Below, one piece after another: positions 1 to 64,000 of a stretch of DNA of 64,000 nucleotides. Positions within the stretch are counted from its first letter, which is position 1. Each line of letters begins with the position of its first letter. The notes below the pieces were generated by a model. It searched no databases and was not told where the DNA came from. It saw only the letters and a program-made list of their open reading frames with translations. Origin of the DNA: Yersinia massiliensis CCUG 53443 (GTDB lineage Bacteria; Pseudomonadota; Gammaproteobacteria; Enterobacterales; Enterobacteriaceae); contig NZ_HE997643.1 in NCBI RefSeq assembly GCF_000312485.1, positions 1,626,381-1,690,380 of the forward strand, read 5' to 3'. Position numbers and translations under genes: made by a program.

Positions 1-224
1 ACCACCGCAAGATATTTCAAGATCTTACCAATGGCTATTGATGTCTTAAATGTAAACATACTATGTAATATGTAGTTAATCACTAGACCAGAAATATAAC
101 CGATGAGTGTTGACAACATTACTTCGTTATAATGAAACATTGAAATTTTCAATGCTATTATATCAACAACAGCAGAGATTATACCTATTAATAGGTAAAT
201 TAAGAATTGCCTAGATAAAATCAT
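1..224 (-). CDS. gtrA: GtrA-family membrane protein, partial (continues left of the window)
   Basis: The minus strand reads open from an ATG at 224 to the window edge, giving the first 74 residues of a hydrophobic protein. It begins MILSRQFLIYLLIGIISAVV and later has the GtrA-type stretch IGYISGLVINYILHSMFTFK. Two membrane helices of the expected four are visible. GtrA-family proteins are thought to flip undecaprenyl-phosphate-linked sugars, usually beside a GtrB glycosyltransferase and a serotype-specific Gtr enzyme that decorate O-antigen in the periplasm. The position next to galF and the O-antigen operon fits that role, but the partner genes would lie outside the window. The start has only a weak AAGAAG ribosome site 8 nt upstream. 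The family call rests on pattern and context. Confidence 0.72.
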   Translation of the reverse strand, partial: MILSRQFLIYLLIGIISAVVDIIALKISMFHYNEVMLSTLIGYISGLVINYILHSMFTFKTSIAIGKILKYLAV

Positions 225-404
225 TCATGAACTTCTTATAAGGAAATTAAAAAAGTAAAACTACGAATCATTTTGATAATTTATTATTTATCGAAAGAAT
301 CATCAATCAGATAATGGTGAACTATATAAAGGAAATCATCGCCACCCCCTGACTAAAAATCAAGAAAGGCTATATGTGATAAAACTAAATGCTATAAATA
401 ACAA

Positions 405-444
405 CATGAACATCAATCAATACATAAATTAATTGATGTTCATG
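405..444. terminator. Perfect 13-bp inverted repeat between galF and gtrA
   Basis: CATGAACATCAAT at 405-417 is exactly inverted at 432-444, with a 14-nt AT-rich loop. On the minus strand the stem is followed by TTGTTATTTA, a poor U-tract, so it may terminate galF transcripts. The rest of the AT-rich gap 225-500 shows nothing else I can name. Confidence 0.45.
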
Positions 445-500
445 AATATATTATTATCGAGATTTATAAGGTTACTATCGAAAGTTAGACGAAACTAAGT

Positions 501-1394
501 TTATAATACAAACTCTTTCAGCCACGCCTTAAACTCAGCACCTTGCTGCGGATGACGCAAACCATAAGCAACATAGGCTTGCATATAACCGAGTTTTTCA
601 CCGCAGTTATATGACTCTCCCGTCAAGGCAACAGCATCAACAGGCTCTTCCTCTGCCAAAGCATCAATGGCATCAGTCAGTTGGATACGGCCCCAAGCGC
701 CCGGTTTGGTTTTTTCCAATAGCGGCCAAATACTGGCAGACAGCACATAGCGCCCAACAGCCGATAAATTAGATTTTAAATCGGCTGGGCTTTGTGGTTT
801 CTCCACCATGGCTTTGATACGACTGCTCTCTCCAGGGGCCAAAACGGATTTTTCACATGAAATGACGGAGTAGTTTGATAACGCATCAGGTTCGACTGCA
901 TGCACTAGCACTTGGCTTGTTCCAGTTTCTTCGAAGCGTTTGACCAACTGAGCAAGGTTATCTCGCATTAAATCTGACTTCGCATCATCAATCAGCACAT
1001 CCGGGAGCAAGACAGCAAACGGTGCATCCCCTACAAGCGGTTTGGCACATAATACCGCATGACCCAGACCCTCTGCGTGGCCTTGGCGAATGTGCATGAT
1101 GGTCACGCCCGGTGGGCAGATAGATTGTACTTCGTCCAATAGCTGACGCTTAACACGCGCTTCCAGCATGGCTTCTAATTCATAAGAAGTATCGAAATGG
1201 TTTTCTACCGCATTCTTAGATGAATGGGTGATTAAAATAATTTCTTTAATGCCCGCAGCGACGCATTCATTAACGACATATTGGATCAATGGCTTATCGA
1301 CAATAGGCAGCATTTCTTTTGGAATGGCTTTAGTAGCTGGGAGCATTCTCATGCCCAAGCCTGCAACTGGGATCACTGCTTTCAATTTGGTCAT
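501..1394 (-). CDS. galF: GalF, non-canonical UTP-glucose-1-phosphate uridylyltransferase subunit
   Basis: This GalU paralogue of 297 residues has [19 protein letters not shown] near the N-terminus, where GalU has GLGTRMLP, and [12 protein letters not shown] where GalU has [12 protein letters not shown]. These differences mark enterobacterial GalF, a weakly active relative reported to modulate GalU and UDP-glucose supply. There are two adjacent ATGs (1397 and 1394). The AGG ribosome site and E. coli GalF, which begins MTNLKAV, favour the second. The gene lies 63 nt downstream of galU on the same strand. In Yersinia the galU-galF pair flanks O-antigen clusters, which agrees with what lies upstream here. 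Confidence 0.93.
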
Positions 1395-1457
1395 CATTAA
1401 CCTACTAATCTCTTGAGCGAATTTACAATTTTTCCCGATTCAGCCGTGAAGCTGACG

Positions 1458-2348
1458 CTAGATGACTTGCTGTTTTAGCCAAGCTGCAAAATTCTCACCT
1501 TCGGTAGTATGACGCACACCATAAGTGACAAAGGCCTTCATATAACCCAACTTGTCACCGCAATCGTGAGATTTACCCGTCATATGAAAAGCTTCAACAG
1601 GCTCTTGCTCCATCAGCATCGCAATGGCATCAGTTAGCTGAATTTCATCGCCCGCACCACGTGGGGTTTTCTTCAGCAATGGCCAGATGTCTTTCGAAAA
1701 CACATACCGCCCCACTACCGCAAGGTTTGATGGCGCATCTTCCACTGACGGTTTCTCAACCACTGCCGTCATCAGGGTGCTTTCACCCGGAGCTAAATCG
1801 ACGTGTCCGCAATCAGCAATCCCGTATTTAGAGACATCTTCTCTAGGCACTGGCTCAACCATAATTTGGCTGCGCCCAGTGTCTTCGAAACGTTTGATCA
1901 TACTGGCCAGGTTTTCTTTAGATAAGTCGGCCGTTGAATCATCAAGCAAGACGTCTGGCAACAAAACAATAAACGGATTATCACCCACCATCGGCTGGGC
2001 GCAAAGCACGGCATGCCCTAGCCCTTTGGCGTGGCCTTGACGCACTTGCATGATGGTCACATCAGGTGGGCAGATATTTTTAATTTCTTTCAAAAGCTGC
2101 CGCTTAACGCGCGACTCCAGCGCAGCTTCCAATTCAAATGAGGTATCAAAATGATTTTCTATCGCATTTTTGGAAGAGTGACTGACTAGAACAATCTCTT
2201 TTACACCAGCAGCAACACATTCTTTCACGATATATTGGATAAGCGGCTTATCGACCACCGGTAGCATTTCCTTTGGAATCGCCTTGGTCGCTGGCAACAT
2301 ACGCGTCCCAAGTCCAGCGACAGGAATGACTGCTTTCAAAGACTTCAT
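1458..2348 (-). CDS. galU: UTP-glucose-1-phosphate uridylyltransferase
   Basis: The 296-residue protein makes UDP-glucose from UTP and glucose-1-phosphate for LPS core, O-antigen decoration and trehalose synthesis. It carries the [19 protein letters not shown] nucleotide-binding loop at residues 12-30, [10 protein letters not shown], and [12 protein letters not shown] near residue 230. The length equals the family norm of about 300. It is preceded by GGAG 10 nt before the ATG. It follows the O-antigen operon after a 239-nt gap (2349-2587), long enough for its own promoter, although no clear terminator or promoter was found there. It differs from galF throughout, so the pair is an old paralogy and not a recent duplication. 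Confidence 0.96.
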
Positions 2349-2587
2349 TGCTATAATTCTCCAAATTTAAGCAGTGAAACTGCTTAGTGTAATTCAGCAT
2401 CCTTAGAAAATAGGCGAGTATTTCCAAATCCTCATCTATTGGGATCAAAGCTTACAACAAAATGTACCTGAATACATTTATAAAAGAGAGGGAATGCTTT
2501 ATGAAATTATCCGCACTGATTAATGAAAATGTGATGATACTTAATACAAATCTTCATAAAGATAAATAAAATTTAATAGTTAAGCTA

Positions 2588-3703
2588 TCAGATACTGATA
2601 ATATCATTATAGAGTCTTATATAACTTGAAACCATTTTCTCCGAGGTAAAATGCTCTAAATATCGAATTCTAGCGTTTTCACCAAATTTCTCAGCCAATT
2701 CTACATTATTCCAAAGCTGATCCATCGCCGTTCGCAGCGCGACCGGATCTGATGGCGGTATGACTAACCCCGTTTTCTGATCAATATTAATAAAGGTTGT
2801 ACCTGTTCCTATCTCACTAGAGATTAAAGGCTTTCCATACATCGCGCCTTCCAATAAAGTGATACCAAAAGCTTCAGAACGTAAGTGAGAGGGGAACACT
2901 ACCGCATAGCAGAGGGATAACAACGCGGCCTTATCCTCGTCGGACACGGCCCCTAAAAAGGATATATTACTTATATTGAGTGCTGATACTTGCCTTTTAA
3001 GCTCGGATTCGATCGGACCAGCACCTACAATCACTATGGGATAAGAAGAGTTTTTAGCAGCTTCAATTAGGATATGTAGGCCTTTATAATAGCGGAAGGC
3101 ACCAACAAACAAGAAAAAACGCGGTCCAAACTTATTACGCCAAAATGCTATACGTTCAGGATTTGAAACTGGGTATGACTTCTCATCCAAACCGTAAGGA
3201 ATAACACACACTTTATCGGCAAATTTTTTCAGCGTTTCACTTGTGGCAACATAGTTTGGCGAAGCAGCAACAATTTTAGAGACATCACCTAAAAATCGGT
3301 TCATCAACGGGGAATACAGTTTCAGTATATTCTTTTGTTTTACGATATCAGAATGATAACTAACTACTGTTGGCTTATTTAAGCTCGCTACGAAATGAAC
3401 CATATCCATAAATGGGAATGGAAAGTGGTAATGGATAATATCCGCTTGCTGAGCAAGTTTTTTAAAGTCTTGTAAGGCTTGAAAGGAAAAAGGTGTTGAA
3501 GCCACCTCTAGATTTATTGGCGAACAATAAACAGAATGTGAACCTATCTTCTGATTTGTGACTGTGCCGCGACGGCTTAAAGAAAGTACCGTTGAATCAA
3601 TTCCCCTATTTGCCCCTCCTTCACATAACTGAAAAATGACTTGCTCAATACCGCCAAAAGAATCTGGATAATATGTCTTATAAAAATGCAATACTTTTAG
3701 CAT
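2588..3703 (-). CDS. GT4 glycosyltransferase, WbpZ/WbdC-like, O-polysaccharide initiation or adaptor step
   Basis: This 371-residue GT-B enzyme begins MLKVLHFYKTYYPDSFGGIE, the style of WbpZ (P. aeruginosa common antigen) and WbdC (E. coli O9a). The N-terminal acceptor half is followed by the donor half with LFVGAFRYYKGLHILIEA near residue 195 and a GT4 E-x7-E-type motif, SEAFGITLLEGAMYGKPLI, near residue 278. Known homologues add the first mannose or rhamnose to undecaprenyl-PP-GlcNAc, so I infer that role with GDP-sugars. It is the last gene of the minus-strand O-antigen operon, 7 nt after the preceding gene. The exact linkage cannot be read from sequence. Confidence 0.8.
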   Translation of the reverse strand: MLKVLHFYKTYYPDSFGGIEQVIFQLCEGGANRGIDSTVLSLSRRGTVTNQKIGSHSVYCSPINLEVASTPFSFQALQDFKKLAQQADIIHYHFPFPFMDMVHFVASLNKPTVVSYHSDIVKQKNILKLYSPLMNRFLGDVSKIVAASPNYVATSETLKKFADKVCVIPYGLDEKSYPVSNPERIAFWRNKFGPRFFLFVGAFRYYKGLHILIEAAKNSSYPIVIVGAGPIESELKRQVSALNISNISFLGAVSDEDKAALLSLCYAVVFPSHLRSEAFGITLLEGAMYGKPLISSEIGTGTTFINIDQKTGLVIPPSDPVALRTAMDQLWNNVELAEKFGENARIRYLEHFTSEKMVSSYIRLYNDIISI

Positions 3704-3710
3704 TATAATT

Positions 3711-4844
3711 TTATACCTGCTTATAGGCTCTTATTGTATCTTGGGCGCATTGACCCCATGAAAACGTTTCAGCTTTTATCAAGCCTTTGGCTATTGATTT
3801 AACCCGCCAGTCATCATCTACAAGACTACTAATAATTGCAGTTGTTAGCCCTTCTACATCCATCGCATCGCACATTAAGCCAGCATCGCCTAAGACTTCA
3901 GGCAATGAAGCAGCATTGGAACAAACAACTGGTACACCAGATGCCATTGCTTCAAGCACAGGCAAACCAAAGCCTTCGTAAAGCGATGGGAACAAGAATG
4001 TCCTTGCGCCCGCAAAAAGTAAAGGCAAGTCATCTGAGTTCAAATAACCAAGATAAAACAACCAACCTTCCTGTGCAGCAAGCTCAAAGCGACGATGTAG
4101 TCCTTCGCTACTCCATCCAGAAAAACCGCAAATAACTAATGGAAATTGAGAGCGAAGCTCAATGGGTAACCGCTCGTAAGCATCCAGTAGCGTTGCAATG
4201 TTCTTCCTTGGCTCGATAGTCCCGGTAAATAAGGTATATTGCCCAGCGGTCAGCCCTAGATTAGTCATTAAACTATGCAAAGAAGTATAGTTCCTAGGAT
4301 AGAAATCACCACTGCTCGCTAAAGGTGCGGATACTATTTTATCGATAGGATAATCAAAATACTCAGCGAGTTCTTTACGGGTAAATTCTGAGTCAGTAAT
4401 TAAAACATTTGCACGTTTTAAAGTTAACAATAACTCTTTTTGCATATAGCGAACACGATTCTCCGGATGGCATGCTGGCCATTTAAAAATAGAAAGATCA
4501 TGGAAAGTCGCGACTGAATGTTTCACGTAAGGAGGTAAATAAAAGTTCGTACTATGATAAATAGATTGTGCATAAGGTTTTAGTGCAAAGCTCTTCAACC
4601 AAGGTGCAGTAAGCCGATATACCTCACTAGCAAAAGCGCTATTCATTACAACTTTTTTAAGCCCTAATGTAGCATTTGAACTAAGAGTTGGCGTCGGTAA
4701 ATGATTAGATATCTTTTGGCCTTGAAGAAACAGAAGCTCCGATATCTCATCACTATTTTGCAATTCCCTAGCTAACTCATATGCATAGCGACCAATGCCC
4801 GTTAATGGATATTTAATAGCGTCAGCACCAAAAACTACTCTCAT
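3711..4844 (-). CDS. GT4 glycosyltransferase, WbpY/WbdB-like
   Basis: The 377-residue GT-B transferase opens MRVVFGADAIKYPLTGIGRY, with the conserved TGIGRYAYELAREL loop of WbpY/WbdB-type rhamnosyl- or mannosyltransferases. The donor half has TLFTGTIEPRKNIATLLDAY near residue 205 and the GT4 motif FPSLYEGFGLPVLEAMASGV near residue 283. Its ATG shares an A with the rmd stop (TAATG), so translation is coupled. In P. aeruginosa the WbpY homologue adds alpha-1,3-linked D-rhamnose, and the same donor is made by the neighbouring gmd-rmd. I infer D-rhamnosyl transfer. Mannosyl transfer cannot be excluded. Confidence 0.82.
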   Translation of the reverse strand: MRVVFGADAIKYPLTGIGRYAYELARELQNSDEISELLFLQGQKISNHLPTPTLSSNATLGLKKVVMNSAFASEVYRLTAPWLKSFALKPYAQSIYHSTNFYLPPYVKHSVATFHDLSIFKWPACHPENRVRYMQKELLLTLKRANVLITDSEFTRKELAEYFDYPIDKIVSAPLASSGDFYPRNYTSLHSLMTNLGLTAGQYTLFTGTIEPRKNIATLLDAYERLPIELRSQFPLVICGFSGWSSEGLHRRFELAAQEGWLFYLGYLNSDDLPLLFAGARTFLFPSLYEGFGLPVLEAMASGVPVVCSNAASLPEVLGDAGLMCDAMDVEGLTTAIISSLVDDDWRVKSIAKGLIKAETFSWGQCAQDTIRAYKQV

Positions 4845-5739
4845 TATTTATCTTCCAACATCCATTGAAGTGTCTTCTCTAATGGCGGAGCATTCCAACC
4901 TTTGACAATACTTCGTAATTTACTCGCATTCCCGCATAACATTTTTACTTCATTAGCACGAATAAAGGCTGGATTAACACGAATAGAGATATTGTGTAAT
5001 GTTATCGCCTCGCACAATGCAATGACCTCACGTAATGAGTAGGTCTTGCCAGTACAAACATTGACTGTCTCGCCTATAGGTTTGGCTATTAATAGACCTA
5101 GATAAGCTTTAACAAGTGCTCTAACATCTGTAAAATCCCGCCAGACGTCTAGATTACCTAACTCTATCTCGCTTGCTTTATGCCTAAAATGAGAAACAAT
5201 TTTAGGCAGTAAAAAGTCTTCTGATTGCCCAACACCGGTATAATTAAATGGCCGTGCAATAATAATCGGTAATTTTTCTGTCCATAAGTTGGCCATATAT
5301 TCCATAGCCAACTTACTCACCGCATAATCATTGGCTGGATTTACCGCCGATGCCTCACTCAATACACCTTCTTGTGTATTTCCATAGACATTAGCACTGC
5401 TAGCAAGTAAAACTGCCTCGATATTATCGGCAACGGTGTTCAGAGCAACCAATAAATTCCTGGTGCCCACAACATTTACATTGTAAAAAGCCGCAGGATC
5501 TCCGTGGCCAATAAAAGCGATTGCTGCTAGATGTACAACAAGATGAGGTTTCACCTGCTCAACAATAGCGTTGAGCCTTTTCGCATCAAGTAAATCGACT
5601 TGAAAATAATCAGATTTAGTTGATGGCTGTGATCCTAAACCAAAAACCCGGTAACCAGCAGCGGATAACTCCGCTGCCATGTAATGGCCCGTGAACCCTT
5701 GAATACCGGTGATCAGGGCACGTTTGCCATTGAATTCCA

Positions 5740-5740
<1 letters not shown>
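4844..5740 (-). CDS. rmd: GDP-6-deoxy-4-keto-D-mannose reductase (GDP-D-rhamnose synthesis)
   Basis: This extended short-chain dehydrogenase of 298 residues has GIQGFTGHYM at residues 12-21 (NAD(P)-binding GxxGxxG), the active-site pattern SSANVYGN...YAVSK near residues 114-143, and ARPFNYTGVGQ, typical of RMD enzymes. It would reduce C4 of GDP-4-keto-6-deoxy-D-mannose, the Gmd product, to give GDP-D-rhamnose. Its ATG overlaps the gmd stop (TGATG) and its stop overlaps the next glycosyltransferase start. A GDP-6-deoxy-D-talose reductase of the same fold is the main alternative. The linkage with WbpX/Y/Z-like transferases favours rhamnose. Confidence 0.85.
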
Positions 5741-8182
<2,442 letters not shown>

Positions 8183-9397
8183 TTATTTTTCCTTAATTAA
8201 TTTCTTGACAGTAACAGGGATTATTTGAAGGCAATTATCCCATAATAAGTCTTGCTTATCATCTTGATCTTGCATCTCAGCATTGATTTCAATTTCACTT
8301 AAAACACAACGAATTGATGACATAAATTCGCTGGTGCTCGAGCATACAATTAATTTATTTGAGTTTGCGTAGCGCTCATACCCTCTCAATGCAGTTTCAG
8401 TAGCAATCACATATTTATTTGAATACAAGGCTTCGGCAGTTTTAATATTAGAACCTCCGCCATGAGGAATTGGCAACAGAAAGGCAGTTGCTAATTCTTT
8501 TACTGCAGCCAAATCTTCATCTGAAAGCATATAAAGTAGCTGCAACCTGTCTTGATTAATACTACTATAATCAGAATCAATCAACTGGTTATAAAGGCTC
8601 TCACAAACGCTACCAACAACTACAAGTTTTGAGTCTGGAGGTATACAAGCTAGTGAATCACCAACACAAGCTTTAAAACCTTTAAAGTTAGGAGGGTGTC
8701 CGCTTGCAACGTATAAAATCCAAGGGGATTTAGGTAATCGCTCTTTCCAATATTTTAATTTTTCAGCCGAAGCTTTCCATTTAGCAATACCATTTCTAGC
8801 TAGAGTAACATTTCTCGCTCCAAAACCGGATAATATCTCAACATCGTTTTCCGTGACTGCACAAGTAATATCAGCTTCTAATGCTGCAGTTATTTCTAAT
8901 TGCTTAATTTTTTCGACCACTAATTCAGAATCACTAATAGAATAGCTATCTAAAATATCTTTTTTAAGTAACCATTCAATATTTTGGGAACCATAAATTA
9001 GTATGGGTTTTTTAGTCAAAAAATCATTCTGTAACCGATTTACTAATGGCCATAGCCACGGTTGCTCAATATGAATCACATCTATGTCATTAGGAATTCT
9101 TTGTACAAAATCTTGAAAAAAAGCATCATCCTTTGAAACATATTCACCGCTTTGGAGATCAGTAATTAGCGGTATCAATTTACCTTCGAATTTTCTGTAC
9201 GGTGAGTTAATTTCAAATGGCATATCAAGTGATTCTACATCACCTTTAGAATAACTTTCTGGTTCATATAGAGCAAAATTAATAACTTGAAATCCATTAT
9301 TCTCGTATACTTTCTTTATATTTGAAACTCTTACCTGCCCCCCATGCCTAGGGTTCAGTATTGGATACGTACTTAACAACAGTACCTTAATTGACAT
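8183..9397 (-). CDS. Predicted GT-B (GT4-like) glycosyltransferase, specificity unknown
   Basis: The 404-residue protein begins MSIKVLLLSTYPILNPRHGG, a typical GT-B N-terminal strand plus Gly loop. It has VIHIEQPWLWPLV near residue 108, an ARNGI turn near 203, and a C-terminal stretch PIPHGGGSNIKTAEALYSNK near residue 318 that replaces the usual GT4 E-x7-E. It has no counterpart in the minimal WbpX/Y/Z set, so it may add a side residue or a second backbone linkage. It is AT-rich. AAGG lies a few bases before the ATG. The stop codon abuts the next gene, and the 92-nt gap before it (9398-9489) is the longest within the operon. Confidence 0.65.
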   Translation of the reverse strand: MSIKVLLLSTYPILNPRHGGQVRVSNIKKVYENNGFQVINFALYEPESYSKGDVESLDMPFEINSPYRKFEGKLIPLITDLQSGEYVSKDDAFFQDFVQRIPNDIDVIHIEQPWLWPLVNRLQNDFLTKKPILIYGSQNIEWLLKKDILDSYSISDSELVVEKIKQLEITAALEADITCAVTENDVEILSGFGARNVTLARNGIAKWKASAEKLKYWKERLPKSPWILYVASGHPPNFKGFKACVGDSLACIPPDSKLVVVGSVCESLYNQLIDSDYSSINQDRLQLLYMLSDEDLAAVKELATAFLLPIPHGGGSNIKTAEALYSNKYVIATETALRGYERYANSNKLIVCSSTSEFMSSIRCVLSEIEINAEMQDQDDKQDLLWDNCLQIIPVTVKKLIKEK

Positions 9398-9489
9398 ATT
9401 TACCTTCAGTTTTAATATTCATAATAATATTAGCCATTGAATTATTAGTAATTAAGAATCTAATTTCCATGGTGAACAATTACATTATC

Positions 9490-10851
9490 CTACGGCATTT
9501 TTTTATTAATAAGAGCTTTAAGATTTTTAATATTCAGGCCGAAACTCTTATTTTTTATTTTCAAATCAGCCTCATCAATAAACTTGTTAAGTTTCTGCAC
9601 TTCTAACTTTAAGTCATCTACTGTTCTAGCAAGCTCGTCTATTTTACGGTTGGATTCATTAATCATCTCTTTAATTTCATTATTTAACATTTCTCTCTCC
9701 GCTAACTGTACTAAATAATATTTCAGATGACAGTCATATATATCATTCTCACTTGGATTATTTAATCTCCAATCATAATATTCTTTATTATATAAGAATT
9801 CTAATGGCACAATATAATTGAGAAGAGAAAAATTGAGTGCTTTTATAGTGTATTCTTGATCAGCACATTCACTGAACAACTTAAACGGGGAGTCACCTAA
9901 AATAACAACTTTTTTTCCATATAAAATTGCTTCAATTCCAATACTAGAATTGATGGTTACTATTTCTTTAGACTTAATAATAAACTCTTGTGGGCTTAAC
10001 TTTTCACTACTTGGAGTTATTTCAGAATAGTCAACATATCCTGAAGGATGTTTTCTTATTAAAACATTATTAGATAAACTTCTACAGTATCTTATGAGTT
10101 CATAATTTGAAAAGCCATTTGAAAAAGCAAGAATATTAGAGTCATCTTCGACTTGGAGCGGAACACCTATATCAAAAATCTCTTCGAGATTAGCCGGTTC
10201 CGGTGGCTCATTTACCCTAAACAGCCGTAACAGATAATCACGATCAAAGTTATTATTAACTGGCTCCATACTTGTTACATTTAAAGTATCAAACCTCTGC
10301 TTAAGTTCGGTATTTCCATTTACACCTTGAAAGTCAAAATAACATGTACCTATATAATCAGGTGCTCGCAATGGCCCCATTTCATTATGTATTACACGTA
10401 ATCCTAATTTTTCAGCAACAAACTTAACACTTGGTATATTACACCATAGAACAACTGCAGAAATATCACAATTTGATTTCAAATCATTAAAGATATCAAT
10501 TATTAATGCTTCTAGAGGCAGATATCGTTCTGTCAGTAATTTACTCCAAACAATGTTCTTAGATTTATATTTATCCTCTAAGTCTTGAAATATCTTAGTG
10601 TCAATAAAAACCTTTTCTACACTATTCAAAATATCTAATGTTGGGATATTTGCATTATATGATGCTAACCAATTTTTAGGTATATCTTGATGAGGTACAT
10701 CAAAGATTTTTTCTTGCCCTATATGTATAGATGACTCAAGAGGAAATCTATCTAATGAAAGATAGAAACTCGTTAAAAAAGTTGTGTGTGTATATTTCAC
10801 ATCATAAGGTAACCAAAAAAAAACAAATTTATTATCTTTTTTTGAAAACAT
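9490..10851 (-). CDS. GT99-like (beta-Kdo transferase type) protein with C-terminal coiled coil; possible chain terminator/ruler
   Basis: This 453-residue protein is not a GT4 enzyme. It has HNEMGPLRAPDYIG with Glu157, acidic residues 235-237, RKHPSGY with His268, and INSSIGIEAILYGKKVVILG at 300-319, a stretch resembling Kdo-transferase/KpsC-type proteins. From memory, the GT99 domain of WbbB uses Glu158, Asp232 and His265, nearly the same spacing. Residues about 390-433 form a coiled coil of about six heptads (Ile397, Ile404, Val411, Val418, Ile425, Ile432 at one core position). It starts inside the methyltransferase 3' end (20-nt overlap), with AGGTGA 6 nt upstream. I infer a capping beta-Kdo transferase whose coil may set chain length. 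The family call is by eye only. Confidence 0.55.
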   Translation of the reverse strand: MFSKKDNKFVFFWLPYDVKYTHTTFLTSFYLSLDRFPLESSIHIGQEKIFDVPHQDIPKNWLASYNANIPTLDILNSVEKVFIDTKIFQDLEDKYKSKNIVWSKLLTERYLPLEALIIDIFNDLKSNCDISAVVLWCNIPSVKFVAEKLGLRVIHNEMGPLRAPDYIGTCYFDFQGVNGNTELKQRFDTLNVTSMEPVNNNFDRDYLLRLFRVNEPPEPANLEEIFDIGVPLQVEDDSNILAFSNGFSNYELIRYCRSLSNNVLIRKHPSGYVDYSEITPSSEKLSPQEFIIKSKEIVTINSSIGIEAILYGKKVVILGDSPFKLFSECADQEYTIKALNFSLLNYIVPLEFLYNKEYYDWRLNNPSENDIYDCHLKYYLVQLAEREMLNNEIKEMINESNRKIDELARTVDDLKLEVQKLNKFIDEADLKIKNKSFGLNIKNLKALINKKMP

Positions 10852-11620
10852 ATATATTCACCTGACCTTGAACGTGTTCAATAGGATACATATCTACCTC
10901 ATTTAATAATTGATGAGTATTAACTCCAGATTCATCAAACTTATAAACATTTTGGCCATACCAGGTGATTAGTTCTAAGTCAGTTCCAAATTTATCTAAA
11001 AAATCACTATGTGTATAATGTCTAAAGTGAAATTTGTGTGGATTTAAAACTAAACTGTGTATTTCTTCATTAGGAACAGAAACAATAATCAATCCATTAG
11101 ATTTACAAGATTTTTTTATTTCATCAAACAAAAGTCCATCTTTATCAACATGTTCTAGAGATTCAAAACATGTAATTATATCAAAGGTATTTACTGGTAA
11201 TGTGAACGGATAAAGTTTATTTGAGAATATGTTATTTTCTCTAGTAAAGTTAATGTTGGCTTCATTAATAGCTTCTGATGAACCATCAATTCCAATGAAA
11301 TTAACATTAGAAAAATTTGAGGACAGCATATAAGTGCCATATCCATTACCACAAAAAATATCCGCACCATTCAATATGGGTTCTTCTTTTTTCAGCATAA
11401 TATCTATTGCTAATTCGTATCGAGAGGTATGATCACGCCGAATACCCTCTACAGTATTAGCTGTTTGTCGTTCACCACTATACAGAGAATAATCTTTTAT
11501 ATCACTAATCGGTTTATCAACAATTTCCTGCTCAATATTGCTGATATTATCGCTCACTGGATTATTAATCCCCTGATTATTTTTATCATTTTTTAGTAAT
11601 TTCAACATCTGCTTTAACAT
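10832..11620 (-). CDS. SAM-dependent methyltransferase, probable O-polysaccharide end-capping or sugar methylation
   Basis: The 262-residue class I methyltransferase has its SAM loop in NGADIFCGNGYGTYML (about residues 85-100), an acidic post-beta2 residue in VNFIGIDGSSEAIN, and FDIITCFESLEHVDKDG near 145 as the motif with the substrate-side acidic residue. The first 45 residues are polar and probably disordered. GGAGGG lies 7 nt before the ATG at 11620, which decides the start; the gene then overlaps wzt by 35 nt. E. coli O9a-type clusters place the WbdD methyltransferase/kinase terminator right after wzt, the same position. It could cap the chain or methylate internal rhamnose. No kinase domain is present. 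Confidence 0.72.
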   Translation of the reverse strand: MLKQMLKLLKNDKNNQGINNPVSDNISNIEQEIVDKPISDIKDYSLYSGERQTANTVEGIRRDHTSRYELAIDIMLKKEEPILNGADIFCGNGYGTYMLSSNFSNVNFIGIDGSSEAINEANINFTRENNIFSNKLYPFTLPVNTFDIITCFESLEHVDKDGLLFDEIKKSCKSNGLIIVSVPNEEIHSLVLNPHKFHFRHYTHSDFLDKFGTDLELITWYGQNVYKFDESGVNTHQLLNEVDMYPIEHVQGQVNIYVFKKR

Positions 11621-12869
11621 ACAATATCCCTCCAAAATTATTTTTCAAAAGATTACTTGGCGTATTGACCGTAAATACCTTAGCACAGAAAACTCGATCA
11701 TAAAAATCAGCAGAATATGGATCATCCTTAATACCGATATCTATTCTGTAATCTCCCATGAAAAACGGAATTTTGAACTTCCATGAAACAATTGCAACAT
11801 TATCCTTTTCCATATTGGAAAGCTTTTTATTATAATAATTAGAGTTCATACTCAGTAGAGGGAAACCTGCCTTATCACCTATTAATAAACCGATAACAGC
11901 TCCTGATGGTGTATCTTCGTTGCAGCGAATAGTGGCTTTAAATATAACTTCATCTTCTGCATAAAAGGAATTACTCTCTTCACCATCAGAATTTAGGATT
12001 TCAAAACTAATAAATTCAAGATTCTTACTACCAGTATCTACAAGTAGTGAGTTTGCTCTTAGGTTTGGATCGACTTTAATTTCGTCATTTGACACTTCAG
12101 AATGTTCTATCTTTACATTCTTATTTCCGCTACTGGATTTTTTTTCAACTAAGTCATTTTGATAAAAATCACAAACTGTTGCTGCATCACCAATAGATCT
12201 AATCTCACCATCAGCTATATATATTGCTCTGTTGCAAAACTGTCTTACTTGTGCAAGAGAATGGCTCACAAAAAGAATAGTTACTTTATCTGCAAGTAAC
12301 GAGTTCATCCGTTGCATACATTTTGCTTGAAATGCTAAATCACCAACACTGAGCGCTTCATCGACAATTAGAATATCTGGTTTTACAGCAGTCGCTACCG
12401 AAAATGCCACTCGTGCTTGCATGCCACTTGAATATGTCCTTACTGGTTTATCAAAATAATCACCAACGGCCGCAAAGCTTTCAATTTCAGGCATAATGCT
12501 AGAAATCTCCTCTTCGCTGAACCCTAAAAGCTGGCCCGCCATATAAGCATTCTGGCGCCCAGTGAAATCAGGATGAAACCCCATACCAAGCTCAAGCAAC
12601 GCTGCTACACGGCCTTCTTTATATATTGAACCTGTCGTTGGTGCGGTAGTACCTGTAATCATTTTGAGGAGAGTACTTTTACCTGCACCATTGACACCGA
12701 TAATACCAACAGACTCACCTGGACTTATAGAAAAAGTTATATTCTTTAATATCCATTTTTCCGTATGTCTTTTTTTATATGGAATAGAAATCCATTCAAC
12801 AAAACGACTGAATTTGGTCGGATACTGCTTATATGCCTTTCCAACATTATTAACAATAATACTGCTCAT
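11586..12869 (-). CDS. wzt: O-antigen export ABC transporter ATP-binding protein with carbohydrate-binding domain
   Basis: The 427-residue Wzt-type ATPase has Walker [15 protein letters not shown] near residue 58, signature YSSGMQARVAF near 147, Walker B ILIVDEAL near 165 and the switch FVSHS near 199. After about residue 245 it continues with about 180 residues (FEILNSDGEESNSFYAEDEV onward) that fit the C-terminal beta-sandwich of Wzt proteins. That domain reads a cap on the non-reducing end in E. coli O9a. Short Wzt proteins lack it, so a terminal modification is expected here, made by the two genes that follow. Start and wzm stop overlap (TAATG). Confidence 0.93.
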   Translation of the reverse strand: MSSIIVNNVGKAYKQYPTKFSRFVEWISIPYKKRHTEKWILKNITFSISPGESVGIIGVNGAGKSTLLKMITGTTAPTTGSIYKEGRVAALLELGMGFHPDFTGRQNAYMAGQLLGFSEEEISSIMPEIESFAAVGDYFDKPVRTYSSGMQARVAFSVATAVKPDILIVDEALSVGDLAFQAKCMQRMNSLLADKVTILFVSHSLAQVRQFCNRAIYIADGEIRSIGDAATVCDFYQNDLVEKKSSSGNKNVKIEHSEVSNDEIKVDPNLRANSLLVDTGSKNLEFISFEILNSDGEESNSFYAEDEVIFKATIRCNEDTPSGAVIGLLIGDKAGFPLLSMNSNYYNKKLSNMEKDNVAIVSWKFKIPFFMGDYRIDIGIKDDPYSADFYDRVFCAKVFTVNTPSNLLKNNFGGILYVKADVEITKK

Positions 12870-13663
12870 TATAATTCATCCACCATATCTGCAGAATGCT
12901 TCTTGAAAAGTTTTAAGCCTAAAATACAAAAAATGACGGATAAAAATATTACAAATTTCAATGGTGCCAGCGTTGGCCACTGTCCATGAACAAAGATATT
13001 TTGATATGAACCTATTAAGCCAGCCATTGGATTCCACCTGATCAAGCCTTGAGCCCACTCAGGTAATGTTCCAATCATATAAACTATGGGGGTGAACCAG
13101 AACCAGAATTGAAGCAATATATTGACAAATTGCCCGACATCACGAAAGAACACGTTAACTACGCCTAGAGTTATTCCCAGCCCAATTGCAAAAATAATCT
13201 GTAATATTATAAGAGGTATAATACCAAGAATAACCAGGCCGGGGAAATTCCCACTTATTAATAGGAATAAAATGAAAAGAGTAAATATTATTAAAAAATT
13301 CAACAATGACGATAAAGCAACAATTAATGGCAAACAAATTCTTGGGAAATTAAGTTTCTTTAATAAGTTAGCATTATCTGTAAATACATTTTGGCTTCTA
13401 GATAGAATTTCGGCAAACAGTCCCCATGTTAATATGCCTGCACATAAATATATGCTGTAAGAGAATGATCCTGATGTTTGCGGCAAGCGTGCTTGCATCA
13501 ATTGAGAAAAAATAACCGTATATACAACTATCATAGATAAAGGTTGTAATACTAACCAAGAGACACCTAACATACTCATTTGGTAGCGTGACTGAAAATC
13601 TCGCTTCACGCTGCCAAAAATGAAGCCTCGGTATCGATAAATTGCCAATAACATCTCTTTCAC
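12869..13663 (-). CDS. wzm: O-antigen export ABC transporter permease
   Basis: This ABC-2 type permease of about 264 residues has six hydrophobic segments; the N-terminal region includes FGSVKRDFQSRYQMSMLG, typical of Wzm/KpsM. It forms the inner-membrane channel through which finished undecaprenyl-linked O-polysaccharide passes, partnered by Wzt. The best start is GTG at 13663, with AGGTGG 9 nt upstream and 2 nt after the manB stop. An ATG three codons later has no properly spaced ribosome site. No wzx or wzy is present, so the cluster is ABC-transporter dependent. Confidence 0.93.
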   Translation of the reverse strand: MKEMLLAIYRYRGFIFGSVKRDFQSRYQMSMLGVSWLVLQPLSMIVVYTVIFSQLMQARLPQTSGSFSYSIYLCAGILTWGLFAEILSRSQNVFTDNANLLKKLNFPRICLPLIVALSSLLNFLIIFTLFILFLLISGNFPGLVILGIIPLIILQIIFAIGLGITLGVVNVFFRDVGQFVNILLQFWFWFTPIVYMIGTLPEWAQGLIRWNPMAGLIGSYQNIFVHGQWPTLAPLKFVIFLSVIFCILGLKLFKKHSADMVDEL

Positions 13664-13665
13664 GA

Positions 13666-15042
13666 TTATTTTCCACCTAGCAGTGCTAATATTTCTTTTG
13701 TCTTACTCTGCATTAGTACCATACTCCCCACAGACTCAACATTTAAGCGGACCACTGGTTCTGTATTAGACACTCTTAAATTAAACCGCCAATCACTATA
13801 CTCGATACTAATTCCATCCGTTAAATCAATAGCAACAGCGTCGAGCTCGTAAATAGTTCTAATTTTAGTAATACTGTCTTTAGCATCTTTTAGTTTGAGG
13901 TTAATTTCACCTGATGCAGGAAACTCTCGAATACGATCACCAACTAATTGACTCAAGGATTTATGCTTCACGCATAATAACTCAGCAACCAGCAGCCATG
14001 GAATCATTCCGCTGTCACAATATGCGAAGTCTCTGAAATAATGGTGTGCACTCATTTCACCACCATACACGGCATCTTCTTTGCGCATACGCTCTTTGAT
14101 AAAAGCATGTCCCGTTTTCGACATGACTGGAATACCGCCTGCATTTTCAACGATATCAATTGTATTCCAGGTTAACCGAGGGTCATGAATTATCTTGGCA
14201 CCGGCTTCTTTCTTTAAGAAGGCCTCAGCCAGCAACCCTACAATATAGTAACCTTCAATGAACTTTCCATTTTCATCAAACAGGAAACAACGATCAAAAT
14301 CGCCATCAAATGCAATCCCCATATCAGCATGAGAGTCAATGACTGACTTTTCAGTATCAGCACGGCATTCAGGTAATAGCGGATTGGGAATACCATTGGG
14401 GAATGTACCATCAGGATGATGGTGAAGTTTTACAAATTCGATGGGTAGATGCGCAGCAATAAAACGTTTTTCTATTTCATCAATAACATGCCCTGCAGCA
14501 CCATTACCAGAGTTAATGACTAATTTTAGTGGGCGAGTGAAGTTTTTAAAATCGATATAGCTCATTAAGTGGTCAACATACTCTTTAAGTATCGAGATTG
14601 TTTTATAGCTACCTCTTTTATTTTTATCGACCGACTTAAAGTTATTTTTTTCAGCCAACTCTTGTATATCACGTAAGCCAGTATCACCACTTATTGGCTT
14701 AGCATTATCTCTAACTAACTTCATACCGTTATAATTGATTGGATTATGACTAGCAGTCACTTCTATTCCGCCATCGACTCCTAAAAAAAAAGTAGCGAAA
14801 TAAATCTCCTCCGTACCACTTAGTCCAATATCCAAAACATCACTCCCGGCATCCATCAGTCCTTCAGCCAAGGCCATTTTTAATGATTCACTTGTCAAAC
14901 GAACATCACCACCGACAACAACTGTTTTAGGCTTTAAATATTCACCGAAGGCTCGACCAATACGGTAAGCAATATCTTCATTTAATTCTGAGCCCAATTG
15001 ACCACGAATGTCATAGGCTTTAAAACAAGTTAGGGTATTCAT
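13666..15042 (-). CDS. manB: Phosphomannomutase
   Basis: The 458-residue alpha-D-phosphohexomutase interconverts mannose-6-phosphate and mannose-1-phosphate for GDP-mannose synthesis. The phosphoserine loop is in [17 protein letters not shown] near residue 95, the Mg2+-binding loop FDGDFDRC near 240, and the sugar loop [10 protein letters not shown] near 335. The reading frame runs open to 15129, but ATG 15042 has GAGGAAAG 5 nt upstream and matches the family N-terminus ([10 protein letters not shown]). That places the start 13 nt after the manC stop. It could also supply colanic-acid precursors, but it lies within the O-antigen operon. Confidence 0.95.
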
Positions 15043-15055
15043 TCTTTCCTCTAAA

Positions 15056-16474
15056 TCAGCAGCGACCATAGTGGTCTTTAATTCTGATGATATCGTCATC
15101 TTCCAAATAAGAACCTGACTGAACTTCAATCAATTCAAGTGGGATTTTCCCCGGATTCTCAAGCATATGAAGCGAGCCAATAGGAATAAAAGTCGATTGA
15201 TTTTCAGTGATTAAGAATGTTCTATCCCCAATAGTGACTTTTGCCGTACCCGATAAAACAATCCAATGTTCTGCTCGGTGATGATGCATTTGCATAGAGA
15301 ATGCACCGCCAGGTTTCACTGTGATACGGTTAACATTAAAGCGCTGCTCATTAACCACGATATCGCTGCGCCCCCATGGTCGATAGGTTTCTCTATGGCG
15401 CCGATATTCACTACGCTTCGTTTTTTTCAGGTGTTCAACAACTTTTTTAACATCTTGTACTTTAGATTTGTCCACCACTAAAACGGCATCTTTAGTACTC
15501 ACGATCACCAAATTATCGACACCCACCGCCGCAATTAATTTCTCATCAGTATTGATATAACAATTCTGTGTGTCATGCAGGAATGCATCGCCTGTAATGG
15601 CATTCCCAAATTCATCCTTATGACTAACATCCCACAGCGCGGACCAGGACCCTACATCACTCCAACCGGCATCAAGAGACACGACAACAGCACTGCTCGT
15701 TTTTTCCATAACGGCATAGTCGATAGATTCATCCGGACAAACGCTAAATTTATCCCGATCGATGGTGATAAAATCATTATCTGAGTCCGTATCTTTCATT
15801 GCAGCCTTGCAGGCTTCAAGTATATCCGGCCTGAATCTCTGTAGTTCCTCAATATAACGTTTGGCGCGGAACATAAACATGCCACTATTCCAATAATACT
15901 CACCCGTACGAATATATTGCTCTGCTGTTTCGATATCTGGTTTTTCAACAAAACGTTTAACTGTGAATGCCTCAGAAAGATCACTAACCGTTACTTCACC
16001 ACGATGTATATAACCATAACCAGTTTCAGGGCCGGTTGGTACAATGCCAAAGGTCACTAGACTGTCTTTTTCGGCAAACGGAAGTGCATCTCTAACCGCT
16101 TGGTGGAAAGCATCATTGTCATTGATGATGTGGTCGGCTGCTAACACCAACATAATTGGGTCATCACCTTGGGAAATAGCATTTAGTGCAGCCAACGCAA
16201 TAGCAGGGGCTGTATTACGACCAACTGGTTCCAATATTATATTATGAGATAGCTTATTAATTTGACGCAATTGTTCCGCGACCAAGAATCGATGTTCCTC
16301 ATTACAAATGACAACAGGTTCTCTGGCTGAAATCCCTTCTAGACGGTTCACTGTTTCCTGCAGCATTGAACTTACCCCATGTAAACGTAAAAATTGTTTT
16401 GGGTAAAGTTCTCTTGACATCGGCCACAGACGACTTCCTGTTCCGCCCGCCATAATCACTGGAAGTAACATCAT
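15056..16474 (-). CDS. manC: Mannose-1-phosphate guanylyltransferase / mannose-6-phosphate isomerase
   Basis: This bifunctional enzyme of 472 residues has the pyrophosphorylase motif [20 protein letters not shown] at residues 8-27 and a C-terminal cupin isomerase half with [17 protein letters not shown] near 400. It makes GDP-mannose, the precursor for Gmd. It is the first gene of the O-antigen operon, about 120 nt downstream of the ops element. A 13-nt gap separates it from manB. Length and motifs match the usual RfbM/CpsB type. Confidence 0.96.
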
Positions 16475-16594
16475 TTATCCTTAATAACGATAATGTTGCA
16501 TTTTGAATGTACTAAACCCTACGTACAAAGTTACAAATGAGAATAAAAATCATTCCATGCGAAATAATTTATATTGAATTCATCCAATTTAACA

Positions 16595-16625
16595 ACGCTA
16601 CCGCCCTTGGCTTTACAGCTACCAA
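16595..16625 (-). promoter_or_regulatory. JUMPstart/ops element for RfaH before the O-antigen operon
   Basis: On the minus strand, 16605-16595 reads GGCGGTAGCGT, an exact ops core, preceded by TGTAAAGCCAAG as in the JUMPstart consensus. The element lies in the leader about 120 nt upstream of manC. RfaH recruited here lets RNA polymerase read through long O-antigen operons. The surrounding 496-nt gap (16475-16970) is AT-rich and otherwise holds only the divergent promoters for manC and yegH, which I could not place securely. Confidence 0.9.
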
Positions 16626-16970
16626 TAGCTAATTGAGCATATTTTCAGCATTTATAAGTATAGCTAAAAATTGATACATATCTCTATTGAGCAAAATTTG
16701 CTCTTGTCGTTATTTATACTTATTATCCATTATATAATATTAACTTTAACTAAGAAATGTCTGTTAGTTTAATTTAACCATTGAGCTTCTTCATTTCAAA
16801 ATTTACATAGTTATTTCAAAGCGTTGCAAAGCAATAGTTCTTCTTTTTACATTTATTGTCCTTATCAATAATATCATCCATTTCCTATATATAAATTTGA
16901 AAAATTGATGTTATAGGCTCATTATTCTCTCTTATAGCAGAAGCCACAAAGATAAGGTGTAATTAGAAAT

Positions 16971-18557
16971 ATGGAATGGATCGCAGATCCTACTATTTGG
17001 GCAGGACTGGCGACGCTGGTTGTGCTCGAAATTGTGTTGGGTATCGATAACCTGATATTTATTGCCATTTTGGCCGAAAAATTGCCTCGTCATCAGCGAG
17101 ATAAAGCCCGAGTTACCGGTTTACTGTGCGCATTGTTAATGCGTTTGGTGCTATTAGCCAGTATCTCGTGGTTAGCCACATTAACTGCCCCATTAGTGAG
17201 CCTTTCCGGACATCCATTCAGTGCCCGTGACTTGATTATGCTGGTTGGGGGGATATTCCTGCTATTCAAAGCCACCATGGAGCTCAATGAGCGGCTTGAG
17301 GGCAAGGACCACCAGCAAAACCAGCAACGCAAAGGTGCACGCTTCTGGCCTGTAGTGGCGCAGATTGTGGTGCTCGATGCCATCTTCTCGCTCGACTCGG
17401 TGATTACCGCTGTTGGTATGGTGGATCACCTTGCCGTAATGATGGCGGCTGTTTGTATCGCGATTGGTTTGATGCTGTTAGCCAGCAAGCCATTAACCCG
17501 CTTCGTGAATGCTCACCCGACGATTGTCATCCTGTGTTTGAGTTTCTTGCTGATGATCGGTTTCAGTTTAGTGGCCGAAGGTTTTGGCTACCACATTCCG
17601 AAGGGATACCTGTACGCCGCGATTGGTTTCTCCGTCATTATTGAATCGCTCAATCAATTCGCTCAATTCAACCGCCGCCGCTTCTTATCAACGGTTCGTC
17701 CCCTACGAGAAAGAACCGCAGAGGCAGTGCTGCGCATGCTCAGTGGTAAACACGAAGAAGCTGAGCTGGATAACCACACTGCCAACCTAATAGCCGATGG
17801 TAGCAGTGGTGGCCAAGAGGTCTTCAATGATCAAGAACGCCGGATGATTGAGCGTGTTTTAGGGCTGGCCCAGCGTACGGTGAGTAGCATCATGACCTCG
17901 CGCCATGATGTGGAGTATCTAGACCTTAACGATCCGCCGGAAAAACTCACTCAGTTGTTAACCAAAAATCTGCATACCCGAATCGTGGTGACGGAAGACA
18001 GTTCTACAGATGAACCTTTGGGTGTCATTCACGTCATTGATTTGTTGAAACAGCAGCTCTCGGGCGAAAAACTTGATTTACGGGCGCTGATTCGTCAGCC
18101 ATTGATTTTCCCTGAACAAGTCTCGCTGTTGATGGCATTGGAACAATTCCGCCAAGCGCAAACCCATTTTGCTTTTGTCGTCGATGAGTTCGGTTCCATC
18201 GAAGGTGTGGTTACCCTGACTGATGTGATGGAAACGATTGCCGGTAATCTGCCGGTCGCCGGTGAAGAGTTGGATGCTCGCCATGATATTCAGCAAACGG
18301 AAGATGGTTGCTGGATTGCCAATGGTTATATGCCACTGGAAGATTTAGTGCTTTATCTGCCACTGCCCATTGATGATAAACGCGAGTATCACACCTTGGC
18401 CGGACTGTTGATGGAGTACACCCAGCGGATACCACAGGTGGGTGAACAATTGAAGATAGGGGATTATCTGTTTGAACCGCTAGAGGTGAGCAGCCACCGC
18501 ATCTTGAAGGTGAAAATAACCCCGTTAAAAGTGCCGGACCCAGATTACGAAGTGTAA
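16971..18557 (+). CDS. yegH: TerC-family membrane protein with CBS and CorC/HlyC domains (YegH)
   Basis: The 528-residue protein has about seven membrane segments of the TerC fold in residues 1-230, with [15 protein letters not shown] at 20-34 and [13 protein letters not shown] near 140, the two acidic TerC motifs. A tandem CBS pair (about 300-425, including [19 protein letters not shown]) and a C-terminal CorC/HlyC domain follow. This matches E. coli YegH in architecture and length (527). TerC proteins are linked to metal or ion handling, but the function of YegH is not established. It is transcribed away from the O-antigen operon and ends at a strong terminator. Confidence 0.9.
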
Positions 18558-18596
18558 TTTTTTAGTGATGGGAAACGCCCATCACGCGGAAAAATA

Positions 18597-18646
18597 AAGC
18601 CGAGTTACTTTATGGCATTAGTCCATATCGCAACTCGGCTTTTTAT
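18597..18646. terminator. Bidirectional terminator between yegH and dcuC
   Basis: AGCCGAGTT at 18599-18607 pairs with AACTCGGCT at 18632-18640, followed by TTTTATTT on the plus strand and, on the minus strand, by TTTATTTTT. It therefore suits both convergent genes. A smaller TGATGGG/CCCATCA hairpin precedes it at 18566-18585. Confidence 0.85.
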
Positions 18647-18666
18647 TTATCGATTTATCTAAGACG

Positions 18667-20025
18667 TTACAGGTGTACTGGCACCAGAATTTCCGTTGCT
18701 ACAATCACCACGACCAACCCGACGAGTACAGGGACAGAGGTACGTTTCACCACTTCGAACGGTGAGATTTTTGCCATCCCCGCGACCGCAACGACGACGC
18801 CAGAAACCGGCGACAATGTGCGCCCCAAGTTTGAGGCTTGTAGCATTGGGATAACCAGATAGGCCGGATTGATACCCATTTGAGCCGCCAGTTTTGGGAT
18901 CAATTCCACAAACGCATAAAACGGCGCATTACCTGAACCTGTCGTCATTGCCGCCAGCATGGTGATCACCACCAGTACCAGCATCATAACAATGCCACCC
19001 GTACCAAAGGATTGAGCCAACCCAATCAAGCCACTGATAAAGCCAACCGTACTCAATCCTTGCGCGAATACCCCCGCCGCCACTAACAACATGACAACCG
19101 TTGCGAACGCATCAGCCATTCCTCGATAAGCAACCTCAAGACCCGCAAACACCGTTTTCGCACTGAAGCTGCGGATAAACTCAATCACTGCCGCGAGCAT
19201 CATACAAATCACCAATACACTGATGATATGCAGTTCCGGCCCCCACTTACCATCAAAGATCAGCACCCCAATAATCGGCGTGAACGGTAAGATGGCATAA
19301 AAAGCAGGCGCATTAGTGGTGATGTCGTTGACATCCATCATCTCGTGCTTCTCTTGGCTTTTATTATCCAGATAACGCTGCCAGAAGAAGTGCGCAATCG
19401 CCATACAAACAATGGCGGCAATAGAAATAGGTAATGTGGTTTTAAAGGCGAAATCGACCAGCGGCATTTCAGAGGCTTTCGCTGCCAACACCACATCACC
19501 TGAGGTTGGTGCCAGAATGATTGCTGCCGGTGAGGCGCAAATCGCTGCTGCCGCCCCACGGCTTATTCCCACATTGACCATGATAGGGAATAGCGTGGCC
19601 ATCAATAGTACACCCAGCCCTGTGGCAGATGACACCGCCAGTGACATTAAGCAGGCCACAATATAAGCCGCAACCATCAATAAATATGGAGAGTTGATCA
19701 TTTGCAGTGGTTTGGATGCAATCTTAACCACCACATCATTTGCGCCGATATGGGTCATGTAAGCCGCGAAGCCACATAACATCATGATCATCATGCCAAG
19801 ATCGCCGCCACGACTCATCAGCAGGATTTTGACATACTCAACGATATCGGTGGCGCGCCAGCCCGTCGACGTCGCACTGGCTGGCAAAATGTTTTTGCCC
19901 ATCAAGGCGCTGATAATTAATAGCAGTAAACCACCGACCATCAGCACGCCTGTTGCTGAATAGCCCTTAATGATATAGCGGCCGACACCGATGGCCACGA
20001 TAATCCCAATTAATAGATCCAACAT
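18667..20025 (-). CDS. dcuC: Anaerobic C4-dicarboxylate transporter DcuC
   Basis: The 452-residue polytopic membrane protein of the DcuC family begins MLDLLIGIIVAIGVGRYIIK and continues GYSATGVLMVGGLLL, as in E. coli DcuC (461). It is expected to export succinate or exchange it with fumarate during anaerobic growth. The frame is open upstream to 20118, but the ATG at 20025 fits the family N-terminus and is preceded by GAGAGGGG. It lies convergent to yegH. In Yersinia the dcuC-galF interval is an O-antigen locus, which agrees with this window. A candidate FNR box lies upstream. Confidence 0.92.
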   Translation of the reverse strand: MLDLLIGIIVAIGVGRYIIKGYSATGVLMVGGLLLLIISALMGKNILPASATSTGWRATDIVEYVKILLMSRGGDLGMMIMMLCGFAAYMTHIGANDVVVKIASKPLQMINSPYLLMVAAYIVACLMSLAVSSATGLGVLLMATLFPIMVNVGISRGAAAAICASPAAIILAPTSGDVVLAAKASEMPLVDFAFKTTLPISIAAIVCMAIAHFFWQRYLDNKSQEKHEMMDVNDITTNAPAFYAILPFTPIIGVLIFDGKWGPELHIISVLVICMMLAAVIEFIRSFSAKTVFAGLEVAYRGMADAFATVVMLLVAAGVFAQGLSTVGFISGLIGLAQSFGTGGIVMMLVLVVITMLAAMTTGSGNAPFYAFVELIPKLAAQMGINPAYLVIPMLQASNLGRTLSPVSGVVVAVAGMAKISPFEVVKRTSVPVLVGLVVVIVATEILVPVHL

Positions 20026-20220
20026 ATCCCCTCTCTCACCGAAAATTCGCTTGTTGTTATGTATAGCCTGAGTTGTGTATAGCCTGAGTTTTAGTAGCGC
20101 GGCCATGGTTCGCAGCACACCAATAACATCAGGTGTAAGTCATTTTTATTGTTAATAAAGTCAATATTCTTTAAATGCAGAAATCGCTCTGCACTCTGCC
20201 CAAAGTCCATCGGCGAGTTT

Positions 20221-20234
20221 ATGACATCTATCAA
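20221..20234 (-). promoter_or_regulatory. Candidate FNR box upstream of dcuC
   Basis: The minus strand reads TTGATAGATGTCAT, matching 8 of 10 specified bases of TTGAT-N4-ATCAA. It is about 200 nt from the dcuC start. E. coli dcuC is activated by FNR, which makes the site plausible, but no matching -10 was located. Confidence 0.4.
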
Positions 20235-20350
20235 TTATTCGCAGGGATTTTAGAAACAAATATCAGATTGTGAGCAGCCGGGAGAATTTTATGTTTAAAA
20301 CAACGACAATGACAAACAAAAATACAACAGAGTGATAACAAGAGGGGACC

Positions 20351-20387
20351 ATGACCTCCGATAGATTTTGTGTTTATCGGAGGTCAT
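20351..20387. terminator. Perfect 13-bp inverted repeat after asmA
   Basis: ATGACCTCCGATA (20351-20363) pairs with TATCGGAGGTCAT (20375-20387) across an 11-nt loop, 7 nt beyond the asmA stop. There is no U-tract in the asmA direction, so it may be a processing or stabilising hairpin or a weak terminator. Confidence 0.55.
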
Positions 20388-20394
20388 TGGTTCA

Positions 20395-22245
20395 TTAAAG
20401 CTTATCGATAAGTTTTTTCAGGTCCTGACGACCACGATTTTGCTGATTGCGATCGACCCAATCATTGAGTGCTCTTTTAGCGCGTTGTTGTAACTCATTA
20501 CGCAGTAGTTGCTCGACATTCAATTGGTAACTGAGTTGAGTCCATGGGCCATAAATACGCAGTGGGATATCGGTATTTTGCAGCATCTTAACCAAGCTAT
20601 CTTGCCCACTCCAGCCTTGCATCACCCGTACAGCCAGATTCATATCACACTGCTGCGCCGGTAAATTAAGTGTGCCACTGCCTTTAATGGAAATCAGTTC
20701 TGAGTCAGCAAAAAGATTACTGACTTTCATCGCGCCTCGGTTCAGCGCCAGATCAGCACGTAGCTGTTTAACTTCGGTGTAGCGCTCATAACGATCCTGA
20801 CCTTGGACATCACTAGAGCTACGCGTCACGGCTTGCTGAATGAGCTGCTGGATATTCAGCCCCTCTAGCCGAGCATTATTCATACTGAATTGCGCATCCC
20901 CTTTCCAGCGGCGGTTGAATGACTCAACATTGAGGCCATCCCCTGACAGTTGTGCTTTCAGCGTGAATTTACCGGTCATGAGGGTGGGCAACCCTGCCGC
21001 CTGTAATACTGGCCCCAGTTCCATGTGATTAATGACGGGATTGACGCTAGCTAACACTTTCTTGCCCGTCACATCCAGTGATCCTGGTAACGAAAAATCG
21101 CCGCTTAACCCGCTGCCCGTTAAGCGATTAATTTGCACGTCCCCGCGCTGGTTTGATACTTGCAGGTTTAATTGATTAACGGTGATTGCACGATAAACCA
21201 AGTTATTGGCCGTGAGTGAAATTTGCGCGCTAAAGTCGCGTAATGCTTGCAAATCTTGCCCAACATCATCTTCTGCCTGAGTCGCGATAACCGGTGCTGC
21301 CACTGTAGAGGGTTTGGCGGCAGCATCTTTGCTGGCAGTGGCGCTTTTCGGTTCCCAGCCAAAGATAGTGTCGAGGTTGAGATTATCGGCCGCGAGATTG
21401 ACAGCATAATCGGGCACATCACCCAACGTTGCTTTCGCACTCCCTGTTAGCTGATTGTTGTTTGCTGAGAAACTGAGTTTACTGAGCAACACCTGCTGAA
21501 TGTCGCTTTGATAGCTGGCCTGCAATGTCCCTTCACCACTCACACCACCGGCAGGAATATCCGCACCTTCCAGTTTATAGCTAAATTGGCTGATATTGGC
21601 GCTGAATTGCTGCGGGTAGTGGCGCATATCGGCGTCGGCCGTCATGGAGAACGTGACATCCCGCTGATTGCGGTTAACACGGCTGGACAAGGTGACATTG
21701 ATTTGGCGTTGATCGTTTTGGTTAAGTTCGAGATTCAGATCGCGCACATTAACTTGGTCGTTATCTGTGCGTTGCCAAATGAGCAAGCTATCGGCAACCT
21801 GGACTTTATTGATATCAAGCTTCCATGCACGATGCTCATTGACAGGCGGGCTACCAGAAGGGGCAACAGGTGCATTGGGCTGCTGCTGAGGCTCACTGTC
21901 AGGGGTGAGGCGAATAACCGCCCCTTTCAGCATGACCTGTTTCACATCGAGTTGATGTGATAACAACGGCCACAGTTTGACATCAAGGCGCATGTTTTCA
22001 GCGCTGACGACAGGAGATGTCGCCCCAGGTGCCGTCAGTGCAGTTCTGCCAACAATGATGCTAAGTTGCGGCCAAACATGCCACCGTAAATCACCGTCTA
22101 ATTGCAGGTGATAACCACTTTTCCTCTCAACTTGTTTGACCATGTAAGCGCGAAAATCATTAGGATTGACCAACAATACCAATGCGCTCATTCCTGCCAC
22201 GATGACCACCAGCAGGATAATTAACGTTGTCAGCAATCGTCTCAT
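20395..22245 (-). CDS. asmA: AsmA, envelope lipid-homeostasis protein
   Basis: This 616-residue protein has one N-terminal membrane helix (MRRLLTTLIILLVVIVAGMS) and a long periplasmic part rich in beta strands, as in AsmA/TamB-like bridge proteins. E. coli AsmA (617) affects outer-membrane assembly and LPS levels, and the family is now linked to phospholipid transport between membranes. The ATG at 22245 has AGAGGA 5-6 nt upstream and fits the family start; an in-frame ATG 33 nt earlier does not. The region around residues 290-330 is low-complexity (Ala, Pro, Thr). The gene follows dcd on the same strand. Confidence 0.92.
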   Translation of the reverse strand: MRRLLTTLIILLVVIVAGMSALVLLVNPNDFRAYMVKQVERKSGYHLQLDGDLRWHVWPQLSIIVGRTALTAPGATSPVVSAENMRLDVKLWPLLSHQLDVKQVMLKGAVIRLTPDSEPQQQPNAPVAPSGSPPVNEHRAWKLDINKVQVADSLLIWQRTDNDQVNVRDLNLELNQNDQRQINVTLSSRVNRNQRDVTFSMTADADMRHYPQQFSANISQFSYKLEGADIPAGGVSGEGTLQASYQSDIQQVLLSKLSFSANNNQLTGSAKATLGDVPDYAVNLAADNLNLDTIFGWEPKSATASKDAAAKPSTVAAPVIATQAEDDVGQDLQALRDFSAQISLTANNLVYRAITVNQLNLQVSNQRGDVQINRLTGSGLSGDFSLPGSLDVTGKKVLASVNPVINHMELGPVLQAAGLPTLMTGKFTLKAQLSGDGLNVESFNRRWKGDAQFSMNNARLEGLNIQQLIQQAVTRSSSDVQGQDRYERYTEVKQLRADLALNRGAMKVSNLFADSELISIKGSGTLNLPAQQCDMNLAVRVMQGWSGQDSLVKMLQNTDIPLRIYGPWTQLSYQLNVEQLLRNELQQRAKRALNDWVDRNQQNRGRQDLKKLIDKL

Positions 22246-22308
22246 GACGTCCTCTTGTCCATACAAGCTAAAAGTCAAAACAAGCTAAAATATTAGCAAG
22301 TAAAATGG

Positions 22309-22890
22309 CTAGTCTTTATCTATTCGGCTGGCGACAGCACCTTGTTGACCACGATATTTTGCGTCCTGGCGGCTATTGTAGGGACGGGCTGCGGGGCCAG
22401 ACAGTGGTTCAAAACTCAGCGCGCCAATCAGCATTCCAGGGCGCAGCGCCAACGGCAGCTTACCTGAATTATAGAACTCCAACACAATTTTGCCCTGCCA
22501 ACCAGGATCGATACGATGCGCCGTCACATGGACCATCAAACCCAGGCGAGCCAGAGAGGAACGCCCATCCAGCCAGCCCACTAAATCATCAGGAATAGTG
22601 ACAGATTCAAACGTCACCGCCAGCGCCAATTCCCCCGGATGCAGGAAGAACGCTTCCCCCTCCGGCAAATTGATTTCGTCGCTCATCACCCGCTCTAACG
22701 CCGCGCTGACTTCATCTTTCGGGCCACTTAAATCGATAAATGCTGCCGTATGCCCAGTGAAAACACGGAATTGATTCCCTAAGCGAACATCGACCGTGGC
22801 TCCATTGATACGTTCTACCGGTGGACGAGGGTCAATGCCTAATTTACCGCTGTCCAGCCAAGCTTCTATGTCACGATCGCACAGTCTCAT
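22309..22890 (-). CDS. dcd: dCTP deaminase
   Basis: The 193-residue enzyme deaminates dCTP to dUTP, feeding dTTP synthesis. It begins [20 protein letters not shown] and carries [20 protein letters not shown] near residue 105 (catalytic and nucleotide loop) and the C-terminal [12 protein letters not shown], matching E. coli Dcd end to end. The ATG at 22890 has GGAGA 8 nt upstream; an upstream in-frame ATG pair is not conserved. It lies between udk and asmA, an order also found in E. coli. Confidence 0.97.
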
Positions 22891-22974
22891 TGCTAAAATC
22901 TCCATCAAAATTCATGTGTTACGGCTGCATATCAGGAAAGCTGCCATATAAATAAGCAAAGGTCCAGACGAACG

Positions 22975-23616
22975 TTACTCAAAGAACTGGCTGATTTTCG
23001 CTTTTAGAATATCGATCGCAATTCGATTCTTGCCGCCGCGAGGAACAATAATGTCAGCATATTGTTTGGATGGTTCTATAAATTGCAGGAACATTGGGCG
23101 GACTGTTTTCTGGTATTGAGCCATCACTGAGTCCATAGAGCGGCCTCGTTCATTAACATCACGCTTCATACGGCGCATCAGGCAGATATCCAAGGGGGTA
23201 TCGACAAAGATTGAGAAGTTCATCTCTTGGCGCAGGCGAATATCGGTTAACAGCAAGATCCCTTCCAGAATAATGACTTTTTTCGGTTCTAAATGGACGG
23301 TTTCTTTTTTACGGGTGTGCTCAGTATAACTGTACAGTGGCAGCTCGACCGACTTGCCGGCTTTCAACGCTTGCAGATGTTCCAGCAATAAGTTGTGATC
23401 CATGGCGCTAGGGTGGTCATAGTTTGTTTTGATCCGCTCTTCCATGGACAAATGGCTTTGGTCTTTGTAATAACCATCTTCTGGGATAACACCAATATGT
23501 TGGTCACCGACCTGATCACGTAATTCACGATACAAGGTGCTGGCGATAAGACTTTTTCCGGAGGCTGAGGCACCGGCTATCCCAATAATGACGCACTGGT
23601 GTGCTTTGTCAGTCAT
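22975..23616 (-). CDS. udk: Uridine/cytidine kinase
   Basis: The 213-residue kinase phosphorylates uridine and cytidine with ATP or GTP. The P-loop is [20 protein letters not shown] at residues 12-31, the catalytic region is [20 protein letters not shown] near 45, and [19 protein letters not shown] follows. The start at 23616 ([12 protein letters not shown]) matches E. coli Udk in position and length; the frame is open 13 codons further upstream. The downstream gap to dcd is 84 nt. Upstream lie two ERIC-like repeats that separate it from mrp. Confidence 0.97.
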
Positions 23617-23726
23617 AAAATTAAAGACCTGATTACGAAGTGTGAGGGGGGACAAAGCACGCGAGGTGCTTCGGGCGGGCTAATTATAGGGAGTTCGGCG
23701 GCATGATGCCAGCCCCATACCCTGCG

Positions 23727-23813
23727 TACTTGAAATGACAGCGGTGTTGGCTGCATTCATTCGCCCGAATCACTGACCTGTGTCAGCTCATCGGGACTTA
23801 TTCACTGGCCGCC
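23727..23813 (-). repeat. ERIC-like element, copy 1 (udk-mrp gap)
   Basis: This 87-nt unit runs from TACTTGAAATGACAGC to TTCACTGGCCGCC. Its pattern (GTGTTGGCTGC...CGCCCGAATCACTGAC...TCAGCTCATCGGGA) resembles the reverse complement of the enterobacterial ERIC consensus as I remember it. It is repeated almost exactly at 23850. Confidence 0.7.
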
Positions 23814-23849
23814 TACCTGTCATTCCAATTACTTTGGGTAGACTCTTTG

Positions 23850-23936
23850 TACTTGAAATGACAGCGGTGTTGGCTGTACTCATTCGCCCGAATCACTGAC
23901 CTGTGTCAGCTCATCGGGACTTATTCACTGGCCGCC
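23850..23936 (-). repeat. ERIC-like element, copy 2, abutting the mrp stop codon
   Basis: A second 87-nt copy, differing from copy 1 mainly at GCTGTACTCATT versus GCTGCATTCATT. It ends on the base before the mrp stop triplet (23937-23939). A 36-nt spacer separates the copies. Confidence 0.7.
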
Positions 23937-25049
23937 TTACACCGCGCGGAATGAAATTTCCGTTGGGATGGCTTCACCTTGCCAATACATTTCAGCAGCC
24001 ACATTAGAGGCCAGTTGGCGATAGATATCCGCAAACTCGCTGTCTGGATGGCTGACAACTGTCGGTTCACCGCGATCGAGATCTTCACGAAGCGAAATAT
24101 GCAGTGGGATTTGACCCAACAGTTTGCAATGGTATTTATGCGCCAATTTCTCTGCGCCCCCCGTGCCGAAAATAGGCTCCAAATGACCGCAATTGCTGCA
24201 AATATGCATACTCATATTCTCAACAATACCCAATACCGGCACATGCACCTTCTCGAACATCACAATACCTTTCATCGCATCAATCAACGCGATGTCTTGT
24301 GGCGTAGTGACCACCAGCGCGCCAGTGACGGGAATATTTTGTGACAGCGTCAGTTGGATATCACCCGTGCCTGGTGGCATATCAATCACCAGATAATCCA
24401 AATCAGGCCATAACGTATCTTGTAGCATCTGCATCAATGCTTTACTGGCCATCGGCCCGCGCCACACCATCGCGTTCTCATCAGTCACCAAATAGCCAAT
24501 GGAGTTAGTCGCTAAGCCATGAGCCATGATAGGCGCCATATGCTTGCCATCGGGTGATGTTGGCCGCTGGTTCATGGTCCCCAGCATGTTCGGGATGGAT
24601 GGACCATAAATATCAGCATCCAAAATACCGACTTTGGCTCCCTCTTCTGCCAATGCCAACGCCAGATTCACTGCCGTGCTGGATTTCCCAACGCCTCCTT
24701 TACCCGAGCTCACCGCGAGGATATTACGTACGCCTTTGATACCCGGTTGGTCATTGGCGCGTTTCAGCGTGGTGATATTGTGAGACAACTTCCAGTCAAT
24801 CGCTTTAGCACCCGTCAGTGCCAGCAGTTCTCCACTGACCGTCTCTTTCAATACGTCAAAACCATACTGCCAAGCAAAAGGCATCACCAGTTCGATGTGA
24901 AGCACATTGTCCAATAACGCGCAATGATGGATAGCGCGCAGAGCACTCAGATCCTTTTGCAAAGTTGGGTGAGTAAAGGCAGTAAGCACCTTAGAAATTT
25001 GAGATTGCAGCTGATCCGCAGTGGTCTGTTCAGGGGATTTAGGGCTCAT
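23937..25049 (-). CDS. mrp: Mrp/ApbC iron-sulfur carrier P-loop ATPase
   Basis: The 370-residue Mrp/NBP35-type protein has an N-terminal DUF59-like region (1-95), the deviant Walker A AVSSGKGGVGKSSTAVNLAL near residue 113, the switch LDADIYGPSIPNML, and Walker B YLVIDMPPGTGD near 220. CSNCG near 287 is the paired-Cys motif that holds a bridging Fe-S cluster. The family carries [4Fe-4S] clusters to apoproteins. It is divergent from metG, as in E. coli; the 267-nt gap 25050-25316 holds both promoters, none clearly identified. The C-terminus ends EISFRAV as in E. coli, so the adjacent ERIC element has not truncated it. Confidence 0.95.
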   Translation of the reverse strand: MSPKSPEQTTADQLQSQISKVLTAFTHPTLQKDLSALRAIHHCALLDNVLHIELVMPFAWQYGFDVLKETVSGELLALTGAKAIDWKLSHNITTLKRANDQPGIKGVRNILAVSSGKGGVGKSSTAVNLALALAEEGAKVGILDADIYGPSIPNMLGTMNQRPTSPDGKHMAPIMAHGLATNSIGYLVTDENAMVWRGPMASKALMQMLQDTLWPDLDYLVIDMPPGTGDIQLTLSQNIPVTGALVVTTPQDIALIDAMKGIVMFEKVHVPVLGIVENMSMHICSNCGHLEPIFGTGGAEKLAHKYHCKLLGQIPLHISLREDLDRGEPTVVSHPDSEFADIYRQLASNVAAEMYWQGEAIPTEISFRAV

Positions 25050-25316
25050 CCCGACTCCTTGAATTTATCGTTATTAACCTATGGATAATATCAATAGTGT
25101 ACCAGAACTCAGCCATGCCTGTGTTGGCCGAATAGAGAGAAAACGGGTTCAGACCACATAACGACCAAGGTTAATAACCAAATAAACTGAAAACAGGCGA
25201 AATCGTACCCATTATGACTTAAGACAAGATGCCTGCTGCCTTACCCTAGCGACAAACCAGCATATCGGTTAACATCAAAGACCCTTTAATCGACATAAAG
25301 AAAGCAATTTCCCATT

Positions 25317-27347
25317 ATGGCTCAAGTCGCGAAAAAAATATTGGTGACGTGCGCGCTACCATACGCTAACGGTTCTATTCATCTCGGTCATATGCTCGAG
25401 CACATCCAGGCAGATATCTGGGTCCGTTTCCAGCGAATGCGCGGCAATCAGGTTCATTTTATCTGTGCAGATGATGCCCACGGCACCCCTATCATGCTGA
25501 AAGCTCAGCAACTGGGTATCGAACCGGAGCAAATGATCGCCGAAATGAGCCAAGAGCACCAACAGGATTTCGCCGGTTTCGCTATCAGTTATGATAACTA
25601 TCACTCCACCCACAGTGATGAAAACCGTGAACTGTCGAGCCTGATATACAACCGCTTGAAGGCGAATGGCTATATCAAGAATCGCACGATTTCTCAACTC
25701 TATGATCCTGAGAAAGGCATGTTCCTGCCCGATCGTTTTGTCAAAGGCACCTGCCCAAAATGTAAATCGCCAGATCAATACGGCGATAACTGTGAAGTTT
25801 GCGGCGCAACCTACAGCCCGACGGAGCTTATCGATCCGAAGTCTGCGGTTTCCGGTGCAACGCCAGTGATGCGTGAATCAGAACACTTCTTCTTTGATCT
25901 GCCTGCCTTCAGCGAAATGCTGCAAGCATGGACCCGCTCCGGCGCACTGCAAGAGCAAGTTGCCAACAAAATGCAGGAGTGGTTTGAATCAGGTCTGCAA
26001 CAGTGGGACATCACCCGCGATGCGCCTTATTTCGGATTTGAAGTTCCTGATGCACCGGGCAAATATTTCTACGTTTGGCTAGATGCCCCTATCGGTTACA
26101 TGGGTGCATTTAAAAATCTGTGCGACAAACGGGGCGATTTGGATTTTGATGAATTCTGGCGTGAAGGCTCTGAAACAGACCTTTACCACTTCATCGGCAA
26201 AGACATCGTTTACTTCCATAGCCTGTTCTGGCCAGCCATGTTAGAAGGCAGTAACTTCCGCAAGCCAACTAACCTGTTTGTGCATGGTTATGTCACGGTC
26301 AACGGCGCAAAAATGTCGAAATCCCGTGGTACGTTCATCAAAGCAGGGACGTATCTGAAGCATCTAGATGCGGATTGTCTGCGTTATTACTATGCCGCGA
26401 AGCTCTCTTCACGCATTGATGATATCGATTTAAATCTGGAAGATTTTGTCCAGCGTGTTAACGCCGATATCGTGAATAAAGTGGTGAATTTAGCCTCACG
26501 TAATGCGGGCTTTATCAATAAGCGGTTTGGGGGCAAGTTAGCCGATCAACTGGCCGATCCTGCGCTGTATAAAACCTTTACCGATGCAGCCAGCAGCATT
26601 GCGGATGCCTATAACAGCCGAGAATCAAGCAAAGCGATCCGTGAGATCATGGCGCTGGCTGACGTTGCCAACCGCTACATTGATGAGCAAGCACCGTGGG
26701 TCGTGGCGAAAGAAGAAGGTCGTGATGACGAGTTACAAGCGATCTGCTCGATGGGTATCAACTTGTTCCGCGTGTTAATGACTTACTTGAAGCCGGTATT
26801 GCCAGCCCTGAATGAACGTACTGAGGCATTCCTCAATACCGAATTGACATGGGATGGTATTGAGCAGCCGCTGCTCGGCCATCAAGTGAATGCCTTTAAA
26901 GCGCTGTTTAACCGCATCGATTTAGACAAAGTGAACGATATGGTCGCCTCTTCTAAAGAAGATATGGTTGCTGCCACCGTCGTGGCAACAGGGCCATTAG
27001 CTGATGATCCGATTCAGGACGTGATCAGTTTTGATGATTTTGCAAAAGTGGATATGCGTATCGCGCTGATTCAGCAAGCAGAGTTCATCGAAGGCTCAGA
27101 TAAGCTACTGAAACTGACACTGGATATTGGTGGCGAAACCCGCCAAGTCTTCTCTGGCATTCGTTCCGCGTATCCAGACCCGAAAGTGTTGGAAGGCCGT
27201 TTGACCATGATGGTTGCCAACCTTGCGCCGCGTAAAATGCGCTTTGGCATCTCTGAAGGTATGGTGATGGCTGCTGGCCCTGGCGGCAAGGATATCTTCT
27301 TGCTCAGCCCAGATAGCGGTGCTCAGCCAGGCATGCAAGTGAAGTAA
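25317..27347 (+). CDS. metG: Methionyl-tRNA synthetase
   Basis: The 676-residue class I synthetase has the HIGH-type motif [19 protein letters not shown] at residues 16-34, the zinc-binding knuckle [19 protein letters not shown] near 146-164, KMSKS in [12 protein letters not shown] near 333, and a C-terminal Trbp111/EMAP-like tRNA-binding dimerisation domain from about residue 575 ([12 protein letters not shown]). The length matches the E. coli dimeric form (677). It ends in a clear terminator. Confidence 0.98.
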
Positions 27348-27368
27348 TAGAATAACGTGATTGATCAC

Positions 27369-27401
27369 AATGCCGATGGGGGAAACCTCATCGGCATTTT
27401 A
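27369..27401 (+). terminator. Rho-independent terminator of metG
   Basis: AATGCCGATG (27369-27378) pairs with CATCGGCATT (27389-27398) and runs into TTTTATT. Confidence 0.88.
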
Positions 27402-27571
27402 TTGCACTGCTGTCACCTTTGTTTAGCCGTATCCTGTCTCTCGCTCAACGCCCCTCATCCCTTTCTGCACCCTGCCGTTAAGCCATCCAAACTAAAAGAT
27501 ATAACACGATCGAAAAATTCATAACAAAGTTAATTCCTTATCAAAAAAGTTATGGTTATGATGCTGTACAT

Positions 27572-27595
27572 AGACAGATAGACGTCTAGACACAA
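27572..27595. promoter_or_regulatory. Candidate MetJ operator (tandem met boxes)
   Basis: Three adjacent octamers read AGACAGAT, AGACGTCT and AGACACAA. The middle one is the exact MetJ met-box consensus; the outer ones match at 5 and 4 of 8 bases. MetJ binds two or more contiguous boxes. The site is about 85 nt before the ATG of the binding-protein gene and just downstream of a TATGAT -10-like hexamer. The rest of the 333-nt gap 27348-27680, outside the metG terminator, shows nothing else I recognise. Confidence 0.5.
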
Positions 27596-27680
27596 AGATA
27601 GCTATAGCTATAACAAAAACAGCCACAACAGCAGCAACACACACATTGCATAACTTATCGACACCATGACGGAGTTCCGG

Positions 27681-28757
27681 ATGAAAAAGATTGCTTCCCC
27701 TATACTGGCCTTGAGCCTGCTGACGGCACTGCCGGTATTCGCTGCGGACACCGCCACGCTAGCCCCCATCCCCGATGCGATTGCTAAGCATCAAGGGCAG
27801 ATCAAAATCGCCGTCATTCGTAATTTAGGTTCTGACGACAACACGACCCAATTTCTCTCTGGCGTGTTGAAAGAAGGCAAAAAGCTCGGGTTCAAAATTG
27901 ATACTTTCTTGAGCAACGGTGATGATGCACGTTTTCAGGACTTCGTTAATCAGGCCATCAGCCAAAAATACGACGGCATTATCCTGTCTCAGGGCCGCGA
28001 TCCTTACTCAACAGAGTTGGTCAAACGCATTGCGGCCAGCGGCATTGCCGTCTCAGTGTTTGACACTGCAATTCAAGGCGAGATCCCGGGCTTGACCGTG
28101 ACTCAGCAAGATGATGCTTCCCTCACCAATGAATCTTTCGGTCAATTGATCAAAGACTTTGACGGCAAAGCCAATATCATCAAGCTATGGGTGGCTGGTT
28201 TCCCACCAATGGAACGTCGCCAAGCCGCCTATCAAGCGCTGCTCAAACAGAATCCTGGCATAAACGAGCTAGAATCTATCGGTGCCGTCTCATCGGATGT
28301 TCAGGGTGATACCGCCAATAAAGTCGGCGCAGTCTTGGCGAAATACCCGAAAGGCAAAATTGATGCGATTTGGGGCACTTGGGATGCCTTCTCACAAGGC
28401 GCATATAAAGCCTTACAGGAGAATGGCCGTACCGAAATTAAGCTCTACAGCATTGATATCTCGAATCAGGATCTGCAACTGATGCGTGAAGCGAATAGTC
28501 CATGGAAAGTCAGTGTCGCCGTTGACCCTAAACTGATCGGTGCCGTGAATTTGCGTTTGGTGGCGAAGAAAATTGCTGGGGAAGAAACACCTGCTAGCTA
28601 TGAGTTCCGCGCAGCATCTATTCCACAGGCATTACTCGCCAGCCAACCCGGCCCCGTCAACGTGGCAGGTTTGAGTAAAATTATTCCAGGCTGGGGTCAG
28701 TCGGACGATTTTAATTCGCCTTGGTTTGCCACCCTCGCGGCCAAAAACGCGCAGTAA
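27681..28757 (+). CDS. Periplasmic sugar-binding-family protein (type 1 PBP), no transporter partners nearby
   Basis: The 358-residue protein has a signal peptide MKKIASPILALSLLTALPVFA and then a ribose/galactose-type periplasmic-binding fold. IKIAVIRNLGSDDNTTQFL is the first beta-strand region, FVNQAISQKYDGIILSQG near 90 the characteristic strand, IDAIWGTWDAFSQGAYKAL near 225, and LYSIDISNQDLQLM near 255. The start at 27681 has GGAG 6 nt upstream; the ATG five codons earlier has none. There is no ATPase or permease gene here, so it may serve a distant transporter or act as a sensor component like TorT. The ligand is unknown. It is followed by the LVIVD gene after 102 nt, probably in one transcript. 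Confidence 0.82.
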   Translation: MKKIASPILALSLLTALPVFAADTATLAPIPDAIAKHQGQIKIAVIRNLGSDDNTTQFLSGVLKEGKKLGFKIDTFLSNGDDARFQDFVNQAISQKYDGIILSQGRDPYSTELVKRIAASGIAVSVFDTAIQGEIPGLTVTQQDDASLTNESFGQLIKDFDGKANIIKLWVAGFPPMERRQAAYQALLKQNPGINELESIGAVSSDVQGDTANKVGAVLAKYPKGKIDAIWGTWDAFSQGAYKALQENGRTEIKLYSIDISNQDLQLMREANSPWKVSVAVDPKLIGAVNLRLVAKKIAGEETPASYEFRAASIPQALLASQPGPVNVAGLSKIIPGWGQSDDFNSPWFATLAAKNAQ

Positions 28758-28859
28758 TGACTGGTGGCTACCGTCATCTGTTGCGGTAGCCAATCATCGT
28801 CATCAAGCATGCAATGAATGACAAGGGCCAAGACGGCCGATGGATATGGAGTGAAATAG

Positions 28860-30113
28860 ATGGCAACGCAAGGCGTTTTGCCGACACCGGAATACAGCCG
28901 CAATATGCGGCTGATTGGTCATAGCGATCAAGGAGGCAAACCAGACGGTGTGCAGGTGATGGTGCACCGTGGTTACGCCTATGTCGGCCATATGGTGTCA
29001 CAAGGGGTATCTATTATTGATGTTAGAGACGCAAAAAATCCGCGTCCAGCCGGTTTTATCGCCGCCCCCACCAATACTTGGAATGTGCATTTACAGGCCC
29101 ACGATGATCTGCTCTTGGTGATTAATGCCCGCGACTTATTTGCCGATGCCAGTTTTGCCGAAGAAAAAGTGTATTACACTCGCTCGGTGGCACAGACCGT
29201 CAGCACGCGTCAGGACGGGCGCAGTTGGAGTGCTGGTTTACGTATTTTTGATATTTCGACACCAGACAAGCCGCGCGAAATCAGTTTTCTGCCCCTAGAG
29301 GGTATCGGCATTCACCGTATTTGGTACGTCGGTGGGCGTTGGGCCTATGTTTCCGCGCTGCTTGATGGCTACAGTGACTATATTTTCCTGACGATCGATC
29401 TGGTTGATCCGCAAAATCCGCAAGTGGCCGGCCGTTATGCGCTCCCCGGTATGCATACCGCAGCGGGTGAACAAGCCCACTGGCCAGAGGGGAAACGCTA
29501 CGCGCTGCATCATGCCATTATCAGTGGTGACACCGCCTATGGCAGTTGGCGCGACGGTGGCTTAACCCTCTTGGATGTCAGTGACCGACATGCGCCTCAA
29601 CTGATTAGTCATCGCAATTGGAGCCCACCTTTTGGTGGCGGTACCCATACCGCACTGCCGCTACCGGACCGCGATTTACTCGTGGTACTGGATGAAGCGG
29701 TTCTCGATAATCAGGAAGATGGCGAGAAACATATTTGGCTATTCGACATCCGCGAGCCAAGCAATCCAGTCAGTATTTCAACTTTCCCTGTCCCCAATGA
29801 ACGGGATTACGTGAAGAAAGGCGCACATTTTGGTCCCCATAACCTGCATGAAAACCGTCCGGGCAGTTTCATCAGCTCAACACTGATTTTTGCTACCTAT
29901 CAAAATGCCGGGGTCCGCGCCTATGACATCAGCAACCCCTACCAACCAAAGGAAACCGGTGCATTGGTCCCCGCTGCACCCGAAAAAATGATGGATAAGC
30001 GGCCCGGTCGACCGCAAGTCATTCAGTCGTGTGATGTCTTTGTGGATGATCAAGGGATTATCTACAGCACAGATTATAATGGTGGGCTTTCAATTATTGA
30101 GTACTTAGGTTAA
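28860..30113 (+). CDS. LVIVD-repeat seven-bladed beta-propeller protein, His-rich; function unknown
   Basis: The 417-residue protein contains repeats of the form h-h-D-h-x2-P-x2-P at about residues 50-64, 127-142, 175-191, 235-250, 292-307 and 352-367, with a closing strand at 410-417, implying seven blades. Conserved-looking histidines lie at blade mouths: His44, His77, His152, His217-218, His263, and His323/327/330 in GAHFGPHNLH. Such clusters recall metal-binding propellers of the SBP56/methanethiol-oxidase kind, but similarity is only architectural. There is no obvious signal peptide, so a cytoplasmic site is likely. GGAG lies 8 nt before the ATG. I do not recognise a named gene. Confidence 0.78.
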   Translation: MATQGVLPTPEYSRNMRLIGHSDQGGKPDGVQVMVHRGYAYVGHMVSQGVSIIDVRDAKNPRPAGFIAAPTNTWNVHLQAHDDLLLVINARDLFADASFAEEKVYYTRSVAQTVSTRQDGRSWSAGLRIFDISTPDKPREISFLPLEGIGIHRIWYVGGRWAYVSALLDGYSDYIFLTIDLVDPQNPQVAGRYALPGMHTAAGEQAHWPEGKRYALHHAIISGDTAYGSWRDGGLTLLDVSDRHAPQLISHRNWSPPFGGGTHTALPLPDRDLLVVLDEAVLDNQEDGEKHIWLFDIREPSNPVSISTFPVPNERDYVKKGAHFGPHNLHENRPGSFISSTLIFATYQNAGVRAYDISNPYQPKETGALVPAAPEKMMDKRPGRPQVIQSCDVFVDDQGIIYSTDYNGGLSIIEYLG

Positions 30114-30156
30114 TTATTGAGTGCCTAAGTGACTCGTTATTTAATCGCCTTATGTT

Positions 30157-30185
30157 GCAGGTTGACTCAGGCCAACCTGCTGTTT
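30157..30185 (+). terminator. Probable terminator after the LVIVD gene
   Basis: GCAGGTTG (30157-30164) pairs with CAACCTGC (30173-30180), followed by TGTTT. This closes the binding-protein/LVIVD unit; the rest of the 225-nt gap belongs to the MFS gene upstream region. Confidence 0.7.
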
Positions 30186-30338
30186 ACAAAAAAAATTCTC
30201 GTTGCCTCTTCTCTTCTTGCCACAATGGTCTAATGTAAGTGACTGAGCTGCTGTCGGCTGACTGTGTGCGTGTCATTTTTTATTAAAATACCCCGCCAAA
30301 ATAGTCTAATCATCCAATATTAAAAATAAGAAAATGTC

Positions 30339-31532
30339 ATGAAAGGATTTCCATCGCGTGTTACCAATCTACTGATTGCTTCGCTGGTGTTAACCATTGG
30401 CAGAGCCGTGACATTGCCCTTTATTACGATTTATCTCGCGGAGCATTTTCAGCTAGCACCCGACAAGGTGGGGCTTGTGCTTGGGGCCAGTTTAACCTTG
30501 GGTATTGTCACCAGCCTGTATGGCGGCTATCTGGTGGATAAATTCAACAAAAAACAGCTGATCTTATTGGCCATCACCCTGTTTTCCGCCACCTTCTTCA
30601 CGCTACCTTGGATTGAGCGTCCTGCTTGGATCATCTTGATTCTCGCCCTGCTCCATTCGGCTTACTCAGTCTATGGTATCGCCATTAAAGCCTGCTTTGC
30701 CGACTGGCTGCCGGTTAACGAACGCATTAAAGCCTTTTCAGCCAACTACACACTGGTGAACGTGGGTTGGGTGGTCGGCCCAGCGCTAGGCGTATTGGTG
30801 GTCAATTTCGGGCCACAAGTGCCTTTTCTCATTTCAGGCGCACTGGCATTGCTAGTTGCTCTCGTCCTGAAATTCAGAATCAGCCACACCGATATGTCAG
30901 TCACAAAACCCATGCTGACCGAACCGGCACCTGATTTTCGCCAAACATTCCGTATATTGCGTCACGATAAACGCCTGATTTACTTCACTGTTGGCGGCAT
31001 GTTTAGCGCAATTGTCTTTGGTCAGTTCTCCGGCTATTTATCGCAATATTTGATTACTGTTTCTGATGCTCAATTCGCTTATAAAGTGATTGGCGCGGTG
31101 ATGACAGTGAACGCCGTCATTGTGATTACCTTGCAATACCTATTGAGCCGTAACATGAATCAGCAAAATTTAATGCGTTGGTTGATGCTCGGCACCCTGT
31201 TCTTTATCATCGGTTTGGTCGGTTTTATGGCAGCCCAAGATTCAATTCCTTTGTGGATGCTGGCCATGGCGATTTTCTCATTAGGTGAGATTATTGTTAT
31301 TCCAGTCGAATATCTGTTTATCGATTTTATTGCACCCGCGAATCTCAAAGGCAGTTACTATGGGGCACAGAACCTCGGTCAACTGGGCGGGGCCATCAAT
31401 CCGGTACTTTGTGGTTTCTTGCTAGCCTATGCCGCACCACAGATGATGTTCTATATGCTGATTGTGGCCGCTATTTTAGGGTTGACCTTTTTCTATCGCG
31501 GCTATCAATTGGCTAAAACGTCTGCTGGTTAA
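30339..31532 (+). CDS. MFS efflux-type transporter (YdeE-like)
   Basis: The 397-residue protein has about twelve hydrophobic helices. The loop between helices 2 and 3, YGGYLVDKFNKKQLILLAI, is the MFS motif A, and the N-terminus (SLVLTIGRAVTLPFITIYLA) resembles the YdeE/MdtH group of proton-driven exporters. The substrate is unknown. It has its own 225-nt upstream gap and is followed by yohJ after about 176 nt, so it is likely a separate transcript. Confidence 0.8.
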   Translation: MKGFPSRVTNLLIASLVLTIGRAVTLPFITIYLAEHFQLAPDKVGLVLGASLTLGIVTSLYGGYLVDKFNKKQLILLAITLFSATFFTLPWIERPAWIILILALLHSAYSVYGIAIKACFADWLPVNERIKAFSANYTLVNVGWVVGPALGVLVVNFGPQVPFLISGALALLVALVLKFRISHTDMSVTKPMLTEPAPDFRQTFRILRHDKRLIYFTVGGMFSAIVFGQFSGYLSQYLITVSDAQFAYKVIGAVMTVNAVIVITLQYLLSRNMNQQNLMRWLMLGTLFFIIGLVGFMAAQDSIPLWMLAMAIFSLGEIIVIPVEYLFIDFIAPANLKGSYYGAQNLGQLGGAINPVLCGFLLAYAAPQMMFYMLIVAAILGLTFFYRGYQLAKTSAG

Positions 31533-31708
31533 AACGTCTATTGGTTAAAACATAAGCCTCTCAAGCGCATCGGGCATCTGAGCCTATCTCATCGCTGCCA
31601 AGATGCTGGATGTGCAAGATGATGAGTATATTATTCATAATGTGATTGCTAGCACATAATCACAGTTAATTGTATGATGAATACATTCCGTTATTCAGGA
31701 TCCTTTCT

Positions 31709-32116
31709 ATGCGCAATGTGACTTCACTTTGCTTACAGTATCTGCGAGCTTTCTCCATTATTTACCTGTGTCTGTGGATCGGTAAATTCGTGGCCTTACT
31801 GCTACCCATCACGATCCCCGGCAGCATCATTGGCATGCTGATTTTGTTTACCCTGCTCTCATCACAAATCTTGCCTTCGACCTGGGTAAAACCCGGTTGC
31901 CGTATTCTGATCCGCTATATGGCACTGCTATTTGTGCCTATTGGGGTCGGCGTGATGCAATATTACGATCAACTCACAAAACAATTCGGGCCTATCGTGG
32001 TGTCCTGCTTTGTCAGTACCCTGATTGTGATGCTGGTGGTGGCTTATAGCTCACATTTCGTTCACCGTGAACACAAAGTGATCGGTTCTCCAACCAATGA
32101 GGAGGACGATAAATGA
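31709..32116 (+). CDS. yohJ: YohJ, CidA/LrgA-type membrane protein
   Basis: The 135-residue protein has four membrane helices of the CidA/LrgA (holin-like) family, with [19 protein letters not shown] near residue 30 as the conserved core. The ATG at 31709 is chosen because AGGA lies 6 nt upstream; an open extension of 13 codons upstream lacks family similarity. The 3' end overlaps yohK by 4 nt. The yohJ-yohK-cdd order matches E. coli. The pair has been linked to pyruvate and metabolite export or autolysis control in other bacteria; the function here is unproven. Confidence 0.9.
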
Positions 32117-32808
32117 TCAACAATTTATGGTGGTCGCTGCCACTCACTCTGATCGTGTTCTTTGCCGCTCGCTATCTGGCGCGTTGGCTTAAAATGCCGC
32201 TGTTAAATCCATTACTTATATCAATGGTTGTCATCATTCCATTGTTGTTAGTGACGCATATGCCCTACGCCAACTATTTTGCTGGCAGCAAGATCCTAAA
32301 TGACCTATTGCAACCGGCGGTCGTCGCTTTGGCTTTCCCGCTATATGAGCAATTACATCAAATTCGCGCACGATGGAAATCCATCATCACCATCTGCTTT
32401 ATCGGCAGCATCACCGCCATGGTCAGCGGTACAGCCATTGCCTTGTGGATGGGTGCCACACCTGAAATTGCCGCATCCGTATTACCTAAATCGGTCACCA
32501 CACCGATCGCGATGGCCGTGGCTGAATCCCTCCACGGCTTGCCCGCCATTAGTGCGGTATGCGTGATTTTTGTCGGTATTTTGGGTGCCGTGTTTGGTCA
32601 TACCCTGCTGAATGCACTCAAAATCAGTACCAAAGCTTCACGAGGCTTGGCAATGGGAACCGCTTCTCATGCACTCGGTACGGCTCGCTGTGCTGAATTG
32701 GATTACCAAGAAGGGGCTTTCAGCTCATTGGCACTGGTTATCTGCGGGATCATCACATCATTGATCGCCCCATTCTTATTCCCTGTGCTGTTGCATTTAT
32801 TCGGTTGA
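32113..32808 (+). CDS. yohK: YohK, LrgB/CidB-type membrane protein
   Basis: The 231-residue polytopic protein of the LrgB family has [20 protein letters not shown] near residue 123 and [19 protein letters not shown] near 190, the two most conserved LrgB stretches. It is the partner of YohJ in one operon (ATGA overlap). It is expected in the inner membrane with seven or so helices. Confidence 0.92.
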
Positions 32809-32855
32809 TCGAATGCCATCGGCACCGAATAACCCCTCTGCCGCGGCTATAAATT

Positions 32856-32921
32856 TGAGATACATCTCTCATTAGTCATTTAACTTGCATAAATTTCATA
32901 TATAACGAGACTTAAATCACA
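32856..32921 (+). promoter_or_regulatory. Tandem CRP sites (with CytR-type half-site) of the cdd promoter
   Basis: TGAGATACATCTCTCA (32856-32871) and CGAGACTTAAATCACA (32906-32921) fit the CRP pattern TGTGA-N6-TCACA at 8/10 and 8/10. A TAAAAT -10 at 32943-32948 sets the start near 32955, placing the sites at about -41.5 and -91.5, as in the E. coli cdd promoter. TTGCAT at 32885-32890 between them resembles a CytR half-site. Confidence 0.7.
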
Positions 32922-32976
32922 CTAATAGTGCTCTAAGCTGCCTAAAATAGCGTCCCGTTACAATTGGAGAAAACCC

Positions 32977-33870
32977 ATGCAAGCACGTTTTCATGCCCCT
33001 TGGGCTGAGTTGCCCACGGCACTGCAATCCGCACTCGAACCTATTCTGAGTGCAAACGATTTCCCTGCCATGCTGACTGCCGAACAAGTGAAAACGGTCA
33101 AGGACATCAGTGGGTTAGATGACGATGCATTAGCATTTGCGTTATTACCCCTCGCGGCGGCTTGCGCATTAACGCCAATCTCACATTTTATGGTCGGTGC
33201 CATTGCTCGCGGAGAAAGCGGTAATCTCTATTTCGGTGCCAATATGGAATTCACCAGCGCGCCTTTGCAGCAAACTATTCACGCTGAGCAATGTGCGGTC
33301 ACCCATGCGTGGCTACGCGGTGAAGCCAGTCTGGTTTCCATCACAGTGAATTACACTCCTTGCGGTCATTGCCGCCAGTTTATGAATGAGCTAAACAGCG
33401 GCACTGACTTGCACATTCATTTGCCAGGCCGCCCCGTGTCGACGCTAGGCCAATATCTACCCGATGCCTTCGGCCCCAAAGATCTGGCGATCACTACCCT
33501 GTTAATGGATGCGGTGGACCACGGTTACTCGTTGGCAGAGACGGACCCACTGACGCAAGCGGCACTTGATGGCGCAAACCACAGCCACGCGCCATACAGC
33601 CTGGCACACAGCGGTGTAGCGGTGGAGTTGGCAGACGGTTCGATTTACGTTGGTCGCTATGCCGAGAATGCCGCGTTTAACCCCAGTTTACCGCCGCTGC
33701 AAGCAGCATTAATTCTGGCGAATCTTTCCGGCAAAGATTGTTGGACCATCCGCCGCGCGGTACTGGTTGAAGGCAATCAGGCGATTTTAAGTCAGTGGGA
33801 TGCCACGAATGCAACACTGGCGGCATTAAGCTGCACGGATGTTGATCGCGTCACTTTTTTAAGCAAATAA
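32977..33870 (+). CDS. cdd: Cytidine deaminase
   Basis: The 297-residue, homodimer-type deaminase converts cytidine and deoxycytidine to uridine and deoxyuridine. The zinc site is HAEQCAV (His102, catalytic Glu104 region) plus PCGHCRQF near residue 129. A second, inactive deaminase-like half occupies the C-terminus, as in E. coli (294). GGAG lies 7 nt before the ATG. The promoter carries two CRP sites, implying CRP/CytR control with other nucleoside-salvage genes. Confidence 0.97.
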
Positions 33871-33881
33871 AAGCCAATTTT

Positions 33882-33905
33882 CTGGGGTTATATCGTTAAC
33901 CCCAG
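33882..33905 (+). terminator. Terminator-like hairpin after cdd
   Basis: CTGGGGTTA (33882-33890) pairs with TAACCCCAG (33897-33905). There is no strong U-tract, so termination may be partial. The 182 nt from there to maeA show no other clear element. Confidence 0.6.
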
Positions 33906-34069
33906 ATTCATCAAACATGATATTCCCAGACCCATCAAACATTACATTCTCAGCTTAACTCTCTAAATCTGCTAGATAACTCGCATTTCTATCGGTGACA
34001 GACATATTTAACTAACAAAAGCTGTACATATTTCTCTTATCTTTTAGGATCGGGGCAACTACCTGATAA

Positions 34070-35785
<1,716 letters not shown>

Positions 35786-35798
35786 GTTTATCTGCAAA

Positions 35799-36145
35799 GT
35801 GATACCCGCAGACTGCTAGCAAACACCAATAACTCGATCGGGAATGGTGAGAATAAGCAGAAGAGTAAAGCGTCCGCGCCAAGGAATGGCGCGGCTCGAG
35901 CCATCAGGGATGATTTCACGGCGTCTTTACGATCTGCTTGCTCGCACCGTAACAGGCACATTGTCAGCAATCTCAAGGTGATACCCACAGATTGCTGACC
36001 AACACCAATGACTCGATCACGAACGGTGAGAACAAGCGGAAGAGTAAAGCGTCCGCGCCAAGGATGGCGCGGCTCGAGCCATCAGGGATGATTTCACGGC
36101 GTCTTTACGATCTGCTTGTTCTCACCGCAATAGGCACATTGTGAA
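35799..36145. repeat. Two tandem copies of a ~175-bp foldback repeat
   Basis: Copy 1 (35799-35977) and copy 2 (from 35978) both start GTGATACCC and share AGAGTAAAGCGTCCGCGCC and GCGCGGCTCGAGCCATC. Each folds on itself: GGTGAGAACAAGC in copy 2 is mirrored by GCTTGTTCTCACC about 110 nt later, and GTAAAG by CTTTAC inside it. No reading frame of note is present. It looks like a dispersed, transposase-less repeat in the 641-nt gap between maeA and sanA. Confidence 0.75.
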
Positions 36146-36346
36146 TCCTGATGAGCTTACACAAGTAAGTGATTCGGGTGAGGGCGAGCAGCTAACACCC
36201 CTGTAACGACAATGCCGAGGGTAATACCCGAGTCATTGCTGTTACAGGTAGGCAGCAAACAAACGAATCCCGATGAGCTTACACAAGTAAGTGATTCGGG
36301 TGAGGGCGAGCAGCTAACACCCCTGTAACGGCAAGGCCGAAGGGTA
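36143..36346 (+). repeat. Two ERIC-like elements before sanA
   Basis: Units at 36143-36223 and 36265-36346 share GATGAGCTTACACAAGTAAG, then TGATTCGGGTGAGGGCGAGC and AACACCCCTGTAACG. GAGCTTAC-ACAAGTAAGTGA is the ERIC core as I recall it. They are in the orientation opposite to the pair near mrp. About 40 nt separate them. Confidence 0.75.
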
Positions 36347-36402
36347 GAGAATGGCTTGCACCACATCGACAGGTAAAGTAGCCTAATCATTATCACCAGT
36401 GA

Positions 36403-37170
<768 letters not shown>

Positions 37171-37421
37171 CCCAGAACTCACACCATAAGTTTTGGGTTA
37201 TGCCACACTTCCAATCTAGCCTTCACCCCATACCTTGCCCTCGCCCTTGCCATTGACCTCAAGCGCAATCAGAAACTATTACCGACAAAGATTGCAGGCC
37301 GAATGAGCCGCATGGACGCGGCGAAAGGGGCTGTCGAGCTGGGAGCGAGTCAGCACCGATTCGAACAGCCTGCAAACTGCAGGAGGGCACTGCGACAGCA
37401 GTAATATTTCGCGCACAGCGC

Positions 37422-37527
37422 GGGATTCCACAAGGGGGCCGCTGCCCCCTTTGGCGGTTGTGCCACCAAAAACCAAACAAACCACAAACCTCTAACAACC
37501 GAACAAACCACCTAGCCCAAAACCACC
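37422..37527. repeat. 106-bp direct repeat, copy 1
   Basis: It begins GGGATTCCACAAGGGGGC, contains a GGGGGC-CGCT-GCCCCC hairpin and TTTGGCGG/CCACCAAA arms, and ends in a G-poor tract (CCAAACAAACCACAAACC). It is preceded at 37259-37421 by a GC-richer stretch without a convincing gene. Confidence 0.7.
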
Positions 37528-37563
37528 TAATCTCTCAACCACCGCTAACACTCCCACCACCGT

Positions 37564-37669
37564 GGGACTCCACAAGGGGGCCGCCGCCCCCTTTGGCGGT
37601 TGTGCCACCAAAAGCCAAACAAACCACAAACCTCTAACAACCGAACAAACCACCTAGCCCAAAACCACC
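37564..37669. repeat. 106-bp direct repeat, copy 2
   Basis: Nearly identical to copy 1 at an offset of 142 nt; it ends 14 nt before the hypC stop. Together the copies fill most of the 513-nt gap 37171-37683 between the convergent genes sanA and hypC. Confidence 0.7.
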
Positions 37670-37683
37670 CAGTTCAAAACCCC

Positions 37684-37956
37684 CTAGCCCCCCAAAAACC
37701 CCCTCACATCCGCCTCAACCTCCCCCATCTCCTGCAACAACTGCAACGTCTCCAACGCCTCATCCTCATCCAACCGGCTCATGGCAAACCCCACGTGCAC
37801 CAACACCCAATGCCCTATCAAGGCCGTACCCGCCTCCTCATTCTCGGCCACCAACATGATATTAACGCTACGCCGCACACCACAGACATCCACCCAAGCC
37901 GTTCCCGCCTGCGCGCCATCCAATGCCACAATTTGCCCAGGGATGCCTATACACAT
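37684..37956 (-). CDS. hypC: Hydrogenase maturation chaperone HypC
   Basis: The 90-residue HypC/HybG-family protein begins MCIGIPGQIVALDG and has the essential Cys2 and GHWVLVHVGFAMSRLDEDEA. It carries Fe(CN)2CO with HypD and delivers it to the large-subunit precursor, here most likely HyfG. The C-terminus (EADVRGFLGG) is closer to HypC than HybG. It follows hypA by 52 nt; hypB, which lies between them in E. coli, is absent, and hypD, hypE and hypF are not in the window. Its plus-strand sequence is very C-rich. Confidence 0.93.
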   Translation of the reverse strand: MCIGIPGQIVALDGAQAGTAWVDVCGVRRSVNIMLVAENEEAGTALIGHWVLVHVGFAMSRLDEDEALETLQLLQEMGEVEADVRGFLGG

Positions 37957-38008
37957 AATCTGCCCTCTAAGCCGCCCAATCGCATTACGCTCACCACAAA
38001 AAACAGCG

Positions 38009-38356
38009 TCATTCCACCTCCAACCGCTTAATCATCACACCATCGTCTGCCGCGCCTATACGCAAATGACTCCCCGCACACAACGGACAACGGGTCACTT
38101 TACTGCTCAACAAATTCACGTTCTGCTGACAGTCATGACACCACACTTGCGACTGCTGCTGGCTAAGATGCAAGACACAGCCTTCCGCCAACGTACCGCG
38201 ACACACCAACTCAAAACAGAACGCCAACGCCTGCGGTTCGACACAGGAAAATGCACCGGTTTCCAACCACACCCCCGTAATCCGCTGCGCGCCATGTTGC
38301 CTAGCCTGTTGCTCCATCATCGCTATCGCGTTTTGGCACAAAGTGATCTCATGCAT
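38009..38356 (-). CDS. hypA: Hydrogenase nickel-insertion protein HypA
   Basis: The 115-residue protein begins MHEITLCQNAIAMMEQQ with the Ni-binding His2. A zinc site is built from two CxxC pairs, CHDCQQN near residue 73 and CPLC near 91. It delivers nickel to [NiFe]-hydrogenase with HypB. It reads divergently from the hyf operon and has its own sigma-54 promoter, so maturation genes rise with the hydrogenase. It resembles E. coli HypA, which serves hydrogenase 3/4, more than HybF. Confidence 0.95.
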   Translation of the reverse strand: MHEITLCQNAIAMMEQQARQHGAQRITGVWLETGAFSCVEPQALAFCFELVCRGTLAEGCVLHLSQQQSQVWCHDCQQNVNLLSSKVTRCPLCAGSHLRIGAADDGVMIKRLEVE

Positions 38357-38396
38357 AACTGTTTTGCTCCGGTGATCATTGCTCTGTCAAAGCAAT

Positions 38397-38411
38397 GCAA
38401 AGAAGATGCCA
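38397..38411 (-). promoter_or_regulatory. Sigma-54 promoter of hypA-hypC
   Basis: The minus strand reads TGGCATCTTCTTTGC, with GG and GC separated by exactly 10 nt, as in TGGCAC-N5-TTGC. It lies about 40 nt before the hypA ATG. Confidence 0.8.
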
Positions 38412-38515
38412 GCAATACCCCGTTTTTTAGTACTGTGTTATATAACCTAACTCGATGATAAATAGAGAAGTTAATTAGAGATTATCTGCATCAAACTCAC
38501 TGAATGAATAATCAC

Positions 38516-38567
38516 TGTCGAAGTGTCACCCACCAGCTTAGTTTTCGTCACTAATGTCGACACGTCA
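38516..38567 (+). promoter_or_regulatory. Candidate FhlA/HyfR upstream activator sites
   Basis: TGTCGAAGTGTCA (38516-38528) and TGTCGACACGTCA (38555-38567) resemble the E. coli FhlA target TGTCG-N4-TGACA, and further GTCACC words follow to about 38735. They lie between the two divergent sigma-54 promoters, so one array could serve both operons. Confidence 0.55.
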
Positions 38568-38681
38568 CCGCCGCAATCATCCTGTATTTCCTGCCTTTTA
38601 CGTCACCGCAATTTATCTGTCACCTCGCTAACGCACAGCAGACGGGCTTTCACGTGGCTTTTTCTTTTATCTTCATCGGGC

Positions 38682-38697
38682 TGGCACAAAATATGCT
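38682..38697 (+). promoter_or_regulatory. Sigma-54 promoter of the hyf operon
   Basis: TGGCACAAAATATGCT has the -24 TGGCAC and -12 GC with exact 10-nt spacing. It predicts a start near 38708, about 55 nt before hyfA. Confidence 0.85.
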
Positions 38698-38763
38698 TCA
38701 GGGCTGAGAAATGATTTCTATCTGCCTGACTGTCACCAGATTTTTGTCCCGGAGGGTATGGCT

Positions 38764-39405
38764 ATGAACCGCTTTGTGATTGCGGAGCCGAGGCTTTGTA
38801 TTGGATGCAATACCTGCATGGCTGCTTGCAGCCAAGTACATAAAGCCGAAGGTTTACAAGAGCATCCCAGATTGACCGTAATGCGTAACGCCACGGTTAC
38901 GGCACCGATTCTCTGTCGTCACTGTGAAGATGCGTGGTGTGCGCGTGTGTGCCCTGTTAATGCCATCACCCTGACTAATAACGCAGTTGAATTGGATGAA
39001 ACCACCTGCATCGGCTGCAAACTATGTGGTATCGCCTGCCCATTTGGCGCGATCACACCGTCAGGCAGTAAGCCCTTAGCCGTACCGGAAACCTTCCCGG
39101 AATACATCCCCATGACCGAACTGTCCGATGTCCCTTTCAGCCCAGCGAATATGAATCCTTTCTTGGCTTGGACGGCGGGTGTGCGCGCTGTGGCCGTGAA
39201 ATGCGACCTGTGCAGCTTCCAACCCCAAGGGCCGGAATGCGTGCGGGTCTGTCCAACCAACGCCTTAATGCTGGTTGATGAGCAGAGCATTGAACAAGCG
39301 AGTCAGGCTAAGCGCATGGCCGCGGCCAGTTGGTTTGCTAATGACCTGCCCTTTATAACCGTGGACACCTCGCCCGCCATCTCTCACGAGGAGCAAAAAA
39401 GATGA
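38764..39405 (+). CDS. hyfA: Hydrogenase-4 electron-transfer subunit HyfA (polyferredoxin)
   Basis: The 213-residue protein has four [4Fe-4S] cysteine clusters: CIGCNTCMAAC near residue 12, CRHCEDAWCARVCP near 51, CIGCKLCGIACP near 81, and CDLC...CVRVCP near 140-160. It passes electrons from the formate dehydrogenase ferredoxin toward HyfH/HyfI. GGAGGG is 7 nt before the ATG at 38764 but only 1 nt from the in-frame ATG at 38758, which fixes the start and agrees with E. coli HyfA (MNRFVVAEP). It is the first gene of a tightly packed operon. Confidence 0.94.
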   Translation: MNRFVIAEPRLCIGCNTCMAACSQVHKAEGLQEHPRLTVMRNATVTAPILCRHCEDAWCARVCPVNAITLTNNAVELDETTCIGCKLCGIACPFGAITPSGSKPLAVPETFPEYIPMTELSDVPFSPANMNPFLAWTAGVRAVAVKCDLCSFQPQGPECVRVCPTNALMLVDEQSIEQASQAKRMAAASWFANDLPFITVDTSPAISHEEQKR

Positions 39406-41429
39406 TGAATTCACTTGAGCTATTGTCGCTCTCTTTATTGCTCTATCTCGCGGGTGCATTACTTTCCCTGCTCTTGGCGCGGCGCGAAACACTGGCGATT
39501 TATGCCTCTGGGCTGGCCTCATTGCTCGGCGGTATCGCGGGTTTATTGGCTGCTGCCCCCACATTACTGGGCGGCGGCATCATTACCTTCGTGACAGCCG
39601 GGCCATTCCCCTTCGCCGCCTTCAGTTTGCGCCTTGATCCACTGGCGGCCTTTATGCTGCTGGTGATTTCATTGTTGGTCGTGATAACCGCACTCTATTC
39701 ACTGGCCTATGTACAGGAATACAAAGGGCGCGGGGCGTGGGGAATGGGGGTGTTTATGAACCTGTTCATCGCCTCGATGGTGGCCTTGGTGGTCGTCGAT
39801 AACGCCTTCTATTTCATCGTGTTCTTCGAAATGATGTCACTGGCCTCTTACTTCTTGGTGATTTCAGATCAAGATGACGATGCCATCGACGCGGGCCTGC
39901 TCTATTTTCTCATTGCCCACGCCGGTTCCGTACTCATCATGATTGCCTTCTTCTTGCTCTATCGCCTCAGCGGTAGTCTAGAATTCGCCGCCTTCCGGCA
40001 AGCCAATCCACAACCCATCATGGCCTCGATTATCTTCTTGCTGGCCTTCTTTGGTTTTGGTGCAAAAGCGGGGATGCTCCCCCTGCACGGCTGGCTGCCA
40101 CGGGCGCATCCAGCGGCACCATCCCATGCCTCAGCCTTGATGTCCGGTGTCATGGTCAAAATCGGCATCTTCGGCATCATCAAGGTGGGCATTGATTTAC
40201 TCGGCGCCAGCCAACTGTGGTGGGGCCTGGTCGTGCTGGCGTTCGGCGCAGTGTCTTCCGTATTAGGGGTGCTGTATGCACTAGCAGAGCACGATATCAA
40301 ACGGCTCTTGGCTTATCACACGGTTGAAAACATCGGCATCATCTTAATGGGGGTCGGTGTTGGCATGATAGGCATCGCCAGCCAGCAACCGGTATTGGCG
40401 GCCCTTGGCCTGCTCGGCGCGCTCTACCATCTGCTTAACCACGCCGTCTTCAAAGGGCTACTGTTCCTCGGTGCCGGTGCCGTCATTTATCGCATCCACA
40501 CCAAAGACATGGAGAAAATGGGCGGGCTGGCCAGAATGATGCCTTATACCGCGCTGGCCTTTTTGGTGGGCTGTATGGCGATCTCGGCCCTGCCGCCGTT
40601 TAACGGTTTTGTCAGTGAATGGTTCACCTACCAATCCCTGTTTACCATGACCAAAGACGGCGGCTTTATTATTCGCCTCGCAGGGCCGATTGCCATTGTG
40701 ATGCTCGCCATCACCGGTGCGTTGGCCGCGATGTGCTTTGTGAAAGTGTATGGCATTAGCTTCTGTGGCTTGCCGCGCACAGAAAAAGCGGCACAAGCGC
40801 GAGAAGTGCCGTGGCCGATGACCGCTTCCATGTTGCTGCTGGCGTTACTTTGCCTCGCACTGGGCGTGGGAGCTTCCCATGTCGCGCCCGTCATCGCCCG
40901 CATCGCCTCTAGTCTGATTACCACCTCACCCGCGCCGACGTTGCAGGTGGCGCAAGGAGCCGTACTGTTCCCGCAACACAGCACGCAGGCGATGCTGTCC
41001 ACTCTCTATATCTTCTTCGGCTTACTTCTCTTGCCGCTGGTGATTTTACTGGTCACCCACCTCTACAAAGGCAGCCGCTTGACCTTTCGTCATGGCGGAG
41101 ATCCTTGGGCCTGTGGCTATGCCTACGAACAAGACATGACGGTTTCGGCTGGGGGCTTTACCCAACCGCTGCGGGTGATGTTTGCCCCACTCTACCGTAT
41201 GCGTAAAAAACTGGACCCCGCGCCGATGATGAAAACGGCTTTGGAACATTCCGTTAATGGTGCCACCAGAGTGGAGCCGGTATGGGACGACCACGTTGTG
41301 GCCCCGCTTATCCGCGCTATCCAATGGCTCAGCCAGCGTATTCAGTGGCTGCAACAGGGTGATTTCCGCCTCTACTGTCTGTATGTGGTCGCCGCACTGG
41401 TGGTCCTGCTGATTGTCGCGGCTATTTAA
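39402..41429 (+). CDS. hyfB: Hydrogenase-4 membrane subunit HyfB
   Basis: The 675-residue antiporter-like subunit (NuoL/HycC type) has about 14-16 helices. GAKAGMLPLHGWLPRAHPAAPSH is near residue 210, with the conserved Lys and His of the proton channel, and AEHDIKRLLAYHTVENIGII is near 293. It anchors and probably couples the peripheral arm to proton movement. It overlaps hyfA by 4 nt (ATGA). The length is close to E. coli HyfB (672). Confidence 0.95.
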   Translation: MMNSLELLSLSLLLYLAGALLSLLLARRETLAIYASGLASLLGGIAGLLAAAPTLLGGGIITFVTAGPFPFAAFSLRLDPLAAFMLLVISLLVVITALYSLAYVQEYKGRGAWGMGVFMNLFIASMVALVVVDNAFYFIVFFEMMSLASYFLVISDQDDDAIDAGLLYFLIAHAGSVLIMIAFFLLYRLSGSLEFAAFRQANPQPIMASIIFLLAFFGFGAKAGMLPLHGWLPRAHPAAPSHASALMSGVMVKIGIFGIIKVGIDLLGASQLWWGLVVLAFGAVSSVLGVLYALAEHDIKRLLAYHTVENIGIILMGVGVGMIGIASQQPVLAALGLLGALYHLLNHAVFKGLLFLGAGAVIYRIHTKDMEKMGGLARMMPYTALAFLVGCMAISALPPFNGFVSEWFTYQSLFTMTKDGGFIIRLAGPIAIVMLAITGALAAMCFVKVYGISFCGLPRTEKAAQAREVPWPMTASMLLLALLCLALGVGASHVAPVIARIASSLITTSPAPTLQVAQGAVLFPQHSTQAMLSTLYIFFGLLLLPLVILLVTHLYKGSRLTFRHGGDPWACGYAYEQDMTVSAGGFTQPLRVMFAPLYRMRKKLDPAPMMKTALEHSVNGATRVEPVWDDHVVAPLIRAIQWLSQRIQWLQQGDFRLYCLYVVAALVVLLIVAAI

Positions 41430-41440
41430 GGAGACGAGCA

Positions 41441-42394
41441 ATGCCAACTACTGATATGCCTGCAGTCTCTATGATTGCCTTCGCCTTCGGGCAGGCGCTT
41501 TTCATGCTGGCGCTGGCACCGCTAATGTCCGGTATTTCCCGCATGGTAAAAGCCCGAATGCACTCTCGCCGTGGGCCGGGTGTGCTGCAAGAGTACCGCG
41601 ACTTAGCCAAGCTGCTGAAGCGGCAAGATGTGGCACCGGCGAATGCTGGCGTCATCTTCCGCCTGATGCCCTATGTGCTGTTGGGTAGCATGCTGCTGAT
41701 CGCGATGGCGCTGCCGATTTTCACCTTGGCGTCACCCTTTGGTGTGGCAGGGGATCTGATCGCTCTGCTTTATCTGTTTGCGCTGTTCCGCTTCTTCTTC
41801 TCGTTAGCCGGTTTGGATAGCGGCAGCATCTTCGCGGGTATCGGCGCGAGTCGTGAGTTAACGCTGGGTGTGCTCGTCGAACCCACGCTGATCCTCTCGC
41901 TGCTGGTCGTGGGGCTGATCGCCGGTTCCACCAATATCGGCACCATTAGCACTGCGCTATCTGAAGGCCACTGGCAATCACCAACCGCCACTGCATTGGC
42001 GCTGCTGGCCTGCGGCTTCGCGGTATTTATCGAAATGGGCAAAATCCCGTTCGATGTCGCCGAGGCTGAACAAGAGTTACAAGAAGGGCCATTAACCGAA
42101 TATTCCGGTGCTTCGCTGGGGCTGGTCAAATGGGGCATCAGCCTGAAACAAGTGGTTGTCGCGCAACTGTTCCTCGGCGTGTTTATCCCGTTTGGCAAAC
42201 TGGCGGTGCTGAGCGGAACCGGCATGCTATGGGCGCTGGTCGCCTGCGTGGTCAAGTTAGTGGTGGTGTTTACCCTCGCCTCTGTGGTGGAAAACAGTAT
42301 TGCCCGAGGGCGTTTCTTGTTGACCTCTCATGTTACTTGGTTGGGGTTTGGCGTCGCTGCCCTATCCCTCGTTTTCTATCTCACGGGTCTTTAA
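41441..42394 (+). CDS. hyfC: Hydrogenase-4 membrane subunit HyfC
   Basis: The 317-residue NuoH/HycD-type subunit has about eight helices. RMVKARMHSRRGPGVLQEYR near residue 30 and FVIEMGKIPFDVAEAEQELQE-like sequence near 190-210 are the conserved NuoH loops that contact the hydrogenase module. AGGAG lies 6 nt before the ATG. It links the soluble [NiFe] module to the antiporter-like subunits. Confidence 0.95.
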   Translation: MPTTDMPAVSMIAFAFGQALFMLALAPLMSGISRMVKARMHSRRGPGVLQEYRDLAKLLKRQDVAPANAGVIFRLMPYVLLGSMLLIAMALPIFTLASPFGVAGDLIALLYLFALFRFFFSLAGLDSGSIFAGIGASRELTLGVLVEPTLILSLLVVGLIAGSTNIGTISTALSEGHWQSPTATALALLACGFAVFIEMGKIPFDVAEAEQELQEGPLTEYSGASLGLVKWGISLKQVVVAQLFLGVFIPFGKLAVLSGTGMLWALVACVVKLVVVFTLASVVENSIARGRFLLTSHVTWLGFGVAALSLVFYLTGL

Positions 42395-42412
42395 GGCGCT
42401 AATCACCCCATC

Positions 42413-43918
42413 ATGGAGAACATGGCTCTTATGAACATTGGTCTTATGAACTTAGCCATTATGGAAAACATAGCCCTCATGGAACATGTAGCCCTTGCGA
42501 CTATTTTGATCCCGTTTGCGGGGGCTATCCTCACCGCCTGTCTACCCCAGCGCATGGCGAAATGGTCCTGTACCTTTTTTGCCCTGCTAGCCACCTTGGG
42601 GACGGTACTTTTGGCCTACGCCTACTTAGGCGGTGGAAAGGTAGATGTCACCTTTAATCTGATTCATTACGGCGAAATGGCGCTGTTTGGCCTGACCATC
42701 GACCGCATCAGTACCTTGATTGCTTTTGCCGTGGTGTTTCTTGGGCTGCTGGTCAGTATCTATTCCACCGGCTATCTCACGTTGGGCAATCGGGAGCATC
42801 CACACGAAGGCACAAACCGCTACTACGCGTTGCTGTTGGTGTTTATCGGTGCCATGGCGGGGCTGGTTCTCTCCTCCACCTTACTGGGCCAACTGTTCTT
42901 CTTTGAAATTACCGGCGGCTGCTCGTGGGGCTTGATTGGTTACTATCAGAGTCAACGCTCCTTACGTTCCGCGCTCAAAGCCTTGTTGGTGACCCACGTA
43001 GCCGCCATTGGCCTGTATCTGGCGGCAGCGGTGCTGCTGGTCAACACCGGCACCTTTGCGCTTACGGCGCTGGCGCAACTGGATAACACCACCAAAATCA
43101 TCGTGTTCGGCGGCATCCTGTTTGCGGCTTGGGGGAAATCGGCCCAGTTGCCGCTGCATATCTGGTTACCCGATGCGATGGAAGCGCCGACACCGGTCAG
43201 TTCCTATCTGCATGCTGCCTCGATGGTCAAAGTGGGCGTCTACATCTTCGCCCGCGCCATCTACTCAGCAGGAGATGTGCCGCAGATTATCGGCACTGTG
43301 GGGATGGTGATGGCGGTAATTACGCTGATTTATGGCTTCTTCATGTACCTGCCGCAAAAAGATATGAAGCGGCTGCTGGCTTACTCCACCATCACTCAGT
43401 TGTCTTATATCTTCTTCGCATTGTCACTGGCTATCTACGGCTCCAACTTGGCCTTTGAAGGCGGCATTGCTTACATCTTCAACCATGCGTTTGCCAAGAG
43501 TTTGTTCTTCTTAGTCGCCGGTGCGCTGAGCTATAGCTGTGGCACCCGCATGCTGCCAAAACTCAAAGGCATCATGGGCAAAATGCCGCTGTTGGGCGTG
43601 GGGTTCTGTGTCGCAGCACTGGCCATCACCGGTGTACCGCCTTTCAACGGCTTCTTCAGTAAATTCCCCATTTTTGCTGCTGGCTTCTCGCTCTCTCACG
43701 AACATTGGCTCCTGATCCCGCTGCTGGTCTTGGCGCTGATTGAATCGGTGGCGAGCTTCGGCTGGTTCTTGTACTGGTTCGGGCAAACCGTACCCGGTAA
43801 GCCATCAGAAGAAGTCGCCAGTGCTAAACCGCTGCCATTGGCGATGCAGGGGGTGCTGGTGATTCTGGTGATCATGTCAGTGTGCTCAAGCTTTATTGCC
43901 GTCGCTTGGCTCGGATAA
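42413..43918 (+). CDS. hyfD: Hydrogenase-4 membrane subunit HyfD, with repeat-extended N-terminus
   Basis: The 501-residue antiporter-like subunit (NuoM/N type) has GKSAQLPLHIWLPDAMEAPT near residue 242 and [20 protein letters not shown] near 320. The N-terminus is odd: Met-Glu-Asn/His-x-Ala-Leu units recur (MENMALM, IMENIAL, LMEHVAL), giving six in-frame ATGs between 42413 and 42479. The ATG at 42479 aligns with the E. coli start (MENLALTTLLLPF; 479 residues). The first 66 nt therefore look like an expansion of a start-proximal repeat. No strong ribosome site decides; GGAG at 42415-42418 would serve the second or third ATG. Confidence 0.92.
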   Translation: MENMALMNIGLMNLAIMENIALMEHVALATILIPFAGAILTACLPQRMAKWSCTFFALLATLGTVLLAYAYLGGGKVDVTFNLIHYGEMALFGLTIDRISTLIAFAVVFLGLLVSIYSTGYLTLGNREHPHEGTNRYYALLLVFIGAMAGLVLSSTLLGQLFFFEITGGCSWGLIGYYQSQRSLRSALKALLVTHVAAIGLYLAAAVLLVNTGTFALTALAQLDNTTKIIVFGGILFAAWGKSAQLPLHIWLPDAMEAPTPVSSYLHAASMVKVGVYIFARAIYSAGDVPQIIGTVGMVMAVITLIYGFFMYLPQKDMKRLLAYSTITQLSYIFFALSLAIYGSNLAFEGGIAYIFNHAFAKSLFFLVAGALSYSCGTRMLPKLKGIMGKMPLLGVGFCVAALAITGVPPFNGFFSKFPIFAAGFSLSHEHWLLIPLLVLALIESVASFGWFLYWFGQTVPGKPSEEVASAKPLPLAMQGVLVILVIMSVCSSFIAVAWLG

Positions 43919-43929
43919 GGGAGTAGAAA

Positions 43930-44580
43930 ATGACCGGAACATTACTCGTCAACAATCTCGCAGGGCTGCTGATCATTACCTCGCTGCTGGTCATCATCGT
44001 GAAGAAACCCGCGACCTCGGCGCTGTTTTATGCCTTGCAGTCACTGGTCTTGGTGCTGATTTTTCTGGTGCTGGCTGAAACGCTGCACGCCCACGAGTTG
44101 TACATGTGGTCGTTAACGGCATTTATCACCAAAGTGGTTCTGGTGCCGTGGATTATGTATCGCGCGTTTCGCCAGATGGAAGATCCCAAAGCCAACGGCG
44201 GTGTGATAGGCACGGCTAGCCTGATTTTTATCGCCGCCATCATTATTTTGCTCAGTTATTTTGTGGTTGAACCGGTGCAATTGCCGATGGTGAGCGCCCT
44301 CAAACCCGCACTGGCGGTGTCCTTAGGGCATTTCCTGATTGGTCTGCTGTGCATCGTCACCCAGCGCAATATTCTGAAAAATATTTTTGGCTACTGCCTG
44401 ATGGAGAACGGCGCGCACTTGATGCTGGCACTACTCGCTTTTCGCGCACCGGAGTTGGTGGAGATTGGTATCGCCACCGATGCCATCTTCGCGGTGATTG
44501 TGATGACGTTCATGGCGCGCAAGATTTACCGCACGCTGCACACGCTGGATGTTAAACAACTGACGGCGCTCAAGGGGTAA
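43930..44580 (+). CDS. hyfE: Hydrogenase-4 membrane subunit HyfE
   Basis: The 216-residue protein has about six helices, NuoK-like in its second half, with [19 protein letters not shown] near residue 155 carrying the conserved membrane Glu. It is found in hydrogenase 4 but not hydrogenase 3, so with hyfD and hyfF it marks this as the larger, FHL-2 type complex. It is the same length as E. coli HyfE. GGGAG precedes the ATG; hyfF follows after 4 nt. Confidence 0.95.
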
Positions 44581-44584
44581 TGAA

Positions 44585-46216
44585 ATGAGTAATACGGACC
44601 TGCTGTTGTTACTGCTGGCGATACCTCTGATAGCCTCACTGCTGGCTTTTGCTTCACGTGCCTTGGGCAATGCAGCCCGCGCGGCAACCACTTGGGTGCA
44701 TGTCGTCGGGATCAGTTTATTGTTGGTGGTGGCATTGACGGTGGTGTGTCGAGTGGCGCTCGACGGGGAGATTCTCGCGGCGCACCACTGGTTGCATATT
44801 GACAGCCTCAGCGCACTCTTCTTAGCCATTTTGGCCATTATCGGCTTTATCACCGGCGTTTATTCCCTCGGCTATATGCGCCATGAAGTGAATAACGGTG
44901 AAATCACGGTCGGTACACTGTGCAACTATTATGGCTTCTTCCATCTGTTTCTGTTCACCATGTTACTGGTGGTCACCAGTAACAACCTGATTCTGATGTG
45001 GGTTGGTATCGAAGCCACCACCCTCAGTTCAGCTTTCTTGGTGGGATTATACGGTCAGCGCTCCTCGCTGGAAGCGGCGTGGAAGTACATCATTATCTGT
45101 ACGGTTGGCGTGGCATTCGGCTTGTATGGCACCGTGTTGGTGTATGCCAACGCCGCCAATGTGTTGGCCGATCCGGGCAGTGCTATCTTCTGGACGGTGG
45201 TCGCAGAGCACGCCAAAGAGCTTGATCCTAGCCTGATGCATCTGGCGTTTGTCTTTATCCTGATTGGCTTTGGCACCAAAACGGGCCTGTTCCCCATGCA
45301 CTCATGGCTACCCGACGCCCACAGTGAAGCCCCTAGCCCCACCAGCGCCTTATTATCTGCCGTGCTACTCAATTGCGCCCTGCTGGTGATCATCCGTTAT
45401 TACATCATTATCAGCACCGCCATCGGGCCATATTTCCCGCAAATGTTGCTGTTGGTGTTTGGCATGATGTCCGTCGCTGTCTCAGCGTTCTTTATTCTGG
45501 CGCAGCGCGATATGAAGCGCTTGCTGGCTTATTCCAGCGTCGAGAACATGGGGTTAATTGCTGTCGCACTGGGCATTGGTGGCCCACTGGGTGTGCTAGC
45601 CGCGCTGTTCCACACCCTGAATCACAGCTTGGCAAAGACCTTGCTGTTCTGCGGCTCCGGTAACGTATTGCTGAAATATGGCACACGGGATATGGGGGCA
45701 ATCAAAGGCATTATTCGTGTCGCGCCCCTCACCGCCGTGCTATTGGCAGGAGGCGCGCTGGCACTGGCGGGGATGCCACCGTTTAACGTGTTTATCAGCG
45801 AATTTATGGTGGTGGCTGCGGCCATCAAAGCGGGCCATATCGGGCTGGTGATTGTGCTGCTCCTGCTGCTGACATTGGTTTTAGCGGGGCTGGTACGCAT
45901 GATTGCCAGCACGGTATTAGGGACGCCACCCGAAGCGGTCAGTAAAGGTGAATTAGGCATCCTCACCACCGCGCCCATGGCACTGCTATTACTGCTGATG
46001 TTGCTACTCGGCGTGCATATCCCCACTCCCGTGACCCGTTTGCTGACTGATGCGGCGCAGATTGTGCTCAAGAACGACAGCCCCATTGAACAACCCTTTA
46101 TGTTGCCGTGGGAACATCTGTCCCCCATGAAAGCCATTTCGCCAGCGCCAACGGCCCCTTCCGTCGCAGATACGCATACCGCCCTGCAACTTACCCCGAC
46201 ACGTCAGGAGATGTAA
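44585..46216 (+). CDS. hyfF: Hydrogenase-4 membrane subunit HyfF
   Basis: The 543-residue third antiporter-like subunit has [20 protein letters not shown] near residue 230 and [20 protein letters not shown] near 308, the lysine/histidine channel motifs. A C-terminal polar tail of about 40 residues ([16 protein letters not shown]) is longer than in E. coli (526). With HyfB and HyfD it would give three proton-channel-like modules. It ends 1 nt before the hyfG start. Confidence 0.95.
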
Positions 46217-46217
46217 C

Positions 46218-48008
46218 GTGACTCACGAAACGCCTATTTCAGCCACTTCAGTTTCAGGCCAACCACAGGGCGGTGAAAAACTCGGTGCCGCTTATGTGGC
46301 TCGCCTGCGTGAACAATTTCCGTCGGCTATCCTCGATGAAGCGTGGCAAACCCACGATCAACTGACCATTACCATCAAGCTGAACAGCCTGCCGGATGTG
46401 GTAGAACACCTTTACTATCAGCAAGGCGGTTGGTTATCGGTATTGTTCGGTAACGATGAACGCAGCCTAAATGGCTATTTCGCGATTTATTATGTGCTGT
46501 CGATGGAAGGCCGCGAACAATACGGCGCAGATACCGGTAAACATTATGGCGATAAGTGTTGGGTTATCGTCAAAGCGCTCATTAGCCCCGAACGGCCTGA
46601 GTTCCCCGCAGTGACACCACGCGTTCCCGCCGCCGTTTGGGGTGAGCGCGAAGTGCGTGATATGTACGGTTTACAACCAGTGGGTCTGCCGGATGAGCGC
46701 CGTTTAGTATTGCCCGATGATTGGCCAGACGATCTGTATCCGCTGCGTAAAGACACCATGGATTACCGCCAACGCCCCACCCCGACCGGCGATACGGAAA
46801 CCTATCAGTTTGAGAATGAAGCAGGCAGCAGCAGCCGTGTCGTCCCCATCGGCCCAATGCATATTACCTCCGATGAACCGGGTCACTTCCGTTTGTTCGT
46901 GGATGGCGAAGACATTATCGATGCGGATTACCGCTTGTTCTATGTTCATCGCGGCATGGAAAAACTGGCTGAAACCCGCATGGGCTACAACGATGTGACC
47001 TTCTTGTCAGACCGTATTTGCGGCATTTGTGGTTTTACTCATAGCGTGGCTTACACTTCATCGATTGAAAATGCCTTGGGTATTATCGTGCCACCGCGGG
47101 CGCAGATGATCCGTACCATTTTGCTGGAAGTCGAGCGGCTGCATAGCCATCTGCTCAATATCGGGCTGTCCTGTCACTTCGTGGGCTTCGATACCGGTTT
47201 CATGCAGTTCTTCCGCGTGCGTGAAAAAGCCATGACCATCGCTGAGATGCTCACTGGGGCGCGTAAAACCTACGGTTTGAATCTGATTGGTGGCGTGCGT
47301 CGCGATATCCTCAAAGCCGATCGCCTCAAAACCTTGCAATTAGTGGCGGAGATGCGCGCTGATATCGGCCAACTGGTGGATATGCTGATGAGCACCGCCA
47401 ATATTGAACAACGCACGGTTGGTGTTGGCCTGCTGGACCGTAAAATCGCCCGCGATTTTAGCCCTGTCGGCCCGATGATCCGCGCCAGCGGTTTTGCCCG
47501 CGATATGCGCCACGACCACAGCTACGCTAATTACGCCAATGTGCCCAAAGAACTGTTTAGCTTAGAGGGCTGCGATGTGAACTCTCGCTTGTTGGTGCGA
47601 GTCCGTGAATTCTTTGACTCATTGGTGATGATTGAGTATGGCCTGAACCACATGCCGAGCGGCCCGTTGCTGGAGGAGAAAGTCCACTATCAACCCTACA
47701 AGTTTGCTCTCGGTTTCTCAGAAGCGCCACGGGGTGAAGATGTTCACTGGAGCATGACCGGCGACAATCAAAAACTGTTCCGCTGGCGTTGTCGCGCGGC
47801 CACTTATGCCAACTGGCCAGTGCTGCGCTACATGCTACGGGGCAATACCGTTTCCGATGCGCCCCTGATTATCGGCAGCCTCGATCCCTGCTATTCCTGT
47901 ACTGACCGAGTCACCTTGGTGGATGTGCGTAAGCAAAAATCCGTCACGGTGCCGTACAAAGAGATTGAACGTTATGGCATCGAGCGCACCCATTCGCCGC
48001 TCAAATAG
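46218..48008 (+). CDS. hyfG: Hydrogenase-4 catalytic large subunit HyfG
   Basis: The 596-residue [NiFe] subunit is fused to a 30-kDa NuoC-like N-terminal domain (to about 190). Nickel ligands are in RICGICGFTHS near residue 262 and in DPCYSCTDR near 557. The tail after Arg of that motif (about 32 residues) should be removed by the HycI-type protease after metal insertion. The start is GTG at 46218, with AGGAG 7 nt upstream. It produces H2 from electrons delivered by HyfI. Confidence 0.96.
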   Translation: MTHETPISATSVSGQPQGGEKLGAAYVARLREQFPSAILDEAWQTHDQLTITIKLNSLPDVVEHLYYQQGGWLSVLFGNDERSLNGYFAIYYVLSMEGREQYGADTGKHYGDKCWVIVKALISPERPEFPAVTPRVPAAVWGEREVRDMYGLQPVGLPDERRLVLPDDWPDDLYPLRKDTMDYRQRPTPTGDTETYQFENEAGSSSRVVPIGPMHITSDEPGHFRLFVDGEDIIDADYRLFYVHRGMEKLAETRMGYNDVTFLSDRICGICGFTHSVAYTSSIENALGIIVPPRAQMIRTILLEVERLHSHLLNIGLSCHFVGFDTGFMQFFRVREKAMTIAEMLTGARKTYGLNLIGGVRRDILKADRLKTLQLVAEMRADIGQLVDMLMSTANIEQRTVGVGLLDRKIARDFSPVGPMIRASGFARDMRHDHSYANYANVPKELFSLEGCDVNSRLLVRVREFFDSLVMIEYGLNHMPSGPLLEEKVHYQPYKFALGFSEAPRGEDVHWSMTGDNQKLFRWRCRAATYANWPVLRYMLRGNTVSDAPLIIGSLDPCYSCTDRVTLVDVRKQKSVTVPYKEIERYGIERTHSPLK

Positions 48009-48019
48009 AGGGATGAAGA

Positions 48020-48592
48020 ATGTTAAAACTGTTTAAAACCATCCTGAAAGTGGGCGATACCACGGTGAAATACCCGTTTAAGCCGCTCGAAGTCAGTCAG
48101 GGGTTTCGTGGTAAGCCACAGTATGATGCCGAGCAGTGCATTGCTTGCGGCGCTTGCACCATGGCCTGCCCTGCCAATGCGCTGACCATGGAAACGGATA
48201 TCGTCAGCGGGACACGTCAGTGGCAGTTGTTCCTAGGTCGCTGCATCTTCTGCGGGCGCTGTGAAGAAGTTTGCCCGACCCGCGCCATTGTTCTGTCGCA
48301 GGAGTTTGAGCTGGCGGTATTCAATAAAGCGGATTTATTTCAACGTGCCAGCTTTACTCTCACCCACTGCCAACAGTGCCAGAAACCTTTTGCGCCGAAA
48401 AAAGAGGTCGATTACGTGATGGCGCTGCTGATTCACTCCGGCATGAGCGCGGAGGATATCGAGCTGCAACGGCCCCATTTTGAAACCTGCCCTGATTGTA
48501 AGCGTAAACAGAATATCGTCGGCAATAGCAATATCTCGATGACCCAGCAGACCATCAACAATCAGCATCCTGATGAGGGAACCCATTCATGA
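48020..48592 (+). CDS. hyfH: Hydrogenase-4 ferredoxin-like subunit HyfH
   Basis: The 190-residue NuoI/HycF-type protein has two [4Fe-4S] motifs, [12 protein letters not shown] near residue 40 and [12 protein letters not shown] near 75. Two further CxxC pairs (CQQC near 116, CPDC near 155) may bind zinc, as in HycF. It bridges HyfA/HydN to HyfI. GGGATG-type ribosome sequence precedes the ATG, and the 3' end overlaps hyfI by 4 nt. Confidence 0.94.
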
Positions 48593-49395
48593 GCCAGTCA
48601 GATTCAGCAAAATCAGCTTGGGGGCATCATGTTAGCCAGCCGGTACCACTGGACCCCGCCGTTGCGAAGTTAAAAAGCACATTGCTAAAAGACATCAAAC
48701 GTTCTGCCTATGTCTATCGGGTGGATTGCGGCGGCTGTAACGGCTGTGAAATTGAGATTTTCTCCTCGATCACCCCGCTATTCGACACCGAACGTTTTGG
48801 CATAAAAGTGGTGGCCTCGCCGCGCCACGCTGACATTCTGCTGTTCACTGGCGCGGTGACCCGTGCCATGCGTAGCCCAGCCCTACGCGCCTATGAATCG
48901 GCACCAGATCCGAAAATCTGTGTCTCTTACGGTGCCTGCGGTTGCGGCGGTGGCATCTTCCACGACCTGTATTGTGTCTGGGGAGGCAGCGACACCATTG
49001 TGCCGATTGACGTCTACATTCCTGGCTGCCCACCGACCCCTGCGGCCACCATTTATGGTTTTGCGGTGGCGCTTGGCCTGCTGGAGCAGAAGCTGAAAGG
49101 CCAAGACCACCAAGAGGCCGCTGACGAACGAGTGGCGCTGATCCATCCTGATGCCCCTTTAACGCTGCGGGTGTTATTGGAGCGTGAAGCTCGCCGCATG
49201 GCCGGTTATCGGCAAGGACGAGAAATTACTGATCGCTTTTTGTCACTGCTGGTCAATCAGCCCTTACAGGGACTGGAGCAGCGCTGCCAGATTTACCTCA
49301 ATCAGCAAGATGATCCACGCTTGAGCGAGATTTTTGCTTGCTTGCAGCAGATAACGTTAATGCAGTTAGCGGGAGGACATGTTGATGGGCGCTAA
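48589..49395 (+). CDS. hyfI: Hydrogenase-4 small subunit HyfI
   Basis: The 268-residue NuoB/HycG-type subunit holds one [4Fe-4S] cluster proximal to the [NiFe] site. Cys ligands are in [13 protein letters not shown] near residue 46, GACGCGGG near 115, and PGCPPTPA near 150. No Tat signal is present, as expected for a cytoplasm-facing group 4 hydrogenase. The C-terminal extension of about 70 residues is longer than in HycG. It overlaps the next gene by 11 nt if that starts at 49385. Confidence 0.95.
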
Positions 49396-49819
49396 CGTCG
49401 TTTTTTACGCACTAAACCAAAAGTTCCTCGACAGTGATGACGACATGCCCGCACAGGCGCAACAGGTGATGTATTACTCCTTAGCCATTGGCCACCATGT
49501 CGGGGTGATTGACTGCCTGAAAGCCATCATGACATGCCCATTGGCCGAATATGAGCAATGGTTCAGTCAGTTACCCGCAGGCGAGGCTCACCGCAAAATG
49601 GCTGGCCTGTTGAAATTTGGTGAAATCACCATCGACAGCACCCACACCCAGTTGCTGGCAAAAGCCTTTGCACCACTGGCTGAAGATCCTGCGTCACTGC
49701 ATCGGCCTTGGAGCCAGCAGTTACTGCAAACGCTGTACGATATCGAGCAAGAACCCGCCATTTATTTAATGGTTAAACGCGTTATGGCTAAAAAAGAAAA
49801 TAGTGAAAACCGCCTATGA
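49385..49819 (+). CDS. hyfJ: HycH/HyfJ-type hydrogenase maturation protein
   Basis: The 144-residue protein resembles HycH and HyfJ, including [20 protein letters not shown] near residue 28, [13 protein letters not shown], and [10 protein letters not shown] near the end. HycH is required for full hydrogenase-3 assembly, apparently in large-subunit maturation. GGGAGG (49371-49376) is 8 nt before the ATG at 49385 but 2 nt from the ATG at 49379, so the later start is preferred. The gene overlaps hyfI at its start and hycI at its end. Confidence 0.9.
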
Positions 49820-50289
49820 ATCAGCCCAATACCGTGACAAATTTAGTTTTAACCGTGGGCAATAGCATGATGGGCGATGACGGCGCAGGGCCATTGTTGG
49901 CTGAGCGCATGACGGAGCAACCCTTAGCGGATTGGCAGGTGATTGATGGCGGCTCTGCGCCAGAAAACGTGGTGCATCGCATTCGTGCCATGCAACCTTC
50001 TCGGCTGATTATTGTTGATGCGGCCGACATGGAACTCGCGCCGGGGGAGATTCGAATCATTGACCCTGATCGGATTGCTGAGATGTTCATCATGAGCACC
50101 CATAATATGCCGCTCAATTTTCTGATTGATCAGCTAAAAGAGGATATCCCCGAGGTGGTTTTCGTGGGTATCCAACCCACCCTTGTGGCGTTCTACTTCC
50201 CCATGACCGATATCGTGAAACACGCAGTAGAAACACTGTATCAGCAGTTGCCCCAGTGGCAGGGTGACGGCGGCTTTGCGCATCTGTGA
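49816..50289 (+). CDS. hycI: Hydrogenase large-subunit maturation endopeptidase HycI
   Basis: The 157-residue HybD/HycI-family aspartic-type protease has GNSMMGDDGAGPLLAERM near residue 15, IIVDAADM near 60 and THNMPLNFLIDQLKED near 95; acidic residues in these motifs bind nickel in the precursor. It would cut HyfG after the DPCxxCTDR motif. E. coli hyf lacks its own protease gene and relies on hycI from the hyc operon, so its presence here makes the cluster self-sufficient. It overlaps the previous gene by 4 nt. Confidence 0.94.
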   Translation: MNQPNTVTNLVLTVGNSMMGDDGAGPLLAERMTEQPLADWQVIDGGSAPENVVHRIRAMQPSRLIIVDAADMELAPGEIRIIDPDRIAEMFIMSTHNMPLNFLIDQLKEDIPEVVFVGIQPTLVAFYFPMTDIVKHAVETLYQQLPQWQGDGGFAHL

Positions 50290-50430
50290 CTGAGTGACGG
50301 TGTGGCGTCGTCAAATTTGCCGACGTCACCGCTACCGACAGTATTCCCCCGCCCTACCCATCGCAGAAAAAAACCATAAAACCCTGTTAAAACAATGAGA
50401 TTAACTCCACTTAACTTCACTTATTCAAGT

Positions 50431-50446
50431 TGGCATAAACCATGCA
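50431..50446 (+). promoter_or_regulatory. Sigma-54 promoter of hydN-fdhF
   Basis: TGGCATAAACCATGCA has GG and GC separated by exactly 10 nt. It predicts a start near 50457, with hydN at 50589. A GCGTCGTCAAATTTGCCGAC stretch near 50307 may hold activator sites. The 299-nt gap 50290-50588 also contains a 16-bp tandem repeat. Confidence 0.8.
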
Positions 50447-50450
50447 ATAT

Positions 50451-50498
50451 GTGGGTGAATAGATGTGTAGGTGAATAGATGTGTAGGTGAATAAATGA
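50451..50498 (+). repeat. Three 16-bp tandem repeats in the hydN leader
   Basis: Units GTGGGTGAATAGATGT, GTAGGTGAATAGATGT and GTAGGTGAATAAATGA lie end to end. The predicted transcription start falls inside the first unit. Confidence 0.85.
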
Positions 50499-50588
50499 AT
50501 CCCGATGAGTTGAATCATGGGGACATCAGAACAGCCGTCCCTTGCAAGTTGAGAGACGACGGGGACAGGACCGTAAGGAGATTAAGCA

Positions 50589-51131
50589 ATGAACCGGTTC
50601 ATTATTGCAGATCCAAAGAAATGTATTGGCTGCCGCACCTGCGAGGTTGCCTGCGTGCTGGCACACAATGGTGGCAGGTTGGATGCCGTGAATAAGGCTA
50701 ATTTCGCCCCGCGATTGCAAGTCGTCAAAGGGTTGAATGTCAGCACCACCATTATGTGCCGTCACTGTGAAGACGCACCTTGTGCCAATGTCTGCCCGAA
50801 CGGGGCCATTGTTCGCGCGGCCGACAGCATTCAAGTGTTGCAAGAGAAATGCATTGGCTGCAAAACCTGTGTCGTTGCTTGCCCATACGGTGCCATGAAC
50901 GTGGTGACTAAACAGGTCGAAGTGATGTTTAACGGCCTCTCGCAGGGTTTTTGTCTCAAAGCTGAAGCGCAAAAATGCGACCTGTGTATCGGGCGCGCGG
51001 CTGGCCCAGCCTGTATTGCCGTTTGCCCAACACATGCACTGCATATGATTGGACGCGACACCATGCAAGCCATGCTGCGTAAAAAACAAATGCGTGCGGC
51101 ATTAGATGAAGCCAACGAGATGAATTTCTAA
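50589..51131 (+). CDS. hydN: HydN, ferredoxin-like electron carrier for formate dehydrogenase H
   Basis: The 180-residue protein has four [4Fe-4S] motifs: CIGCRTCEVAC near residue 13, CRHCEDAPCANVCP near 58, CIGCKTCVVACP near 90 and CDLCIG...CIAVCP near 128-148. It begins MNRFIIADPKKCIGC, like E. coli HydN (175), and lies just upstream of fdhF. It is thought to connect FdhF to the hydrogenase arm. AAGGAG precedes the ATG. It is paralogous to HyfA, with clearly different sequence. Confidence 0.94.
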   Translation: MNRFIIADPKKCIGCRTCEVACVLAHNGGRLDAVNKANFAPRLQVVKGLNVSTTIMCRHCEDAPCANVCPNGAIVRAADSIQVLQEKCIGCKTCVVACPYGAMNVVTKQVEVMFNGLSQGFCLKAEAQKCDLCIGRAAGPACIAVCPTHALHMIGRDTMQAMLRKKQMRAALDEANEMNF

Positions 51132-51165
51132 GCCGAAACGGCTGCAAGAACGAAGGATAATAATC

Positions 51166-53313
51166 ATGCATAAAGCACTCACGGTTTGTCCCTACTGCGG
51201 CTCTGGCTGCAAAATTAATTTGCTGGTTGAAAACGGCAAAGTTGTTGGCGCAGAAGGCGCTAATGGTGTCACTAATCAGGGTGAACTTTGCCTGAAAGGC
51301 TATTACGGCTGGGATTTCCTTAACGATACCAAGCTGCTCACGCCGCGCCTGAAACAGCCCATGATCCGTCGGCAAAAAGGCGGCAAGCTGGAAGCGGTGT
51401 CTTGGGATGAAGCTATCGAGTTTGCCAGTAGCAAATTACGGGCAATCAAAGAAAAATATGGCCCCGAAGCCATTATGCACACCGGCTCTTCCCGTGGACC
51501 AGGCAATGAAACCAATTATGTGATGCAAAAATTTGCCCGCGCCGTCACCGGTAGCAACAATATTGACTGCTGCGCCCGTGTTTGCCACGGCCCATCTGTG
51601 GCCGGTCTGCAAGTGACGCTGGGCAATGGCGCCATGAGCAACTCAATCTGCGAGATTGAAGACACCAAATGTATTTTGGTATTTGGCTACAACGCCGCCG
51701 ATTCACACCCGATCGTGGCCCGCCGTATCCTGAAAGCCAAAGAAAAAGGCGCAAAAGTGATTGTCTGCGATCCGCGCCATATTGAAACAGCCCGTATTTC
51801 AGACCTGTGGTTGCCACTGAAAAATGGTTCGAATATGGCGTTGGTCAATGCTTTTGCTAACGTGTTGATCACCGAAGAACTCTACGATAAAGACTATGTT
51901 TCACGCTATACCGAAGGTTTCGATGAGTATCGTGCCATCGTCGCCAAGTACACGCCGGAGTATGTCGAAGATATCACTGGCTTGCCCGCGCAAACTATCC
52001 GTGAAGCCATGCGTATCTATGCCGCCGCCCCTTCTGCCACAATTTTGTGGGGCATGGGCGTCACCCAGTGGGGCCAAGGTGTGGATGTCGTGAAAGGGTT
52101 ATCCGGCTTAGCCTTGTTGACCGGTAATCTTGGTCGCCCGAATGTCGGTGTCGGTCCGGTTCGTGGGCAAAACAACGTGCAAGGCGCTTGCGATATGGGA
52201 GCTTTGCCTAATATGTATCCCGGCTACCAGCCGGTGGTCGATCCCGCGACGCTGGAAAAATTTGCTAAAGCATGGGGTGTGCCTTCGTTATCCAACAAAA
52301 TTGGCTACTCCCTGACCGACGTCCCACACAAAGTGAAAGAAGGCAAAATCAAAGCCAACTACGTGATGGGCGAAGATCCGCTGCAAACAGAACCCGATCT
52401 TTCGATGATGCGGGAAGCGTTCAGTGAGTTAGAACTGCTGATTGTGCAGGATATTTTCATGACCAAAACCGCTGCCGAAGCGGATGTGATTTTCCCTGCC
52501 ACCTCTTGGGGTGAGCATGAAGGGGTTTATTCTGCCGCTGACCGAGGTTTCCAGCGTTTCGAAAAAGCCGTTGATGCACAAGGTGATGTGAAGCCGGATT
52601 GGGAAATCATCAGTCTGATGGCAACTGCTCTCGGTTATCCGATGAAGTATCACAATACCAAAGAGATTTGGGATGAGCTGCGCGAGCTGTGCCCGCTGTA
52701 CTACGGTGCGACCTACGAGAAAATGGCGGGGTTGGGTTATGTACCATGGCCCTGTACTACAGAAGACAGCCCCGGTACGCCGTGGTTGTATGCCGGTAAT
52801 AAATTTGACCGCCCTGGTGGTAAAGGATTGCTGTTTGCCAGTGAATGGCGTGCGCCAATGGAGCAGGTCGATGCGGATTATCCGTTAGTGCTCTGTACGG
52901 TGCGCGAAGTAGGTCACTATTCTTGCCGTTCGATGACGGGTAACTGTTCAGCGTTGCAAACATTGGCCGATGAACCAGGTTACGTGCAGATCAGCCCACA
53001 AGATGCCGATAAAATGCAGTTGCGGGATCAACAGTTGGTTTGGGTGGCATCACGGCGCGGCAAGGTGATTACTCGCGTTTCCGTCAGTGAGCGTATCAAT
53101 GTCGGTGCGGTGTATATGACCTACCAATGGTGGATTGGGGCCTGTAATGAGCTGACACTTGACCATCTGGATCCGATTTCCAAAACGCCAGAGTATAAGT
53201 ATTGCGCGGTTAAGCTGGAGGCTATTCCTGATCAGATTTGGGCAGAGAATTATGTGCAGCAGGAATATAGTCAGTTGAAGGCGCGGTTACGTAGAGAGGC
53301 TGAAGTGGTTTAG
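51166..53313 (+). CDS. fdhF: Formate dehydrogenase H, cysteine (selenium-free) form
   Basis: The 715-residue molybdopterin enzyme oxidises formate to CO2 for formate hydrogenlyase. The N-terminal [4Fe-4S] ligands are Cys8, Cys11, Cys15 and Cys42, with Lys44 following. At residue 140, where E. coli FdhF has selenocysteine encoded by TGA, this gene has TGC (51583-51585) in DCCARVCHGPSVAGLQ; His141 and Arg333-type residues appear kept. The protein is therefore made without the Sel machinery. Similar Cys-FdhF with FHL-2 is known from Pectobacterium. It is co-transcribed with hydN (34-nt gap). Confidence 0.96.
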   Translation: MHKALTVCPYCGSGCKINLLVENGKVVGAEGANGVTNQGELCLKGYYGWDFLNDTKLLTPRLKQPMIRRQKGGKLEAVSWDEAIEFASSKLRAIKEKYGPEAIMHTGSSRGPGNETNYVMQKFARAVTGSNNIDCCARVCHGPSVAGLQVTLGNGAMSNSICEIEDTKCILVFGYNAADSHPIVARRILKAKEKGAKVIVCDPRHIETARISDLWLPLKNGSNMALVNAFANVLITEELYDKDYVSRYTEGFDEYRAIVAKYTPEYVEDITGLPAQTIREAMRIYAAAPSATILWGMGVTQWGQGVDVVKGLSGLALLTGNLGRPNVGVGPVRGQNNVQGACDMGALPNMYPGYQPVVDPATLEKFAKAWGVPSLSNKIGYSLTDVPHKVKEGKIKANYVMGEDPLQTEPDLSMMREAFSELELLIVQDIFMTKTAAEADVIFPATSWGEHEGVYSAADRGFQRFEKAVDAQGDVKPDWEIISLMATALGYPMKYHNTKEIWDELRELCPLYYGATYEKMAGLGYVPWPCTTEDSPGTPWLYAGNKFDRPGGKGLLFASEWRAPMEQVDADYPLVLCTVREVGHYSCRSMTGNCSALQTLADEPGYVQISPQDADKMQLRDQQLVWVASRRGKVITRVSVSERINVGAVYMTYQWWIGACNELTLDHLDPISKTPEYKYCAVKLEAIPDQIWAENYVQQEYSQLKARLRREAEVV

Positions 53314-53322
53314 TCGAATCAA

Positions 53323-53356
53323 TGGCTACTGGACGCCTTATTGTGTTCAGTAGCCA
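53323..53356. terminator. Inverted repeat between convergent fdhF and hyfR
   Basis: TGGCTACTG (53323-53331) is exactly inverted as CAGTAGCCA (53348-53356) with a 16-nt loop. There is no U-tract on either side. A CATCTAATCCAA word occurs twice just beyond. Confidence 0.5.
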
Positions 53357-53399
53357 AACCGTCATCTAATCCAAGTTCTCACCTAATACAAACCATCAT

Positions 53400-55562
53400 C
53401 TAATCCAAACTCTCTTCTTCTTCGATACTTTTTACTGATATTCCTAATCGTTGCATGCGGGATAGCAAAGTGGTGCGTTTTAGCCCCAGTTTGATAGCGG
53501 CCCCTTTTGCCCCAGCGACTACGCCATTCGTTTCACGTAATACACGAATAATGCGCGCACGTTCAGATTCTGAAAACTCTGGCTCTTCACTTTCCGGTAA
53601 CAAGGGTTTGCGGACCGGTTTTTCCGGTGTCGGTTTGGCCGCCTCAAGGGGCGATAAGTGATATTCCAACTCTTGTAACTGCAAATTCAACGTGGTGCCT
53701 CGGCTGAGGATCACCGCTCGCTCAATCACATTTTCCAGTTCGCGAATATTTCCCGGCCAAGGTAAGCGACTGAGCAAACGCAATGTTTCGCTGGGGATGG
53801 TATCGATAATGCGGTTCATACGTTTGGCTATTTTCTGAGTGAAGAATTTCACCAATAAGGGAATATCTTCGGGGCGTTCCCGTAATGGCGGAATGACAAT
53901 AGGAAAAACATTGAGTCGATAATAAAGATCGCTGCGGTATTCGCGGTTAACCATCATTAATTTTAAATCGCGGTTCGTGGCCGCAATAAGGCGAACATCG
54001 ACCGGAATAATTTTACTGCCGCCCAAGCGTTCTATTTCTCGTTCTTGTAATACCCGTAATAGTTTGGGTTGCAGTTCAAGGGGAATATCCCCCACCTCAT
54101 CAAGAAAGAGTGTTCCACCATCGGCCATTTCAAATCGGCCAATCCGCTGGGTGGCCGCACCGGTATAAGCACCCTTTTCATGACCAAACAGATCACTTTC
54201 CATTAAGCCCGAAGGGATGGCAGCACAGTTCATTTTCACCATGCGCTTTTTCTTACGCAGGCTTAAATTATGGATAGCGCGGGCAATTAACTCTTTACCG
54301 GTTCCCGTTTCGCCGAGGATCAAAACGGTACAGTCGCTGGCCGCGACCATTTCGACTTGTTCTAATACCGCTTTAATACCGGCACTATGACCAATTATTT
54401 CGCCAAATTCCTCGTTATGAATAATCTGATCCGTCAGATACAGATTTTCATTCACCAATGAATCTTTGAGGCGGGTAATTTCCGCGTAAGCTAAGGCATT
54501 ATCCACTGCGATGGCAATACGGGCCGCGATTTGTCGCAATAATTTGAGGTTGCTGTCCGTAAAAAGGTCGCGCTGACATTGCGCCAGTTTTAATACGCCC
54601 AACATCTTATGGCCGAAAAAGAGCGGTAGCAGGCAAACCACCTGTAATCCCTCATCCAGCATATTGGCCAGTTGTTTATCTTCAGGTGCCAAGAGGGCAA
54701 TATCAGCCAGGTCAACCAGCAATAATTCTCGGCTGTGTAAAACCTGCCCAGCTAAAGTCCCCGCGATATCGACCCACGTTTGCTGGTGCTGTACCGCTTT
54801 ACCGGTTTGATAGCGCGTTGAAAAAACATGCAGTTTATCTTTATCGTCTTGAGAACCACACAGCGCCAAACTGATGTAATCAATATTGAAAAAGCGGTGT
54901 ATCTCTTTCGACACTTCTGCCGCTAAGACATCTAGCTCCAGCTTAGAGATAACCGTATTGGTGACGTCCACGAGTATGCGGTAGTGATCGCGTTCGAAAC
55001 GGAGTTTTTCACGCTCAGTTTCAGCACGATGAATATGAGAGATATTATCGACCGCGATAGCCACAACGTCAGCCAGCAATCCCAAAAAAGTGATCGCTTG
55101 CTCATCAAAGTCACTGCCATCGGTTTTAATAAACTCAACACACCCCGGCCAATGGTTATCATGGCCCAAGGGGAAATGGCAGCCAGCATCCAGTGCCTGA
55201 TAAGGTGCCAAATCACACACCGCGGAAAACTCCCGTTGCATACGCGGGTGGTCAGTCTGCAACAGCGTTTGTTGCTGCCAGGCCAAACCGCCGGGGCCTT
55301 CGGCAAACAGAATATTTTGCGTGCCCAAGACGGTGCTAGTGGCATCATCATGGGTATATAGCGTGATTTGGTTATACAGCGGGTTGAGCAGCAATAAATT
55401 AACACGTTGAAAACGGACTAAAGAAAAAGAAATCTTTCTGAGTTGATTAACCAATTCAGGGATATCCCGAATCAATAATAACTCTTTCGATACCCTGAAC
55501 AACGTATCTTGCCAAACCTGAGCCAAAGTGGGACGGGGTAGTTTTTTTGTGCTATCCATCAT
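53400..55562 (-). CDS. hyfR: Sigma-54-dependent formate-responsive activator (FhlA/HyfR type)
   Basis: The 720-residue regulator has two GAF domains (about 25-175 and 195-355), an AAA+ domain with Walker A GETGTGKE at 417-424 and Walker B GGTLFLDEVG at 482-491, and a Fis-type HTH at the C-terminus (GAAIKLGLKRTTLLSRMQRL). It has no receiver domain, as expected for FhlA/HyfR, which sense formate directly. The sigma-54 contact loop reads GAYTGA (464-469) instead of GAFTGA. Two adjacent ATGs exist (55562, 55559); the GGGAAT spacing slightly favours the second. FhlA and HyfR cannot be told apart with certainty here. Confidence 0.93.
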   Translation of the reverse strand: MMDSTKKLPRPTLAQVWQDTLFRVSKELLLIRDIPELVNQLRKISFSLVRFQRVNLLLLNPLYNQITLYTHDDATSTVLGTQNILFAEGPGGLAWQQQTLLQTDHPRMQREFSAVCDLAPYQALDAGCHFPLGHDNHWPGCVEFIKTDGSDFDEQAITFLGLLADVVAIAVDNISHIHRAETEREKLRFERDHYRILVDVTNTVISKLELDVLAAEVSKEIHRFFNIDYISLALCGSQDDKDKLHVFSTRYQTGKAVQHQQTWVDIAGTLAGQVLHSRELLLVDLADIALLAPEDKQLANMLDEGLQVVCLLPLFFGHKMLGVLKLAQCQRDLFTDSNLKLLRQIAARIAIAVDNALAYAEITRLKDSLVNENLYLTDQIIHNEEFGEIIGHSAGIKAVLEQVEMVAASDCTVLILGETGTGKELIARAIHNLSLRKKKRMVKMNCAAIPSGLMESDLFGHEKGAYTGAATQRIGRFEMADGGTLFLDEVGDIPLELQPKLLRVLQEREIERLGGSKIIPVDVRLIAATNRDLKLMMVNREYRSDLYYRLNVFPIVIPPLRERPEDIPLLVKFFTQKIAKRMNRIIDTIPSETLRLLSRLPWPGNIRELENVIERAVILSRGTTLNLQLQELEYHLSPLEAAKPTPEKPVRKPLLPESEEPEFSESERARIIRVLRETNGVVAGAKGAAIKLGLKRTTLLSRMQRLGISVKSIEEEESLD

Positions 55563-55889
55563 ATTCCCAATGTCATTAAGCCCAACGTAATTAAGCCCAA
55601 AAATGGATGATGACTACTTTAAAGTATTGAAATAAACAAATATATATTAACCCGCGATAAGCTTGATCTGGGTTAATAAACAATTTCATCTGGATTAATA
55701 AATTACCCCCTCGGTTGAAATCAAGTCTCATTTACATCAAAAATCAAAAAAAACATCAAGTTACATGCCGTTACATCTTAGTGTTTTTCCGTTCATTTCA
55801 CTCATCGCTATATAATTCAATGCATATCGATTCTTGAAGATATATCGACATCAAGCCTAAAAAGTAAAGAATATTCTCAACATAACGCA

Positions 55890-55905
55890 TGGTATGAAAA
55901 ATGCA
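55890..55905 (+). promoter_or_regulatory. Sigma-54 promoter of the formate channel gene
   Basis: TGGTATGAAAAATGCA has GG-N10-GC spacing, predicting a start near 55916, 91 nt before the ATG at 56007. The remaining gap 55563-55889 is AT-rich and should hold the hyfR promoter, which I could not place. Confidence 0.72.
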
Positions 55906-56006
55906 TGAATACGATGCCAGAGCAATAATGTTATGCCAAAACAAGAACGATTTAATTTTCATCTTATCACTCCCTTCAGCATTAAAATAAGCAATAGGAG
56001 TTAACA

Positions 56007-56861
56007 ATGAGTATTGAAAATCCCTTTGACCTACGCTTACCGGTTGATATGGCGAAACTTGCCGAGCAAGTCGGCATATATAAAGCCACCAAAAATCCAG
56101 CAACAACTTTTTATTTAGCCATGACGGCTGGCGTATTTATCTCAATTGCTTTTGTTTTTTACATTACCGCCACAACCGGCACGGCAGGTGTCGCATTCGG
56201 ATTAGCTAAGTTGGTGGGTGGCCTCTGTTTTTCTCTCGGCCTCATCTTAGTGATTATCTGTGGTGCTGATTTATTTACTTCTACGGTGTTAATTGTGGTG
56301 GCAAAAGCCAGCGGCAAGATCAGTTGGCGGCAATTAATTTGTAATTGGATCAACGTGTATTTCGGTAATTTGATTGGCGCATTATTTTTTGTCGGCTTGA
56401 TTTGGTTTGCCAGCCAACATACAGCAGCAAACGGGCTATGGGGCTTAAATGTGCTACAAACAGCCGATCACAAGTTGCATCACACTTTTGTCGAGGCTGT
56501 CTGTTTGGGGATTTTGGCAAATTTGATGGTCTGCCTCGCGGTGTGGATGAGCTATTCCGGCCATACTTTGACCGATAAAATCGTGGTCATGCTATTGCCT
56601 ATTGGCATGTTTGTCGCCAGCGGCTTTGAACACAGCATCGCCAATATGTTTTTGATTCCTTTAGCCATTGTGATTCGAGATTTTGCCTCGCCTGAATTCT
56701 GGCATGCCATTAATGCCACACCGGATCAATTCCCTGCCCTGACGATGTCTAACTTTATTATCGATAATCTTATTCCAGTCACTATTGGCAATATTATTGG
56801 TGGCGGATTATTGGTCGGGTTGACCTATTGGATTATCTATCTGCGCAACCCAGCTCATTAG
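56007..56861 (+). CDS. focB: Formate channel of the FNT family
   Basis: The 284-residue protein has six helices. It carries NPFDLRLPVDMAKLAEQ near the N-terminus, CGADLFTSTVLIVVAKASGK (TM2-TM3 loop with the gating Thr), a conserved Asn-rich turn NWINVYFGNLIGALFF, and ASGFEHSIANMF with the pore His. It moves formate across the inner membrane to supply FdhF and signal HyfR. AGGAG is 6 nt before the ATG. FocA and FocB are close; the FHL-2 linkage and its sigma-54 promoter favour focB. Confidence 0.9.
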   Translation: MSIENPFDLRLPVDMAKLAEQVGIYKATKNPATTFYLAMTAGVFISIAFVFYITATTGTAGVAFGLAKLVGGLCFSLGLILVIICGADLFTSTVLIVVAKASGKISWRQLICNWINVYFGNLIGALFFVGLIWFASQHTAANGLWGLNVLQTADHKLHHTFVEAVCLGILANLMVCLAVWMSYSGHTLTDKIVVMLLPIGMFVASGFEHSIANMFLIPLAIVIRDFASPEFWHAINATPDQFPALTMSNFIIDNLIPVTIGNIIGGGLLVGLTYWIIYLRNPAH

Positions 56862-56940
56862 CGCGAATGTGCGGAATGATTGATGGCAATGAACGTCTGG
56901 TAATGTCGTCAATTATGACGAAGTGACGTAAAAATGCACA

Positions 56941-56976
56941 AAGCCAGTCAGAAGGATCCTAACTGGCTTTTATTTA
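56941..56976. terminator. Terminator between focB and mglC
   Basis: AAGCCAGT (56941-56948) pairs with ACTGGCTT (56962-56969), followed by TTATTT on the plus strand. It suits focB; the minus side has little U-tract. Confidence 0.82.
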
Positions 56977-57001
56977 TGGCAACGTCATGACCAATATTCG
57001 A

Positions 57002-58012
57002 TTATTTTTTCTTCGCGTATTTCAGTGAGTCCAAAGCAACCGCAAAGATAATGATCGCGCCCTTAATAATGTACTGCCAGTAAGGGTTCACACCGATATA
57101 CGTCAGCCCGTAGTTAATGACGGTAAAGATGATAACCCCAGTGACAACGCCGATAACCGTACCGACCCCGCCACTGAAGGACACGCCGCCCACCACACAG
57201 GCTGCGATAGCATCTAACTCATACATAAACCCGAGGTTGTTGGTGGCGCTGCCGATACGGCCCGCTTCTAACATCCCGCCGAAGGCATAGAACACGCCAG
57301 ACAGCGCATAGATCATGATCAGGTTCAGTGGCACGTTCACACCAGAAACTTTTGCTGCTTCTGGGTTACCACCGATGGCAAAGATATTTTTACCGAAGCG
57401 TGTTTTGTTCCACAGCACCCAGACAAAGCCGATCGCAATTAACGCATAGAAGGTAATGTAAGAGAGTTTGAAATCACCAAACCTTAAGAACCCTTGCGCA
57501 AAGGTGGAGAATGCAGGGTCAAAGCCGGCAATCGGTGATGCACCAACATAGTCGTAATACAGTGAGTTAATACCGTAAACGATAATCATCGTACCCAATG
57601 TGGTAATAAAAGGCGTCACATTCAGATAAGCAATGATAATACCGTTGACCAAACCAATAACTGCACCAATCAGGCAAACCGTTAAGATAACGACAGGGAT
57701 AGGGACAGTCTGCAAATCAGGGAAAACTTTATTCACGTTATCCATAGATTGCAGCATGGTCGCGGCCACGACCGCAGCTAAGCCCACCTGACGACCGGCT
57801 GACAAGTCAGTCCCTTGAGTGACAATCAGGCCCGCCACACCGAGCGCGATAATAATACGCACCGACGATTGGGTCAGAATGTTACTTAAGTTCATCAGAC
57901 TTAAAAATGTCGGGTCCTTGACGATAATAATGGCCAGCAATACGAATAATACGACATAAATCCCGCCCTCTTTAAGGTAAGTGAGCATACTTTTCTTATT
58001 TAACGCATTCAT
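57002..58012 (-). CDS. mglC: Galactose/methyl-galactoside ABC transporter permease
   Basis: The 336-residue permease of the BPD_transp_2 family has about 8-10 helices, VTQGTDLSAGRQVGLAAVVA near residue 65 and NKTRFGKNIFAIGGNPEAAK near 200, the cytoplasmic coupling region. The C-terminus DSLKYAKKK matches the E. coli type. It forms the membrane channel for MglB-delivered galactose. It is the last gene of mglBAC, 20 nt after mglA. Confidence 0.97.
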   Translation of the reverse strand: MNALNKKSMLTYLKEGGIYVVLFVLLAIIIVKDPTFLSLMNLSNILTQSSVRIIIALGVAGLIVTQGTDLSAGRQVGLAAVVAATMLQSMDNVNKVFPDLQTVPIPVVILTVCLIGAVIGLVNGIIIAYLNVTPFITTLGTMIIVYGINSLYYDYVGASPIAGFDPAFSTFAQGFLRFGDFKLSYITFYALIAIGFVWVLWNKTRFGKNIFAIGGNPEAAKVSGVNVPLNLIMIYALSGVFYAFGGMLEAGRIGSATNNLGFMYELDAIAACVVGGVSFSGGVGTVIGVVTGVIIFTVINYGLTYIGVNPYWQYIIKGAIIIFAVALDSLKYAKKK

Positions 58013-58032
58013 AATAAGAACCTTCGACTAGA

Positions 58033-59553
58033 TTAGAGATGCAAGGATGCAAGACGTAATATTTCATTTTGCGTGGTATGTTTGGTTTCAACAATTCCCG
58101 CAACCTGACCATTACTCATTACCAAAATTCTGTCAGTGATCCCTAATAGCTCAGGCATTTCAGAGGAAATAATAATAATTCCTTTGTCTTTCTTCGCTAG
58201 TTCAGTCATTAACTGATAGATTTCAAACTTAGCACCGACATCAATACCCCGAGTCGGTTCATCCAACATTAATATTTCTGGCTGAGTGAGTAGCCAACGG
58301 CCAATAATGACTTTCTGCTGATTACCACCTGATAATGAACCAATACTGGTACGGTGACCCGGTGTTTTAACTCGCATCGCATCGATAACCCATTGGGTAT
58401 CGCTCTTCATGCGGGTATTATCCAGCAGCCCAAGCTTATTTTTATAATTACGGATATTAGAGATCAGGGAATTAAAACCAACATCAAGATAAGCGTAAAT
58501 CCCGGTTGAGCGGCGCTCTTCAGTCACCAGTGCGAACCCATGATTAATGGCTTCATTCGCGCTGTGATTATTAATTATTTTGCCGTGTAATTTAATGGTG
58601 CCAGCCACTTTTTCGCGAATACCAAATAAGGTTTCCACGATATCGGTACGCTTAGCCCCGACCAAACCGGCAATCCCCAAAATCTCGCCTTTATGCAAAT
58701 CAAAGGAAATGTCACGGATTGATGGTTGGCGTAGTGAGGTTAAATTCTTCACCTCTAAAATGACTTCACCCGGCGTATTCAGGCGATCAGGGAAACGCTG
58801 GCTCAGTGAGCGCCCGACCATCATGGAGATAATCTGGTCCATGGTCAGCCCTTCCAGCGGTTGGGTGGCGATCCATTGGCCATCACGTAATATCGTGATT
58901 TCATCACACAGTTGGAATATCTCTTCCATTTTATGGGAGATATAAACAATTCCGCAGCCACGATCTTTTAATTTTCGGATGATGGTAAAGAGATGATTAA
59001 CTTCTTTCTCTGTTAATGACGATGTTGGCTCGTCCATAATGACGATTTTGGCGTTATAAGAGAATGCTTTGGCTATTTCGATCATCTGCATTTGGGATAC
59101 GGATAACGTGGCGACTTTATCGCGTGGGTCAATATCAATATCCAACTCATCGAAAATAGCTTTGGTATCGTTGTACATTTTATCTTGATCGACAAAAAAG
59201 CCTTTAGTTGGGTAACGACCCAGCCACATATTGTCCATCACTGTACGCTGTAGCACCAAGTTTAATTCTTGATGCACCATAGAAACACCATGCTCTAATG
59301 CTTCTTTTGAGCTTTTAAACTCTATTTCTTGCCCCTGAAAGATGATACTCCCGGAGTCTTTTTTATAGATACCGAAAAGGCATTTTAATAGCGTTGACTT
59401 ACCTGCACCATTCTCGCCCATTAATGCATGGATAGAATTAGGCCGCACTTTAAGATTAACATTATCTAACGCCTTTACACCCGGAAATGATTTATTGATA
59501 TTGCTCATTTCCAGCAACCACTCGCGGGGTTGTGCTGTATTAATATCGGCCAT
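58033..59553 (-). CDS. mglA: Galactose/methyl-galactoside ABC transporter ATPase
   Basis: The 506-residue tandem ATPase has Walker [17 protein letters not shown] near residue 46, first signature [14 protein letters not shown] near 150, and a second domain with a degenerate Walker A ([12 protein letters not shown] near 290) and intact [16 protein letters not shown] near 405. One weakened and one intact site is usual for sugar importers of this class. It is the same length as E. coli MglA. It is separated from mglB by about 200 nt that hold a stable hairpin. Confidence 0.97.
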
Positions 59554-59642
59554 AGTTGTACCTGGCTAAGAACCGCCACTTATTGTTGGATATATTAATA
59601 TCCGCCATTAAGTGCGCACTCTAAAATAAGGATCAATGCAAC

Positions 59643-59706
59643 AAAAAACCTTCAGCCTCAGTGCCCGACTCCCTATACCGAATAATCAGTACCGAGGCCA
59701 GAAGGT
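59643..59706 (-). terminator. Intra-operon hairpin with U-tract between mglB and mglA
   Basis: On the minus strand AACCTTC-TG-GCCTC pairs with GAGGC-T-GAAGGTT and runs into TTTTTTG. This is a likely partial terminator or 3' stabiliser that keeps MglB in excess over MglA/C. Confidence 0.75.
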
Positions 59707-59753
59707 TAATGACTTTCTACCCGTCGTGCTTGGGTGTAAAACGTCTTCGACTG

Positions 59754-60746
59754 TTACTTAGTAAATTCAGCCAAGTTATCTTTATCGACGCCTACATACG
59801 GAATACGTACGATTTTGTTGTCGATTTTCCAGGTTGTCCCTTCAGCCGCAGGTTTACCATCAGCCAAGTTTTTCGCCAGATCGAACGTCGCTTTGGCCTG
59901 ATTGTTCGCATCGTTCAACACCGTACCGGCCATTTGACCTGATTTCACCATCGCTAACGCTTCTGGCAAGGCATCAACACCGAACACAGGAATGCTGGTT
60001 TTGTTGTGTGCTTTCAGCGCTTCTACTGCACCCATCGCCATCGCATCGTTGTTGGCAATAACCACTTCGATCTTGTTGGCGTTAGGACCGGATAACCACG
60101 CATCCATTTTATCTTTAGCCTGTGCGGTATCCCACATTGCGGTATCTAACTGCAATTGTTGCGTTGGAATGCCTTTTTCATTCAGCGTCTTAATCACGTA
60201 AGTGGTACGTGCTTCCGCATCTGGATGACCCGGTTCGCCTTTGAGCAATACAAATTGAATTTTGCCGTCTTTATTCAGATCCCATGCTGGATTCGCTTGC
60301 CAGTGTTTCGCTATCAGCTCACCCTGAATCACACCAGACTCTTTAGAGTCAGTCCCGACATAGTAAGCTTTGTCATAGCTGTCCAAGGCTTTACGTGAAG
60401 GCTCTTTGTTATAGAACACAACCGGCACATCGTTGGCGCGAGCTTTATCGATAACCACCGGTGCTGCTGCTGGGTCAACCAAGTTAATCGCCAGTGCTTT
60501 GACACCCTTAGCCAGCAACACGTCAATTTGATCGTTTTGCTTGGACTGGTCGTTCTGGGAGTCATTCATCAGTAAGGTAACGTCAGGAGATGCTTTGGCA
60601 TCTTTCTCGATAGCTTTACGGACCACGGACATAAAGTTGTCATCATACTTATAGATGGTGACACCAATACGGGTATCAGCTTGAGCAGCTGCGCCAAACA
60701 TCATGCTGGCAGCCAGAGCCGCTAATGTGAAAACCTTCTTATTCAT
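59754..60746 (-). CDS. mglB: Periplasmic galactose/glucose-binding protein
   Basis: The 330-residue protein has a signal peptide [20 protein letters not shown] with cleavage near Ala-Gln-Ala, then the mature [16 protein letters not shown]. The calcium loop [11 protein letters not shown] and [18 protein letters not shown] match E. coli MglB. It delivers galactose and glucose to MglAC and to the Trg chemoreceptor. The start at 60746 has GGAG upstream and fits the signal peptide; the frame is open a further 51 codons upstream, which are not part of the protein. The leader from the predicted transcription start is about 270 nt. Confidence 0.97.
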
Positions 60747-61046
60747 TTGTATCTCCGGGTTTATGTAGGGTAGTACAGGGTGATAACACCATCGCCTAAC
60801 GAGAAAAAAACCATCGTAAAGCGGCTGACACTTAAATTTATCGTCCTTGACCGCACTCCACTCCGAAAAGGCCGCCTGAGTCGTCATAAACCATGTCATT
60901 TACCAACGTATTGTTTGCGGAACACACGTTGATAAATCGCTATTTTAAAAACCTGCTACCGCTTATTTTTTATCCGGTAGCCGATGACATATTGATACAT
61001 TCAGGTAGAAAACAGCTAGAGCATAGACGGCTCGTTGTTAAGAATC

Positions 61047-61080
61047 TGTGAATTTTCTCACAGATTGAAAACGGTTACAC
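61047..61080 (-). promoter_or_regulatory. mgl promoter: consensus CRP site and GalR/GalS operator
   Basis: TGTGAATTTTCTCACA (61047-61062) is a perfect CRP half-site pair. A minus-strand TATGCT -10 at 61025-61020 puts the start near 61013 and the CRP centre at -41.5 (class II). Next to it, GTGTAACCGTTTTCAA (minus strand, 61080-61065) matches the GalR/GalS operator pattern. The gap 60747-61096 holds nothing else evident. Confidence 0.85.
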
Positions 61081-61096
61081 AAGAATAAATTCGTAA

Positions 61097-62134
61097 CTAG
61101 TGAGCAACCCCACAAATTGCGACAGAGTGCCGCGGCACTAAGGTAGGTTTAAAACAATAGGTCGCTTGAGGATCAGGTGCACGCAACGCCCCATCAAGTG
61201 CTAGCTCGGTGGCTAAAGTTGCCATAGAAACAATCGGATAGCGGATAGTGCTCAATTTAGGGCTGGTGTAACGAGCAATGGGGATATCATCAAAGCCGAC
61301 GACCGAGAACTGTTCAGGCACACTGATACCGTTCTCTTTCAGTGCCGCTAATGCACCCGCTGCCATTGAATCATTGTAGGCGAACACCGCACTAAGCTGT
61401 AAATTACGCCCCAGCAAGTCAATCATGGCACGCTCTCCCCCTGCCAAGTCTGGGGTGCCAAATGCTCGCCAACTGTCGAGAGCAGTGATACCAGCGGCCT
61501 CAAGTGCATTGAGGTAACCCGTCTGGCGCTGCATCACATCATCAATGGGGTGATTTGATCCGAGAAAGCCAATGCGTTGGTGACCTTGCTTGAGCAGCAA
61601 ACGACATGCCATTTGCGCACCGCTAACATTGTCTAATCCTACGCAGCGATGCTCAAATCCAGGAATAATTCGATTAATGAGCACCATGCCAGGAACTTGC
61701 TCTAAAAATCCAATTAACTCTCTATCACTCAATGCCTTAGCGTGTACAACCAATGAATTACAGCGCTGGCGCAACAGCACCTCAATAGCATGGCGTTCTT
61801 TGTCTGCCTGATGATAACTATTGCCAATCAGGACGTATTTTTTATGCCGTTGCGCCACAGTGTCTACCGCTTTCACTAAGGCACCAAAAAAGGGATCAGA
61901 GACATCCATCACCACTACACCCACAGTGTCACTGCTTTGTGTCGCCAGTGCTTGGGCATTGGCATTCGGGCGATAGCCCAGCTCTGATACCGCTTTAAGG
62001 ACCGCAGCACGGGTTTCCGGCCGGATGGCAGCGCTGTTGTTAAGGACGCGAGAGACGGTCGCCAGCGAAACGCCAGCCCGTGAGGCCACATCGCGGATCG
62101 TAATATTGTGACCAGATGAATGCAGTGCGGTCAT
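61097..62134 (-). CDS. galS: Galactose isorepressor GalS (LacI family)
   Basis: The 345-residue LacI-type regulator has the [23 protein letters not shown] at residues 11-30, hinge ANAQALATQ near 60, and a type 1 PBP effector domain, for example [19 protein letters not shown] near 73 and [20 protein letters not shown] near 275. It resembles E. coli GalS over its length. An eight-to-ten-residue N-terminal extension ([10 protein letters not shown]) precedes the usual start, where no Met codon exists. It lies directly upstream of mglB and should repress mglBAC and itself. Confidence 0.93.
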
Positions 62135-62239
62135 GGCCTTATCCTGTGAATATTACTTCATCAATAAGTCACCATGCGCACATTGGAATCAACTGGGCAT
62201 GGCAGGTGGCCTATCCTACCCAGTTTGTTGAGTTTGCCA

Positions 62240-62274
62240 CGTGAAATACGTCACAAGAAAGAAAACGTTTACAT
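62240..62274 (-). promoter_or_regulatory. galS promoter: CRP site and gal operator
   Basis: CGTGAAATACGTCACA (62240-62255) matches the CRP consensus at 9 of 10 positions. A minus-strand TAGGAT -10 (62218-62213) puts the start near 62206 and the CRP centre at -41.5. ATGTAAACGTTTTC (minus strand, 62274-62261) is a gal-type operator, implying autoregulation. Confidence 0.78.
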
Positions 62275-62318
62275 ACAAATTTGCAACCCGCTCAAACATT
62301 TTCCTCTGTTGGGCGGAT

Positions 62319-63485
62319 TCAGGGCTTGGTGTTGCGAGGTTGTAACGATTGGCCGCAGGCATATGCCGTTAATTTACGCCAGAGCCATTCGACGGGACCT
62401 TGAGCAAAATAACGTAGCCAAAACAGCGAGAAAAGGATGTTACAGAGCCAGATAAAAGGCACCACCGCGAGCAATTGTAAGCGGTCCAACTGTTGATAGA
62501 GACCAAAGTGATAGAAGATTAATGTGCACAGCAATGTTTGTAGCAAATAATTACTGAGCGCCATTCTGCCCACTTTTGCCAGCCAATGACTCGCACGCCA
62601 GCCAGATAACGTAGGCCAATAGCCATAGAGTAGCGCCAGATACCCCACCGCCTGTAACGGCGCGCCTAACTCGCGGGGAACTTGCAGTAAAAAGCCTGTC
62701 CAACGGTAATCCCAGCCCACTGCCCATTGCAGTGCCACGCCTGGAATTTGGATCACCAATGAAAGCGGTATCAAACAGGCCGCCATCAACCGATAATGGC
62801 GCAAACTAAACTCGCCGCGCAACCAGCCACAACGCATTAAACCTGCACCAAAGAGCATGGAGCCCGCCAGTTCCCACCCGTACTGGGCACCGATCGCAAT
62901 CAAATTGGATGAAAACAGATCCAGCCGGTTTTTCCATGCTTCCATGCCACCTTGTAACTTCCAGAATTGTTCATATTGCAGGTCAGCCAAACCCGGCAGC
63001 CAAAAACGGCCCGGTTCCCCCTGGGTAATAAACCCCAGTAGCAACAACACAGCGACCCCAATCAGATACAGCACCACACCAGTGCGCATTAAACTGGCGG
63101 CATCTTTGGCATCACGGATCATTCGCCAACACACCAGACCAATCAGACCATAAGCAAATAGAATGTCCCCATCCCAGAAAAAGATGCCATGAATCAATCC
63201 AAGCAAAAGCAAGAGGGATAAACGCGCCCGTATCCAGCTTTTGCCCCGCTTAAGCAGCAGTTCAAGCCCTGCACCAAACAGGATGGCAAAGATGAAGAGA
63301 AACTTCGCTTGCGCCACGATATCGAGTATGGCCCAAGTCCAGCTATCTGACAGCGAGGGAAGCCCCATATAGGCGGGGTTTAGGTAAGCAGCCTTTGGCA
63401 GGCCAAATGCGCTGATATTGAGCAGCAGAATGCCAAGAATGGCCAGCCCTCGCGCACTGTCTAACGTTGCGATGCGTTGACGCAT
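62319..63485 (-). CDS. yeiB: YeiB, DUF418 inner-membrane protein
   Basis: The 388-residue polytopic protein has ATLDSARGLAILGILLLNIS at the N-terminus, INPAYMG-like loops, GLIHGIFFWDGDILFAYGL near 100, and a C-terminal DUF418 region ending FAQGPVEWLWRKLTAYA. It resembles E. coli YeiB; the function is unknown. ATG 63485 has an AGGA 8 nt upstream and fits the family N-terminus; a GTG at 63509 and an ATG at 63494 are weaker starts. The folE-yeiB-galS-mgl order matches E. coli. Confidence 0.9.
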   Translation of the reverse strand: MRQRIATLDSARGLAILGILLLNISAFGLPKAAYLNPAYMGLPSLSDSWTWAILDIVAQAKFLFIFAILFGAGLELLLKRGKSWIRARLSLLLLLGLIHGIFFWDGDILFAYGLIGLVCWRMIRDAKDAASLMRTGVVLYLIGVAVLLLLGFITQGEPGRFWLPGLADLQYEQFWKLQGGMEAWKNRLDLFSSNLIAIGAQYGWELAGSMLFGAGLMRCGWLRGEFSLRHYRLMAACLIPLSLVIQIPGVALQWAVGWDYRWTGFLLQVPRELGAPLQAVGYLALLYGYWPTLSGWRASHWLAKVGRMALSNYLLQTLLCTLIFYHFGLYQQLDRLQLLAVVPFIWLCNILFSLFWLRYFAQGPVEWLWRKLTAYACGQSLQPRNTKP

Positions 63486-63540
63486 ACCCGACATCCTGTG
63501 TACGGGCACCCATTGGTGCCCTCTTCTGGCAAAAGGCTAT

Positions 63541-64000
63541 TTAGCCGTGATGACGTACCGCGCGCAGGAATTCCTGACGGGTATTCTGGCTGGATTTGAA
63601 TAACCCACCCAATGACGTGGTGGTGGTCGCACTGGTTGCATCACGGATACCGCGTGCTTTGACGCAATAATGCACCGCATCAATCGAAACCGCGACATTA
63701 TTAGTACCCAGTAACGTCTGTAACGCCAACAATATTTGCTGGGTTAAGCGCTCTTGCACTTGCGGGCGCTGAGCAAAGAACTGCACGATGCGGTTGATTT
63801 TGGACAACCCAATCACGCTCTCTTTAGGAATATACGCCACGGTGGCTTTACCATCGATCGTCACAAAATGGTGCTCGCAAGTGCTGGTCAGGGTGATATC
63901 CCGTACCGTGACCATTTCATCGACCTTCATTTTGTTTTCAATCAAGGTAATTTTAGGGAAATTTTCGTAATCCAGTCCGGAGAAAATCTCATCAACATAC
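63541..64000 (-). CDS. folE: GTP cyclohydrolase I, 5' end beyond the window
   Basis: About 153 C-terminal residues of FolE are present, reading open to the window edge; the full protein should be about 220. Visible are [20 protein letters not shown] with zinc/catalytic Cys and His, [20 protein letters not shown], and [20 protein letters not shown]. It converts GTP to dihydroneopterin triphosphate, the first step of folate synthesis. It is followed by yeiB on the same strand. Confidence 0.96.

Follow-up and report, generated by a model that had tools for sequence, protein, structure and literature searches.

Gene content of the locus

The window, that is, the whole stretch of 64,000 nucleotides of Yersinia massiliensis CCUG 53443 that was analyzed, carries a cluster that is probably of the ABC-transporter O-antigen type and dedicated to a D-rhamnan. 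The order along the minus strand, on which all features given below lie, is wzm, wzt, a methyltransferase gene, a gene for a GT99 protein, two GT4-type genes (one a weak match), gmd, rmd, two further GT4 genes and two genes of the galU/galF type. The permease gene wzm (12869..13663; PF01061, E 1.5e-22) precedes wzt (11586..12869), the product of which combines the ABC ATPase (PF00005, E 5.5e-22) with a C-terminal carbohydrate-binding domain, hereafter abbreviated as CBD (PF14524 Wzt_C, E 6.8e-20). Next comes a class I SAM-dependent methyltransferase in a frame of its own (10832..11635), as the first-pass annotation had proposed; it measures 267 residues from a TTG start or 262 from the ATG at 11620, and is identified by PF08241 (E 2.8e-11) and other families as well as by a family alignment with L008, L026, L027, L088, L089 and L090. 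The open frame of the GT99 protein (9490..10851, 453 residues) overlaps that of the methyltransferase by 20 nt, and the latter overlaps wzt by 35-50 nt, which suggests that the three genes are translationally coupled.

Four other glycosyltransferases are encoded in the cluster: a GT4-like protein of 404 residues (8183..9397), with a PF13692 match (E 3.1e-4, 21.4 bits) that falls below the cut-off of 27, and three GT4 enzymes with PF00534 matches, of 464 residues (6788..8182; E 1.2e-16), 377 residues (3711..4844; E 1.7e-28) and 371 residues (2588..3703; E 2.1e-33). GDP-mannose 4,6-dehydratase is encoded by gmd (5740..6774; TIGR01472, 478.9 bits against a cut-off of 415), and the adjacent gene (4844..5740) is probably rmd, for the GDP-6-deoxy-4-keto-D-mannose reductase that yields GDP-D-rhamnose. 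The latter assignment follows the nearest solved relatives in phmmer searches, namely 4lw8 (called a 'putative epimerase', E 3.7e-93), 2pk3 (E 6.2e-36) and 6x3b (E 1.6e-35), the last two being named as such a reductase; the gene may instead encode a related reductase. Together, gmd and rmd would fit the supply of GDP-D-rhamnose, in keeping with the D-rhamnan setting originally supposed, and a D-rhamnose polysaccharide is predicted from these genes. The genes manB (phosphomannomutase, 13666..15129) and manC (mannose-1-phosphate guanylyltransferase, 15056..16474) were named by eye and by blastp to related clusters; manB keeps its place in L008, L017, L088 and L089. The manC gene is preceded, within sequence that looks JUMPstart-like by eye, by an exact 9-bp copy (16597..16605) of what we take to be the ops consensus. 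It is the sole exact match among the 16 with up to one mismatch in the window; one exact 9-mer in 64 kb may arise by chance, and it is the context that counts. The gene kdsB, for CMP-Kdo, is found elsewhere in the same genome (407 bits, cut-off 155).

Family and active site of the GT99 protein

The 453-residue protein matches the GT99 family PF21912 with 98.5 bits (curated cut-off 27), while GT4 families are absent from its five Pfam matches (E <= 1) and an NCBIfam scan returned no match. Its catalytic domain, delimited by structure alignment and residue mapping onto Raoultella terrigena WbbB (residues 8-386, 9694..10830), has the modified GT-B fold of WbbB, including the helical insertion. 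The protein is therefore GT99-like and distinct from GT4, as first suggested, and the Kdo-type site that had been proposed on the basis of Glu157, acidic residues 235-237 and His268 aligns with Glu158, Asp232 and His265 of WbbB. More precisely, with R. terrigena WbbB as the ruler, its residues Glu158, Arg163, Asn179, Gln228, Asp232, Ser233 and His265 correspond to Glu157, Arg162, Asn178, Gln233, Asp237, Ser238 and His268 of the window protein and are identical in 12 of 12 aligned sequences. The base Glu (E157), the QxxxD motif with the nucleophile Asp (Q233..D237) and the histidine of the HP motif (H268) are thus all present; the acidic run reads E-D-D, its last residue, Asp237, being the nucleophile. 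These donor-site residues are invariant also in an alignment of 50 sequences, with the exception of Ser238, found in 49 of them. (This alignment comprises the window protein and 49 of 58 loci; L041, L052, L055, L068, L070, L075, L077, L080 and L081 were omitted as truncated, duplicate or divergent sequences.) According to excerpts of PMC9587256, Asp232 is the nucleophile of WbbB, Glu158 the base, and the Kdo carboxylate lies on Gln228. By homology, the GT99 domain of the window protein would transfer beta-Kdo in a retaining reaction.

The acceptor side shows a different pattern. In WbbB, Arg12, Pro17 and Trp20 hold rhamnose and Trp54 stacks on GlcNAc. The first three positions are occupied by Lys, Thr and Thr in the window protein, in that of the congener G008 and in G795, which are the proteins from clusters with gmd and rmd; the remaining nine of the 12 aligned sequences retain Arg12 and Trp20, and seven of those nine Pro17. 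Trp54 (Trp61 in the window protein) is kept in all 12, but its column is unconserved in the 50-sequence alignment, so that the alignment is less firm on the acceptor side than on the donor side. Our reading is that these three GT99 proteins probably use the same donor as WbbB with a different acceptor, for which D-rhamnose is the candidate.

PF21912 is carried by 2 of 25 genomes of the genus and 8 of 392 of the family, while Y. massiliensis is the only carrier among 394 genomes of the order and 369 of the class (family, order and class sets being even draws from larger groups); the score in its genome is 101 bits, and none of 14 control genomes gave a match. In six of the eight family carriers the protein is a frame of 1130-1202 residues, the exceptions being the window protein and the 587-residue protein of G795, which shares 50% identity with it and lies beside a single 1243-residue protein with three GT4 matches in place of two glycosyltransferase genes. 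A scan of genome contigs with the window protein as sole query found no relatives among 40 pattern matches, the same scan with the alignment as query recovered the 58 loci, and a distant DNA search of E. coli genomes gave no match. We then compared 64 GT99 proteins, namely those of the 58 loci, the window, G008, G795, L003, L005 and L006 (L004, L007 and six fused family proteins stand outside this set, and some of them coincide with records already counted as loci). Free proteins with a tail of 40-420 residues account for 25 of them, tailless proteins for 17 and long proteins, taken as fused, for 19, the last three being cut by contig ends. The fused class is defined by length, and L025, which falls in it, more probably represents a free GT99 whose coil is very long. 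The window protein belongs to the free form, as had been claimed: it ends at residue 453, 73 residues past the GT99 profile, and the polymerase modules that follow the coil in fused proteins are absent.

Partners: the methyltransferase and Wzt

The order wzt-methyltransferase-GT99 recurs in G008, where the methyltransferase is 70% identical, and in the Accumulibacter loci L026 and L027 (36 and 38%). These two are the only cases of this methyltransferase between wzt and GT99 among the 57 loci with listed neighbors (all but L040), and the third Accumulibacter locus, L070, has none among its listed neighbors. The coil script finds no coil in the GT99 of L026 and one of 28 residues in L027. When 295 genomes of the family were searched with the methyltransferase, six hits emerged: the window itself, G940 and G824 (about 50% identity) and three weaker ones; matches in G833 and G908 were not counted, being weak and forming domains of 1415- and 841-residue proteins that adjoin wzm/wzt. 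The methyltransferase of G940 and G824 follows wzm-wzt, as in the window, and the next gene is not a GT99; the head of its product instead resembles KrkA (GT140, K13 capsule; E 5.8e-11), and the alignment brings the base Glu and the QxxxD and HP motifs into register. The methyltransferase thus accompanies two families of Kdo transferases, GT99 and GT140-like, which lack clear sequence similarity to each other.

It could nevertheless be argued that the adjacency is incidental and that the methyltransferase acts on in-chain sugars or some other substrate. G150 has a more divergent member (36%) within 20 kb of sequence devoid of other matches to the window's O-cluster proteins, G137 and G187 contain two further weak relatives (E about 1e-38), and the solved relatives of the methyltransferase profile are generic methyltransferases. 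We consider this explanation unlikely, because the order wzt-methyltransferase-terminator holds in G000, G008, L026, L027, G940 and G824, spanning Accumulibacter and two genera of the family to which the window belongs. As to origin, the first-pass description of the locus as a split capping module is doubtful if taken as history: no chain named WbdD appears among the 5 and 51 solved methyltransferase matches listed (compared by name), and G795 retains GT99, Wzm, Wzt and the sugar genes without any relative of the methyltransferase genome-wide (E <= 0.001).

The CBD of Wzt provides information on the nature of the cap. That of the window is 79% identical to its counterpart in G008, 58% in G795 and 45% in G940 and G824. 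Additional relatives, with 27-30% identity and, among the few dozen sequences compared, blastp E values of 7e-15 or better, occur in L063, L064, L074/L075 and L078, where they adjoin free GT99 proteins with coils and where the listed neighbors include no relative of the window methyltransferase (E <= 1e-3, in a search for this methyltransferase family only). Since each cluster with a related CBD has a protein of the Kdo-transferase type, and the methyltransferase is absent or unmatched in some of them, Kdo is favored as the recognized cap and Wzt would recognize it. Yet the window CBD shows no significant similarity to the CBD of KpO12 Wzt, which reads a beta-Kdo cap (blastp E 0.92), and its best solved relatives, both weak and labelled 'ABC transporter', are 8dky (E 0.007) and 6o14 (E 0.01), which we take to be the Aquifex CBD entries. 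The cap could therefore be a methyl sugar or methylated Kdo; Aquifex CBDs bind 3-O-methyl sugars (PMC9445017, in part).

A stricter form of the scheme that we favor would have the cap made in two obligatory steps, Kdo being added and then O-methylated, with Wzt admitting methyl-Kdo only. The presence of the methyltransferase beside both GT99 and GT140-like enzymes with related CBDs would fit this form, as would the dissimilarity to the KpO12 CBD and an 880-residue protein of Enterovibrio (L081), which unites a methyltransferase, a hexapeptide acyltransferase, a Kdo-transferase-like domain (Capsule_synth, unmatched by PF21912) and a coil. However, the methyltransferase domain of the latter is a generic match only (31% over 159 residues), the 58% identical CBD of G795 occurs in a genome where no relative of this methyltransferase was found, and phrase searches of the literature retrieved nothing on methylated Kdo, so that we regard compulsory methylation as improbable.

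Coiled-coil tail, chain termination and comparison with known systems

Residues 382-440 of the GT99 protein (9532..9708) form the only coiled-coil stretch detected in it by a COILS-type script with approximate weights and calibration. When residues 385-440 were shuffled 1000 times, its maximum score of 1.91 was reached in 3 cases, and the other 11 O-cluster proteins tested score 1.28 or less (methyltransferase, 1.11); the script does give some false calls, such as short stretches within the GT99 domain of G927 (121-150) and G1058 (105-136). The AlphaFold model has one helix at 368-434, overlapping the coil, and the heptads originally placed at about 390-433 lie inside both segments. A second, short helix (441-451, 9499..9531; block pLDDT 53-68) follows. 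Relatives such as G008 and G940 have basic amphipathic C-terminal ends, whereas a hydrophobic-moment script picked the coil rather than helix 441-451 in the window protein; that this helix touches the membrane or a polymerase would be a guess. The protein also lacks at its end the S-x-S-W motif seen in 15 of 64 terminators (62 GT99-type and two GT140-like, a set different from that of the tail survey). Tandem repeats are absent from its coil, the sole row reported between 9400 and 11700 being at 11580-11602, outside it.

By analogy with O9 WbdD and O12 WbbB, in which coil length sets chain length (PMC11231755, in part), the coil would act as a ruler. It could also be merely an oligomerization or membrane-scaffold element, considering that it is short (about 59-67 residues), that 17 of 64 GT99 proteins are tailless and that the script predicts a coil in the tail of 16 of the 25 free tailed ones (L074 and L075 of these sharing one genome) and none in the other nine. 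The precedent of WbdD and WbbB makes this quite improbable, and so does the comparison of the G940 and G824 terminators, which share 316 of 326 N-terminal residues and almost the whole of the C-terminal end while containing 20 and 2 copies, respectively, of an eleven-residue unit, a difference of exactly 18 units (19.6 and 2.2 copies of a 33-bp tandem repeat according to TRF). An assembly fault seems unlikely, because many of the G940 units differ from each other; these two genomes are the only representatives of their genus in our data. That rulers vary in nature has precedent, given that variation in coil length is described for putative methyltransferase genes in E. coli group 3 capsule clusters (excerpts of PMC13171606).

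We thus propose that the GT99 protein terminates the chains and controls their length in an O-antigen cluster of the ABC-transporter type, adding a Kdo cap and carrying its own coil, and assign to this reading a probability of about three in four. Chain growth on undecaprenyl diphosphate would be the task of separate GT4 enzymes. Using CMP-beta-Kdo, the GT99 domain would form an intermediate in which Kdo is covalently bound to Asp237, Glu157 being the base, and place one beta-Kdo on the non-reducing end, thereby blocking further sugar addition. The C-terminal coil would keep the active site off the membrane and the polymerase, so that, as we propose, only chains of sufficient length could reach it. 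The CBD of Wzt would then recognize the cap and admit the chain to export. Methylation of the cap, either at Kdo or at the adjoining last sugar, would most likely be the role of the methyltransferase, which is probably translationally coupled; that Kdo itself is the acceptor of the methyl group is the weakest step, and we rate it at somewhat less than even. The reverse assignment, in which the methyltransferase is the true terminator (forming 3-O-methyl-D-rhamnose) and GT99 adds Kdo elsewhere, for instance as a side or adaptor residue, is very unlikely even if a 3-O-methyl-D-rhamnose cap is on record for the D-rhamnan of Campylobacter fetus and for Aquifex (PMC9445017, in part, citing Senchenkova 1996) and the CBD matches noted above point weakly the same way, because G795 has no relative of the methyltransferase in its genome (E <= 0.001), the CBD relatives in L063, L064, L074/L075 and L078 adjoin free GT99 proteins and no relative of this methyltransferase among the listed neighbors (E <= 1e-3), and the coil, which the terminator carries in known systems (excerpts of PMC11231755), sits on GT99.

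The proposed Kdo-capping terminator is closest to WbbB of R. terrigena and Klebsiella O12 (GT99-coil-GT102-GT103), with which it shares the fold, the Kdo-donor residues and the location of the coil after GT99. The coil script places the coil of the O12-type WbbB of plasmid record L003 at 401-440, so the window protein resembles the front of WbbB, ended just past the ruler. It differs in stopping there, in leaving polymerization to separate GT4 genes and in its acceptor residues; its cluster adds a methyltransferase gene, and its Wzt-CBD is without detectable similarity. ORF7 of Klebsiella O4 (GT137, CMP-Kdo-dependent) is likewise a free Kdo-adding terminator with a C-terminal coil and polymerases in other proteins, but it has another catalytic family and fold and an extra helical-repeat bundle, and excerpts of PMC11231755 mention no methyltransferase partner. 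WbdD of E. coli O9 and O8 is also a coil-ruler terminator apart from the polymerase, with methylation in the cap; there the methyl(-phosphate)-adding activity resides on the coil protein, whereas in the window it is the Kdo transferase that bears the coil, with the methyltransferase as a protein of its own. KrkA (PMC12887879, in part), the nearest solved relative of the G940/G824 head, has a GT99-like fold but is a polymerase module of the E. coli K13 capsule rather than an O-antigen terminator, and the word 'coiled' occurs 0 times in that paper. The Aquifex aeolicus WzmWzt system is similar in its rhamnose-rich chain and CBD-bearing Wzt, and differs in its methylated-sugar cap (PMC9445017, in part), the CBD similarity being as weak as noted above (E 0.007 to an entry taken to be that of Aquifex). 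Finally, the O-antigen clusters of E. coli O101/O162 contain a gene for a putative coiled-coil methyltransferase suspected of length control, the coil in this case lying on the methyltransferase itself (excerpts of PMC13168486).

The initial interpretation is therefore mostly right and less novel than it suggested. The arrangement does differ from those of O9a WbdD and O12 WbbB, but Klebsiella O4 provides a proven case of a Kdo terminator that is free and carries a coiled coil (excerpts of PMC11231755), and free tailed forms make up 25 of our 64 GT99 proteins. The elements have all been described before (excerpts of PMC11231755), namely free coiled-coil terminators that work with separate polymerases, coil rulers, the GT99 family and Wzt proteins that read a cap; the locus combines known parts in a new way and does not represent a new type of system. 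What appears new, within the literature searched (the main papers on GT99, WbbB and termination being outside its scope), is a free coil-bearing GT99 terminator in a cluster of the D-rhamnan type, its coupling to a separate methyltransferase, and the replacement of GT99 by a GT140-like head beside related partners. A tentative extension, with the balance of probability against it, is that the cap is a modular product of two enzymes, a conserved methyltransferase and Wzt reader combining with interchangeable coil-bearing Kdo transferases (GT99, or GT140-like in another genus) to give an O-methylated Kdo terminus; the coil might then change by whole 33-bp repeats, so that chain length would evolve in single steps.

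The window cluster separates Kdo transfer, length measurement and methylation, which are confounded in the known prototypes. Clusters with GT99 plus methyltransferase, GT99 alone or a GT140-like enzyme plus methyltransferase, all with related Wzt readers, form a natural set in which recognition by the exporter is directly testable, and the nearly identical terminators of G940 and G824, with 20 and 2 repeats, offer a ready-made natural experiment on the ruler model. In typing and in predicting glycans, a free GT99 gene beside wzt may be considered a likely beta-Kdo chain terminator.

A shared motif following the coil

The motif S-x-S-W-x-x-T-x-P-(L/F)-R, located C-terminal to the coil region, is present in 15 of the 64 terminators compared, among them those of loci L017, L026, L027, L079 and L088, and occurs in free GT99, long GT99 and GT140-like proteins. 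In the same comparison of 64 terminators, the GT99 protein of the window does not have this motif.

Additional genes of the window and a duplicated locus

The O-antigen cluster ends in an adjacent pair of galU/galF-type genes (window 501-2348, minus strand). The window also contains a formate hydrogenlyase-type operon (39402-53310, plus strand), in which hydrogenase 4 subunits B, D and F exceed the NCBIfam cut-offs and which includes formate dehydrogenase alpha. In Dyella jiangningensis, the same GT99 locus occurs twice in one genome (L074 and L075).

Variation in coil length and domain fusion

The GT140-like Kdo transferases with coil of two species of the same genus are nearly identical outside the number of their eleven-residue repeats, which amounts to 20 copies in one (L088:10130-11914) versus 2 in the other (L089:8533-9735). 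A single protein of 880 aa from Enterovibrio norvegicus (L081:8840-11482) joins a methyltransferase, a hexapeptide acyltransferase, a Kdo-transferase-like domain and a coil. The GT99 protein of a member of the Desulfuromonadales (875 aa, from position 1286 of L025) has coils predicted across residues 423 to at least 771 and ends with the S-x-S-W motif described above; it is possibly a free terminator carrying a very long ruler.
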